Shown: piece after piece, positions 1 to 64,000 of the stretch
How the letters are laid out: each line of letters opens with the position of its first letter
Position numbering within the stretch: position 1 is the stretch's first letter
From: Hybos culiciformis
Lineage: Eukaryota; Arthropoda; Insecta; Diptera; Hybotidae
Direction of reading: 5' to 3'
DNA length: 64,000 bases
Assembly (NCBI GenBank): GCA_964007475.1
Contig: OZ023273.1
Location: forward strand, 77,413,737-77,477,736
Program-made: the position numbers and the translations under genes
The notes under the pieces: model-generated
Databases searched by the model: none
What the model was told of the DNA's origin: nothing
What the model saw: the letters and a program-made list of their open reading frames with translations, nothing else

Positions 1-826
1 TTAAAATAAAATTTTATACTTTTCAATAAACCGAAAGTGAATAAACTGAATGGAAAAATAAAAATTTGAAACACAAAGTATCCAATGTTTTAACATTGAG
101 TTTTAATCGAATTTTTATTGAAAATGTTCCTGCAGCATTGTTAATAAGTTATATTAGAGATTTTCCAAAAGTGTTCCTCGGGGGCCCCCCTTGATCGGAA
201 AATTTAATTTCACTTCGAATTCCAAATAAATCACTGAACTCCAACTTATTTTGTTAATGTTGATTAATGTGAAAAAAAGTTTTACGTATTTGCAGACTTG
301 CGATAGCTACTTAGATTTCAATTTTTGTGAATTTTAATGCTTTATGCCTAAATAATAAAAAAAAAATAAACAATTGGTCAAAATTCCCGCCAGTAAAAGT
401 TCCACCAAATTCGAAAAATTCGGAATTTAGCATTTTGAATTCCGAATTTTTTGAAATTCAAAAACAGGCGCATTTCGGATTTCCGGGATCCAAAAAACCG
501 GTTTTGCATTCCCTAGGGCGGACTTCTAAAATTCGTGTGATTTTATTCAAATTTGGTAAATAAAAAGAGGAAACGATTAAACACATAAATTTTGTAACAA
601 AATATTGATTGATCCTACCCAGCGACTTCTAAAGTTCGTCCGATTTCATTCAAATTTGGTACGTAAAAAAGAATAAATGATTACACACAAATTTCGTAAG
701 AAAAAATTTAGCCCCCTCTTCCACTTACAAAAGTAAATCAGTCAGAGTCCGTAGCCAAATAAATATTTGCAAGTAAATAAAGAAGTTAAACTTCTTTCGT
801 GAGCTTATGAGGATGAGGCTCACACA
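1..826 (+). repeat. Dispersed repeat family R1, copy 1 (truncated by window edge)
   Basis: The stretch repeats nearly base for base at about 19800-20589 (same strand) and in reverse complement at 56287-57180. Its right end carries the palindrome-like AGAAGTTAAACTTCTTT followed by CGTGAGCTTATGAGGATG. No coding capacity is visible; the 78-codon ORF at 327-563 is not preserved in the other copies. Probably the 3' half of a non-autonomous transposon. The left end lies outside the window. Confidence 0.8.
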
Positions 827-839
827 TATTTTTTTTTTT

Positions 840-954
840 TAAATTATTTAAATAAAAATTAAAAAAACGTAAAAAAAATTTGGTCAATTTGCCGCCCCTA
901 AATTATGGCGCCCTATACATTTGCCACATTTGCATCGCTCCTAAGCCGGCCCTG
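840..954. mobile_element. Right end of a hAT-like MITE
   Basis: The segment ends in CTAAGCCGGCCCTG. In reverse complement this is the CAGGGCCGGCT-type terminus also seen in the element at 48744-49191. No matching left terminus or target duplication was found, so this is a fragment next to R1 copy 1. Confidence 0.4.
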
Positions 955-2038
955 CAAAGAAGTAAATACATTTTAAAGCAGGCCATTTAATATGTATAAT
1001 CCCATTATAATTGTTAAATATTTCTATACCTACAGTAAGTACTACATTTTCCAAAAAAATATCCAATCACCTCTAGATTATGTAACGTAGCGAAAATTGT
1101 GATTTAATTGGACAAATAACATTCCAAGTACAATACACAACCAAGACAATGGGTCCTCTTCTTTAAAAATGTTTTACTTGAATCTGTAATTATAAAAACG
1201 ATTACTATTTAGAAATTGTACTAGGATCAATTCCTATCATAATCGAAATTTTGGTTGTGTAAAGTACTTGAAATGTAAAGTGTCCCATTCAATAGTTCAA
1301 TAGTCCAATGACAATCACAATTCAAACACTTAACACAACCTCTACTTTCGAAATTTAGTACTGTTGTATCTGTGGCATGATTTTTATGAAGTATCAATTA
1401 CCTAGTATCAGAAGCTTCAGTATTTGAATTTAATTCTTTTAATAATTGGTCTTATCAACACATCTTGTTGTTTTCTGAAATAAATAACATAGTTTAGCTA
1501 TATTATATTTTTATTTGAATTTTATTATAATACATTATAAAATGTGTTATCACAAAGAACACATATTCGAGATATTTTGAGTGGTTGAACGAATACGTAT
1601 TTTTGTTGTTGTGGAGCAATGGCGGAAAGTTTGTGGTTGAGTCCAAGTTTACTTTTCCGGATTTTTTTTTCGAGGTTTCGTTTTCGATGTTTTTTTTCTA
1701 GTTTTTTTATTTTCGAGATTTTTTCATTCGAGGTACAGCCCCAAACCAGGATTTTCATTTATTTTTACTAGCAAAATCAATTGATCTAGTGTTGTCATAG
1801 ATAAATTTCTATTACTGGTTCAAAAAAGTTAAGTTTTATATTTTTCTTAATTTATTACTAAATTGTACACGAAATTGTTCAATATTTAATATGGCTTTTG
1901 ACTGCAAAATTTATTCAAAACTTTCAAAAGTAATTAAATTAATTAAACCAAGAAATTTTTTTTTTTTGCATTCCAGATTTTGTGTTAAAAAAAAAACGCC
2001 AAACAAACTATTGAATTAATTATTGAAATTCGAAGAAA
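955..2038. other. AT-rich intergenic DNA, no gene recognised
   Basis: Only short ORFs occur. The 77-codon minus-strand ORF at 1525-1758 is low-complexity, Lys-rich and has no recognisable domain. The last 150 bases contain A/T runs and lead into the F-box gene, so its promoter and 5' UTR probably lie here. No convincing TATA/Inr pair can be singled out. Confidence 0.6.
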
Positions 2039-3646
2039 ATGCATAGGAATTGTTTTCAGAAATTATCAAAAAACGAAGAAAGTAAAAAATCGTTGATATC
2101 GCTGTCGGAAATGTTTGAAAAACAATCAACAATTTTTTTAGATTTGAATGAATATTGCATGCGTGAATTTTTTAAATATTTGGATTTTGAAAATCAAGTT
2201 TCATTATCCTTAGTATGTAGGACATTGCAAAAAATTTTTATTGAAAACAATATTTATTTATTACGCCAAACATTTCATTTATCACTTTTTGATAATTGGA
2301 GATTTTCTTCCATTGTACAATTTTTTGAAAAATATGGAAAATTTTTAGTTCATATTGAAGACAGGAAAATTTTATGCCGTAAACAAGTCGAAGAAAGTTT
2401 AATATTAAAAATTACTTACAGAAATCCAAAATTTGAAGAAATTTTAAAATTAATATTACAACATTGCGGAAGACTACAAGTTCTATATTTACTTATTACT
2501 CGCAAGTGTTTTTATATTGATTCGCAACAAACAGAAGCTATTTTAAACATATTCTTAAAACATTCAAAAACACGTCACACATTAAAAAGATTGACATTGC
2601 ATATTGATGATAACACCGTCATTGACAAAAAGATTGAAATGAAATTATGGAAGAAATTTCCAAACTTAGAGTATTTGGATATATCATATTGTTCTTTTTT
2701 TCAAGGAATAGATTTGGGAAAATATCTACCAAAATTACAAACTCTTATTTTAAACATGACACGGTCATTAGAGCCAAATTTCTATAAGAATTTGAATAAT
2801 TTAAGGGTATTAGATTTAAGAGAAGTATTTTCTCTAAATGAATATGAAAATTTTCAAGCAATTTTTGAAATGTGTTATGAAAATTTGGAATGTTTAGCTA
2901 TAAATGCTTCAGAGGAATTTTTAGCGCTATTACCGAATTTCAAAAAATTGAAATGTTTATCTTTAAAAGGATGTACAAAATATTTACCACAAACTCGATT
3001 TCCAGATAGTCTAATAATGCTTAAATTTCAACATAAAACGGCTGCATCAGGAATGTTTGAGTTTGCAAACGATTGCTTAAGAGGATTAGGAAATTTGAAG
3101 AATTTGAAAATATTATATTTAATTGCTAAATTGAGTTTCTTTCAAATAAATTGGAGTTATATCAAAAATTTACCAAACTTACGAAAAATTTTTGTTGCTT
3201 CCAGTTGTAGTTGTTCAGGTTTTTCGGAACTTTCAGTAATGCTTGATGTAATCAAAGAAACCAGTGTAAAAGAAGTGGATATTTATTACATGGGGGAATA
3301 TAAAAACGACCATATAATACATAAGCCTTTTCTTGATAAATTAAGAAAACAATTTGGAATTGGAATAAAATTCATTCAACCCTGGGAGAATATCACGCAT
3401 TACTCTAAAATTGACAAAAGGGTATTATTGTTATTCATAAAAGTTTCATATTCAATTCTAGGATAGAATTTTTTCATTTAATTTTAGAAATTTTTCGCTG
3501 ACCACAAAAGAGAAGATGAAGATGTACAATTAGAATGTATGGATGACTTAGAATTTATTACAACTACTGAAAGTAATATTTACGACTATTTTGAGTTCAG
3601 GAAAGGTATTATCAATTTATGTAGCGTGTTTATTTTATTTGAATGA
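2039..3646 (+). CDS. F-box/leucine-rich-repeat protein, two exons
   Basis: Exon 1 (2039-3421) starts at ATG 2039 and encodes an F-box at about residues 33-70 (FLDLNEYCMREFFKYL, then SLVCRTLQKIF). It is followed by irregular leucine-rich repeats to about residue 400 (LEYLDISYC, LRVLDLREV, LKCLSLKGC, LKILYLIAK). F-box proteins of this type bind Skp1 and supply the substrate-recognition arm of SCF ubiquitin ligases. The reading frame runs 15 codons past 3421. I prefer a phase-0 intron 3422-3487 (GT...TTTTAG), because the sequence after it opens a 52-codon acidic tail (exon 2, 3488-3646, stop TGA). Exon 2 contains a second possible donor at 3605. The coding region is intact and lies between TE blocks. 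Substrate unknown; the splice is inferred. Confidence 0.8.
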
Positions 3647-4588
3647 AAAACATTTTTTGAATCAAACTTCTCAAATTATAATGCAAACTCACTTGAATTA
3701 AACACAAAAGATATTAATTGAATGCAAAACTGTATTACATTAAAAATAGTTTCAAGATTTAAATAAATGTTGTAGCGATATTCACCATCATATACCATAC
3801 TTAGCAATGTTAGGCTAAATTCTGATAGTTTCCTTGTACCATAAAACCACAACCTTATCTAACATTGCAAGCAACCTTTCCCGAATCAAGTTGCTCTTCA
3901 GTTTTTTTTAAAAGCTTCCTAAATGATAATAATAGTTAACTTAAATGATCAAAATAAATAAATTGTACATTCATTTTATTAAATAAATTTCACATTTTTC
4001 ATACATTTATTGCACAAAATTTAATAAAATTTTTAATCATAGGAATACTTAATAATATAGAATTTATCGATTTAGAATGAAAAAGAAGCATGATTCATTC
4101 GAAATAATAAATTAACTATATTAACTTTTTATTGTATTGTGTTTACCTAATATAAAAGTATAATTACTTATTTGACAAGGATTTCTAATTCCATTTAAAA
4201 TTATATATAATGTTTCTTAAGCCGGTTTGTTTGGTTCACAAAGAACTATTAAAGTGAAAGTTAACATTTTACCAATTGGGGCGACAGCGACAGCGACTGC
4301 CAAAAAAATTGAAACCAAAAATTGTATGAGAATGAACACAATTGAGACGACTGGCGACAAATTAGAAATGTCGACAACGACAACAGTAGTTTTGAAGTGT
4401 ATCAAATTAGTAAAACAAAAGAATTTATGACAATTTAATTTCATTTAGCGTTCAAATATTCAGATTAATTTTAAAATAAACCATAATAAAAAATAAATCA
4501 AAAAAAAGAAAAAAATTAAAAATCACAATTTTTTTTGTTGTTTGTTGTTGTCATTGTCGCCGTAATTGTGTTCACTCCAGTGATATAT
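3647..4588. other. AT-rich intergenic DNA
   Basis: No gene recognised. At 4217-4444 there are overlapping short ORFs on both strands with a CGACAG/CGACTG-rich patch; neither resembles a known domain. The stretch ends in the target site (ATAT, 4585-4588) of the gypsy element that follows. Confidence 0.5.
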
Positions 4589-4932
4589 TGTAGTGATATT
4601 GTTATCACTAACGTTAAAATCAAACTAAATTTATAAAAATTTTAATTATTTTTTGAACCCAAAAAATTTATATTTTAAATAAGAATTACTGTAAATTATA
4701 ATTAATTTGATTGGGCAACCAATCATATTAGGACATAGTAAACTATTTCATATTACATAAGAAAATTAATTATATAAACTAAATTGTATATAATATTTGT
4801 ATATAGAATATAAGAAATTTAGTACATAAGATTTTGTATAAATAAGATTGAAATTAGAAAATTAAATCAGATTCTTACCAAATCTCATCTTTTCATAAAC
4901 GGCTTCCCTGAGCTATACAATACAGGTAAGAT
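4589..4932 (+). repeat. Left LTR of the gypsy element, 5' part
   Basis: Matches the first part of the right LTR at 13379 onward. It stops at TACAGGTAAGAT, where the inserted DNA transposon begins, and resumes at 7099. It starts with an inverted repeat (TAGTGATA/TATCACTA) just inside the TG terminus. Confidence 0.9.
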
Positions 4933-5849
4933 CATCGATCTATATGGATAAATATTTTGGTACGTTTATACTATAAACGAATGAAGCCGAAGAAGAAGAA
5001 GAAGTGGAACATAAATGTCAAAAATTAGAAAGAAAAAAAAAAGGAACGCCGTTACTATTATTAAGGTTATAAATCAGCTTTCAACTTTTTACATTAGCCG
5101 CACGGTCGCTGCTAAGTTTTATTTTTCAATTCACAAAAATGCGAAATTTTATTTTATTTTAGATGTAAAACATTTATTAATTAATAAAAATATTCACATA
5201 TCTGCGAAGTATCTAAATAAAATCTAAATTTCGTATTTTTCATACAAAATTCAATGTAAATAAACATTTTATGTGACCACAGATAGGGACTGTCAAAACA
5301 GTGAATTGACAGATAAAATAAAATTGACAATGTCTTAAGTAAGTATAGCCACATCTATTGGAGTTTCCATAAGTAGCACGCTTGTATAAACCTGTTCATA
5401 TAACATTTTAATGCCTACGAATAATTTCATAATACCTACAAAAAAAATTTATACCATCAGTTCAATAGATTTAATAAAAAACTTGTAAAAACCTATTCAC
5501 AATTATCATATCTCACTCTTCTATTTCATATTTCTTTCTTTTATAAATTTTGAACATGTTTAATAATAAGTAAGTAAATGGGCGGGTTAAAATTTTAACA
5601 ACTATCAGCTAATTTTTTTCTGTCAGCTCATCACTTCCGGCTCACTCCATTTTCAATGTGAGTTCCAGTATTTTTTTAATCCAATTAAAAAAAAAAAATT
5701 CAGTTGTGAATTAAAATCAGATTTTCTTAAATCTAAATAAAAAGAATTATTACTATTGCAAAAATTCTTAAAAAAAAAATAAATAATAAAAATAAAGTTA
5801 ATTTGAGTGAGAAAAAAGCCAAAAAAAAAGCAAAAAAAAAAGCGAAAAA

Positions 5850-5923
5850 ATGAAATGCTTTGTAAAAAGTTGCAAAAATCGTATCGGTGCAATTAACAAC
5901 AAAAATGAAATCTCCAGTCACAA
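5850..5923 (+). pseudogene. THAP-domain first exon (N-terminal fragment)
   Basis: ATG 5850 opens a 25-codon exon beginning MKCFVKSCKN, with the C-x4-C zinc pair that starts a THAP zinc finger, and ending in ISSHK where the family continues into FPxD. A strong donor (AA|GTAAGTA) follows at 5924. No second exon with the THAP Trp, Cys and His residues was found before the element ends, so this is a remnant of the parent transposase or of a captured host THAP gene. Confidence 0.6.
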
Positions 5924-6119
5924 GTAAGTATTTTTATTATTATTATAAAATAATTATTATATTAATTATATTTAAATTTAATGTTTAAAAAAAAATTTAA
6001 ATTATTTTGTTAAAGTAATTCAAAAAAAAATTGTAGGTTGGGGGAAAAAAAAATCGGTGGGTGAGGGAAAATTTTTTTGGAACATAAATGTCAAAAAATA
6101 AAAAATATAAACTTATAGA

Positions 6120-6890
6120 GTGTTGGGCTTATAATCGGTCTCTTTTTAAATAAATATTGGCTAAAGTGCAGAACGCGTGCACCCCTCAGATTTCGCTCAA
6201 ACTTGGTGGGGTGGTAGAGGCGGTGCCAAAATCACCCCCCATGTATTTTTTTTTGGGGGAAAGGCCCAGTTTCCGAGTTTTGGCCCCTCAAAGTTTTCAA
6301 AAATTTGGATATGGGGAAGGAATTTTTTAACTCCGATTTGGCCTAATTTTGGAGAGGGGGTAGAGGCGTACCCCGCGATGTGAAATCCAAGACGGTTTTT
6401 TCGGGGGAGTCTTCCTTTTCCGAAATATTTTGCCCTTTTCCAAAAAATAATATGGTAAAATATTTTGGAATGTATGAAAACTTTGAAGGGCTTTTTGAAA
6501 CGGGGCCTTTTACGCCAAAACCGTCTTGGATTTCGCATCTGGGGCTCCCCTTTAACCCCCCTTCAAATTTGAGCCAAATCGGGGTAATAAAATTTCCAGC
6601 CATATAAAAATGTATGAAAATTTGGAGGTTCATATCTCCGAAACGGGGCCTTTCCCCGAAAAAAAATAATAAATGGGGGGTGGTTGGGCCACCGCCTCTA
6701 CCTCGATTTGGACGGAGGCTCCTAGATGTGAAATCCAAGATGGTTTTTGCGAAAAATGCCCAGTTTCAGAGATATTGCCCTTCAAAGCTTTCATATATTA
6801 GGCATACCTTAGGTATTAGGTATAACTTTGACCCAAATCGGGGAAGGAGACAGGATCTGCACTTAAGCCGTAATTTCAATATATAAAGGT
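6120..6890. repeat. GC-rich dispersed repeat with internal duplications
   Basis: The stretch is built from diverged, partly inverted blocks: CCGAAACGGGGCCTTT, ACCGCCTCTACC, AAATCCAAGA(C/T)GGTTTT, and TTTGAGCCAAATCGGGGT. The same blocks recur at 39190-39345. ORFs across it on both strands are products of the repeat composition, not genes. Function unknown. Confidence 0.6.
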
Positions 6891-7098
6891 GCCTAAATAC
6901 TTAATTTTTTTTTATTCCTTATTTTCAAAGTCGCTTTTTCATGCTTACAGATTTCCCAATCCCAAAACGACAAACATAATGTTTGCAGATTTTGCAAAAA
7001 GCACCCTGTAATGTTAATGTATAGGTTTCACTAATACATGTAAGAGAGATACTTCATTCCAGAGCTGGATTTACTCTTCCTTTAGTATTTATTCGTAG

Positions 7099-7379
7099 GG
7101 TAAGATAGCTTTCCGAGCAATATAATACGGATAACCGGCTGAATACAGCCAAAACGAAAGCGCGTCCCGCTCTAATAGGACAAACCGGCTGAATACAGCC
7201 TAGACAATAGGATCTCTATAATGACATGCTAGTGGTCATTATAGATTAGGGAATTCAATAGGCCTTAGATGTCTTGGACAACATAGATGTCCAACCCATG
7301 ATCCATGATTATAAATAATTATACAGAAGAAAGTAAAATAAACAATTCCTATAAATGAGTAAACATTTTTTCCATTACA
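7099..7379 (+). repeat. Left LTR of the gypsy element, 3' part
   Basis: Matches 13706-13987 of the right LTR, including the repeated phrase ACCGGCTGAATACAGCC, and ends with CCATTACA. Confidence 0.9.
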
Positions 7380-7397
7380 TGGCGATCCTGCAAACCG
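7380..7397 (+). promoter_or_regulatory. Primer-binding site of the gypsy element
   Basis: TGGCGATCCTGCAAACCG directly follows the LTR and begins with the TGG that pairs with a tRNA CCA tail. The donor tRNA could not be assigned from memory. Confidence 0.7.
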
Positions 7398-7429
7398 CAA
7401 AATTTATAATATGATACAGAATTCAAGTT

Positions 7430-7750
7430 ATGGAACAGAAACAAGAAAAGAAGAAGATAACAATTCAAGAATATACAGAACGACAACAACAAAATCAACA
7501 ACAACAACAGCAAGAACAACAGCAACCAAAGAAAAGGCAACGTGCCGGGAAACTTGTTAAATTCCGGAAAGAATTACAAAAACTACAAGAAATTTTACAA
7601 ACTAAAACAAACAAGACACAACGCAAAACAATACTAGACGAAATTAGAAGAATTAAACAAGACCGACATTTACACAAAACTTCGACAAAAATGACCAAAA
7701 TGTTTAACAAAAACTTTAAACACATACAAAACGCAAAAAATAAAAAATAA
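7430..7750 (+). CDS. Small basic Gln-rich ORF upstream of gag
   Basis: A 106-codon ORF starting ATG 7430, 50 bases after the primer site. It encodes a Gln tract at about residues 18-32, a basic cluster (KKRQRAGKLVKF), a likely coiled coil (about 45-80) and a Lys-rich tail. It is not a shadow of another frame; gag starts 700 bases later. Ty3/gypsy elements normally have no ORF here. It could be a nucleic-acid-binding accessory protein, an upstream ORF that controls gag translation, or a chance product of CAA repeats. No homolog recognised. Confidence 0.45.
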   Translation: MEQKQEKKKITIQEYTERQQQNQQQQQQEQQQPKKRQRAGKLVKFRKELQKLQEILQTKTNKTQRKTILDEIRRIKQDRHLHKTSTKMTKMFNKNFKHIQNAKNKK

Positions 7751-8447
7751 AATTGTTCAAAAAAAAAAAAAAAAAAAAACAAAAATTTTGTTATAAATTA
7801 AAAATTTATATTGAATTGTAAAACAAAAATGATAAATTAAAAATTTATATTTAATTGTAAAACAAAAATAATGAATAAATACAAAAATTTTACTTAATTA
7901 TTAGTATTATAAATTACCATAAGAATCAAAAAAAGAAAAAATTTCCAAATGTCAAACCTTATAAAAATTAAGAATATTACTTAAGAATACCCCAAAGAAT
8001 TCTAAGAATTATTACGAATATAAAACTATATTATGAATACCCCGATATTCAAATAAAATTTATTATACAAAAAAAAAAAAAGAACACTTGTCTATCAAAA
8101 TAATTCTACCTAGATATTTTACAAAAAAAAAAATAAAAGAGATAAAAATTTTTTTTGCATACCGTACCAATACATTTCAAAAAAAAAAAAAGATTTTAAT
8201 ATTAAAATTGCATTAAAATTTAGCAAAGACCCTAAAAATATTTTTCAATACCCTATTAACAAATTAATGAATGACCCAAATATATTTAATGATTTTAGAT
8301 AATTATCATAGGAAACAACAAAATTAATACCCTATTAAGAAACTAATAAAACATAAAAAATTTTTTCTGTCCCTCTATGATTAAATTTTAAATTAAAAAT
8401 ATTTTTCGGTTTAATTCAAATTTTGCACACAAGAATTTTTTCATAGC
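7751..8447 (+). other. AT-rich leader between the small ORF and gag
   Basis: Contains several A runs and a tandem duplication of ATAAATTAAAAATTTATATT (7792-7865). No gene. It probably belongs to the 5' untranslated part of the gypsy transcript. Confidence 0.5.
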
Positions 8448-9755
8448 ATGACCCTTGAGAAATTCCAAAAAGAAATTGAACAATTAGAAAAACTCTACAA
8501 TAATATAATAAAAACAAAGTTTAATATCTCTGCAGCAAAGGCTGAATTAACTAAAGTAATTTACAACAAATCGCTATTTATAAGCTCTGTTAGGGAATCA
8601 AATTTGAGAACAGGGAAGACAGGTTTAAGAACAGAGTATTCGAAATACGTGATATTAATTAAATCTTACTTGATAGAAATCATAAATAATAAGATGGATT
8701 TTGACATAGCAAATGTAAATAAAATAATCCCATTATTTGAAGGTTCCTATGCTAAATTGCAAGAATTCATAAGCATAACGGAATACATTCACGATAATAT
8801 TAAAGTAGCAGATAGAGAAAAATTAATAAAATTCATTTATAACATAAAATTATCACAAAAGGTGAAAAATAGAATTATAAATGAGACAGAACCTACAACA
8901 ATTGAAACTTTAAAAAAAATTTTAAATAATAATTTCATGAGCACTAGAACCTATACTAAAATACACAACGAAATCGACCAATTAGGAAAGAATAGGTCAA
9001 TATCAGCCACAAAATATGCTGAGAAATTAGAAATACTAATAAATGAATTAAATATGATACAGTCTAAAAATGAAACAGCTGACGCAAAAGCTGTAATAAT
9101 AAAAGTTAATGATAAATTTGCTCTGCAATGCCTTAAGACAAACTTAGTAGAACCCATACAATCAGTCATTTTAGCGGCACAACCAAAAACTTTTACAGAA
9201 GCAATAAAACTCATTTTGGAAATAGATAGTAATAATACTAATAATAATAGTAATAATATAAATACCTACTCAAATCGAAGTAATAGTAGGAATAATAACA
9301 ACAATAATAATAGAAATAATGGTAGAAGAAATTATAATAATAATAGAAATACTAGCAATAATTTTAATAATAATAATAGACCAAGGAATGGTCATAATAA
9401 TCATAATAATCATAATAATCAAAATAATCAAAATAATCATAATGGTCGTACTAGTAATAATAATATGAATAATAGTAATCATAGATCAAATACTAATGAT
9501 AATCATAACTATAATAGAAATCAGCAACATACGAATTCCACTGACTATTATAGAAATAGAGACTACAATAACTCTCAACCAATTAATAATAACAGGAATA
9601 ATAATTCCTATAATAACAGATATAATAACAATCGTAGAAACGATGACCAAAATTTTAATAATAGGAACGTTAACGCATTAGAATCGGGAAACGGACGGAC
9701 CCCCGATTCGGGTCAAACGGTAATCGGGGAAATGAATGCTTTAAATATACAATAA
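8448..9755 (+). CDS. gag: Gag polyprotein of the gypsy element
   Basis: 435 codons from ATG 8448. Residues 1-260 are a mostly helical capsid-like region. From about 262 to 410 the protein is almost all Asn, Arg and Ser with scattered His and Tyr, encoded by AAT/AAC repeats. No CCHC zinc knuckle is present; the Asn/Arg-rich tail may replace it for RNA binding. The last codons overlap the pol frame (-1), with a slippery heptamer at 9686. Gag assembles the particle that packages the RNA. Family assignment rests on position and composition, since gag sequences diverge quickly. Confidence 0.85.
   Translation: MTLEKFQKEIEQLEKLYNNIIKTKFNISAAKAELTKVIYNKSLFISSVRESNLRTGKTGLRTEYSKYVILIKSYLIEIINNKMDFDIANVNKIIPLFEGSYAKLQEFISITEYIHDNIKVADREKLIKFIYNIKLSQKVKNRIINETEPTTIETLKKILNNNFMSTRTYTKIHNEIDQLGKNRSISATKYAEKLEILINELNMIQSKNETADAKAVIIKVNDKFALQCLKTNLVEPIQSVILAAQPKTFTEAIKLILEIDSNNTNNNSNNINTYSNRSNSRNNNNNNNRNNGRRNYNNNRNTSNNFNNNNRPRNGHNNHNNHNNQNNQNNHNGRTSNNNMNNSNHRSNTNDNHNYNRNQQHTNSTDYYRNRDYNNSQPINNNRNNNSYNNRYNNNRRNDDQNFNNRNVNALESGNGRTPDSGQTVIGEMNALNIQ
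9686..9729 (+). promoter_or_regulatory. Candidate -1 ribosomal frameshift signal at gag/pol
   Basis: GGGAAAC at 9686-9692 sits in the gag frame exactly as X XXY YYZ (TCG GGA AAC). After an 8-base spacer an 8-bp perfect stem follows: CCCCGATT (9701-9708) with AATCGGGG (9722-9729), 13-base loop. The -1 frame is open from the slip site into the protease ORF. GGGAAAC is a known retroviral slippery sequence. Frameshifting would set the Gag:Gag-Pol ratio. Confidence 0.75.
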
Positions 9756-9793
9756 ATAATTTTAAAAACAATTCACCTACATTTTTTATCCTA

Positions 9794-12115
9794 ATGCAAA
9801 GACCCAATTATTATAATCCAATTAAATTCATGATTGATACTGGTGCAGACATATCTGTCATCAAAGAACAATTCACAAATTCAATTGACATTAATAATAA
9901 TAGTACTTGCAAAATTACAGGAATAGGCAATAACGTACACGAATCTTTAGGCACACTACAAACACATTTTATTATTGAAAACAAAAAATGTTTTATAAAT
10001 CTACACTGTGTAGAAGATAAATTTCCAATCAAAACGGATGGAATCTTAGGCCGAGATTTCTTAATGAAATACTCCGCATTAATTAATTTTGAAACAAATG
10101 AATTATCACTTACGATAAGTGATGAGGTAATAAATATACCCATTAATTCTAATTGTATCAGTCAACTGGTGATACCAGCCAGAACTGAAATTATATGTCC
10201 TTTACATGTTCAGAGAACAGAAGAGACACTTGTCCTGAGTGAAGAAATAACACCAGGAATATTCATAGCCAACACGATTATAGCCAAAAATGGCATATCG
10301 AATGTAAAAATTTTAAATACTAATGATAAAACAATGATCATTAAAAATTATAAGCCTAAAACAGTACCTTTAAACAATTATAACATAGTGAATATTGAAA
10401 ATAACGATCACGATCGATTATTACATTTAGAACAAATATTAAGCATTAACCCAGACGACCCAAAAGCTCAAAATGAAACACTTAAAATTTGCAAACAATT
10501 CCAAGATATATTTTACTTACCAGGTGATTCATTAACGACTAATAATTTCTATAAACAAAATATTGCCTTAGAAAATAAAAACCCTATTTATATTAAAAAT
10601 TATAGATTACCAAATTCGCAATTAACAGAAATTAATGATCAAGTAGATAAATTATTGAAAGAAGACATTATTGAACACTCTTACAGTCCATATAACTCAC
10701 CTTTACTCTTAGTACCAAAGAAATCCTCTAATGACACCAAAAAATGGAGACTAGTAGTAGATTTCCGTCAACTAAACAAAAAAATTCAAAATGACAAATT
10801 TCCTTTGACCAAATTAGAAGACGTACTAGATAATTTAGGAAGAGCAAAATACTTTACCACATTAGATATGGTCAGTTCTTTTCACCAAATCGAATTAGAA
10901 AAAAATTCAAGACCTTGTACAGCATTTTCATCTAATAATGGACATTTTCAATTTAAAAGACTCCCATTTGGTTTAAAAATCTCTTCAAATAGTTTTCAGC
11001 GAATGTTAACAATTGCCTTATCAGGTTTAAATTCAGAATCATTTATTTATGTTGATGATATAATAATATTTGGATGTTCTATTAAACACCACAACGAAAA
11101 TTTAATAAAAGTATTTGAACGATTAAGAAAATATAATTTAAAGCTAAATCCAGAAAAATGTAGTTTCTTACAGAAAGAAGTAATTTATTTAGGCCATTTA
11201 ATAACTAATAAAGGCATAAAAACAGACCCAACTAAACTTTTTGCAGTAAAAAATTATCCACAACCCCAAAACGCTGATGAAATAAAACGTTTTGTAGCAT
11301 TCTGCAATTATTACAGAAAATTCATACCAAACTTTGCAGCTATAGCAAAACCTTTGAACGATCTAACAAAAAAGAAATCAATATTTAATTGGAATGAAAA
11401 TTGTACAAATGCATTTTTAAATTTAAAAAATAAATTAATTAACCCTCCCATTTTACAATATCCAGATTATTCCAAACCTTTTATAATCACAACAGACGCT
11501 TCACAATCCGCCTTCGGAGCAGTCTTATCTCAAGGAGAAATTGGACAAGATTTACCAATAAGCTATGCCAGTAAAACATTAAACTCTGCAGAACTTAACA
11601 AACCAATAATAGAAAAAGAATTGCTTTCTATTCACTGGGCGATCAATTTCTTTAGACCCTATGTATATGGCAGAAAATTCATCGTCGTAACAGATCACAG
11701 ACCTTTAGTAGGATTATTTACGCACAAAAACCCTTCATCTAAAATGACGCGTATTAGACTAGATCTCAGTGATTACGATTTTGATATAGTATACAAACAA
11801 GGAAAAATGAATACAAACGCAGACGCTTTATCAAGAATACATTTAAACTCCAACATTTTAAAATCTATGATCCCAATAACGCCAGAAAAAGATATTAACG
11901 TGATAACCAGACAAGTAACTAGGTCACTAGAACAAGCTAAAAACCCTATAAATAAAAACCTACACATTTGGCACAGTATCTCAATTAACGATATAAAAAG
12001 AATTCCGAAAGTAAACTTCATAGAAATTTCAACTGGTACAACAGAAATAACATTCAATAATAATTATAAAATATATTTTATAATAAAAAATGAAACTCTT
12101 ATTAGCTCAAAATAA
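9794..12115 (+). CDS. pol: Pol: protease, reverse transcriptase, RNase H
   Basis: 773 codons counted from ATG 9794, but the frame is open upstream to the slip site at 9692, so translation probably enters by -1 frameshift. Aspartic protease motif IDTGADISVI is at residues 14-23. The reverse transcriptase has VVDFRQLNKK, LPFGL and the catalytic YVDD at about 419-422. RNase H begins at TTDASQSAFGAVLSQ (about 565), followed by TDHRPL and ADALSRI. The frame closes at TAA 12113 after the tether region. All catalytic residues I can check are present. Integrase continues in another frame that overlaps by 26 bases. Confidence 0.95.
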   Translation: MQRPNYYNPIKFMIDTGADISVIKEQFTNSIDINNNSTCKITGIGNNVHESLGTLQTHFIIENKKCFINLHCVEDKFPIKTDGILGRDFLMKYSALINFETNELSLTISDEVINIPINSNCISQLVIPARTEIICPLHVQRTEETLVLSEEITPGIFIANTIIAKNGISNVKILNTNDKTMIIKNYKPKTVPLNNYNIVNIENNDHDRLLHLEQILSINPDDPKAQNETLKICKQFQDIFYLPGDSLTTNNFYKQNIALENKNPIYIKNYRLPNSQLTEINDQVDKLLKEDIIEHSYSPYNSPLLLVPKKSSNDTKKWRLVVDFRQLNKKIQNDKFPLTKLEDVLDNLGRAKYFTTLDMVSSFHQIELEKNSRPCTAFSSNNGHFQFKRLPFGLKISSNSFQRMLTIALSGLNSESFIYVDDIIIFGCSIKHHNENLIKVFERLRKYNLKLNPEKCSFLQKEVIYLGHLITNKGIKTDPTKLFAVKNYPQPQNADEIKRFVAFCNYYRKFIPNFAAIAKPLNDLTKKKSIFNWNENCTNAFLNLKNKLINPPILQYPDYSKPFIITTDASQSAFGAVLSQGEIGQDLPISYASKTLNSAELNKPIIEKELLSIHWAINFFRPYVYGRKFIVVTDHRPLVGLFTHKNPSSKMTRIRLDLSDYDFDIVYKQGKMNTNADALSRIHLNSNILKSMIPITPEKDINVITRQVTRSLEQAKNPINKNLHIWHSISINDIKRIPKVNFIEISTGTTEITFNNNYKIYFIIKNETLISSK

Positions 12116-13295
12116 AATTTTCACAGTCGCGATAAATAATAATGATACCTTATTTAACCACATTAACATTCAAGAATTTAAAAACATATTTAATCAACTA
12201 CAGGAAAAAGATAATTCGAAAAATAAATTAAAAATAATTTTATTCAAAGCTCCTATCGAAATAACAGATCAAAATTTAATAAAAAAATTAATAAAAGACA
12301 ATCATAGTAACAATATAAGTGGACACATCGGTGTTAGGAAAATGATAATAAAACTTAGACAAAAATACATATGGAAAAACATGCATAAAATGATTAAAAG
12401 TTACGTGAAAAATTGCAACGAATGTATTAAATCAAAACAAGTTAGAAACATTAAAGAACCATTACAAATTACTGACACTCCAAATAGACCTTTCGAAACC
12501 ATACAAGTCGATACAGTAGGCCCTTTAAAAATTTGTAATAATTATAGATATATACTCACAGTTCAATGCGAATTAACTAAATACATAGAAGCATTTCCTA
12601 TAGAAACTAAAGATGCTATTACGATAGCAAAAATTTTAACAGAAAATATCATATTAAGATATGGAAATATAAAAAATATCAAAACTGATTTAGGTACAGA
12701 ATTTGTAAACGAACTATTTATGAACATTTGTAAAACTTTTAATATTAATCACCAAAAATCAACACCTTATCACCATCAAACATTAGGTTCAGTAGAAAGA
12801 AATCACAGAGTACTAAACGAGTATTTTTTAACATGCAATCATAGCAACAATTGGGTTGAATTAATCCCATTTTTCTTATTTTCCTATAATACTACACCTC
12901 ATTCAGACACTCATTATGCGCCATTTGAATTAATTTTTGGAAACACACCTGAATTACCGACAAATATTACACTTAAAAATAATGAACCACTAAATTTCAT
13001 AAACTATGATAACTATTTAAACGAATTAAATTTAAAATTATCCTGTGCACTAAAAATAGCTAGAGAAGAACTAATTAAATATAAAATAGCTAGAAATGAA
13101 AAATACAATTTTAATATTAATCCTGCAAATTTGAAAGTAAATGATATGATAATGATAAAAAATTTTAATAGAAAGAAATTAGATTATCCTTTTCAAGGAC
13201 CTTATAGAATCGTCGAAAGAGACGGAGTAAATTCAATAATAGAAATAAATAATAAATTAAAGAAAATTCATAATAATAACTTAAAAAAGATATAG
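12090..13295 (+). CDS. Integrase region of pol
   Basis: 401 codons in the +1 frame relative to the preceding pol ORF. An HHCC zinc-binding N-terminus (HSNNISGHIG ... CNECIKSK) is followed by the catalytic core: first Asp in IQVDTVGPL, second in KTDLGTEFVNELF, Glu in GSVERNHRVL. A C-terminal chromodomain-like extension is not evident. It is probably made as part of one Pol polyprotein, so the frame change is either a recent 1-base indel or an unusual second frameshift. ATG 12090 is a formal start only. Confidence 0.9.
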   Translation: MKLLLAQNKIFTVAINNNDTLFNHINIQEFKNIFNQLQEKDNSKNKLKIILFKAPIEITDQNLIKKLIKDNHSNNISGHIGVRKMIIKLRQKYIWKNMHKMIKSYVKNCNECIKSKQVRNIKEPLQITDTPNRPFETIQVDTVGPLKICNNYRYILTVQCELTKYIEAFPIETKDAITIAKILTENIILRYGNIKNIKTDLGTEFVNELFMNICKTFNINHQKSTPYHHQTLGSVERNHRVLNEYFLTCNHSNNWVELIPFFLFSYNTTPHSDTHYAPFELIFGNTPELPTNITLKNNEPLNFINYDNYLNELNLKLSCALKIAREELIKYKIARNEKYNFNINPANLKVNDMIMIKNFNRKKLDYPFQGPYRIVERDGVNSIIEINNKLKKIHNNNLKKI

Positions 13296-13366
13296 AATTT
13301 AAAATAGAAAAAAAAAAATTTTTCTTCCTTTTTACATAAAATTTACAAAAAATTTTTTTTTCTCCC

Positions 13367-13378
13367 AAAGGGAAAGGA
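13367..13378 (+). promoter_or_regulatory. Polypurine tract of the gypsy element
   Basis: AAAGGGAAAGGA lies directly before the right LTR. It primes plus-strand DNA synthesis in LTR elements. Confidence 0.8.
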
Positions 13379-13987
13379 TGTAGTGATATTGTTATCACTA
13401 ACGTTAAAATCAAACTAAATTTATAAAAATTTTAATTATTTTTTGAACCCAAAAAATTTATATTTTAAATAAGAATTACTGTAAATTATAATTAATTTGA
13501 TTGGGCAACCAATCATATTAGGACATATTTCATATTACATAAGAAAATTAATTATATAAACTAAATTGTATATAATATTTGTATATAGAATATAAGAAAT
13601 TTAGTACATAAGATTTTGTATAAATAAGATTGAAATTAGAAAATTAAATCAGATTCTTACCAAATCTCATCTTTTCATAAACGGCTTCCCTGAGCTATAC
13701 AATACAGGTAAGATAGCTTTCCGAGCAATATAATACGGATAACCGGCTGAATACAGCCAAAACGAAAGCGCGTCCCGCTCTAATAGGACAAACCGGCTGA
13801 ATACAGCCTAGACAATAGGATCTCTATAATGACATGCTAGTGGTCATTATAGATTAGGGAATTCAATAGGCCTTAGATGTCTTGGACAACATAGATGTCC
13901 AACCCATGATCCATGATTATAAATAATTATACAGAAGAAAGTAAAATAAACAATTCCTATAAATGAGTAAACATTTTTTCCATTACA
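13379..13987 (+). repeat. Right LTR of the gypsy element
   Basis: 609 bases, TGTAGTG...CCATTACA, followed by target duplication ATAT. Matches the two parts of the left LTR. It contains the twice-repeated ACCGGCTGAATACAGCC. Confidence 0.92.
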
Positions 13988-14000
13988 ATATTACTCCTTA

Positions 14001-14539
14001 AGGCCGGTATTCAACTGGAGATAAAATCAACTTTTTCATATAAAATTTTATCTGAGATAAATTTTAGTTGAGTGAATTTAATTTATCGGTACCCAACTGA
14101 AGATAAATGGAAATTTATCTGAGTAAAAATTGTATCAAAATTTTTTCACTCAAATAAATTTTATTTCAAAAATTTATCTTGCAAAGAATGTTTTGAACAT
14201 TCTTTTCAAGATAAATTTTGACATTAGGTCGTTTAAAAAGAATTTGACGTTTGTTGTTTGAAGAAAACAAACAAAAATCAGAAAACTAAAATAATTTTTA
14301 AACTGAAATTGATAAATAATTTAAAATTAAAATAATAGTTTAATTTAATAAAATAAAATAATATTGGTAAAATTAATTAAATAAAATGGATGAAGGTTGG
14401 GAGGTAAATAAATTAAAAATAAAATTCTTTAGGTAGTTTTTATCTAAATATATTTAGTGTCAATTTTTATCTCACTCAATAATGTTTCTTTTCAAGATAA
14501 AATTTATCTTGTACTTTATCTTCAGTTGAATACCGGCCT
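14001..14539. mobile_element. PIF/Harbinger-type MITE, copy 1
   Basis: Terminal inverted repeat AGGCCGGTATTCAACTG at both ends, target duplication TTA (13998-14000, 14540-14542), 539 bases. A TTA duplication is typical of Harbinger elements. A second full copy lies at 49622-50202. Inside, ATGGATGAAGGTTGGGAG is followed by a GTAAAT donor, the same micro-exon as in copy 2, but its second exon is deleted here. Confidence 0.85.
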
Positions 14540-14542
14540 TTA

Positions 14543-15572
14543 AGGTTTAAAAATTTGTCGAATGATTTTTAAATGTACATTTTTGTGCGTATTAGGTTGG
14601 GCATGATTTATATTATTTACTTTTTATGAATAAAAATTAGTTCATATAAAATCAATAATAATCTAAAAATGCGTAATTGACAAATATTTGCCCTTATTAA
14701 TTTTTAGAAGCAAGTGAATTTTGTATGAAATTGTTTTTGTAAATCAATTTTTAAAAATTATATAAAAGCACTACGATTTACAACGGTAGTTTCATATTGA
14801 ATTTATGTATATGAAAAAAAAAGTCAAGCTTCCTTTTATGTTATTTAGGTTGTATAATTTGGCTAAGTGAGCACACTGGCCAAGAATATACAACCCTAAC
14901 ACTTTTTTCTTTAGGTCCGGAATCTGCCATCCGAGGTTGCAGTGGATTTATTCCAAGGGCTAAGGATGACAGCCATATACAAGGACTGCTAATCAATTTT
15001 GTACAAATAAAAAAAAACGATATTTTGAACTTTTAACTTTAAATTTTTGACATTTTTTAAACAATATTGGAATCGATGTAATAATTTTATTACAATAAAG
15101 TTAACAATCGTGTACCAATTTAGTAAATTTTAATCCATGTTTTTACATTTTTCTAATCCAAAAATTTATTAATACCATTTTCCTTCTAGATTTTCAATTA
15201 AATTTTGACCTAATAAATATGACAGAAAAATTATAAATTCTTTAATGACATCAATCTTTTATTACATTTATATATTCATTTAATAAATAACGTAATATAT
15301 AATTATTAATTCATATATTTAACTTATAATAAATTTAATTCATTCAAACTTCAAAAATTTTTATTTGTAACCCTCTTTCCTATTTCTAAAAATAAAATTT
15401 TTTCGTTTGTGGATAATTATTACTAAAAAATTCTCAAAATGATTTGAAAATTTTTTTACTTCACTTTGAAATACGACCAACATAAAAAAAATATAAAAAT
15501 GATACCAAAATAAAAAAAATATTAAAATTATACCAAAATTTTACGTACGTACAAGATTGGTTAATAGACTCT
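14543..15572. other. AT-rich intergenic DNA with one GC-richer patch
   Basis: Apart from the possible exon at 14915-15000, no gene or repeat boundary is visible. It ends in the 8-bp target TAGACTCT of the next MITE. Confidence 0.5.
14915..15000 (+). other. Possible isolated exon or gene relic
   Basis: TTTTTTCTTTAG at 14903-14914 looks like a splice acceptor, and the 85 bases after it are much less AT-biased than the surroundings. One frame reads GPESAIRGCSGFIPRAKDD, another ends in a stop after NLPSEVAVDLFQGLR. Neither gives a secure family match. It may be the last exon of a gene whose other exons are lost or outside recognition. Confidence 0.3.
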
Positions 15573-15956
15573 CAGCGTTACCAACTTAGGGGTTTTCCCC
15601 CTAGATTCAGGGGTTTTTTTTTGTTGACAGAGGGATTTTTAGGGGGTAATTTGTTTCAGGGGTTTTTTTAGGGGTATGATGTATGATCTTAAAAGCGAAG
15701 ATTTAGATGACATTTGTAATATTTTTGATTGCATTTCATAAGATACCTTATTTGCTAATTTTATTATAAATAAATAATTTTATTATTTATATAATTTACG
15801 ATGTGCGTTATATATTTTTCTTCAAGCATCTATTTGAAATCCTCATAGGTATATAAGTATAGCTGTTATAATATCTATAAAAAAAAAATTTAGGAGTTTT
15901 TTAGGGGGAAATTTTATTTTTTTAGGGGGAAACATATGAAAAGGTTGGTAACCCTG
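15573..15956. mobile_element. hAT-type MITE
   Basis: 384 bases with ends CAGCGTTACCAAC and (reverse complement) CAGGGTTACCAAC, flanked by the 8-bp duplication TAGACTCT (15565-15572, 15957-15964). The interior is made of GGGG/CCCC-rich phrases next to the ends and AT-rich filler. No ORF. Confidence 0.85.
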
Positions 15957-17049
15957 TAGACTCTGTATATCTGGCACTCCAAAACAATTTATACGGACAT
16001 ATTTTATACGAGAAACGACATTATTCATACAATAATTAATGTCGTTTTTTTTTCATGTAAATAATGTGACTTTTAAAACGACAGTATTTATCAATTATCA
16101 TATAAACTATGTCGTTTTTTTTATAAATAATGTCGCTTTTAAAAGAACATTATTTATCGTATGAACAAATCGTTTTTTTTCGTCTGATTATACGAAACAA
16201 AATATGTTTCACTGGCATATAATAATACAATAAATACAATAATAATATTTTTGAAGTTTAACTTCTTTAGCGAGGTATTGTTAAAAATTTTTGATCAAAA
16301 TAGGGGAAAAAAGAAGACAGAATATAGTATGTGCTGCGTCACGATAAATAAAAGCCACAACGCTGCAAAAGAGGGGTAATAACCACAGAATGTAGTATGT
16401 TAAAAAGTAAAAACAAATATAAAAGCAGGGAAATATAAGACGTTGTAGCATGTAGCATGTATTTACGAAAATAAAATAGCGATACTACACACACATACAC
16501 TGAACCAAAAGAGGAAGTGAATTTGAAGAAAAACGATATTAATGTGAAGAAACAGTGATCAAATAGGGGTCAACCACTCTTCACATTAGATATGAAGAAA
16601 TTTATTCAATCAAATTATTTTCATTCTATCTTTGTCATTTTTAATAAAATAATCTTCTATTATAAGAAATTTTATTATAGAAATTTCTTCAAGTTGACGA
16701 AGAAATTTTCAGTATGAAAAATTTTTTTAAATACGATTCTTCCGATATAAGAAATTTTTTTCTAAATTGATTTTGTTTTTCATTTTAAATAAATTTTCTG
16801 AAGGAAATTAGTCAAATCAACAAATATATTTTTAAAATTAGTTTTTCAACCTTAAATTTCGTCACATCTACGAAATTTTTCGTCAATATAAAAAAAATTA
16901 ACTTCAATTTTTCAGAATGAAGAAACCTTTTTTCAATTGAATAATAGTCAACAAATGTTTTATTCAAATCCAGGAAATAATTTTCGTTTAGAATAAAATT
17001 TTCTTCAACATGAATAAATTTTTTTTTTCTTCATATTTACGGAATTTTT

Positions 17050-17270
17050 TTGTCAGCATGAAAAAAAATGTTTTCAGTGCAAAAATATTTTTTCCGTACA
17101 AATAATAAAGGAGTAAATTTTTTATTCAAATCCAGAAAATAATTTTTCACTTAAATAATAACAATGTCTTTTTCAAATGAAAAATTATTTGCTGGATTTG
17201 AATAAAAAACTTACTCCTTTATTATTTGTACGGAAAAAACATTTTTCCACTGAAAAATTTTTTTTCATGC
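17050..17270. repeat. Fold-back (inverted repeat) about 220 bp
   Basis: The left arm (GTACAAATAATAAAGGAGTA, TTCAAATCCAG) and the right arm (CTGGATTTGAA, TACTCCTTTATTATTTGTAC) are nearly perfect complements with the centre near 17158. It lies inside the 16494-19066 insertion. Confidence 0.85.
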
Positions 17271-18164
17271 TGGTTTTCAATGTGTCGGAGCCGGATATTG
17301 TGAAAGTGACCTGTAATAAAAATAAACCTCAAAGATTAGTCCTGTAATAAACAAAACATTAATTAAATAAAAAGACATTTTTTGAAATAGTATAACTGAT
17401 AAATGTATGCTTTATTTACTTATGTTATGTTACATATTTAACAATTTGTTCAGGATGTTATTCAATATCAGTTTCAATTGAACCTGAAATAATAAATATT
17501 TTTTGAAAATTGAAAAATTAATAAGTCTCTTAGATCTCTTACCAATAAAAAGGTTCGTCAGCAGACGTTTTATCGTTTTTAACTGATGATTTAGTATACG
17601 ATCGAACAGGAATCAAACAACAATTTTAAGCGAAGAGTTGAAATATTTGTCATAAACCGTTCCTTGAGGATTTTTCCCTTACCCTTTTGTTGTAGATTGT
17701 AGAAAATAATATTCCTAGATAAAAGAAAAATAGAAAAAAAATTTAATTAAAGACTTTTTATAATTTTTTTAATTTGCTTTTAGTAACAAGAACTCAGTAG
17801 GAAATAATTAAAACAAAACTATTAAAAAAAATAATAGTACTTAACTGAATTCTGTTCACATTCACTACGATTAATATTTCAATTTTTTTCCGATTGATGT
17901 GTGTAGTCTCATTCGATCTAAAAAGAGTATTTTGTTTAAATTAAAAAAAATTTAAAATAGTTGCCTGATTTCTGAAAATTATATAGCATTTTTTACAAAT
18001 TTAAAATTTTTATATTTTATAAGAACAACCTTTTCCAAAGAATATACTTTACAAATGACACTGTTTTGCGTCTTGCCAAAATAAGATGCTATTGGTATTG
18101 ACTATTGAATTAAAATAAAATTTCTTCAAAATGAAAAAAAAATCTTTCTATTCAAAAATTGTTT

Positions 18165-18425
18165 TAACATTTTTTCAGTTTCAAAATTTATTTTCAATGT
18201 GAATAAAATTTTTATTTTAATAGTCAATATGAAAAATTAAAAATTTGGAATTTTCAAGACAAATAAATTTCTTCTTGTTTCTTGTTGAAATAAGAAGAAA
18301 TTTATTCAATTTTAATATTTTTATGAATTTTAATTTTTCATATTACCTATCTTAAAATAAAAATTTTATTCACATTAAAAATAAATTTTGAAACTTAAAA
18401 AAATTAAAGCGATTTTTGAATACAA
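18165..18425. repeat. Fold-back about 260 bp
   Basis: AATGTGAATAAAATTTTTAT and TAAATTTCTTCTT on the left are mirrored by complements on the right, with the centre near 18290. Same insertion as the previous fold-back. Confidence 0.75.
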
Positions 18426-20679
18426 ACCTTTTTTCTCATTTTAAATTTAAAAGGTTTAAAAGATTTTTTAAAAGGTTTTTGACGCCAAAGTTTTTTTTTC
18501 CGCATAAAAAACTTAAAAAAAATCTTATAGCGTGTTTTTCAAACTTTGTACCATCAAATTATGGGCCGAAGTAACTTCCAGCGTTTTTATTGAAATCAAA
18601 CACGTTTTCTTCAAAAATAATAAATTTTTTCTTCAAAAATTCCAGAAAAAAAAAATGTATATTTTATTTATCTTGATTAATTTTTCTTCATCATGAAGAA
18701 ATAAATACCATTTATTTTATCAATTTTCAAATTTAGTCAAAACTAAATTGAATAAAATTTTCGTAAATCCGTTTTTTCAGTTTATTAAAATTTTTTTTTC
18801 ATTTCAAATAAAAATTCTTTATTGTGAAAATATTTTCTTCAAAATTTTAAAGAAATTTTATTCAAAATGCAAAAGGCGAAGAATATTTTGTTAAATTTTA
18901 TTTTTATTCAAAGTGACAAAATAATGCTGCTAAAAATATTTAATTCAACAAAATATATTCAAATAGAAAAAAAAATTAACAAAACGCTATTTAAAGTGAA
19001 GAAATGAGGTGTTAAATATTTAATAAAATTTTTATTTAAAATCACTAAAGTTTTTTTTTCAGTGTAACAAAATACTAACGATGGTGGAAAGCAAAAAACA
19101 AAAAAAAAACCATATAGATAGAATTAAAAAAATGTACAATAACAGAATTAAAGATCAACTGATTTGGTTGTTAATATTTATTTAGTTTATTTCCTTTTCG
19201 AATTAGTGAAATTCTATGAAACAGAAACGCTGTTTGTCTGTTTGTCTATTCCGAATAGGTACCTAAACTTACACTATTTCTTTGTCTCAGATCGAGGGTC
19301 GTTATAGGCTATTTTAAAATTTGATTGGCCTCCTAACTAGCGACCTCCCCTGTGGGCCCACTTCAAAAGTTCGTCCGATTTCATTCAAATTTGGTATGTA
19401 AAGAGAGGAACTGATTACACCCAAATTTCGTAACAAAAAATTTATTTCCGATTTCATTCAAATTTGGTACGTAAAAAGAGGAAATGATTACACACAAATT
19501 TCGTAACAAAGAATTTCATTCAAATTTGGTAAATAAAAAGAGGAAACGATTAAACACGTAAATTTCGTAACAAAAAATTGATTGATCCTACCCAGCGACC
19601 ACTACGGGGGGCGGACTAGGGAATGCATTTTTTTAATAAAAATTTAATTCCGGATTTTTGGAATTGTCTTGAAATGAAATCCGGATTTCGGTTATAAAAA
19701 TTAAAATATATTAAAAAATTAAATTAAATTATTCTTTAACATAAATATTAGTTTATTTAGTTCAAAACATTATAACAAATTAAATTATGAAATATTTTTT
19801 ATTAAAATAAAATTTCATACTTTTCAATAAACCGAAAGTGAATAAACTGAATGGAAAAATAAAAATTTGAAACACAAAGTATCCAATGTTTTAACATTGA
19901 GTTTTAATCGAATTTTTATTGAAAATGTTCCTGCAGCATTGTTAATAAGTTATATTAGAGATTTTCCAAAAGTGTTCCTCGGGGGGCCCCCCTTGATCGC
20001 AAAATTTAATTTCACTTCGAATTCCAAATAAATCACTGAACTCCAACTTATTTTGTTAATGTTGATTAATGTGAAAAAAAGTTTTACGTATTTGCAGACT
20101 TGCGATAGCTACTTAGATTTCAATTTTTGTGAATTTTAATGCTTTATTCTTAAATAATAAAAAAAAATAAACAATTGGTCAAAATTCCCGCCAGTAAAAG
20201 TTCCACCAAATTCGAAAAATTCGAAAACAGGCGCATTTCCGGATTTCCGGGATCCAAAAAACCGGTTTTGCATTCCCTAGGGCGGACTTCTAAAGTTCGT
20301 GTGATTTTATTCAAATTTGGTAAATAAAAAGAGGAAACGATTAAACAAATAAATTTTGTAACAAAATATTGATTGATCCTACCCAGCGACTTCTAAAGTT
20401 CGTCCGATTTCATTCAAATTTAGTACGTAAAAAAGAATAAATGATTACACACAAATTTCGTAAGAAAAAATTTAGCCCCCTCTTCCACTTACAAAAGTAA
20501 ATCAGTCAGAGTCCGTAGCCAAATAAATATTTGCAAGTAAATAAAGAAGTTAAACTTCTTTCGTGAGCTTATAAGGATGAGGCTCACACATATTTTTTTC
20601 TTGGTGCGCTTCGCGCGAAGCGAAAGGGACCATTATGCACAACAGCTTTTCCATAGATTTTGTAAGGCCAACTTTTTTT

Positions 20680-21165
20680 GAAGTTTATACTTCTTTAGGC
20701 GCGTTGTATGATATAATTGAGTAATTCTGTAGGGGGTAAAAATTCATTTTCATTCTACTGATTCGACATTCGAATTCGAAGTGACATGGTTTTTGACGTT
20801 TCAATACTCAAAAAAATTAGTGGTCCACTCAATAATTATTTGTCATTTATAAAAACAAAATAATATTTTTATTTTAATTTACATTTTGTACTGAGCAGCC
20901 CATCATTTGTAGCCACTGTTATTATTTCACAGTGGCTACAAATGATGGGCTAGTACAAAATGTAAATTAAAATATTTTTATTTTAATTTACATTTTGTAC
21001 TGAGCAGCCCATCATTTGTAGCCACTGTTATTATTTTATAGTTTAAATCTTAAGTATAAACTTCTGTCGGCAGTTCTATGACTGCTTCGTGTGTTTTTTA
21101 GGTTCTAGTTCATTTTGGTTTTTAGATTCTAGCTTATTAGGTTCTGATTCGCAGCGCCATTTTGT
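20680..21165. mobile_element. MITE with GAAGTTTATACTTC end and internal palindromes
   Basis: Begins TTTGAAGTTTATACTTCTTTAGG and ends near AAGTATAAACTTCTGTCGGC. 20880-21033 holds three alternating copies of ACATTTTGTACTGAGCAGCC...GTGGCTACAAATGATGGGC in both orientations. Related ends and the same core occur at 23740-24300. Confidence 0.55.
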
Positions 21166-21423
21166 TGCCATAAGTGATGTCGTTTGAACCTTCGACGTTA
21201 TTCATAGGAAACAAAACAATAAATAGTGTCGTTTTAAAAGTGACATTATTCATACGATCAAAATACGACGACTTTATTCATGTAAAAATAATGTCGTTTA
21301 GAAGCGACATTATCTATAAAAAAAAAACCACTTTATTCATATATAAATTATGACGTCCCTGAAAGCGACATTAATCATTTGTATGGTAGGAATAATGCCG
21401 TTTTTTCGTATAAATTATGTCCG

Positions 21424-22924
21424 TATATCTCTATACATGTATATGTGGTGGAAAAAGAAAATACTTTAATTTCTTTTCTAAAAATAAATCACATTAATTT
21501 TGTTTTCTTAAATCTTAAAACTAACCCATATAAAAATAAAAATATTCTTATATCCACCATGATAATTATTTTATGTTTCTTTTCCTTTTTTTTTTTCTTT
21601 TTTCACATTAAATTCATGCATATGAAAAAAAAGATATCATGAGTGAATTATATGAAACGCCAACTCAAACTTAAGAGATATCATCGTAAACAAATAACAC
21701 CATATGAATCAACCAACGTCAATGATTATAAATTAAATTAATTATAAATTAAATTAACAAAACAAAAATGTATACAAAACAAATTATGTACTTATATATA
21801 TATAATAACAAAGTATATAACTAGAAAAAAACAATAAAAAAACAATATATATATATAAAAAATATATGTATATGATAATAATAATCCCTTATGATTATAA
21901 AAATGTATAAAAAAAACAAAATAAGGGAACCAATATTTTTTGAAATGAAAATAATAAAATTAAAAAAAAAAAATAATAATAGTAAATGAAATCTAATTCA
22001 TTTATCTATCATATATAAATAATTACAATTTTCTGTCCAAAAATTTTAAAGTTTTATGTATAAAGAAGAATGAACATTTTACATATAATTATATATACAA
22101 TACATATATGAATAAATAGAAAAAAAAAATTCAACTTTTTACCATTTTAAAAAAAAATTATATTTATATCTGCTGTGTAATCACAAAGCAGATTTTCATT
22201 TAGGCAAGTTTAATATAAAATTGTCGCTTATAATTATAATGTAATAAAATCGTTCTTATAAAAAAAAACAAAAATGAATTTTCCTGAGTAAAAATAATTT
22301 ACAGGTCCCTTATATGAGAAAAATTCCGGTGTTAAGCTCCCGCTATAGGTGGCAGAAGCCACGAACCGAAGAATGACTAATTAGTCATTTAGGTTAGTAA
22401 TTTTTTTTTTGAATCGATTGCGGTTTCCAAAATATACTTATATACCCTTTTTGAATGTTTATGGGTAGAAAATGTGATAAATAAAAGCTATTTATCATCA
22501 TTTATAGCTTCCAAATTTTCATTTTAAGACATCCGAAATTTTTTTGTTACGAGACCACTGGTGTTCACTGACGCGTATCCTCCCAACTGCGAGCAAAGAA
22601 CAAGATGTCTAAGACAGTGGGCGCGCCACCAGATAAAATTCGGCATGTAGAGCACTTTCTTTTGCCTCTGCCACTTTCATTTTTGTCATAATTTCTTTTA
22701 TGATAAGATTTTCTTTTAAGTTCATTTTGAACTCACATACATTTTTGTTGTGTTTTTTACAACCACGTGTTTTTTTAAAACATAACAGAACAGAAACAGC
22801 GGGATTAAAGAAAAAAAGGGTCGGAAAAAATAAAATTCAAATGACGAAATGAAAATAATGTGAAAATACAAATACTATCTAATAAAAATTGATGAAAAAT
22901 TAAATTGTTGTTTCTGTTTCAGTT
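21424..22924. other. AT-rich DNA, no gene recognised
   Basis: Contains TATATA microsatellites near 21800-21870 and A runs. 22320-22660 is GC-richer (around GGTGGCAGAAGCCACG and GGGCGCGCCACC) but gives no convincing protein or RNA. The 87-codon ORF at 21379-21642 is hydrophobic low complexity. Confidence 0.5.
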
Positions 22925-23364
22925 AAGCCGGGATTACGTTAAAACAGAATTTAGTAACATAAACAGAATCCTATACATTTGAACATAATTAATTCTGCGA
23001 CAGAATTTTACAACACAATTTAGCGACAGAAAAATTCATTCTGTCCACAGAATTTGAATAACCTCAAACGAGGTTATTTTCTGTTTCTGTTGCCAGACTG
23101 TCAATTTAATTTAATTTTTTTTGTCTTTGTTTATTTACGTTTTTTCGAGTTGTTTTTGTCAAAAAGTTGGGACAAAAAATTAAATTCAGTAAGGACGAAG
23201 AGGACAAAATTGTTGATTTCGTAAAAAATAACGAAATTTTATATAATGTTTCTCTTTTAAAGGCAGCAATCTCATGAGATTCTGACCAGAATTTCAGAAG
23301 AAGAATAAATTTTTCTTTCGCTGATTCTGTTCTGTTGCTAAATTCTGCGACACCCGGGCTCTAC
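22925..23364. mobile_element. MITE with a MADF/Myb-like coding relic
   Basis: The ends are imperfect inverted repeats: AGCCGGGATTACG...CAGAATTTAGTAAC at the left, and the reverse complement of GTTGCTAAATTCTGCGACACCCGGGCT at the right. No clean target duplication. The interior carries the MADF-like fragment at 23184-23277. Confidence 0.5.
23184..23277 (+). pseudogene. MADF/Myb-SANT-like domain fragment
   Basis: The frame reads KFSKDEEDKIVDFVKNNEIL then YNVSLLKAAIS and a stop. Acidic-Lys start, hydrophobic spacing and the 'D-F-V-x-x-N-x-x-L-Y-N-V' pattern fit the first helices of a MADF domain, the DNA-binding ORF1 type found in Harbinger transposons and in host factors. No ATG is visible directly upstream and only about 30 residues remain. 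Confidence 0.4.
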
Positions 23365-23561
23365 AAGCATTTAAAATTTAAATTTTATTAAATGATGTTT
23401 TAAGTTTATTTTTAATTTTTTTCAGAAATTCTTAAAAACTCATAATGTAATTGTATAATAACAATATTGAGAATGATTTTGATACTACGATGTTTTAATT
23501 ATATTTTCCCGAAAATATCTCGTTTATGGTGGTGTTTATGTTTGCTTGTAATTAATTTATA

Positions 23562-23738
23562 TGTGTGTTTTTTCAATAAACTTATGCTAGTTAACATTTG
23601 TATTTTTTTAGCATGTCCTTTTTTTCCTATCAAAATATGGTCACCGTAATTATAGGTGACCATATTTTGATAGGAAAAAAAGGACATGCTAAAAAAAATA
23701 CAAATGTTAACTAGCATAAGTTTATTGAAAAAACACAC
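23562..23738. repeat. Near-perfect palindrome, 83-nt arms
   Basis: Arms 23563-23645 and 23655-23738 are complementary except for one extra A in an A run; the loop is about 9 bases. The hairpin includes GGTCACC...GGTGACC at its base-paired tip and GTGTGTTTTTTC/GAAAAAACACAC at the foot. ORFs on both strands across it are mirror images, not genes. Confidence 0.9.
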
Positions 23739-23955
23739 GAAGCATTCATAGGAACTGCCGAAAGAAGTTAATACTTAAAAGCTTTAAACTATAAAATAAC
23801 AGTGGCTACAAATAATGGACTGCTCAGTACAAAATGTAAATTCAAATAAAAATCAGTCCATCAGTCCAAAAGCAGTCCTTTATTTGTAGCCACTGTTATT
23901 TCAAAGTTTTAAGCTTTTAAGTATTAACTTCTTTCGGCAGTTCCTATAACTGCTT
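23739..23955. repeat. Fold-back MITE core, about 215 bp
   Basis: CATAGGAACTGCCGAAAGAAGTTAATACTTAAAAGC on the left is mirrored by the same sequence reversed at 23905-23950. The core AACAGTGGCTACAAATAATG is shared with 20880-21030. It abuts the palindrome at 23562-23738. Confidence 0.8.
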
Positions 23956-24249
23956 GGTGTTTTTTTTTTGTATATTTTGAGCCTGCACGGCCTAACCGTA
24001 GCTCCCTACCCAAAATTTTTGGGCAGGTGATCTTTATTTCACCGGCGCTACCTATTTTCATAATTTTTCTTTTTTTGCACATTTTGAGCCGAGTGACCCT
24101 AACCGTAGCTCCATACCCAACATTTTTAGTCAGATAATCTATTTTGCAAACATTTTTTTTTTGCATATATTGAGCCGGGAAGACCCTAACCGTAGTTCAG
24201 TATATAAAATTTTTAGTCAGGTAATCTTTATTTCACTGGAGCTACCTAT

Positions 24250-24290
24250 CTTGAAATTTTTTTTTGAAGTTTAAACTTCTTTAGGCGCGT
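24250..24290. repeat. Isolated GAAGTTTAAACTTC transposon end
   Basis: TTTGAAGTTTAAACTTCTTT followed by AGGCGCGTTG is the same terminus as at 20690. It marks another member of this MITE family. The other end is not clear. Confidence 0.5.
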
Positions 24291-24540
24291 TGTGAGATTT
24301 TTGGTAGAGGGTACAAATCTTGTTTCAAATCGAGTATCGATTCGAGTATCCAAATCGGTTGAGATTTTTTCTCAGAAAAATAAGAAAAAAATACTCAAAA
24401 TACGACTCGAATGTACACAAAGTACAACTTGAGCTTTTATATTATTTAGGAAAATCAATCAAAGGGATTTTTTGTATTTTTTTAGAAAGGTAAACTCATA
24501 TAGACAATATGGCTTAAGCCGGGATGTCAGTAGATAGTTT

Positions 24541-24790
24541 ATGAGAGTTTTGGCTCAATGGGCATTTGAGTGGAGCCATGTGGAGCCGCGTATTACATGA
24601 GAGTTCTGGCTCAATGGGTAGAGCCGCGTATTATATGAGAGTTCTGGCTCAATGGGTGGAGCCGCGTATTATATGAGAGTTCTAGATAAATTTAAGTGTG
24701 CCGCGTATTATATTATAGTGAATTATTTTATTTAAGTTGAGCCGTGTATATAAAGTTCTAAGTAAATTATTTTAAGTGGAGCCGGGTAAA
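24541..24790. repeat. Minisatellite, about 39-bp unit
   Basis: ATGAGAGTTCTGGCTCAATG and GAGCCGCGTATTAT alternate for about four clear units (near 24541, 24597, 24635, 24674) and then decay to about 24790. Confidence 0.75.
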
Positions 24791-24844
24791 ATAGTAAATT
24801 TCTATTCTTAGTAAAATATTTTAATGCGCAGGGCTTCGGTAAGT

Positions 24845-25005
24845 TGTATTTACATTCGCAAATTTAGCTCGGTAAATGGTCCATTACATGCATCAATACA
24901 CATGCAATTATAGAGGAATGTAAATTGTATTTACATTTCCCTGTGATGTAAATTGTGTTTACATTGCTCTATATTGTATTTACATTCTTCATTTTGAACT
25001 GCGTA
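24845..25005. repeat. Dispersed TTGTATTTACATT motifs
   Basis: At least five copies of TTGT(A/G)TTTACATT in about 160 bases, some inverted (AATGTAAA). Low-complexity or transposon subterminal repeat; no gene. Confidence 0.5.
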
Positions 25006-25937
25006 ATACTATAAACAAAAATAATATCACTCACACTCACAATATTTCAATACAGACAAATACCAAAAAAAAAAAAAAATTGCAAATGTATACCTCTCAC
25101 ATGCATCAAATCAATGTCAAACAAAGCTTAGTTTATAATGCTAAAAATCTATATTTTCCCTCTGAGCTAATCTATATTTTCCCTCTGAGCAAACAAAACA
25201 AAAAAAAAAAGAACCAATAAAAAAATACGCGGCTATTTTTTTTTTTTTCTAAAAAGCGGCCAGTCGATCAGTAGATGAATTTTCTTAACATGTGTTTCAA
25301 TCTACTATTTTTAAAGGATCTTCGAACCTCTACTACTAAATTTTTAAACGAGTGTGGTTGGATTTTAGTACAAAAATTTAAACCACACTTCAAAAATTGC
25401 ACTTATTTTTATTCAAAAAAAACAAAATGAATAAAAATAGAACAATGGTAACCCTGAAAATATCTTTGTTGTCATTATAAAGTTTGCTGTCAAATGTCAA
25501 GTAAGATTTTTTTTTTCTTTTATCAACAAACGAGGAAAATGGCAGCAACAAGGAGATTATTTATTGTAAATATAAATTATAATTATATAATTATTATTTG
25601 ATTTTATTTTTAATTATAAAAAAAATAATTATAAAATTATTATTATTTTTTTTAATAATTAAAAATAAAATTAAATAAAATTTAAGAAGACCATTAGTTC
25701 CTAAAATAATAAAAAAAAATTAGTAATGAAAATGAATAATTTTTTTTGGAAAAATTACTAATTTTTTTTAATATTTTAGGAATTAGCTGATCTTAAATCA
25801 TCCAGTTTGAAATCATTTCGAGAAAGAAATTTACTTCCGTATTAATTAAATTTTATTTCCTTGCTTCATTTTGAACTTTTTTGTTTATTTTTTTCATTGT
25901 AAATGTACTGTTTTCAACTCCCTCTCCCATGCACATT

Positions 25938-26132
25938 AAAGCAGTATACAATACATGCTAATCAAATTTGTTATGCAGCTCGTTGTGTATACACACAAAC
26001 ACATAGACAATCGTCAATATTATATCACTCGACCTTCGGTCTCGTGATATAAACATGACTCGTGTCTATGTGTTTGTGTGTATACACAACTCGCAAGAAT
26101 AACAAATTTTCTTAACATGTATTGTAATCTAC
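25938..26132. repeat. Fold-back with nested hairpin
   Basis: GTGTATACACACAAACACAT followed by AGACA (25988-26012) is complementary to TGTCTATGTGTTTGTGTGTA at 26067-26086, and the outer flanks ACAATACATG/CATGTATTGT also pair. The loop contains a second hairpin with ATATCAC/GTGATAT around CGACCTTCGGTC. Probably a small fold-back transposon. Confidence 0.75.
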
Positions 26133-26515
26133 TATTAAGTGGAGCCATATTTAATATGTATATGTACATAATTATGTATTTTCAAATAATTGTGAAATTA
26201 TAAGTGAAGTGAAAAAATGCTGATAAATGTAATTTGAGGATCGAATTGATTTTTATATTAAAATATTTAAATTAAATTATAGAGGTAAAAATTTAAAAAC
26301 TTGTTGAAACATGTAAGATTTAAAATAAATTGAAAATTCCAAAAATGCTGAGTCTAATATATTTTCCACACCTTCCAATTGTAATTTTAGATTCGAACGG
26401 ACATATTTTTTAATGTACACCTGGTGATTGTAATTTGAGATTCGAAATAAATTTCTTTTTATTCAATTATGAAGGAAAAATAAGATTTTCAAAAACATAT
26501 TCAAACATATACTTA

Positions 26516-26885
26516 TACGAGCCCTGCATCATAAGACCTCGTACGGGTTTTTTTTTTTGAGTTTGTTCTACTTTTTTCCAGTTTTCTCCAGTTTTGTATT
26601 TTTTTCGTTTAAACCAACCTTTTTTAGGAGTTTTTGGTCTTTATAAAAAAAAATTGTTTTTAAGTTAAATTTTGAGAAAAAAATTATTTTCCAAAAGTCT
26701 ACTTTTTCAACTTTTTTTATGGGCATCGCAGAAATTTTCGAAAGATGCATTTTGAAGGGCATTTGGGAGTAGTTAATTTTAGCTTTTTGGGTTTTGTCGA
26801 TAAAATAAAGGAGAGAGCCAAAAAACGCCTTTGAAATTCGAAAAAACAGGCCAAAATTGCTATTTTTCGCGATGCAGGGCTCGTA
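26516..26885. mobile_element. Tc1/mariner-type MITE
   Basis: 370 bases with inverted ends TACGAGCCCTGCATC and a TA duplication on each side (26514-26515, 26886-26887). The interior is T-rich with no transposase. It lies at the left edge of Maverick fragment A. Confidence 0.6.
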
Positions 26886-27948
26886 TATAAACAAAAAAAT
26901 TATTTTCACTAAATAAAAAAATAATAATATAATTTTCCGTGTATTTTTATCGTATGTGTGTGAAAAATCAAAATTTGAAATATGATTTTTATTAAATAAA
27001 TCCTTAAGCTTTTTGTTAAATATTTTCTCACGAATTGAATAATGAATTTCACAATTTATGTCTATGAAAATGAAATCGTAATTTGAGCCTGTGATAAAAT
27101 TTGGATTCAGTAGGTATTTAAGGAGGAAAATTAAACTTTTTTGCTCAAAATTGAAGTTTAAATCAAACAGTGTAAGTCCTATAAAATATAGTGTGCTTAA
27201 AACTAAATAATTTGAAACTAAATAACTAAATAAACAACAAGAATTATTAAAATATAAAAATTTGGAAATAATTAAATTGAAAGCAGAAATTAATAAATTT
27301 GGAAAAATAAAACTTAGCCAAAACAAATTATTATATCTGTAAAAAGAAATTTAATTAAAAGAATTAACTCAAGCATATAAAAATTTCAAAATAATTAATT
27401 TGAAAGCTGAAATTAAAAAAAATAAAAGAAGTAACTAAAAAATTATTTATTATTTTATTTTACATTTATAATTTATATTTTTCGAGAAATAAAAAAAAAA
27501 ACGAAGAAAAATTTCAAACAAAACTTTATTTCAGGTGAAATATTTTAAAATGGTTTTTACATGTCAAATCTGTAATCAACAATTTACAATGAACAAAAAT
27601 CTTCTTCGCCAAGTTCGCACTTAACATACCGATGTTAATATGGAATCTTCAATTCAAAATAAGTATGTAGTTTGTCAGATTTGTGATGCGGAGTTTTCGA
27701 GGTCTGATGCGCTTAGCCGTCAAATTAATTTCCAGCATATTCAACCATCTAAAAAGGCGAAATATGGCAGTGATAATGTAGTTGTTGCTGATATTGAGAG
27801 TGACGATGATGATTCCATTAATAATATTGAAAGTGATGCTGATAAAATTGATAATGATGGTGATGAAAATTTAGATAATGCTGACAATGTTGCTGATATT
27901 GAGAGTGACGATGATGATTCCATTAATAATATTGAAAGTGATGCTGAT
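26886..27948 (+). mobile_element. Maverick/Polinton fragment A, left part
   Basis: 26980-27948 matches, in inverted orientation, the sequence from about 63000 to the window end (fragment B). It resumes at 43127 after the inserted mag-like element, as shown by the CTGAT duplication. Upstream of the zinc-finger ORF is a Lys/Leu coiled-coil-coding stretch with stops (around 27220-27440). The viral/transposon affiliation comes from the adenovirus-type protease fragments that flank the same gene at 43478 and 58340. Confidence 0.65.
27550..27948 (+). pseudogene. C2H2 zinc-finger N-terminus of a Maverick-encoded protein (broken)
   Basis: ATG 27550 begins MVFTCQICNQQF. Two C2H2 fingers are recognisable, but here each has lost a His (Gln in its place) and a TAA stop lies in the first linker. 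The ORF reopens at 27640 with the second finger and an acidic region built of repeats of DIESDDDDSINNIESDAD. The retrotransposon interrupts it at 27948. The intact-looking fingers are in fragment B (63144-63393). Family members carry this region at the N-terminus of large DNA-polymerase-B-type proteins; that link is inference from family knowledge, as no polymerase motif is present. Confidence 0.6.
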
Positions 27949-28087
27949 TGTGATAAAAGTATAATAAGTTTAGTTATCTAATATGACATTTGACATTTAT
28001 GTATCTGCAAGGCCGGTGTTTACCTTAATATTAGAGTGCAGTAATCTGCCAAGGTCTGTTTATACTGATCATAGCGTATATGTAACA
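27949..28087 (-). repeat. 3' LTR of the mag-like element
   Basis: 139 bases, nearly identical to 42983-43126; differs by an ATA-scale indel and a few substitutions. Includes GCAAGGCCGGTGTTTACC. Confidence 0.88.
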
Positions 28088-28540
28088 TGCCATATTTTTT
28101 TTTTTTTTTTTTTACATTATATTGTATATGTGTATTTAATACACCTTTTTTTTTTTTTTATTTACATATTTAGGTTCTTCTTAATTCATTTAGAACCTTT
28201 TACTTCTTATTTTATTTTCTTTATTCTGTACTTTTAGGTTTTTTACATATGCTTTAAAACCTTTTAATTCTTATCTTTATTTTTATTTATTTTTATATTT
28301 ATTATTTTTTTTTTTTTTACATATATTTTAGAATCTTTTAATTCTTATCGTTATTGTTATATTATTATTTTGTACTTGTAGGTTTTTTACATCTATTTTA
28401 AAACCTTTAAATTCTTATTGTTATTTCATTGCATTTATGTATATCTAAGTACCAAAATCAAAATATTTTGGTTAATTTATTGAGCCTTGCAGATATCCTA
28501 TATATAAAAATAAAATATATAAAAACAAAATACAACAAAA
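28088..28540 (-). other. 3' untranslated region of the mag-like element
   Basis: T-rich on the + strand, with three diverged tandem copies (about 90-100 bp) of a unit containing AGGTTTTTTACAT and AACCTTTTAATTCTTAT. No ORF. Confidence 0.55.
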
Positions 28541-30066
28541 TTAGTTCAAATAATAATCTTCCAAATATGTTGGTTGTCTTGTGTTTCTTTTTGGGCGATT
28601 TGACGTGTGTTGATTGTCATTGTTGTTTCTGTGAGCATTATTTTCTTCATGAGGTTCATGGATTTTACGGTTCTCGTCTGGTTCATTTGATATGTTGTCC
28701 ATATTATTACTTTCGGAGAATTCCTGGTTATATGAGTCAGTTGGATCATTTATATGAATAGTTTGTGGAGTGGCAGTTGGATTTTGATTATCAAGATTTG
28801 TGCTTGGTGTAATTTCAAATGACTCCTCATTGTTTTGCTGTACATTTTGATGACTAGTTTCATTTTCATTGAATATTAAATCTTCCGGAATCTCTCTGAT
28901 GTGTTGTCGGTTACGGATGTACTTTTTATCGTTTATAATTATTTCGTATGATCTTTCTGATAATTTTTTAATTATTTTACCAAATGAATTTTTCTTGTCT
29001 GTTGGCCTTAGTTTTGTAACAATATTTGCACCAATATCTAGATCTTTTAATTGTTTTGAATGCTGGTCATAGTGTTGCTTACTTTTTAATCTTCTCTTTT
29101 CGATTTTTGATCTTACATCAGTTGGTATTTTAGGAAATAATTGGTTGTCATTTCTCGGAATGGCTGATCTTGTGTTCCTTATCATAAAACGTTCGGCAGG
29201 GCTGTAGCTCGTTTCATTTGGAGTATTTCTTTGTTCTCGTAATGCTTTATAAAGGCATTGATTTTAGTCTTCACATTTTTTTATCAATTTTTTAATAACT
29301 TTTACAGCTGATTCAGCCTTTCCATTGCCTTGTGGATAATATGGCGATGAATTTATATAATTAAAATTCCATTCTTCGGCAAATGTAAGGAATTTTTGTG
29401 CACCATCAGTAATCACTGTTTTTGGCACCCCTTTTCTCGCGAACAATATTTTACACGCCAGAATGATTTCTTCAGCTATGGTTGATTTCATCATATTTAT
29501 TTCTATGAAATCTGAAAAATGATCAAAATGGTAAGTATATTTCTAATTTTACCTTTATATTCGATTTCACAAAAGTCCATTGATATTCTCCGATATGGAT
29601 ACGCTGGGATATTATGTGATAACATTGGTAACTTTTGTTGCATATCTGTATATCTCAAACAAGTTATGCATCTTTTTATCATATTCTTGATATCATTTGT
29701 CATACCTGGCCAAAAAATCGTTCTTCTGCCTTTTTCTAGACATGCTTGGATTCCACTGTGCCCGTAGTGTAGTGTTTCTAAATACTTCTTTTGTATTGAT
29801 CTTGGTATAATAAATCTTTCGTCTTTAAACAACATATCATCTTGAATTGATAACTGTTTCTTGCACGATTTATAATTATTTATTTCACTTAAATCATCAG
29901 GCAACATGTCTGTCCAGTTTGGTTGAATATATTTTTTCACTTTTTGTAAGATCGGATCTTCTTTTGTTTTCTCTTTTATTTCGTCTATTTGTCTATCATC
30001 AATTTCTTCGTTATCCGCAATATTTATTTTTTCAATTTTGTTCAAATAGTTCTCCCAATATACCAC
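28541..30066 (-). pseudogene. Integrase region of the mag-like element
   Basis: Read on the minus strand: an N-terminal zinc region (HYGHSGIQACLEKGRR, CITCLRY) at 30066-29503, the first catalytic Asp in SMDFCEIEY, the second in VITDGAQKF and the Glu in GNGKAESAVKVI (29494-29264), then a C-terminal region ending at 28541 with a Pro/Asn-rich hydrophilic tail. One base is missing at about 29510 (frame change) and a TAA interrupts at 29264, so no full protein is made. The ORF is cut off upstream at about 30066 by the foreign segment. Confidence 0.85.
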
Positions 30067-30417
30067 GAGTCAGTTATTTGTCTAGTTCATCGGAAATAAA
30101 AAACATCATTTGTTAACTAACTTAGTATACTAATGATATGAACACGTTAGCCACAAGGATATATAAAAAGTACGACATGGATCGTATATAGGAGCTAGTT
30201 ATTTGTAACCGTAAATTACGACTGAACGTTAGGTATACGACAAGCATTAATGTAAAGAATATAGCTGACGTAGCCGTTAGTTATGAAACTAACATATAAG
30301 TCAGAATTAAAACTGTCCCCAGGATCAGTTATCAGGCTGACTACTAAGCTAGTTGTAAATCTTACTTAAATGTCACTTATATGATGGACATCGAAGGACA
30401 ATTCTATGACTGCCGTC

Positions 30418-30646
30418 GATGTTAATTGTAAAACATACTTTAATGTAAGCTAACCATTTTTGTCCTCTTAAGGAGGATCTATTCAGAATATTTTTAGTTT
30501 TCCGAAAATATCTCGAAAACAGCGCGTTTTTTACGCATCGTTTTCGAGATATTTGCGAAAAACTAAAAATATTCTGAATAAGCCTTCCTTTTAGGAGGAC
30601 AAAAATGGTGAGCTTACATTAAAGTATATTTTACAATTAACATTAA
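30418..30646. repeat. Fold-back MITE, about 230 bp
   Basis: TTAATTGTAAAACATACTTT at 30420 is mirrored by AAAGTATATTTTACAATTAA near 30620. Inner arms include ATTCAGAATATTTTTAGTTT and TTTTCGAGATATTT. The centre is near 30527. No ORF. Confidence 0.8.
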
Positions 30647-32317
30647 TATCAATTAACAGAATGGTCAGCTCATTTAATGGTAACTTTGCTAAAAAAAAAA
30701 CTGTTGTAACCAAAATTGCAAAAATAAGAATCAGATACAGTTAATGTTGAATTACTATTTATTATTTAACATAGAAATAATAAAAACAAACAAATTAACA
30801 TAAATTCTCTTATAAAAATTAAAGTTACAATTAACAAGTATCGTAAATTAAATAAAACGGATTAGCAATTATTTTGCTCCCAATTTTCAAAAAAAATTTG
30901 TGTTTTAATAACACAAGTAAGTGCATGTACGCATATTTATTTTTAACCTTATAATGGAAACTTAATAATACATTATTACATACTCAATCAACTGACTTGT
31001 TCATTAAAGTTAAAATAAATAAATCGTGCAACGTCGGCGTCGTCAAAGATAATTAGGACATTCTAAGATGTAGTTATTAATGTAGGTTAATGTAGTTCAG
31101 TTTGTTAGTTAAAAGCATATTAACAAGTTTATAATTTATTCGAGGGTCAATAACTCTGAATCTTTTATATCGAGCTCTAATTTATTCAAAATATTTACTA
31201 TTTAATTGAATAATATTTGATGACATTTGAGTCCTGAATTGAAAATACCTACATATCTACTATAATGTTCCATTTTTTTTCTAAACTCATGTTAAGATAA
31301 AAAGTTAAATAAAAACACTTAATAAAAAAATTTTTACTTAAAGAAAAATTTTGTTCCGTGTTGATATGATAGCAACATAATAAGCTGACAATTTATAATT
31401 TCCTTCACCAGTTTCACGTCTCAATATAGGCAGCAAATCAGAAAAAATATAGCAATTTGTATATGAGGCTGTAAATATCAATTCTGTTGATATCATAAAA
31501 AATGATCCAGCAATATCTTGAACTGTCACTTGATTGAAACCCATTACTGTTGAATACATTACAGCTAAAGTTACTGACGTTATCATGAATATTCCAAATG
31601 CTGTAAATTCTTTTTTGAAATTTCGACGACTTTCTACAGCTGATCTCGATATTAATAATATCACTTGATAAAACCATGATATTTTTCGACTGAAATGTAA
31701 ATCATATTATTACCTACGTACAAGAAGTATACACAAAAATATTTTTTTTAAATTTTTGATTATTCAATGAGGACTTAAATTTATCTGATAGACACCTATA
31801 GTTGTTAACATTTTTATAAACCATTTTCTGAAAAGCAAGTTATTAAAATCATTCTTATACAGCTGTATAGTGTTTTGATATAGTATTAACATTTACATTC
31901 TGGTGCGTTTATACTGGTTTATATAAATGTTTACCTTAGTGAATTATTCTTATACCTATTACTTTAACGTTTCAACTTACATAGCATAAATTTGATTCAA
32001 ACTATCACTTTCCAATTGTTGCCATTCAATAGTTCTTGTGTCTATCTCTTGTTGGAAATTATTTTTTATAATATCAGCAAATTTTGTACAATCTCCATTC
32101 AAACCATTTGATATCAATTTTAAGTAAAAATATGCAGGATTACAATTCCTGGGACAATAATAACCAAGTCTGCAATTTGAAGAAAATTATTTGATCAATA
32201 TTCACACATACTTAGTTGAAAACTTTAAAAGATATATAAATACGATTATCACGAATTTCAATAGGAAACTTAAATTTCTCCAATTTCCTGCTACTTATTT
32301 GTACTAATATGTATTAT

Positions 32318-32561
32318 TGTAATGCCCCCTTATCATTATGTACATAATACTATATACATTGTATATTATAAGCTCTCTCTCTCTTATTATTATTATTCGT
32401 TAAGTTATCATAGTATTAGTTAATAAGAAAGTATAAGACATGTCTAGGTACTTAGTTTTAAGTCAGTTTATAATCACTTCTTAAATAGTAATCATATAAT
32501 AAATAAGTCTGAAGTTTAACCACCTGTTGTTTTTATTAAAAGATACCCTAGTGGTATCACA
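32318..32561 (+). repeat. Left LTR (element in brown intron)
   Basis: 244 bases, TG...CA, includes a CTCTCTCTCTTATTATTATT tract. Confidence 0.92.
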
Positions 32562-32576
32562 TGGCGACCGTGACAG
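32562..32576 (+). promoter_or_regulatory. Primer-binding site, tRNA-Arg type
   Basis: TGGCGACCGTGACAG follows the LTR directly. Its complement CTGTCACGGTCG-CCA fits the acceptor/T-stem end of an insect tRNA-Arg. Confidence 0.75.
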
Positions 32577-32755
32577 CTGCCATTTAGGCAGGCTGAAATT
32601 TTTTTTTAGTTTGAAAAAGTTATTAAAAGTGACTATAAAATTATAAAATTATTTTATTTTATGGAATTCTTTATAAAAATTCTAAATAAAATAAAACTAT
32701 AAAAAATATAAAAAAAAAAAAAAAGAAAAATTTGAAAAAAAAAATTAACTTGATA

Positions 32756-33091
32756 TTAGAGAAATAAATTTCTACAAAAAAAAAAAAAAAAAAAAAAAAA
32801 AGACAAAAAAAAAATATAAGAAAAATTGGAATTATTTATCAAAATTATATTTTTTAAATTGAAATTTGTATCGATTGATGAAATTTTTATTAGTGAAATA
32901 TCTGCCTCAGTATCGACTAGAAATGTTGAGCCTTGAAAATTTAATTTAGAATTTAGAATAATGAAATCAGAGAAATTTGGATTTACGTTAAAAACATTTT
33001 TTGTAGATACTTTAGATTTATTATATAAATTTGGATAATAATTAGTAGAATTTTTATTTTCTTTTGAAGAATTTGTAAGAAAGCGTAGCAT
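32756..33091 (-). pseudogene. Protease fragment, inverted part of the LTR element
   Basis: The minus-strand ORF contains GSTFLVDTEADISLIKI. This is a retroviral-type aspartic protease motif with Glu in place of Gly (DTE for DTG), so it is inactive. It continues the gag orientation, opposite to the LTR polarity. Confidence 0.65.
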
Positions 33092-33211
33092 TTGGTCTTA
33101 AGTTAGAATTATAAAAAAATTTTGTTTTATTCGAATTTGAATGAGAGTTAATACTAGGATAAGTGAAATGTGTATTAAAAGCGTTAGTATTTAATTTTGA
33201 TGTACACGCAG

Positions 33212-33998
33212 TTAATCTTGTTCCCCCTGGCCGTTTTGGGGGGCCTGGTCGTTTCCCGCGTATCGTACGTAGTTATTTTGATTGAAATTTCTATTCGCTT
33301 GAGGAAATGCTCGTGGATTTGCATTATTAAAGTTCCCACGATTACCACCAAAGTTTCCTCGATTATTATTAAAATTTCTGCGATTATTATTGAAATTACC
33401 TCGGTTATTGGACAAATTATTTCTATAATTATTGTTTTGAAAATTGTTATTTAGAAAATTTTGATTTTGTTGTCTGAAATTTCCCCTATTATGATTTCCA
33501 CGGAAATTGTTATTGGAACGATTTCCATAAGAATTTCTAAACGAATTATTATTATTTTTTGTTCTAAACGACAGAACCTGTTTTTCTTGTGATTGTAAAT
33601 CTATTTCTATTAAAAATTTTGAGACTACTTCTCTAGGATCTTGAAATTGGGTCGATGATAAAACGGCTTTGGTCAGATCAGATCTTGCATTATTTCTGCA
33701 CATTTCAACTGTTTTTTCTATACAAATTTCTTTAGCTTTCTGTGTTGGTATACCTTCTAAGACAAGTGAACGACGAAAAGCTTCAGCCAATTCATTAGCT
33801 TTTTCCGAAAAATTTTGTAATGTGTTCCTATCCGTTCTCAAAGCTTTTATTTTTCCCTCTATAATTTTCGAACTTTCTGGTCTTATTGAATTATTAAGAT
33901 CTTGTTTAATAAGTTCTACAGTATTAGAAGTATCATCTATCGATTCGCGAGCTGTACCATCAAGTTTTGATAAAATAAAAGTAGCTAATAAATGTTTT
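33212..33998 (-). pseudogene. Gag fragment, inverted part of the LTR element
   Basis: The minus-strand ORF at 33841-33212 encodes a capsid-like helical part (residues 1-90) and a long Asn/Arg/Phe/Gly tail (NNRGNFNNNRRNF repeats). Upstream coding continues to about 33998, with one frame break, before the inverted duplication. The tail style resembles the Gag of the element at 8448 but the sequences differ. Confidence 0.7.
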
Positions 33999-34158
33999 AA
34001 GTCTTGTGTTTCCGCTAGTCTGTCTAATAAATTTATTAGCTACTTTTATTTTATCAAAACTTGATGGTACAGCTCGCGAATCGATAGATGATACTTCTAA
34101 TACTGTAGAACTTATTAAACAAGATCTTAATAATTCAATAAGACCAGAAAATTCGAAA
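33867..34158. repeat. Inverted duplication marking the inversion breakpoint
   Basis: 33867-33993 reappears as its reverse complement at 34031-34158 (ACCATCAAGTTTTGATAAAA; TCGATTCGCGAGCTGTACC), with a loop of about 37 bases. It is the same piece of gag on both strands, a signature of template switching during reverse transcription. Confidence 0.85.
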
Positions 34159-34179
34159 AAAAAATAATGAAAAAAAAAA

Positions 34180-34380
34180 GAAACGTAAATTTTTCTTGGA
34201 CACAAGAGTGTCAAAAAGCTTTTGAAATGAAAAAAAAAATTTAATTAATCCTCCAATTTTGAATTATCCAAACTTCTCAAAACCTTTTATCATTACTGTT
34301 GACGCTTCTAACTCGGGAATAGGATCCACCCTAAGTCAGGAGATCAATGGCAACGATTTCAAATTTCTTATTATTCACAT

Positions 34381-34420
<40 letters not shown>

Positions 34421-35040
34421 AAAAAATCACAAAATAATAAATTCAACGAAATAGCAACATTCCAAATAGAAAAAAAAAAATTTTTTTTTAGATAAAAATG
34501 AAAAATTATAATTTAAGAAGATAATAAAATTTTATTACAAAATACCTTAACTAATCTTTAATTCAATTGATAGTGGTAAAATATACAAAAAAAACGTTAT
34601 TACTATACAAAAACGAAATTTCAAATATTTACCAGACATTAGAGCCTGGATGTAGTAAAATTCAAAAAAAAAAAAAGAGACAATTCTAGCATTGTTTCTC
34701 GCTCAACTAGAAAAAAAAAAAACTTAACTAAAGTAAACATTTATAAAATTCAAATAAATAAAGATGATATTTTTAAAATATTTAATAAGAAAAAGTTTAT
34801 TAACATTGCAAAAAAAAAATATAAAGAATTACAAATCGCGATAGTTTCACGTACATTACCCATTATTAGTACTGGGGAAAAATTAAAAAATAAAGAGATT
34901 CATGATAAAAAATCAACGAAAAATCAGTTCAAAATAAATGATAAAGTTCTTTTAAAAAAAGAAAACAGAACAAAATTAGATAATGTATATGCTGGATTGA
35001 GGTCCACAAGAATAGAAAAATTAAAACAAATTGTTAAATT
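34180..35040 (+). pseudogene. RNase H and integrase C-terminal remnants
   Basis: 34180-34330 reads NFSWTQECQKAFEMKK and, after a frame break, PPILNYPNFSKPFIITVDAS: the connection and start of RNase H with its first catalytic Asp. At about 34930-35000 NDKVLLKKENRTKLDNVYAG is the C-terminal part of a gypsy integrase. Everything between is A-rich and broken, including a run of more than 30 A at about 34386. Confidence 0.65.
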
Positions 35041-35110
35041 CAAAAAAAAAAAACAATAATAATGGTACCATATTATTAGTTGTTTATTACCTTATTATTA
35101 GCATATCATT

Positions 35111-35366
35111 ATTATTACATATTAGTACATATTATTACATATTATTACATATTATTACATATTATTACATGTTATTACATATTATCACATATTATTACAT
35201 ATTATTACATATTATTACATATTATTACATATTATTACATATTATTACATGTTATTACATATTATTACATATTATTACATATTATTACATATTATTACAT
35301 ATTATTACATATTATTACATATTATTACATATTATTACATATTATTACATATTATTACATTTTATT
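35111..35366. repeat. Decanucleotide array (ATTATTACAT)n
   Basis: About 25 head-to-tail units of a 10-base repeat with a few variants (TTAGTACAT, GTTATTACAT). The Tyr/Ile/Leu/His ORFs across it are artefacts of the repeat. It lies just before the polypurine tract of the LTR element. Confidence 0.95.
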
Positions 35367-35473
35367 ACATTTTAAATTAAAAATTTTTATCTTCTTAAAT
35401 TAAATTTCTTAATTAAACTTATTTTTAAAACATAATAATGTTCTTATTGTATTTCTCAAATAAGTTTAATTCT

Positions 35474-35739
35474 AAAAGGAGGGAGGTGTAATGCCCCCTT
35501 ATCATTATGTACATAATACTATATACATTGTATATTATAAGCTCTCTCTCTCTTATTATTATTATTCGTTAAGTTATCATAGTATTAGTTAATAACAAAG
35601 TATAAGACATGTCTAGGTACTTAGTTTTAAGTCAGTTTATAATCACTTCTTAAATAGTAATCATATAATAAATAAGTCTGAAGTTTAACCACCTGTTGTT
35701 TTTATTAAAAGATACCCTAGTGGGCCTAGTGGTATCACA
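35474..35739 (+). repeat. Polypurine tract and right LTR (element in brown intron)
   Basis: AAAAGGAGGGAGG at 35474-35486 precedes the LTR 35487-35739 (253 bases). The LTR has the 9-bp addition GTGGGCCTA-type duplication near its 3' end relative to the left copy. Confidence 0.9.
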
Positions 35740-36239
35740 TTATAATAATTATGTAAACTTACTTAGAAAAAAATAATACTGCATCGTCTGTACTTCCTTG
35801 ATAAATAATTCTTCCGTTTTCCATTAAAATTATGTGTGTAAACAATTCAAAAACTTCTGATGTTGGTTGATGAATGGAACACAAAATTTCTTTTGGAAAC
35901 AGTCTACGACAATCATCTAAACTAAACATTGACATCGACCAATCACTATCATCGTCTCCTTTATCACTTAATATTTCCATTTCAAAATTTTCAGAATCCA
36001 AGAAACTGCTTGTCGATGTCTTTGGTAATTTTTTATATGGTTGAGTGAAATGTCGTAAAATTTTTATCACAGAATATGCATTATAGCTTTCTAATCCTGT
36101 TGTCGGCTCATCACAAAACATAAATGGTGGATCCGTAATGAGCTTAGTTAATTGATAAAATGAAAAAAATTTAAAATTCATAGTTCAATAAAAGATGCAA
36201 AAATGAATAAATATAAAAGATTCCTTAAAATAATAAGAT

Positions 36240-36515
36240 CGATCCATACATCCACTTTTTTAAATAGGCTTTTCGGGTCCAACGCTACAACATTTTATCG
36301 GAATATACCTAAATTTCAAAACCGGCTTCTAAGGTAGCCCCCCCGCCGGGGCCTCGGATCAAAATTTCTAGCACCCTCCTATAACCATCTCGGGCCCCAA
36401 TGATACTTAAGTTCAAAATTTCAGCCAAATCGGTCCAGCGGTTTAGGCGTGATTGAGAACAGAGGACAGAGGACAGAGGACAAAGAAACAGAGAATTTTT
36501 ATTTTTATTTATTAG
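36240..36515 (-). mobile_element. Helitron-like 5' end or related repetitive tail
   Basis: On the minus strand, TCTAATAAATAAAAATAAAA follows an A, then come repeats of TGTCCTC and ACCGCTGGACCGATTTGGCT with a GC-rich tail. A 5' TC after A, followed by 'aaccgctggaccgatttggct', is a layout known from insect Helitrons, though the last phrase is also found in other non-autonomous elements. It lies exactly between the DPP8/9 and brown fragments. No 3' CTRR end identified. Confidence 0.4.
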
Positions 36516-36563
36516 ATAAAAAATTATATAATAAAATTTTTTTTTATCAAAATTGTTCATTAC

Positions 36564-38852
36564 CTTATTAAAGTCAATTGAATACGAATAACTCAGCAGC
36601 CTTAAGTACCCGGGCCGTTGCAAACTAACAACGTATAAATGTTTCTCTAGAGGTGTTTCTTTTAATCCCAAGAAATAAACTAACTGTCGTGGTTTGTCAA
36701 CCCAAATTTATTTTCCTAAAACTTCCCAATCGCCAGATGTAAGGGCCACCTAAAAATAAAATTTAAAAATTCAATCTATATATTATCCATTGGTGAAATG
36801 GCGACATACCTTATTTCTAATTTGAGGAACTAAAGATAAGTCAATATTTTCAATATTTTCATTGTTTTTCAGTAAATTACTAATCATTTTGCATCCATTC
36901 AAAAATATATTACTATTACTTATATTTAAACTTGATGTTATTAGATACAAATGTCTGAAAGCTGTTTCCTCAGAAGCCCAAATAAACGTACATGATTTTT
37001 CCGAAATATCTAAAAAAAACTAATGAATCATGAACATTAATCCAAGAGTCTGAAGTTTGTGAATAAATAACCTGAAAACAAAATTGATTAAAATCTTTAG
37101 AAAAAATTCATATAATGATATTTTGTATTAACTTGTAATGGACTTATGACATTGTTATATTTCCAGCATTGTTGTTGTTCATCTGATCTTGATGGTGATG
37201 ACGGTAAACTATTGCCATACGTTTCACAAAAATTATCTAATGGTACCAATACTAAATCTAAACGTTGCTGTTTACGATTCTTTGCTTGAATCCAAACACT
37301 GCAATGAAAAAGAATACACAAATTATTTTGAAGTTATTTTGAAGAAAATTTGTTTGTACTTATTAGAATCAGGTGTCCATCCTATTCTAACTATATATTC
37401 TAGCCAAGGAAATACTGCTGACAATGAATATGGTAAATCTTTTATACATATGTCTGTGATTTGTAGTGATTCATTCATTTGAAATTGAACCAATTTTAAT
37501 TTTGATTTAGCGTTTGCTGTTCCCGCTCTAGGAAAACGATATTCATCATATTCACCAACAGATATGTAAATAAACAAACATCTGATTCATCAACTTCTTT
37601 ATAAACAATTCGATAAATACCGTCTGATTAATGAAAAATGTTTTAAATTATAAAATATATATATGTATGCAAATATTTTAAAATATATTTTTATTACATG
37701 TTTCGTAAATATTTATACAAAAACATGGAAGCTAGTCAAATTTCCGAATTCGTAATATAACCTCTAACGGTTTTTTTTTGATTTTATTATTTCTTCATTT
37801 AATGTACGGAAATTATTATGTATAAAACTTATAACAACAATAATCTGACAAATACAAGAATACAATTTCATTGGTAAAACAAAGAAAATGTTTATTACTT
37901 ATGTCGCCACCAAAATCCTTGATAACGACTGAATTCTTCTTGCATAACATAAGACGGAACACCTGCGCTTAATGGATCATCGGTCGGGGGAATTCTGGGG
38001 GCAAATTTGTGGATCTAAAGCAGCCAAATTAGGACAAACACGTAATTGAGTTGGAAATAGTGGCACTGGCTGAAAAATGTATTTACAAAAAAAAATTAGA
38101 TGAAAAAGTAAGTAATATTTTTAATACGATTAGGTAATTAGATTACATTGTAACCGGTATCTAAGCATTGATATAAATTACTAGAAGCTGGAAACACAAT
38201 TTTGCCACTTGGATCATGAATTTCATATGATGTTATGCCCCAATTTGATAAACGCTTTCGTTCCAAAAGTAATTGAATTTCCCTAGAATACGAACTGTTG
38301 GTTGTCAAATTTGGAATCGACGGTTCTAATACTAAATTCCATTGCAATCTAAAAAAAAAAAAAAAAATATTTCGTAGGAGTATACCTAATTTATTTTTTT
38401 TTTGTTAAATTAACTCCCAAGATGGTCTCAGGTTAAAAATTAAATGTTCGAAAAATTAGGTAGTACCTAGATAGTTATGTTATTGTGTATCCATACTTAT
38501 AATATTCTTACCTTTTATCAGGTTAGGGCTCATTTGGATGAATGTCTGTATAAAGTAGAGTTGTTTCCCAACCATTCGGTGGCGTACTTAAAAAGTAAAT
38601 TCGAACTCTGCCATCAGAAATTGTACGAAAATTAACATTCATTGGAACCATACTTGTTAAATTCGATAATTGCTTTCGAAGGTCGTTCACGATTGTTTTT
38701 AATTCTGACCATGATTTTTTTTTATTTTCTAAATTTATGGCAGACGCTGAGAAAGATAAATTGGTGTTACTGCTACTGGGAGGATGATGAACTACAGAGT
38801 GCTGTTGAATTTGTTGATATCTACGACTTTGGTTCGCCGTCGCACTGTCCAT
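36564..38852 (-). pseudogene. DPP8/9-type dipeptidyl peptidase fragment, seven exons, no catalytic domain
   Basis: Exons (minus): 38852-38512, 38348-38147, 38069-37899, 37623-37360, 37298-37133, 37071-36810, 36749-36564, mostly with GT-AG borders. They cover the N-terminal and beta-propeller part of a cytosolic prolyl dipeptidase of the DPP8/DPP9 family: SWSELKTIV, YSREIQLLLERKRL, GVPSYVMQEEFSRYQGFWW, YRFPRAGTANAKSKL, EYIVRIGWTPD, FRHLYLITS, SGDWEVLG, ETPLEKHLYVVS. The alpha/beta-hydrolase domain with the Ser-Asp-His triad is absent. Breaks: TAA at 38523, a frame change with an internal deletion near 37983, a frame change near 37580, an 8-T run near 37010 that shifts frame, and TAA at 36708. 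Introns are kept, so it came by DNA, not from mRNA. Confidence 0.8.
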
Positions 38853-39189
38853 AATTTTCTATAGAGAGGTAAAAACTTTCTTATTTGTATTGTTAAAATA
38901 AAATTATAAACATTTTTTGTTTTTTTTTTCTTTTTTTTTTTTACGTCAATTTTTTTCGATTTTCTTATTTTTCTGAAAAAAAAAATTTTTTTAACTTTCG
39001 TTTCAAAAATCAATTTTTTTCACATTTAATTTCAATCAATTTTAAAATTTGTTTTTTCTTATAACACTTTTATCGAAATTTTAATTTTTTATTTTTATTT
39101 TTTTTTTCTTTTATTTTTTGAAAATAAACATATCGTCAAATTATTTTCCTTTTCCTTGCAGCGGCAAACAATAACAAATACTTCTGGCG

Positions 39190-39345
39190 GTGTTACCAGA
39201 AAACTTTGAGGGCCCTATCTCCGAAACGGGGCCTTTGCCCCAAGAACTGATTGCAGTTTTGAGAGTTTGGGAACCGCCTCTACCCCCCCTCCAAGTTTCA
39301 GCCCATTCTGAGGGGTTCAAGGAAACTGTAGTTACGCACGCCGAC
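39190..39345. repeat. GC-rich dispersed repeat, short copy
   Basis: Shares TCTCCGAAACGGGGCCTTT and ACCGCCTCTACCCCCC with the block at 6120-6890. It lies upstream of the DPP8/9 fragment inside the foreign segment. Confidence 0.6.
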
Positions 39346-39554
39346 CTCCCCAAACAACGAATTCCCGGAAATTCTTCAAAATACGGCTCTTACTGTTTAT
39401 CTAAAAAAAAATGAAATAAAATATAAATAAAAAAAAATAAACTTACCTTTTTTGTTATTTTTTATTTATTTTACTTTATTGTTATTTAAATTTTTTCCAT
39501 CACGTGCTTGTTTTTCAAAATATAATAAATTATAAATGTCAACTTATCAACAAA

Positions 39555-39740
39555 GTCAACAAAGCAACAAATAATTGACGCTGTTGTCAGCTTTACGTAA
39601 ACTGGCGCTTATGTACGCCTTGCAATTTTCTTTGAATTACCAACATATAATAAAGCAATTTATAGTAGTTATTTGTACAAAAATAACTCATGCTGCTGTC
39701 AGCTTTACGTAAACTGACATTTATGTACAACCAGTAACCG
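39555..39740. repeat. Tandem duplication, about 112 bp
   Basis: GTCAGCTTTACGTAAACTG occurs at about 39589 and 39701, each within a wider similar context (ACAAATAA/ACAAAAATAACT before, CTTATGTAC/TTTATGTAC after). Subterminal to the right end of the foreign segment. Confidence 0.7.
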
Positions 39741-40016
39741 TTTGAAGGGAAAGATTACCGTAATTAGTCGCTTACACTCAAAAATAAGATAGACTGCAAG
39801 GTCAAATATTTGTTTCGACTTAGAACATAGTTCAATATCCGACACAAAAGTCGGTAATTTAAATTGGTCTTTTCAGCTGACCTTAAAACTGGCGGCCGGG
39901 ACAAACTCCTGTTTATTGGTGTTCAGGTTAGTTTCAAAACTAACAAACAAGTCGGAGGCATATTTTAAGCCGGTGTGCCAAAAATATGTTAACTATGAGT
40001 GAACTTGTAGGCCGGT

Positions 40017-41415
40017 TCAGTAATCGACGCCCATGCCAGTACAAATACTTGACATTTCTTTGCGAACTGGCGCGATGGTATATTGGGTCTGCATTATGAT
40101 TTCATTTTCATTTAACGTTTGTTCATTATCTTTTAATGGAGATCTCGATAATAAATCTGCAATTACGATTTTCTTTCCTGGACAATATCTGATTTTCAAG
40201 TCATATTTTTGTAGTTTTAGTCTTAAACGTTGAACCCGTGTTGTGTATTTATATATTGGTTTTTTGAATATTTGTTTCAACGTAATATGATCATAATATG
40301 ATTATATTATCTTTTCCACAAATAAACTGGTTTAGTCTCATACAAGCGAATACAATTGCTAGTAGTTCTATGTCACATTGTGAGTAATTTTTCTCAGTGT
40401 TTGTAAGTGCTTTGCTGATAAACATCACCGGTTGTCCTTCTTGTAACATTACAGCACCCAATCCCTTTCTTGAACCATCGGTCTGAATCACTACTTCTTG
40501 ATTCACATTGTAATATTTTAATATTGGAGCCTTACAAATCATTTCCTTAATATTTTCAAAACATTCATTTTGCCGCTTTGCCCATTGAAAGCTTTTAGCT
40601 TTGATGATCTCACGTAGCTGTTCAGAAATCTTGGATATGTTTGGTAGATACATTGACAAATAGGTAATCATCCCGAGGAACTTTTGTGTATCTTTTATAT
40701 TTTCAGGTGGATTCATTTTTAATATTGCCTTTGTTTTTTCGTCGTCAACAGTAATGCTTTTCGTTGTTAGCTTATGACCGTAAAACTTCACCTCTTGAAC
40801 TGCTAGTTTCATTTTGTCTTTATTTAGTTTCATGTTTGATTTCCTACATTTTTCCATCACATTCTTTAAATTTTGATTGTGGTCTTTAAAAGCCATATCT
40901 TCATTTGGACCTTTGCCTATTATTAAAATGTCATCTGCGACGCATTCAATTCCTTTCAACCCTTGCAATATTTCTAATTGTTTTTGTTGGTATATATCAC
41001 CTGACGCGTTAATTCCAAACGGTAATACTTTGAATCTATATCTGTTGAATGGTGTCCAAAATGTAGTAATATCACGACTACTCTCTTCTAGTGGTACTTG
41101 CCAATATCCATTTTTTGCGTCTAGTACGGAAAATATTTTTGCTTCTTCAAGCTCAGGCAATATCTCTTCGATTGTTATAGTTTGCATTGTAGGTCTCTTT
41201 ATTGCGATATTTGGGAACTGAGGGTCTAAACATATTCTAATTTTGTTTTTGTCTTTTTTGTTAACTATGACAATGTTTGACACCCATTCTGTCGGATGTG
41301 TCACTTTTTCAATGATTCCCCTTCCTTCTAAATGATCAAGTTCTTCTTTTAATAATTTTCTTACTGTTATTGGTATTCTTCGCGGTTTTTCTTGAACTGA
41401 TATTACATTTTCATC
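40017..41415 (-). pseudogene. Reverse transcriptase-RNase H of the mag-like element
   Basis: Minus-strand ORF 41304-40291 holds RT motifs ICLDPQFPN, FSVLDAKNGYWQVPL, LPFGINASGD and the catalytic CVADDILII, then RNase H with VIQTDGSRKGLGAVML and YSQCDIELLAIVFA. A frame change at about 40285 leads to a second ORF to 40017 (YTTRVQRLRLKLQKYDLKI, VIADLLSRS), the end of RNase H. Another break at about 41405 separates it from gag-protease. The last codons before 40017 run into foreign sequence. Confidence 0.88.
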
Positions 41416-42657
41416 TAATTCGATATTCTACCATCACCTTCAAATATGTTACTATGTTCATGTATAATTTTATTTAGTTCTTCTATGTTTGTTAATTTCT
41501 GAACATTATTTACTAAGCTTTCTTTATAAACTTGTATCAATTTCATAACCTGGCACGCGTTTGATGATAATAACGGTTCAAGATTTCTATTAACCACCTG
41601 AAATAATACTTTTCTGACTTTTTTATTAATGTCAGTTTTGCATTCAATAATTGTTTCGGCAATGACATCTGTCATTTCGCCATTAAAAGCCTTTAATTTT
41701 ATGTTACTTTTCCGGAAATTAGGTTGTTTGTTTATTTTTTTCAAGTTTTCACTACCAATTACGCAACATGACGCACCAGTGTCCCAGCACGTAATCACTT
41801 TCTTGAAATGGTTTTCTTCATCTTTCATGTATATATTGCCACGTAGTATTTTACCTGCATTCTGTACTACCCCGATTTGTTCTATAGTTTTAATAACATC
41901 TTCGCTGCTTTCGCTTTCGTCACTTTCGTCTATTTTTCTTATTTGTTTATCTGATGTTTCTTTTGCTTTCTTCTTCTTTTGTTGGTCATAATCTGTTTTT
42001 GGGCAGCAGCTTCCGAAGTGATTTTCTTCATTGCACTTTTTACATGATTTGCCCCATGCTGCACTTAGCTCTTTTTTAAATAGGTGTTTTTTGTTACAGA
42101 ACTTACATGTTTTCAAATCTTTTTTTGACATTCGTGTTTTATCAATTTTGTTTATGTGTTCTTCAGTTACTCCAGCAGCTGGTTTCATGTTGGCCAGTTC
42201 AATGTTGTGCATCTCATGCATTTTCGCGATAGATATTGTTTTTGTAAGAGTTATATCTTCATCTTCGTTTTCCAATAATTCATCTCTTAATTTTTCTTTA
42301 TGTAATCCGAATATAAACTGATTACATACCATTTTGTTCTCTAAATTCTCGAACTTACACAATTTTGCCATTTTCCACAACCTATTCACATATGTATCTA
42401 TTGATTCATTTTGTGTTATTGACAGACTGTTTTTCTTGTGCAGTGAAGTTTTCCATGAACTGATTGTAAATTGTAAGCCCTTCTGCATCCAAACACGACT
42501 CTAAATACCCTTTTTGGACTGCGAAAGTTTTTTCACCTAGTGCTTTGATGGTACAATAATTTTGCCACTGTTGTTTGAAAATTTTGAAATTGTGCATGTT
42601 AATGGTGTCCCCATCTTTTTCATTTAACTTCCACCGATTCGGACAATTTTCACTCAT
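41415..42657 (-). pseudogene. Gag and protease of the mag-like element
   Basis: Gag starts at ATG 42657 (MSENCPNRWKLNEKDGDTIN) and shifts frame at about 42420-42480 into the ORF ending at 41415. That ORF has a complete CCHC knuckle (CKKCNEENHFGSCC) preceded by a second, degenerate one (CKFCNKKH), an acidic Ser-rich linker (DESDESESSED), and the aspartic protease motif CWDTGASCCVIG. The zinc knuckle contrasts with the knuckle-less Gag at 8448. Confidence 0.85.
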
Positions 42658-42982
42658 TTTAAATTTTATCCTAAAAATAAAATTATTTAATTTATAAATG
42701 TTACCCTAACACCAATTTTATTCTTTTTTCTCGATGAGATGATCAGATCAGTCTCATTAGCCACACTTTCTGATGCAATCTCTGATTATTCAATTTCGCC
42801 ACAATCATCCAGTTCGATTTCACCAAAATTATTTATCAGACGCTCGCAATTTATTTCAGATTGATCCCAGATGGATTTTCTATTAATTTTGTGCTGTATT
42901 TTAAACTATACACGCACGATGCTTCAGATTTTTCTAGATTTTTTTTTTTTTTTTTAATTTTTCAGGATCACACCTGACACCA
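42658..42982 (-). other. 5' leader of the mag-like element with primer-binding site
   Basis: On the minus strand TGGTGTCAGGTGTGATCC directly follows the LTR (42982-42965) and is the likely primer site; the donor tRNA is not assigned. The rest is leader sequence up to the gag ATG. Confidence 0.6.
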
Positions 42983-43126
42983 TGTGATAAAAGTATAATA
43001 AGTTTATTTATTTAATATGACATTTGACATTTATGTATCTGCAAGGCCGGTGTTTACCTTAATATAATATTAGAGTGCAGTAATCTTCCAAGGTCTGTTT
43101 ATACTGATCATAGCGTATATGTAACA
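42983..43126 (-). repeat. 5' LTR of the mag-like element
   Basis: 144 bases, matches 27949-28087. Flanked by the CTGAT duplication at 43127. Confidence 0.88.
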
Positions 43127-43446
43127 CTGATAAAATTGATAATGATGGTGATGAAAATTTAGATAATGCTGACAATATTGGTAATGATCCCGGTACATCT
43201 CAGGGCGGTTTTTCAACAAGTAAGCAGTTAGATTTAGGAAAAACTAATTTTTGTGATACTTATAAGGTTAGTTATGTAAGTTGGCCATCGCATATTAGGA
43301 AAACTTCCCACAAAAATTTGACGTGTAGTAATATTGAAAATATTGAGAATCTATCCAAAATTTCTCATTGCTTTAAATCTCGAATCAGCTCATTTTTTAA
43401 AAGCTTTAAAAAGTATGTTTCAGATAATAAATATCGTCCTAAATAA
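43127..43446 (+). pseudogene. Maverick fragment A: downstream part of the zinc-finger protein
   Basis: It continues the acidic region interrupted at 27948 (KIDNDGDENLDNADNIGNDP), then STSKQLDLGKTNFCDTYK and a Cys/His-bearing segment to PSHIRKTSHKNLTCSN. It ends at a TAA after SDNKYRPK (43446), where an internal deletion has fused it to the protease region. The same fusion junction is seen in fragment B, so the deletion predates the copies. Confidence 0.6.
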
Positions 43447-43469
43447 AAACTAAATATTATATTAAAATT

Positions 43470-43690
43470 ATATTCTTTTATTTAAACAAAACTTTACAGA
43501 TTTGATTACATTTAATTTTCTTAATTCTACTCTTTAGACAAAATAATTTTTTAAATAAATTTACAATTTTTAAATCATTTTTATGATCATGATTAAATAA
43601 ATTACAAAAATATTTCAGAGATTTCCCCTTTGACTTATAATATAAAAAGATAAATTCTCTTACAGTTCCATACATAAGTTATGATTTTTG
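43470..43690 (-). pseudogene. Maverick fragment A: C-terminus of an adenovirus-type cysteine protease
   Basis: The minus-strand ORF contains FLYYKSKGKSLKYFCNLFNH, identical in large part to the end of the protease relic at 58440-58751. It converges tail-to-tail on the zinc-finger gene. The catalytic part is missing. Confidence 0.6.
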
Positions 43691-45811
43691 TGCATACGAG
43701 ATACTTTGAATGTATCTATTTTTGTGGCCTACTGCTGAATCAAAACATTTTTTTTTATTTTGAGAATGTGTTGAGACTACAAAACAAGATGTGCATTGTT
43801 ATCTAATAATTTACATAGAAAATGCAAATCTTTTTTCTATTTTAAAATGAATAACTATTATTGATATAAAAATAAAAAAATAAAAATTTTAAAATGTATA
43901 CTTTTGGGAATAAATCTTGATTAAACTTATAGTTAAACATCATGTCTTGATAATTTTAGGTTTACAGAAATGAATTTTTTTAGTCAAAGTCAAAGGTAAA
44001 GTTAAACATTTATGTATATAAATTTTGATTTTCTATAAGAGCGTATGGCTCAGAAGAAATAACAATTTTCATCACAACAGATGACAACATTCAAATTATA
44101 TGATGGCAATATATAAAATTTTAATAAATTTACGGCAATTTGCCAAAAATATAATTTGGTAAAAATTTTAAGGAACAAATTAAAACAACAGAAGAATTCA
44201 TTAGTTGAAAAATAGATATTTCGCATGATCGTAAATAACACATCAACGTTTAATTTTACCTAATTTATTGATTTCTAGCTTTCATATTCATTAAAGGAAA
44301 TTAATTCGGCCTTAGATTTTCCATAAAAAGTTATTTTTTAATTTTTTCTCTTTCAATGACATTGTTAAAAGTTCCAACAATTCTTTTTTTTATACGATGT
44401 TTTTAATTAATAAAATAATGAAGAAAAATCACTTCTTCACAATATTTTAAGTTACTAATTAGTCATAATTGTATACCGATTTTTTAGTATTAGTAGAAAG
44501 GCTTAGCAATAGTTTTCATTGCCCTAAATTAATTATATTGTTGTATAACAAAATTGAATTTAATTGAATTCAACTTAGTTTTATTTAGTTTTATCATTGA
44601 TTAAGAATACACAAAGATATTGTTGTATGAAGCTAACCATTTGTGTATTCTTAATCAATGGTTTTATTTATTTAGTTTTATTTACGATGAATATGATAAA
44701 ACGTTTGGCGAAATTGTATTTTTTGTTATAATTATAGTATGTATTAAATAAATGCTAACCCCTGAAAAATATACATTTAAAAATTGATATCTATGATAAT
44801 TATAATTTATTCTTAAATTATTCATCAAAATTGATAAAAAAAAATATCCTTGAATTAAACTACAAAAAATTAACGCAATTAAATTAATGTTCAACTTAAC
44901 GTCAATTTCAAATAAATTCATAAATTTTCTAATATTCGTATTTTTATAATAATTAAAAATCAATTATTTTTGTTTAGTTTGAAACAACAAATTTTAGAAA
45001 GAAGATTCAACCTTGAACATTTTTTTCTATTTATTAATATTGCAATACAATTTTATAAAACAAGGTAAAAAATTCTTGTTTTATTTAATTTTTTGTTGGA
45101 TCCCCCAAAATGACATAATATAAACCGTACGAAAACCCTTGACGTGTTTTTTGATAGACAGAATGTCATTTTGAAAATAGATATTGTGTAGTTTTTTCCG
45201 AAAACATTATCGGAGACGTTATGCCATAGTGCTCCAATTTACAGTTTATGTTCTAAGTATTAGAGTTTTTTAAGTAATCATAATATTATGTAAAAACTTG
45301 CATTGTAGTAAAAATATTCGAATAGTATTTGCAAATTCCGTCGAATTGGATAATAAAAAGTTTTTCAATTAAAATTTGTATACAAATATTCGGCATTTAT
45401 TTTTCAACCTGATAAAATAACGATTTGTTAGAGTGCCCATATTTGTTTTCTATAATAATTATTTTAATAGTGTATATTAGTTTATAATTCATATACATAC
45501 CAATCTTTTTATCACAAATTTATTTTATTTAGTCAATTAATATTTTAATTACTACAAATAATTAAATGGTTCATAATGCGTTCATTACGGTTTTTACTAA
45601 TAAATATGAATCAATTTAATTTTTGAAGCTGTCAGCAAAATATATAATAGAATCAATGACTTCTCTATATAAGACTACACATAGAAATTTTTATCTGTCA
45701 AATGGTTCGACCAAAATAAATGTACACTGTAGGAAAAAAATTTATTACTTTTCAAAAAAAAATAAAATTTTATAATATGAAAAATATAAATAATTTTAAA
45801 AACAGAAATAC
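43691..45811. other. AT-rich DNA without recognised genes
   Basis: Only short hydrophobic ORFs (for example 44682-44963 minus) that look like AT-rich chance frames. One perfect hairpin at 44595-44660. The fragment A Maverick end lies near 43700 but no terminal repeat was recognised. Confidence 0.5.
44595..44660. repeat. Perfect inverted repeat, 20-nt arms
   Basis: ATTGATTAAGAATACACAAA is mirrored by TTTGTGTATTCTTAATCAAT with about 25 bases between. Small fold-back; no terminator-type context in a eukaryote. Confidence 0.8.
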
Positions 45812-46073
45812 CTATCAAAAAAAAAATTGGGGAGATTAATTGCCGTAACCCATTTTCTTTTCAAATCTTCATCACCTTTGGGAAGACCAAACGTTGGAAC
45901 TGTTCGGTCATATTCTCTTTGGTACTGTGCGGAATTGGACCCACATCCAAGCACACAGCACACTCGTTTTCGAACATGCTTCTTTGCTGTAAAATTTAAT
46001 ATTTAGATTAAAAAACAAATCTTATTTAAATTTTACCTTTTGGGTGGTCCAAATTTAATTCATTTTTTTTCAT
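45812..46073 (-). CDS. THAP-domain gene, first two exons (partial)
   Basis: Exon 1 46073-46037 (MKKNELNLDHPK) and exon 2 45986-45812 join in frame (G|CA, donor GTAAAA, acceptor TTTTACAG). Exon 2 encodes KRVCCVLGCGSN, VPTFGLPKGD and LKRKWVTAINLPN: the C-x(2-4)-C pair, the Pro/Gly region and the invariant Trp of a THAP zinc finger. The last Cys and His would lie in a third exon, which I cannot find before 45800. THAP proteins bind DNA as transcription factors or P-type transposases. Either an incomplete host gene or a transposase relic. No stop within the two exons. Confidence 0.55.
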
Positions 46074-46181
46074 TATTTCTTAATTTTCTACTGCTAGTCT
46101 TATTTTGTCCGTTACTGTAGAAAAAAAAAAAATTTGAGCAGGGGTCCCCCCTATAAAACGGTTTTAAAAAACTCTTCTTTT

Positions 46182-46232
46182 GTATTGCCAAAAATATTAC
46201 GGATTTTATGCATATTCCGTAATATTTTTGGC
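46182..46232. repeat. Hairpin with 20-nt arms
   Basis: TTGCCAAAAATATTACGGA and TCCGTAATATTTTTGGCAA pair perfectly around an 11-base loop, 100 bases upstream of the THAP exons. Possibly a tiny fold-back remnant. Confidence 0.8.
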
Positions 46233-46451
46233 AATTTTTTTTTTACTGAAAAATTATAAAAATATTAATAAAAATTTATACTTACATGTCAAATTGAAAT
46301 TCCTTCTTTATCTTATAAAAAAAAATGATTTTTAAAAATAAAAATAAATTTTTCATACAAAAATTTCATTTTTGTATGAAAAGCTTATTCGACCTATAAT
46401 ACTTAGACAAATTTGATGTTTCGTCTTTTATATAGAGAAGTCAGTGATAGA

Positions 46452-48191
46452 ATGCTGAGATTTCTAAAAATTATTGTTTTTATTCTGCTTATTATGACAT
46501 TGATGCTGTCGAAAACTGTTTCAATTGTAAGATTCGAAATTTTTTAACATTCTAAATAATTTAACTTTTGTTTTTTCTTTTTGTTTCGGTTAAAAATATT
46601 CTAACTATGAAAAAAAGTTGCAAAAAAAATACATACCTAATTCCAAATGTATTGTGCCCGCGTTAGTAGTACGCATCTTTAAAATATAAATCTTTATAAA
46701 ATCAACAATAAAGTTAACGCTGATATAGTTAATACGGTATCACGTGTCTATATAACTATATGACGTGTCTATATAAATAAAACTAAAATAATGTACCTAG
46801 AATTCCTAATTTTTTTCAATCTTTAATAATATTTTATTTCTATATTTGTTTATTCAGGAAAAAAAATGAATTTAAGATTAAAAATTTACAGTGTAGTGGA
46901 ATTCCAGAATATTTCGATAATATTAATTGCATAATAAAATTAAGTCGCAATACAAGTGAATCAATTAATTTTAATTCTACTCTAATGACGGAACTTCGTA
47001 AATTTTCAATAGCTCTACGGATTTATCAAAAATATAATAATTTTCAAAAGTTTCCTGTTGATTTTGAAGTAAATGGATGTAACATGTATTCTCATAGAGT
47101 ATCTAATCCAATTATGAACTTGATTGGTCAATACATTACAGAAAATGCCAATAGAAGTCTTTCTTGTCCAATAAAACCGGTTAGTAAATATTCAATATTA
47201 TCATCATCTGTAAAATGTCAACAAAAGAACTAAAATAAAAAAAATTGTTTCAACATGGAAAACATTATTCGAATTAATTGGGCCTAATAAAAAGAAATAT
47301 AAAGTAAAACCACAAAATAAAGTATAGAGTCCGGTTCCAACATTTCAAATTAAAATATTCGAAATGTTTATTGTTACTATTTCTTCGGTCGCTCTCTATC
47401 CGTATACATAAATTTCCTTGTTAGACTTGGGAACAATCGGTAGCTAAACATATTTTTAGTGTGCTTTATTTAACATCTACTCATTACATCAATTTTCATT
47501 GAAATCCATTTGCAGCCCTAGTTCAAATTATTGGGCTAAAAACTTTTTTAGGTGCCTGCAATCGACATCTTTCTAATCATATACTAATTTTTATTAGAAT
47601 TCATTAAAACTTTTAAAAAAATTTAAAATTATATAAATTTTAAATAAAAATAACTGCGACCCTTGGTTATTTGAATGCTAATCTTTGGAGTTAGAACTCG
47701 GAATATCTCAAGTTTTAGCTTGGAATAAAGGTGAAGGAGATTTTACTTATATTTTCACATTGATACGATCGAAATCTAGCTAGTTGTTTAACAGTTACAA
47801 GCATTTTAGTATGTTCGATAGACAAACGGTCAGAGGGACAAGCGCATTACAAATTCATTTTTTGATGAATAAAGGGGTAAAAAAAATTATATAAATTACC
47901 GCCAAAGTGATATAAGCACGTGCGTGCAATGCACTGATGTATTTGAATAATAAGCGAACGACAGAGACCTTAAATCAATATTATATTCTATTTTTTTTCT
48001 TTTAATTTAAATTCTATATTTTACAGGGTAAAATTATTATCCAGAACATTAGAATAGACAAACGTCTTTACACTGTTGTTCCGTCATTGGTACCTAAAGG
48101 TTTATTTAGAGGAGATATTGAATATTTTATTAAAAAAAAGAAGAAAATTCTTACCATTCAAGTTTTTTTCGAAAACCAAGACAATTTTTAA
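46452..48191 (+). CDS. DUF1091-family secreted protein, three exons
   Basis: Exon 1 (46452-46526) is a signal peptide: MLRFLKIIVFILLIMTLMLS. Exon 2 (46858-47179) encodes FKIKNLQCSGIPEYFDNINC, then FNSTLMTELRKFSIALRIYQ, the hallmark FPVDFEVNGCNMYS and ENANRSLSCPIKP. Exon 3 (48027-48191) encodes GKIIIQNIRI, VVPSLVPKGLFRGDI and a C-terminal beta segment, stop TAA 48189. This is the DUF1091 layout (Cys before and after a 'VDxC' core, 'SCP', 'P-x-G-x-Y/F') known mainly from flies; members are secreted and some act in chemosensory tissue. Joining exons 1 and 2 needs one base fewer in the A run at 46859-46866, so either that run is mis-sequenced, another donor is used, or the gene is newly broken. 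Confidence 0.75.
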
Positions 48192-48743
48192 TTTTCTCAA
48201 AATATTCCAAAAAAAAAATTTTAATTTTATTAATTTTAACATATAATTTTATTAATTTTAACATAAATCGGGCCAGGAATTTAAAAAAAAAATTTTTTTT
48301 TTATTGTAAAATGCTTTGAATATTTTGTTAAAATTATAAAATTTGGCGGCATGTGTTTTTAATAATGAAAAAATGCAGCATAACTATAAGGAAATACTGC
48401 TTTTATTTACTAAAATATAATATACTGAATGAAGAATATTAAAAAAAAATAAATAATCTAGTATGATTAACAAACTTTAAACCTATTTTCTCATGTTCGG
48501 TTTTTATGTAGATACTGTTTTTTTCACTATGACTGCAGTATAGCATCTTTTATTTACCATAGTTTTAGTTTTTAGTTAATAGTGCAAGAATAAACAATTT
48601 AAATAATATTAAAATAATTTTTTTGTCAAAATAATTCATTATCAACAATTTCAAATTTATGAAATCGGTATGCCGATATTAATATTTTATAATACCGAAA
48701 TACCGGTATTGATTTTTGGTTCGGTATCGGATTTCCTTGAAAA
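48192..48743. other. 3' flank of the DUF1091 gene, AT-rich
   Basis: No ORF of note. A short phrase alternates around GGTATGCCGATATT/ATACCGGTATT near 48670-48715. Ends at the hAT target CTTGAAAA. Confidence 0.5.
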
Positions 48744-49191
48744 CAGGGCTGGCTCAGAGGTCGGGACTTCGGGGATTTATCCCGAGACCCCGAGCTTACA
48801 GGGGCCCCGCGCTTTCATGTTTGTAAAAATTATTACAAGCTAGGGCAAGTTTTTGACACCAAATGAAACGTTTTTTAAAGTCGCAGCTTTTCCAAATTAA
48901 AGTTAATTAAAAATTATCTAAAATCAACCATGCAACAAGATAGGTTAGAGGCGGTCGCTATGTTGCCAATAGAGCAGTAGATAACAAAACAGGTAAATTT
49001 GATATTATCGACAAATTAGCAGTCAAAAAAGTTTGTACGAAATAGGAATAAAAAATTATATGTTTATGTATGCATATTATTGAATATATTGTAATTGATA
49101 AAATTATGTTCATGTATCATTTTTTCCTTATGGGAAGGGTCGCCGCACATAATATTTTCCCGAGGCCTGGCAAAACCCACAGCCGGCCCTG
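48744..49191. mobile_element. hAT-type MITE
   Basis: 448 bases, ends CAGGGCTGGCT and AGCCGGCCCTG, 8-bp duplication CTTGAAAA (48736-48743, 49192-49199). Near-terminal GGGGATTTATCCC and GGGGCCCCG are GC-rich inside AT-rich flanks. No ORF. Confidence 0.88.
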
Positions 49192-49621
49192 CTTGAAAAC
49201 CATAATTAATTTAGAAGTTTTGTTCTGAGGACCAAGAAAATTAATTCGGTATATCTATATAGTACATAGATTTATGTTTTTAACAGGCCACTTGAGTGAA
49301 ATTTACCATGTTTTGATATCATAATCTCTGAAATATTTTCAACTTCTATATTATGATCATCAACAAAGTCTCAAAAATCGTTTTCTAAAGCGTTGCACTT
49401 TATTTCTGTATTTAATTAACAATTTAACTAAGTCTAAAAGTATTATCAACCTGTACGGAAAACTATGAAAATTTAAACAAAACTGCCTATTCCACAGAAA
49501 AATATTTGGCGCAACTTCATTTTTACCTTTTTAGGACTTAATTTGTAAAAAGTACGCGGCTCATATTTTCCGACGCCTTAAAGCTTTAAAAATCTGTTTA
49601 AATTTTAAAAATCGTTCTTTA

Positions 49622-50202
49622 AGGCCGGTATTCAACTGGAGATAAAATCAACTTTTTCATATAAAATTTTATCTGAGATAAATTTTATCTGAGTGAATTT
49701 AATTTATCGGTACCCAACTGAAGATAAATGGAAATTTATCTGAGTAAAAATTGTATGAAAATATTTTCACTCAAATAAATTTTATTTCAAAAATTTATCT
49801 TGCAAAGAATGTTTTGAACATTTTTTTCAAGATAAATTTTGACATTAGGTCGTGTAAAAAGAATTTGACGTTTGTTGTTTGTTGTTTAAAGTTTGTTTTT
49901 CATCAAAAATCAGAAAACTAAAATAATTTCTATAATATTTACCAATAAAAAATTAATTAAATAAAATGGATGAAAGTTGGGAGGTAAGTAAATTAAAAAT
50001 AAAATTGTTTAAATAGTTTTTATCAAAATATATTTTTTTAGGCGGATTTTTTGGAAGATGGAGTTGAAGATTAAAACGAAAATAATGTCAAGTGTCAAGT
50101 ACATAAGTCAGAAAGTCATGTGTAAATTTTTATCTCACTCAATAATGTTCCTTTTCAAGATAAAATTTATCTTGTTCTTTATCTTCAGTTGAATACCCGC
50201 CT
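49622..50202. mobile_element. PIF/Harbinger-type MITE, copy 2 with two micro-exons
   Basis: Same terminal repeats as copy 1 (right end has CCCGCC for CCGGCC), TTA duplication at 49619-49621 and 50203-50205. Contains ATG 49966 MDESWE, a GTAAGT donor at 49984, a TTTTTTTAG acceptor at 50041, and ADFLEDGVED with stop TAA 50072-50074. The coding relic is probably the 5' end of one parent gene fused to its 3' end by the internal deletion. Confidence 0.85.
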
Positions 50203-50274
50203 TTATTAGAGAAATTATATAATTGATGTTACAAAATATAATAATCAAAAGTTTTAAGTAAACATTTTCCTGTG

Positions 50275-51535
50275 TTTCCATTAGTGGAATATTTGTGGGA
50301 TATTCAGTTTTCCGGAATATTTCAGGTAAATTCTCATATAAAAATAAATTCCGGTATTTCTATATCCCTTTTTCATATTCCACTTATAACCTATTTCTAT
50401 TAGTGGAATATTTGTGGAATATTCAGTTTTCAGGAATATTTCAGGTAAATTTCCATATTAAAATAAATTCCTGTATTTCTATTTCCCTTTTTCATATTCC
50501 ACTTAAGTTAGGGTTCGGATTCCAAATTTATCAAAAAAAGTACATAATTTATGAAAAAAAGTACATTTTTAAGTACTTTTTTAAATTATTTTTTGGTTGG
50601 TCAGAAATTTTTTTTGTCAAAGTGACAAAAAAATAAATAAAAAAACATAAATAAATTTTTTTTTGTATGAAAAAGTAATAAAAAAAAAATTATTCAATTT
50701 TTTTTTTTTTTAAATGTCAATATATTCCACTTCGTATTCCACTTAATGTAATGGAAACGGTAAGTGAAATAACGGAATTTATGTGGGATATATTGGATGA
50801 ATGGAAATAGCTTATTAATAACTTATTTCCATTAGTGGAATATTTGTGGGATATTCAGTTTTCCGGAATATTTCAGGTAAATGCCCATTTAAAAATAAAT
50901 TCCTGTATTTCTATTTCCCTTTTTCATATTCCACTTAAGTTTAGTGTTCGGATTCCAAATTTATCAAAAAAAGTACATTTTTAGGTACATTTTTTTTAAT
51001 TATTTTTTGGTTGGTCAGAAATTTTTTTGTCAAAGTGACAAAAAAATAAATAAAAAAACGTAAATAAATTTTTTTTCTATGAAAAGTAATTATAAAAAAA
51101 TTATTTAATTTATTTTTTTTTTAAATGTCAATATATTCCACTTCGTATTCCACTTAATGTAATGGAAACGGCAAGTGAAATATCGGAATTTATGTGGGGT
51201 ATATTGGATGAATGGAAATAGCTTATAAGTTAGGGTTCGGATTCCAAATTTATCAAAAAAAGTACATAATTTATGAAAAAAAGCACATTTTTACGTACTT
51301 TTTTAAATTATTTTTTGGTTTGTCAGAAATTTTTTTGTCACAGTGACAAAAAAAATAATAAAAAGACGTAAATAAATTTTTTTTTATATAAAAAAGTCAT
51401 AAAAAAAAAAATTCAGTTTATTTATTTTTTAAATGTCAACATATTCCACTTCGTATTCCACTTAATGTAATAGAAACGGCAACTGAAATATCGGAATTTA
51501 CGTGGGATTTATTACGTGAATGGAAATAGGTTATA
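50275..51535. repeat. Tandem array of a TIR-like element
   Basis: Units begin TCCATTAGTGGAATATTTG or variants (50275, 50395, 50835) and end GAATGGAAATAG (near 50810, 51218, 51525). Each holds TATTCCACTTAAGTTAGGGT and a TTTTTTGTCAAAGTGACAAA palindrome. The start (TCCATTAGTGGAATA) and end (TATTCCACTTAATGTAATGGA) mirror each other, so each unit looks like a small inverted-repeat element repeated head to tail with some truncation. Confidence 0.75.
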
Positions 51536-51737
51536 AAATTCAATTTCAATGATTTAAATTTTGGAATAAAGAAAAATGTATATTGAATTTATATTTTTTT
51601 TTATTTTAAAATATTTATAAGTGTGAATTTTTTTAAGTTAGATGATTTTTTTTTTGTTCTTTTAGTACTAAAATCGAATCTTTAAAAACATTTCTGTTGT
51701 TATTGTATACAAAAAAAGTTAACACTTTGTTAAGCAT

Positions 51738-52116
51738 CAAGCTTTATTTACATGCATCGAGCAAACACAATTTGCTGTAGAACCAGCAAAATTTTCACGT
51801 CAAAAAATGTGGAAAAAATTTATAGCAAAATAAAAACAAAAATAAAATTTTTGAATATTTTCATTGTTATCAAAAAAGCATCTGTCACAACTTCAAAAAA
51901 AATCAAAAATTTTATAGTTGAAAAAAAAATATACTTGAGAAAGTATATTTTTATAGCAGCATTTTTATTAAGGTAAACAATTTTCCAAAATGCAATAATG
52001 CTGCCATAAAAGCACGTTATCTACTTTCTCTTTCGAACATATGAAACTTTTATATGAAAATTGTCTGACTCTTTCTATTTTTCCAGCAAAATTTATTTGG
52101 TCGATGCATGTAAATC
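51738..52116. mobile_element. Small TIR element
   Basis: Inverted ends TTTACATGCATCGAGCAAA and (reverse complement) TTTACATGCATCGACCAAA, with AGCTT beside each end as a possible 5-bp duplication. The interior has A-rich filler and an internal hairpin near 51930. The 74-codon ORF inside is low complexity. Confidence 0.7.
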
Positions 52117-52119
52117 CAG

Positions 52120-52205
52120 CTTCACTCTAGCTTAATTGGTAAAGGCTTAGAAATAATTAAGCTAGAGAGGTGCTTTTTGCCCTGGATCAATCCCCAACAA
52201 CAATT
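52120..52205 (+). ncRNA. tRNA-like (SINE-like) relic
   Basis: TAGCTTAATTGGTAAAGGC fits an RNA polymerase III A box, and GGATCAATCCC about 55 bases later resembles a decayed B box (GGTTCAATCCC). A clean cloverleaf cannot be folded by eye, so this is a degenerate tRNA-derived sequence at best. Confidence 0.3.
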
Positions 52206-52669
52206 TCAAGAGCATCGTCATGGCATACATTATGTGTTATATTAAAAAGTGTATTTTAAGAAAACAACTAAAATTGAAACAAGAATATTTTTTTTTATTC
52301 CCATAAAAATTCTCCCAGACTCAAGACTTTTTATGAAATTCAAATATTTAAAAAAAAAAAGAAATCACTAAATTTGGTAATAATGTAATTTTTAAAACTG
52401 TAATGCATTAACATTGGAATAATTCCAAGTAACATTTTACTCTCAGTTTTTTTGTTATACGTCCTAAATAACTTTATAATGGAATAATAGTGGGTTGGGC
52501 TAAAGCAGGATCTTTTTCTGCCACTATTAGATCCTTACTAGAATTTTTATCAAGTTTTGCTTATTAAATGTCGAAATTAATGACGTTATAAGAACGTATA
52601 ACAAAATCATGAAAAAAAAAAATTATTAAACTAAATTGTATCCGAAACCGGCATTAAACATCAACTTGG

Positions 52670-52990
52670 ATTATTAAAATCATAAATTCAAGCTATTACT
52701 AGTATATGTGTTGGTTTGTGAGCTGGGATGTGTTTGTTTATTTGTGTTGGTTTAATAAATTAGAACATTTAGCTTTGTTAGAGGTTCGAAAAAGTACACT
52801 AATAATGCTATATGTATGTATTTGGATTATTAAATGCATAATTTTAGGATATTACTAGTATATGTTGGTTTGTGAGCCGGGATGTGTTTTTATGTTTGTA
52901 ATAGTTTGTTACATAAGAATCTGTTGCTTTCTTAAAGATTCGAAAAAGGGTACTATTAGAACAATACGCATGTATCACACCACAAAACAA
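52670..52990. repeat. Tandem duplication, about 160 bp
   Basis: TGGATTATTAAA...TATTACTAGTATATG...TTGGTTTGTGAGC(T/C)GGGATGTG and TTCGAAAAAG recur at about 52680 and 52830. Diverged direct repeat without ORF. Confidence 0.75.
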
Positions 52991-53810
52991 AAAAAGTGTG
53001 CGCATGTTTACATGGATTCTTTTGTGGCTTACTGCAGTAGTAGAAAATAACGAGCTTCGTAGAATAGTTTTAATTTTAATATTAAATGTAACATAAAAAA
53101 TTTAAAACTTTTTTAATTTTTTTTTCTTTATCCTGCAATTTAAAAGAATATAAAACATGAATAAACAATTTATTGCATAATACAAATTTCATAAAACTAG
53201 TTACTAGATGCTAAAATATTTTAAATAACTGAGCTAATGTTGGAACATGGACATTTGTCCGCGATTTTTTGTGGGCGGATTAACAACATTTTGCAACTAA
53301 GTTTCGTTCACTTTACACTTTATGCACACTTTATGCACTAAGTTTCGTTCACGCTTAAATGACGATACTGTCGATTCATTGTGTTTCCTTCGAGGATTTT
53401 TTCACCAACAGTCAAAAACAAACTAATTTTAAATAAACATTTTATATCAGTAAAAAATATATTTTTTTCTTACCATATTTCCTATGTCTAAATAATTAAT
53501 TTTGTTAATTTACTACGTAATGTTTTCTTTTTCTTTTTTTCTAAATAAAAAAAAACTTTTATATTTAAATTTTGTACAATATTTTCAGTTTTTCCAAATA
53601 AATAATAACAAAATTCTACTAGGTTAATCCCGACGGGATCCCGGAATCCCGGGATCAACAAAAACCAATCCCGAAATCCCGGGATTGAAAAAAGGTTCCG
53701 GGATTGCGATCCCTACCCACGGCATTTTTCCTTCTACTGCGCTCTAATTTTTGTTTAAAGGAGAAACCCCCTACCCCAGGGCACGAGTTCTTGGTCCGCG
53801 ATGGCACCGT
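52991..53810. other. AT-rich stretch with small repeats
   Basis: 53248 carries a first GGACATTTGTCCGCGA motif of the later array. 53300-53355 repeats ACTTTATGCAC and CTAAGTTTCGTTCAC. 53628-53735 repeats CCCGGGATT-type words in both orientations. No gene. Confidence 0.5.
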
Positions 53811-54125
53811 GACATTTGTCCGCGATGAAATTTGTAAGGAAAACTTCGCGGACAAATGTCATTTTACAAAATAACATTTGTCCGCGATTATAAAATGACA
53901 TTTGTCCGCCGCGGACAAATGTCTAAAAATGAGCGGACAAATGACATTTTGCAAAATGACATTTGTCCGCGATTGAATTTTCAAACTTTAGCGGACAAAT
54001 GTCATTTTGCAAAATGTCATTTGTCCGCGGCGGACAAAAGTAATTTCGAATCGCCGACAAATGTCATTTTGATGTCCGCGATACAAAAACAAATCGCGGA
54101 CAAATGTCCAACCCCCGTCCGCGAT
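53811..54125. repeat. Palindromic array of GACATTTGTCCGCG motifs
   Basis: At least ten copies of ACATTTGTCCGCG or its complement CGCGGACAAATGT lie within about 315 bases, in alternating orientation, joined by GCAAAATG. Two face each other without spacer (ACATTTGTCCGCCGCGGACAAATGT region at 53897). The GC content and CpG density stand out. No coding function; probably a fold-back transposon core or a local amplification. More distant copies at 53250 and 54255. Confidence 0.85.
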
Positions 54126-55659
54126 TTATAACATGAAAACTGCTCTAGGGGGTTTCTCGTTAATTAAAAAAATAGGGAGTAGTAGACGAAAAATCCCCTT
54201 CCCGAAAGAATCGCGTGCAAATACCATTTTGCAAAAGGTAATTTAGCCGCGCATTAAAAAATCGCGGACAAATGACCCTCGGGAAAATGTCGCATCCCCT
54301 TTTCTTTGATTTTACATTTTTTATATTTTTTATTTTACAGCATTGTACGATGACTATTTTTAAATCAAAAGAATACAGGACAAAAAAAAATTATCTTCGG
54401 GAACTAAATTGTCAATAAAATTATTCCTATGTTAATTTTCAATAAAATTATTCCTATATTATTAGAAAATTTAAATGATAAATTTTTGTATGGAAATTTA
54501 ATTTGATTCAGGTAAATATTTTTTATTTAAATTTTTTTTAGAAGCGCTCATTAATTTTGAACTGCACTTTAGGCACAAATACGATGATCCTAGTTTTACA
54601 AAGGAAAATTCATTTTACATTTTTTATAATATTGTAATATTTATTATTATATTACAATAATTATTGTTATTCTAAAAAATTGTATTTGCCATATTATGCA
54701 AAAAAACATGATAAAATTATTTGCAAATATTAACATACATAAACGTTTTATTATTATTATTCTTTTTGCTTTATATACGCATACATTTGATTCTATTTTA
54801 TTTTATTATTGGTGTTAAAATATGAAAACATGTACCACTGTAGTGGCAACACTACAAGTTACTTTCGGCCGCGTCAAGTAAACCTCAGCCAAGCTAACAA
54901 CGCACAGTCAATAACTGCGCAGTTGTTACCGAAGCTGGCAGAGTGTTCACTTGACACGCCACACACACAAATAATGAAGAACGTCAAAAAGATAAAAAAT
55001 TTTCCTTTTTTTCTGCATCCGGATTTCATGCACGACGCAAGTCGTATAAAAAAAATAAAAGTTAACTTTAAAATTAATTGTAAGAATTTTAAGAAAAAGT
55101 AAAAGTAAAAATAATTCTCAATGGAATTATTAATTTCAATAAATGAATAAAATAGAAAACAATTATGTGAACGAAAATAAATATTTTAAAAGGAAAAATA
55201 ATATAAATTATTTTTACAACAAAATAATAAAAATATTTTGTGAACAAAAATTAAAACTAAAATAAATTTAAAAAGAAATAATTAAATTAAGGTTAAAAAG
55301 AATGAGGTACGTAAGAAGTTACTTTCCTTAACTCTCTGATTTTATCTCAATAATAATATTGCTTGCTTTCCTCATCTCTTTCCTTCTTTTAATAAAAATG
55401 AATTCATGCTATTTCTTCAAATTTGTTACAATTAATTTTTGAAATTAGAATTAAATACTTATGTTGTATTATAATTATTGAAACTTGAATTTTTCATATA
55501 TTTTTTAACGAATATATATATTTTTTTTTTTTTAAAAACTTAATAAATATAAAACAAATAATAAAAAAAAAAAAAAAAAAATAAATAAAAAAAAAAAAAA
55601 AAGAAAAAGTAAAATAATACTATGTAGATATTTTGAATAAACAAATAAATATAAAAACG

Positions 55660-55693
<34 letters not shown>

Positions 55694-56286
55694 AAAAAAA
55701 TAAGAAAAAAGTATGTATTTAATAAATTTTTTTATATAAGACTTCTTTTTAAGCTTATCTATATGTAAATTTTTCTATTTTAAACCTAGAATTAGTTTTG
55801 TAAACTGTTGGTTTAAATCTAAAGATACAATAAAATAAATAAATAAATAAATAAATAAACTATTTTGTGAAAATAAAATTAAGTGTAAAATTAAAGAATA
55901 TAATTAAGTGTAAAATTAAAGAATAAATCGTGATAATCTGTGAAAAAGAAAAGCAGTGGAGATTTTCATTTTTCACTTCAGCAAAGAAATCAACACATAA
56001 ACAACACACAACCCCCACACCACCACATACAAAAACATAGTATACAGAAAAAAATCTGTTATACCAGCGACAATTAGGCTTAGTAAAGCCTTTTGAGTCT
56101 CTTAAGAACCCCTTACATTACCATTTCAACCTTCTTATTCATAGTCTAGTAATTTTCGCCTTTTTTGGGTTTGTAAGTGCTTTTGCAACATTAACAAGTC
56201 ATCTATTAGAATGAATAATCATTCTAGTAATGACTTCGAAATCCCTTACAAAGCTATTTTGTTTCTTGGGATAATAAAAAAAAAAA
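54126..56286. other. AT-rich DNA with simple repeats, possible solo LTR
   Basis: At 54838 TGTAGTGGCAACACTACA is a palindromic TG start like that of the gypsy LTR at 4589, followed by a GC-richer 150 bases (the ORF at 54809-55102 spans it). It may open a solo LTR, but no matching end or duplication was found. 55560-55690 has long A runs and 55830-55860 an (AAAT)n array. No gene recognised. Confidence 0.4.
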
Positions 56287-58197
56287 GTGTGAGCCTCATC
56301 CTCATAAGCTCACGAAAGAAGTTTAACTTCTTTATTTACTTGCAAATATTTATTTGGCTACGGACTCTGACTGATTTACTTTTGTAAGAGGGGCCTAAAT
56401 TTTTTCTTACAAAATTTGTGTGTAATCATTTATTCTTTTTTTCGTACGAAATTTGAATGAAATCGGACGAACTTTAGAAGTCACTGGGTAGGATCAATCA
56501 ATATTTTGTTACAAAATTTATATGTTTAATCGTTTCCTATTTTTATTTATCAAATTTGAATAAAATCGGACGAACTTAAGAAGTCGCTGGGTAGGATCAA
56601 TCAATTTTTTGTTACAAAATTAATGTGCTTAATCGTTTCCTCTTTTTATTTACCAAATTTGAATAAAATCACACGAACTTTAGAAGTCCGCCTTAGGGAA
56701 TGCAAAACCGGTTTTTCGGATTTTTTGAATTTCAAAAAATTCGGAATTCAAAATGCTAAATTACGAATTTTTCGAATTTGGAAGAACTTTTACTGGCGGA
56801 AATTTTGACCAATTGTTTATTTTTTTTTATTATTTAGGCATAAAGCATTAAAATTCACAAAAATTGAAATCTAAGTAGCTATCGCAAATCTGCAAATACG
56901 TAAAACTTTTTTTCACATTAATCAACATTAACAAAATAAGTTGGAGTTCCGAGTTCAGTGATTTATTTGGAATTCTAAGTGAAATTAAATTTTGTGATCA
57001 AGGGGGCCCCCCGATAATATAACTTATTAACAACGCTGCAGGAACATTTTCAATAAAAATTCGATTAAAACTCAATGATAAAACATTGGATACTTTGTGT
57101 TCCAATTTTTATTTTTCCATTCAGTTTATTCACTTTCGGTTTATTGAAAAGTATAAAATTTTATTTTAATAAAAAATATTTCATAATTTAATTTGTTATA
57201 ATTTTAATGTTTTGAACTAAATAAACTAATATTTATGTTAAAGAATAATTTAATTTAATTTTTTAATATATTTTAATTTTTATATGAAATTCCGGAATAA
57301 ACTGAAATTGCGGATTTCATTTCAAGACAATTCCGAAAATCCGGAATTAAATTTTTATTAAAAAAATGCATTCCCTAGTCCGCCCCTCGTGGTCGCTGGG
57401 TAGGATCAATCAATTTTTTGTTACGAAATTTACGTGTTTAATCGTTTCCTCTTTTTATTTACAAAATTTGAATGAAATTCTTTGTTACGAAATTTGTGTA
57501 TAATGATTTCCTCTTTTCACGTACCAAATTTGAATGAAATCGGAAATAAATTTTTTGTTACGAAATTTGTGTGTAATCAGTTCCTCTCTTTACATACCAA
57601 ATTTGAATGAAATCGGACGAACTTTTGAAGTGGGCCCTTAGGGGCGCCAAGTAGGACGCCAATCAAAGTTGAAAATAGCCTATAACGACCCTCGATCTTA
57701 GACAAAGAAATTGTGTAAGTTTGAAAACGATCGGCTGAGCGGTTTAGGTGCCTATTCGGAATAGACAAACAGACAAACAGCGTTTCTATTTCATATGATA
57801 GAATTTCACTAATTCGAAAAGGAAATAAACTAAATAAATATTAACAACAAAGTCAGTTGATCTTTGATTATGTTATTGTACAATTTTTTAATTCTATATA
57901 TTGTAGCTTTTTTTTCGTTTTTTTTCGTTATTTTGTGTGTGTAGTATCGCTATTTTATTTTCGTAAATACATGCTACATGCTGGATGCTACATGCTACAA
58001 CGTCTTATATTTCCCTGCTTTTATATTTGTTTTTAGTTTTTAACATATGATACTACATTCTTATTACCCCTATTTTGCAGCGTTGTGGTTGTGGCTTTTA
58101 CTTTTCGTTACTTAGGACATACTATATTCTGTCTTCATTTTTCCCCTATTTTGTGCGAAAATTTCTAACAATACCTCGCTAACGAAGTTAAACTTCA
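56287..58197 (-). repeat. Dispersed repeat family R1, copy 3 (full length, inverted)
   Basis: Reverse complement of 16251-20589 without the 2.6-kb insertion, so it shows the full 1.9-kb unit. Ends: GTGTGAGCCTCATCCTCATA...AGAAGTTTAACTTCTTT and CGCTAACGAAGTTAAACTTC. No ORF longer than about 63 codons. Confidence 0.85.
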
Positions 58198-58339
58198 ATA
58201 ACAATTAAATGAAAGTTTGGTTAAGCATCGCCAGGAGCTTTTTCTTTGTTTAATGCGAATTCGATTCAGTCATTCAAATTGATAAAAACAGAAACGTTTC
58301 ACAACAAATTCAAATGGATTCATCACAACTAAGATCGCT

Positions 58340-58751
58340 TTTAAATGTAATAAATCAGCAAAAAAATATTTTATTGGGGTTTTTCCTTGTGATAAACTTC
58401 CTAAAAAAATCAAAAAAAAAGCCAGCAATGTGAATTTAATTGCAAACAAAAAAGGCCAACAAAAGGGTAGCATTTTATTTTTCTAAAAATAATGAATCTG
58501 AATATTTTGATTCATTTGGGATGTACCCTTCAAATCCATATTTTCTGAAATTATTGAGTGATAATTGTATCAGATTTGTAAGCAATAATAAAACTCTTCA
58601 AAATTTCTCTTCAAACTATTGTGGTCAATATTGTACTATCTTTTTTTATTATAAGTCAAAGGGGAAATCTCTGAAATATTTTTGTAATTTATTTAATCAT
58701 GATCATAAAAATGATTTAAAAATTGTAAATTTGAAAAATTTAAAATTTTAA
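58340..58751 (+). pseudogene. Adenovirus-type (C5) cysteine protease relic of a Maverick
   Basis: The recognisable C-terminal half contains SEYFDSFGMYPSNPYF, with the Asp/Asn position, and NYCGQYCTIFFYYKSKGKSL, with the catalytic Cys, as in Polinton and adenoviral proteases that cleave capsid precursors. Upstream, another frame reads GVFPCDKLPKKI. The HW motif with the catalytic His is missing at a frame break near 58465. The frame ends early at 58751. Non-functional. Confidence 0.7.
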
Positions 58752-59039
58752 AAAATTATTTTGTCTAAAGAGTAGGATTAAGAAAATTAAATGTAATCAA
58801 ATCTGTAAAGTTTTGTTTAAATAAAAGAATATAATTTTAATATAATATTTAGTTTTTATTAAGGACGATATTTATTATCTGAAACTAGGGTTTCTGAAAA
58901 ACAGTGGTTTTTAAAAAACAGCTGTTTGCTGTTTTAGAATTTTGAAAAAACAGCAGTTAACAGCTGTTTTACTGTTTTTTCATATTTAATAAAAGTTCAA
59001 GTTAAATTTTTCCAAGCATGATTTTATTAAATGCTTTCC

Positions 59040-59310
59040 ATTTTAATATAAATTTAACTTTGTATAATATTACTTCAAAAATACGAGTGATGATAATTAC
59101 TTGTCAGAAAGACGTGTACAGAAGTTAGCACATACTGAAAATTGTCCTATATTTTTGAAGAGAGTAAATTCAGCCTTTAATAACTTGAAATTGTGTTTAC
59201 CAGGAGCTACTGCAGGTGATTCAATTTTCTCAAGCAATACATTAAGTTCGTTTTGTAGAGTTAAAATTTCACTTGTGGAATTATCGGCAGTTGTTTCAAT
59301 TATTTAAACA
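59040..59310 (-). pseudogene. hAT transposase C-terminal (dimerisation) relic
   Basis: The minus-strand frame reads NFKLLKAEFTLFKNIGQF, NFCTRLSDK, stop, LSSLVFLK, stop, YYTKLNLY. This is the end of a hAT transposase including the hATC dimerisation region, with two stops and a shortened middle. The N-terminal and catalytic parts are missing. Confidence 0.6.
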
Positions 59311-59442
59311 TCATTTACACAAAAAAGTCGAGATGCCAACATGCCTGCAAAATCTATTGTACCTCTCGATGTCGTGAGCGTAGAGTTCTTAAGTACATAA
59401 CATCCAACGTTCAATAAGTATTTAACTTAAATTTACACTTTT

Positions 59443-60240
59443 ATGGTAGGGATGAGTCAAAAATTTTGTATTAATTTTTGTAACATCCGAGGTTTGGAAG
59501 CGAATTTTCAAGCCGTTCAAATCCATTTGGCCTCTGCTAAGCCAAATGTTATGGCTTTAAGTGAGACCCAAGTATTGGATAACGGAGACCCCAACCGTTT
59601 TTCAATCCCCGGTTATGATCTTCACTCTTTATACGTTGCCCATAGAGGAGTCGCCGTTTATATAAGGAATGACGTTGCTTGTTATCCTATTAAAGATCTA
59701 AAATCATCAAGCCCCTTATTAAATTTTTTTTGGTTCAAATTAAGAACCAACAAACACGTCATCCATTTTTGCTTCCTTTACAGAAGCCCGCAACTGACTG
59801 GCAGTGATCACGTTGTCGAGTTCGACTTGCTGTCGGACCAAATAAATCAGATTCTGGCGAAAAACCCAGAGTCTGAAATTTTGGTTTTCGGTGATTTTAA
59901 TGTACATAACGTGTCATGGCTTAGTCATTCAAATCGCACCAGTCTCGAAGGCAGATATGTAGAGTTTTTTTCAAGTCTCAATAATCTGATTCAAATTATT
60001 TCTGAACCCACCCACATTCCAGATGTAAACCATCAGGGTCATAATCTCTTGGATCTGTTTCTGACATCGAATCCAGATAATTATCAAGCTTCAATTAGTT
60101 CACCCCTTGGAAACTCCGATCATTGTCTCGTTAGCACGTCCTTCTCTCTTGATGATGGAGGCGGATTGTCCGTGGCTCCTGGAAGATTGGTATGGACATA
60201 TTCTCAAGCTGATTGGGATGGGCTCGCCAGTTTTCTTTGA
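59443..60240 (+). pseudogene. LINE ORF2: APE-type endonuclease
   Basis: Starts at ATG 59443 and contains the endonuclease motifs FCNIRGL (Asn), MALSETQV (Glu), FLYRSPQ, LVFGDFNVHNVSW (Asp, Asn) and GNSDHCLVS (Asp-His). All catalytic residues appear intact. The frame is closed by TGA at 60238-60240; the following codons in the same frame (MDLSRCFLERDVDL) still look like ORF2, so TGA is a nonsense mutation. Confidence 0.88.
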
Positions 60241-60325
60241 CGGATGGATCTGTCTCGTTGCTTCTTGGAGAGGGATGTTGACCTTTGCACGGCTGTCATT
60301 ACTGAAAGTATTCTGCTAGGGATGA

Positions 60326-61267
60326 AACTTTTCAAAGGCCATAGCCGATAGGGATAATGCTTTTCGTGAGTATAAACAAAACAATTCTTTAAATTCACTG
60401 AAGCGCTGGCGAGAGGTCAGAAACAGACGCAGTAAGATTTGTTGCCAGCAGAAGGTTTTGTATACCCAGAGGAAGCGTCAAGAAATACTAAACCTTCCTA
60501 AAAATAGCAGATGCTTTTGGACCTTCGCTAAAAGTGTACAACAAAACTTTTGTTCGCCTACATCTTTTCCTCCCCTTGTAGATGGTGACCGGATCATATC
60601 AGATTCGGTTGGGAAGGCTAATCTGTTTGCAAAACTCTTTAGTCAAAACTCAACACTTGTAGCTTCAGCTCAAGATCCACCAGTTTTGCCTCCAGTAAAC
60701 TCTTCTTTTGGAAGAGTTTACTTTAGGCAACGTGCTGTTTTAAAAGCTCTCAAAAATCTGAATGTGAAAAAGTCAACTGGCCCTGATGGTATTCCGGCTG
60801 TGGTCCTAAGACATACTGCCTCTGTTCTAGCTAAACCTCTGCGCAACCTTTTCTATCTTTCATATTCACTTGGCATTTACCCCACCAAGTGGAAAGTTGT
60901 GCATGTTCAGCCTATTCCAAAAAAAGGCGATAAATGCGATCCCTCAAACTACAGGCCTATTGCGCTTACTTCTATTCTCTCCAAAGTAATGGAATCTCTC
61001 ATTAACAATAAAGTTAAAAAATACCTAGAAAGCAACAAATTGCTAAGCGACCAGCAATATGGTTTTCGCGCGAATAGATCGACTGGTGATCTGATGACAT
61101 ATTTATCTGACAAGCTCAACACCAGACTTCACAACTCCGGTGAGGCTTGTGTTGTTGCTTTGGATATAGCTAAGGCGTTTGATCGAGTGTGGCACTCGGC
61201 CCTGATTTCTAAAGTTAAATCAATGGGTCTAGGATTTTCATTAATGATCTTCTCCAATGTACTCTAA
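60326..61267 (+). pseudogene. LINE ORF2: reverse transcriptase, N-terminal part
   Basis: Open from about 60326 in a new frame. Contains AFREYKQNNSLNSLKRWREV, then the RT fingers/palm: KSTGPDGIPAVVLRH, WKVVHVQPIPKKGD, NYRPIALTSILSKVMESLI, QYGFRANRST and the first catalytic Asp in ACVVALDIAKAFDRV. It breaks after KSMGLG, where a deletion removes the following palm motif. Confidence 0.88.
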
Positions 61268-62166
61268 ACCCCATCCACAGCTTCGCCGATGACAGTAATT
61301 TGGTAGCAAGCTACGATTTTATTAATAGAAAATCAGCATCCTCCAATGCTGTTACTACGAAACGAAACTTCTTGCAAAGTAGCATAAATCACGACCTTTC
61401 AAAAATTGCACAATGGGGTCTTCTCAACAGAGTTGAGTTCAACGCATCCAAAACCCAATGCTGCCTAATTTCTAGAAAGCTGTCAACTTTCGATCCCCAA
61501 TTTTCCTTTCAAGGAGAAAGTATTGCCAAATTTGGAAGCCTTGACATTTTAGGTTCGAAAATAACTTGCGATTTAAGCTGGAAATATATTTTCGAAACGG
61601 CAAAAAACGCAGCGAAATGTCTTGGTTTTTTAAAAAGATGTAAACAATACTTTTCCCCCTCTGATCTCTTAAACATTTACAAATCCTACATACGACCAAA
61701 ATTAGAATACAATTCGCATATATGGGCTGGTGCTCCCAAAACCCATCTTGAATACCTGGACAAAGTTCAGAGAAGGGCTATTAGATTGATAAACAATCAC
61801 CAAACCACCAGCTCATTAACATCACTCAACCACCGTCGTAATGTAGGTTCACTTTCCATTTTTTATAAATACCTTGTTGGAATTGATACGTGTTCCCTGG
61901 AAGTAAAAGCCCTTCTTCCTCAACTTCAAGTATTTTCACGCCAAACACGTACTGCTTCAACTTCACACCCATATTTCGTAAAAATTCCCAGATGTGATAG
62001 AACGAGCTTCGGAGATTCGTTTTCAATTCGCACCTCGAAAATGTGGAATGCTCTCCCATTAAAGTTGTTCCCAACAGCTGGTGGACGCTTAATTTACGAC
62101 TTGCGCCGCTTTAAGAAAAGTGTAAATGATTTCCTACTAACTGTCCCACTTTTTAATCCCGTCTAA
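61234..62166 (+). pseudogene. LINE ORF2: reverse transcriptase C-terminal part
   Basis: A frame different from the preceding part. Opens with IFINDLLQ and the catalytic FADD (HSFADDSNLVAS), then LSKIAQWGLLNRVEFN, YIRPKLEYNSHIWAG, LDKVQRRAIRLI and the C-terminal MWNALPLKLFP. The segment that should hold the 'PQGSVLSP'-like motif is deleted at about 61230, so the enzyme cannot be active. Confidence 0.88.
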
Positions 62167-62281
62167 ACTTCCTGTCCTCATTACCAAATCCATACTTATT
62201 ATAGTATAAAAGGTATCCCACCTAGTGATTTGGTAACTTTAATAAAAAAAAAAAAAACAGTTCAGAAACCCTATCTGAAAC

Positions 62282-63393
62282 ATACTTTTTAAGAGCTGCA
62301 ATTATACACCACTTGAAACAATAGTTATCACTATTTTGAATATTAGTGCAGGCTTTTTTATCGGAAATATTTTTAGGAAGTTCAATGAAAGATCCACCTC
62401 TTATTTGATATATTTATTAATATTTATTTCTAAATGTTCTAATTTTGTTAATTCCCAACCTGAATTATTTTTCTGAAATTCGTCTGTTTTCGCATTTATA
62501 TCGGTAACCATTGCCTTAAAAATTGAATCGAATTCGTCAATATTCAACAATACCTGCATTTTTGTTTGAAAAGATTTCAAACTGCAATCATTTCATCTGT
62601 ACTAATAACTATCTTAGCTTACCAAATAAAAATTTCTAAATTAAATTTAAGGAAATTATGAACTATTAAGTGGTCCGCGAGTAGGGTAGAAACTACATTT
62701 TGCGAGTTTTGAAGAAATTCAGTTGGTATTATTAAACCCTCATCTGAATTTTTATAACAAAATGAACTGATTCGAGATTTAAAGCAATGACAAAATTTTG
62801 GATAGATTCTCAATATTTTCAATATTACTACACGTCAAATTTTTGTGGGAAGTTTTCCTAATATGCGATGGCCAACATACATAACTAACCTTACAAGTAT
62901 CACAAAAATTAGTTTTTCCTAAATCTGCTTACTTGTTGAAAAACCGCCATGAGATGTACCGGGATCATTACCAATATTGTCAGCATTATCTAAATTTTCA
63001 TCACCATCATTATCAATTTTATCAGCATCACTTTCAATATTATTAATGGAATCATCACTCTCAATATCTAAATTTTCATCACCATCATTATCAATTTTAT
63101 CAGCATCACTTTCAATATTATTAATGCAATCATCATCGTCACTCTAAATATCAGCAACAACTACATTATCACTGCCATATTTCGCCTTTTTAGATTGTTG
63201 AATATGCTGGAAATTAATGTGACGCCTAAGCGCATCAGACCTCGAAAATTCCGCATCACAAATCTGACAAACTACATACTTATTTTGAATTGAAGATTCC
63301 ATATTAACATCGGTATGCTTAGTTCGAACATGGCGAAGAAGATTTTTGTTCATTGTAAATTGTTGATTACAGTTTTGACATGTAAAAACCATT
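62282..63393 (-). pseudogene. Maverick fragment B: zinc-finger N-terminal region of a large protein
   Basis: ATG 63393 starts two intact C2H2 fingers (CQNCNQQF...RHVRTKH; CQICDAEFSRSDALRRHINF), then the acidic repeat, entered through a TAG at about 63144. The repeat has a different copy number from fragment A. Further down, CFKSRISSFCYKNSDEG continues past the point where fragment A is deleted, reaching NNSGWELTKLEHLEININKY and, after a 1-base shift, RGGSFIELPKNISDKKACTN near 62370. Such a region precedes the DNA polymerase B domain in related insect Maverick-type proteins (inference from family knowledge). No polymerase motif is present. Confidence 0.6.
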
Positions 63394-64000
63394 TTAAAAT
63401 ATTTCACCTGAAATAAAGTTTTGTTTGAAATTTTTCTTCGTTTTTTTTTTTTATTACTCGAAAGCATAAATTATAAATGTAAAATAAAATAATGATTAAT
63501 TTTTTACTCACTTCTTTTATCTTTTTTAATTTCAGCTTTCAAATTAATTATTTTAAAATTTTTATATGCTTGAGTTAATTATTTTAATTAAATTTATTTT
63601 TACAAATAGATATAATTTGTTTTGGCTAAGTTTTATTTTTCCAAATTTATTAATTTCTGCTTTCAATTTAATTATGTCCAAAATTTTATATTTTAATAAT
63701 TCTTGTTGTTTATTTAGTTATTTAGTTTCAAATTATTTAGTTTTAAGCACACTATATTTTATAGGACTTACAATGTTTGATTTAAACTTCAATTTTGAGA
63801 AAAAAAGTAAAATTTTCCTCTTTAAATACCTACTGAATCCAAATTTTATCACAGGCTCAAATTACGATTTAATTTTCATAGACATAAATTGTGAAATTCA
63901 TTATTCAATTCCTGGGAAAATGTTTAACTGAAGTCAGCATTTTTTGATTTAGTATGAGTAGTACAAAAAGCTTAAGGATTTATTTAATAAAAATCATATT

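Follow-up and report, generated by a model that had tools for sequence, protein, structure and literature searches.

A strand-uniform, gene-carrying DNA transposon with brown and DPP8/9 cargo inserted in an LTR retrotransposon of Hybos culiciformis

The window, that is, the whole stretch of DNA analysed (64 kb), contains an LTR retrotransposon that was called mag-like in an earlier, sequence-only reading. Its reverse transcriptase/RNase H region (40291-41427) and the zinc-binding domain of its integrase (29503-30069), both on the minus strand, belong to one LTR element and are parted by an insert; its LTRs (27949-28087 and 42983-43126) have CTGAT on both sides, and all this is as the earlier reading had it. 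The insert carries three exons of brown and seven of DPP8/9 (Table 1), with 10 out of 10 on the minus strand. The same exons had been proposed before, and their naming now stands on different footings. The DPP8/9 set is backed by PDB matches and splice sites and one brown exon by a PDB match, while the brown exons at 31981..32169 and 31369..31689, for which Pfam gave no match, are named from reading frame, splice sites and what we take to be features of the family. The exon at 31369..31689 is truncated at a capture breakpoint near 31369.

Table 1. Features of the interrupted retrotransposon and of its insert (window positions).
Feature	Position	Strand	Basis or remark
Host LTR retrotransposon, mag-like, split by the transposon	27949..43126	-	
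Target site duplication TCT, left copy	30051..30053	.	
Whole inserted TIR transposon, very probably Pack-type	30054..40087 (10,034 bp)	-	inverted CCCAATATACCA ends; two empty paralogous sites
Family left end	30054..30823	.	common to 20/20 compared copies up to at least 30790
brown exon	31369..31689	-	reading frame, splice site, presumed family features
brown exon	31981..32169	-	reading frame, splice sites, presumed family features
Younger LTR retrotransposon nested in brown intron	~32318..35735	-	237-bp repeats, 99.6% alike
brown (ABCG) exon, Walker B region	35763..36142	-	PDB match to ABCG transporters
Repeat between brown and DPP8/9 cargo	36248..36493	.	also outside any element in locus L013 (92%)
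Captured DPP8/9 segment, introns and 5' flank	36505..39162	-	presumed native copy on C1
DPP8/9 exon 7 (premature stop)	36564..36749	-	
DPP8/9 exon 6 (frameshift)	36810..37071	-	
DPP8/9 exon 5	37133..37298	-	
DPP8/9 exon 4 (frameshift)	37360..37623	-	
DPP8/9 exon 3 (deletions vs presumed native copy)	37899..38069	-	
DPP8/9 exon 2	38147..38348	-	
DPP8/9 exon 1 (premature stop)	38512..38852	-	
Extra right-hand sequence	39069..39398	.	common to some lineages only
Family right end, ~690 bp	39399..40087	.	
Target site duplication TCT, right copy	40088..40090	.	

The presumed native DPP8/9 gene lies on the minus strand of G000:C1 at ~43.875-43.878 Mb, with an identity of 95-98% depending on the segment. 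Matches to DPP8/9 and to brown outside the window sit on different chromosomes (C1 and C2 hold the cargo matches). A working DPP8/9-brown fusion gene in the window copy was considered, and the splice phases would fit, yet it was rejected because the DPP8/9 part has two premature stops, two frameshifts and deletions.

Both ends of the insert carry CCCAATATACCA as a perfect 12-bp terminal inverted repeat. The retrotransposon flank was found in two other places, and in both the insertion point is an empty site with a single TCT (n = 2); the surrounding repeat has another copy at 62759-63928, likewise continuous at this point, as judged from match coordinates. Exact inverted ends, a target duplication and an empty site, which define TIR DNA transposons, are thus all present, and since the cargo lies on the minus strand, the insert was entered as minus. 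Bounds of 30066 and 40016 had been proposed earlier; they fall slightly inside the true ones, 30054 and 40087. Recovering an empty copy of the retrotransposon had also been suggested, and the two found define the junction and its duplication. They contradict the notion that the host DNA had been captured inside a retrotransposon, which was merely the landing site. The subterminal motifs that had been singled out are real: the 64 kb contain three occurrences of AGTTATTTGT, all within the ends of the insert, against ~0.3 expected on each strand, and GTTAGTT..AAACTAAC is present at the left and right ends. The family left end also includes a palindromic stretch at 30419-30643. The right-hand extra sequence is shared from 39069 by L014, L018, L025 and L042, and from 39199 additionally by L013, L016, L019 and L028.

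The ends recur in the genome. The left end matches in full length at 40/40 scored places (of 161 candidates), and the right end at 99-100% at 40/40 scored places (of 146 candidates). Of 22 copies, the window copy included, 20 have both ends, the inverted repeat being accepted with up to one mismatch on the right; L009 and L010 lack the right end within the sequence examined. Matching 3-bp target duplications flank 19 of the 20 two-ended copies (18/19 in the main set, plus L042), with L017 as the sole exception, and they vary from copy to copy (TCT, AAC, AGA, CAT, GTT and others). A scan of IMG/VR with the inverted repeat and adjoining bases gave 0 matches, and Rfam at gathering scores returned nothing.

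Between the ends the copies differ, enclosing fragments of various host genes with introns included: EMP70, Med28, FHA/KIF1B, COR-A, MFS, a protein kinase, RUN/RBD, a hydrolase, Arf, Pellino and a tyrosine kinase. The sequence-only reading had proposed recurrence of the ends with different cargo as a test in favour of a gene-capturing transposon, and unique ends, collinear with the native brown and DPP8/9 loci, as an outcome against its reading; the ends do recur with different cargo, and matches to the cargo lie elsewhere, on C1 and C2. Thirteen cargo fragments have Pfam or PDB support (three of them weakly) and 13/13 lie on one strand, while opposite-strand frames of the nine lineages scanned gave no supported cargo fragment. 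Pfam found no match in the ORF of a shared glutamine-rich module or in one L009 ORF tried. For three cargoes, putative native copies probably exist.

Several gene-bearing forms occur at more than one site. Five pairs with the same cargo at different sites show 0 or 1 substitution across 5.2-8.0 kb; the kinase cargo occurs at ~21 near-identical places, and 19 of these occurrences lie within or next to a known element end, and the RUN/RBD cargo in four elements and one place without a known end. L017 and L020 are 99.97% alike over 3,355 bp and then continue into unrelated cargo. A second element with DPP8/9 cargo was not found in the genome search. A sibling element, at another site and with its own target duplication, retains brown and has a tyrosine kinase in the place of DPP8/9, together with a stretch resembling the DPP8/9 flank (38874-39162). 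At least the brown-bearing form was therefore mobile, because its cargo sits in a second element elsewhere.

One copy, L022 (12.43 kb, TTA/TTA duplication), contains a transposase-like ORF of 685 aa (P0001), the only intact transposase gene of the family among the scored matches, tied to the other copies by the common ends alone. P0001 matches DUF1258 (PF06869) weakly (E 7.6e-5; 22.8 bits against a curated cut-off of 33.1). NCBIfam found nothing in three L022 ORFs, the single PDB match of P0001 (E 0.61) is not credible, and a single-sequence structure prediction (pLDDT 35) was uninformative on the fold. A second element end adjoins this copy in opposite orientation.

CACTA (En/Spm) elements have termini that start with CACTA or CAC and target duplications of 2-3 bp. 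The 3-bp duplications of the insert agree with this, but its ends start with CCC, and since the termini are CCCAATATACCA it was not filed as CACTA proper. Helitrons typically have neither inverted repeats nor target duplications; the ends first made one look possible, and both features led to its rejection. PIF/Harbinger elements combine a TWA-type 3-bp duplication with their own transposase and are ruled out by the varied duplications, the sole transposase-like ORF being of another type. DUF1258 (Mirage) transposases are placed near Transposase_21/CACTA (PMC3985635), and P0001, with its weak PF06869 match, sits in an element with the family ends. The insert is very probably a non-autonomous, gene-carrying (Pack-type) DNA transposon, and membership of the CACTA/Mirage/Chapaev group is probable from sequence. 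It has what characterizes Pack-type elements, namely host gene DNA between the ends, matching DNA kept elsewhere and multiple copies whose cargo is shared or differs, and it is best read as unusual for an animal in its size, its copy number and the uniform strand of its cargo. The sequence-only reading had suspected such a unit, a gene-carrying DNA transposon with ends of its own; inverted repeats, duplication and family bear it out. An "undescribed type" is not what they indicate, since the inverted repeats, the 3-bp duplications and the candidate DUF1258/Mirage-type transposase of one copy are those of known DNA transposons.

In the favoured reading, the transposase of L022 would act in trans on all copies. 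Genes would be taken up as DNA, with template switching or gap repair taking place within an element, and stepwise, with older cargo kept at the edges; in the sibling case, brown would have been kept and most of DPP8/9 exchanged for the tyrosine kinase, or the reverse. The finished element would then have multiplied by transposition. The window copy entered the mag-like retrotransposon after the latter's own insertion and was hit later by another LTR element.

We tentatively propose, at somewhat below an even chance, that the family is a directional gene collector: it would take up kilobases of host genes, always oriented as its own transposase gene, swap the middle cargo, keep earlier remnants and amplify the products very fast. 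Direction might be imposed by the capture process itself, if template switching is coupled to transcription or asymmetric between strands, or by the loss of antisense cargo, which would silence the parent gene.

Cargo may instead have been acquired when two neighbouring elements were excised aberrantly, giving a hybrid that encloses the intervening DNA, as modelled for Arabidopsis Pack-CACTA (PMC13317346). This concerns cargo acquisition only, not the identity of the insert, and we consider it unlikely though deserving attention: the broad transposon group is shared and the transposase-bearing copy has a second end beside it, although in opposite orientation, but the model by itself explains neither the one-strand cargo, nor brown and DPP8/9 matching two chromosomes, nor the abrupt divergence of L017 and L020. 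Less probable still is that the retrotransposon first housed a small transposon in which a break was repaired on the spot with brown and DPP8/9 DNA, so that the cargo never jumped. Such in-place gap filling is the usual origin of animal single-copy Pack-TIRs (PMC8277862), and it agrees with the failure to find DPP8/9 in a second element and with the exchangeable interiors that the sibling reveals. However, brown in another element with its own duplication and the same cargo at several sites in other lineages speak against it, and the sibling's DPP8/9-flank-like stretch favours gain of DPP8/9 before landing.

Two further explanations concern the insert itself. An assembly chimera joining unlinked contigs is very improbable given exact ends with target duplications in 19/20 copies, exact empty sites and the same ends at all scored places, and an artefact was ruled out on the empty sites and the family. 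Genes captured by retrotransposons are typically intronless and without transposon ends of their own. That the mag-like element acquired the cargo while being reverse-transcribed, through read-through or template switching, agrees with the position of the cargo between its LTRs, but is hardly credible: introns are retained, inverted repeats and a duplication belong to the insert itself, and the empty flank copies contradict it. Retrotransposon transduction was ruled out on these grounds.

For plants, the capture of genes by DNA transposons is amply documented. With its >100 candidate copies, near-identical gene-bearing members and candidate transposase, the present family would make it possible to track, almost as they happen, how genes are captured, how cargo is exchanged and how its strand is chosen, and would reveal one way in which exons of different chromosomes are united and spread in an animal. 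In one survey, capture by animal DNA transposons was rare, short and mostly single-copy (PMC8277862). The median captured piece measured 224 bp, multicopy cases numbered four (given as 1.4%), and the search admitted at most 5 kb of internal sequence; the insect reference genomes that it used yielded no case, and one family came from fly populations (PMC8277862). These Pack-TIRs, for which template switching was proposed, also have host DNA between two TIR ends, a retained parental copy and a target duplication (PMC8277862); the elements described here differ in their several-kb cargo with introns, which in the window copy comes from two genes, and in the recurrence of a single cargo at ~21 near-identical places. 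Plant Pack-CACTA elements are likewise gene-bearing, non-autonomous and of a CACTA-like group (PMC13317346), whereas here the host is an animal, the candidate transposase is of DUF1258/Mirage type, the termini are CCC and the recognised cargo is all on one strand. The available text on DUF1258 transposases (PMC3985635) makes no mention of gene capture by them, and no description of this family was found in the available text of open-licence literature, including PMC8277862, PMC6431247, PMC13359780, PMC3985635 and PMC13317346. Helitrons, unlike in their termini as set out above, are similar in carrying host gene fragments (PMC6431247). Drosophila Ssk-FB4 is also a multicopy gene-carrying animal TIR element with duplications differing by site, but is MULE-like, with 9-10-bp duplications and ~700-bp inverted repeats (PMC8277862).

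The sequence-only reading had placed about 10 kb of host DNA between the RNase H and the integrase of one mag-like LTR retrotransposon, an arrangement borne out by the ORFs and by Pfam, which recognises RT, RNase H and the integrase zinc-binding domain. The LTRs and CTGAT duplication proposed outside it were also located (see table); between the two LTRs there are 3 substitutions over 139 bases, plus a single 5-bp indel. A zinc-finger-like repeat surrounds this element, and, by match coordinates, its second copy is the element's empty site, uninterrupted there. The insert itself, a gene-carrying transposon, ends on both sides in a perfect inverted CCCAATATACCA, with similarity extending with mismatches to ~22 bp. 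Among 20,000 draws of two random 200-base stretches of the window, 54 gave an inverted match of 12 bases with at least four G/C, so the inverted repeat by itself is only suggestive and the remaining evidence on the bounds is decisive. At the point of TCT-insert-TCT in the window, the two other occurrences found of the retrotransposon flank read through uninterrupted, with one TCT (all three candidates scored, window included).

The insert belongs to a family dispersed in the same genome. Its left end matched at 40/40 scored places (best 40 of 161 candidates) and its right end at 40/40 (best 40 of 146), counts that rest on the best-scoring candidates and are hence not the total copy number. Comparison covered 20 more copies, each starting at its left end (loci L009-L028, L041 extending L022) and a sibling element, L042. 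Both ends are present in 20 copies, window and L042 counted, and 19 of these have identical 3-bp duplications, the sole exception being L017. The right end was absent from the sequence examined for L009 and L010; one at C499:30264 would give L009 a length of 11.8 kb. Gaps aside, left ends of the window and 13 other copies differ from that of L017 by 0-3.2% substitutions. No published description of the family was found among the open-licence papers searched.

Interiors of different lineages are mostly unrelated, and all 13 cargo fragments with database support lie on the element's minus strand. Eight copies outside the cargo scans (L011, L012, L018, L021, L025, L026, L027, L028) have interiors common, by DNA, to scanned copies. 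The seven DPP8/9 exons read in the segment are supported by a DPP9 match. As for the three brown exons, one found a database match (ABCG); the other two returned no family in a Pfam search, and we take them to be probable brown exons from frames and splice sites. The cargo names brown, Wee1, SGSM, JAK, TM9SF and ABHD17 are likewise presumptive.

Features of the window and cargo of related copies (coordinates are window positions unless a locus is named)
Feature	Place	Strand	Basis or remark
Insert	30054-40087
mag-like LTRs	27949-28087; 42983-43126		each flanked by CTGAT
Zinc-finger-like repeat	27015-28087; 42983-43396; second copy 62759-63928
DPP8/9	window	minus	PDB, E 1.4e-69
ABCG/brown	window	minus	PDB, E 7e-11; Pfam only E 0.18
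Tyrosine kinase	L042	minus	database match
EMP70	L013	minus	Pfam
Med28	L014	minus	Pfam
FHA and KIF1B	L015	minus	Pfam
COR-A	L017	minus	Pfam, at curated cut-off
MFS	L019	minus	Pfam, below cut-off
Protein kinase	L020	minus	Pfam
RUN and Rab-binding domains	L024	minus	Pfam
Hydrolase	L010	minus	E 0.0018, below cut-off
Arf	L016	minus	database match
Pellino	L023	minus	database match
Module with glutamine-rich ORF	L016, L017, L019, L020: element ~940-2360; L022: ~6706-8165		no Pfam match of the ORF
Repeat between brown and DPP8/9	36248-36493		77-92% copies outside element in L013; 79% piece, reversed, in L010
LTR element in brown intron	32318-35735		gag-like ORF; internal inverted repeat 33844-34180, 156-nt arms
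LTR element	8415-13295		long gag-pol-like ORFs, reading of translations
Non-LTR element	59431-62166		endonuclease-RT-like ORFs, reading of translations
Open frame, 479 aa	2027-3466		F-box and leucine-rich-repeat matches

Most minus-strand matches came from selected ORFs. A plus-strand control in three frames, covering the greater part of the interior in nine lineages (L013, L014, L015, L019, L020, L023, L024, window and L042; L009-L012, L016, L017/L021 and L022 were left out), gave no family at E ≤0.01. With three weak fragments excluded, 10 of 10 lie on one strand, for which the chance under a fair coin is 0.002 if captures were independent.

Copies bearing the same cargo occupy separate sites in every case. 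Pairs without difference span 6.3 kb (L014/L018), 8.0 kb (L017/L021) and 6.8 kb (L026/L027); L013/L028 are one base apart, and L011/L012 one base and one gap. Compared over wider stretches, L014/L025 and L020/L026 differ at 9 and 21 bases, with 168 and 193 gap columns, respectively. Of the five close pairs, three have duplications that differ between partners; L014 and L018 both have ATA, and L017 has none matching. A search with the kinase cargo of L020, in which all 21 candidates were scored, gave 22 matches, each shown as 100%. Two of the matches appear to be the same place, leaving about 21 places, 17 of them full length. By coordinate comparison, 18 places lie within ~2.3 kb of a listed right end, and L020 itself has one. 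C1:107357190 and C2:51583569 have no right end nearby among the scored matches, and the native kinase gene may be one of these two. For the L024 cargo there are five places. Four of them sit 3,807 bases inside known left ends; the fifth, C3:15218956, lacks a known element end and is a candidate for the native gene.

Sources can also be proposed for the window cargo. The DPP8/9 stretch 36505-39162 is continuous with C1 at ~43.875-43.878 Mb, introns and 5' flank included, at 95-98% by segment, with deletions of ~77 and ~102 bp, both in exon 3. With all 3 candidates scored, window included, brown matches C2:15091293-15092111 (97%, the alignment beginning 29 bases within the query) and C1:84913758-84914615 (99%), the latter inside L042, so that the two cargoes match different chromosomes. 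The C1 DPP8/9 and C2 brown matches are presumed native copies. A more diverged DPP8/9-like stretch (G000:C2:53744587-53745337, 75-90%) is perhaps an old paralogue or an older capture.

Cargo appears to be exchanged stepwise. L042 and the window agree at the left end, through brown as far as 32209, and again throughout from 38874; between the equivalent points L042 has a tyrosine kinase. Since 38874-39162 aligns with the DPP8/9 flank at the presumed source, in L042 this stretch looks like a remnant of an earlier cargo. Over 3,355 bp L017 and L020 share 99.97% identity, beyond which their genes are unrelated. Another module is common to L022, L015, L016, L017, L019 and L020, and that with the glutamine-rich ORF occurs in the transposase copy (L022) and several gene-bearing copies. 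We infer that the element's middle may be swapped by template switching, which would fit these patterns of sharing.

L022 with L041 forms a 12.43-kb copy that has both ends and is flanked by TTA duplications; its 685-aa minus-strand ORF weakly matches DUF1258. This domain is described in PMC3985635 as that of Mirage transposases, near CACTA, with RNase H-like active-site residues. Relative to L022, the L017 type is without 986-6705, the transposase region. In a genome search (78 matches; best 65 of 198 candidates), the closer relatives of the ORF are broken; those at greater distance are numerous. Three decayed relatives, 76-93% alike, stand in a row at G000:C1:68464099-68478236. Beside the transposase copy, at 13060-13726 of the oriented L022 with L041, sits another left end in opposite orientation; after it comes a stretch 97.5% like window 31084-31363, both being part of a second neighbouring element.

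At the window locus the mag-like element came first, then the gene-carrying transposon and then the LTR element in the brown intron, whose 237-bp repeats are 99.6% alike, with one substitution and a 9-bp indel.
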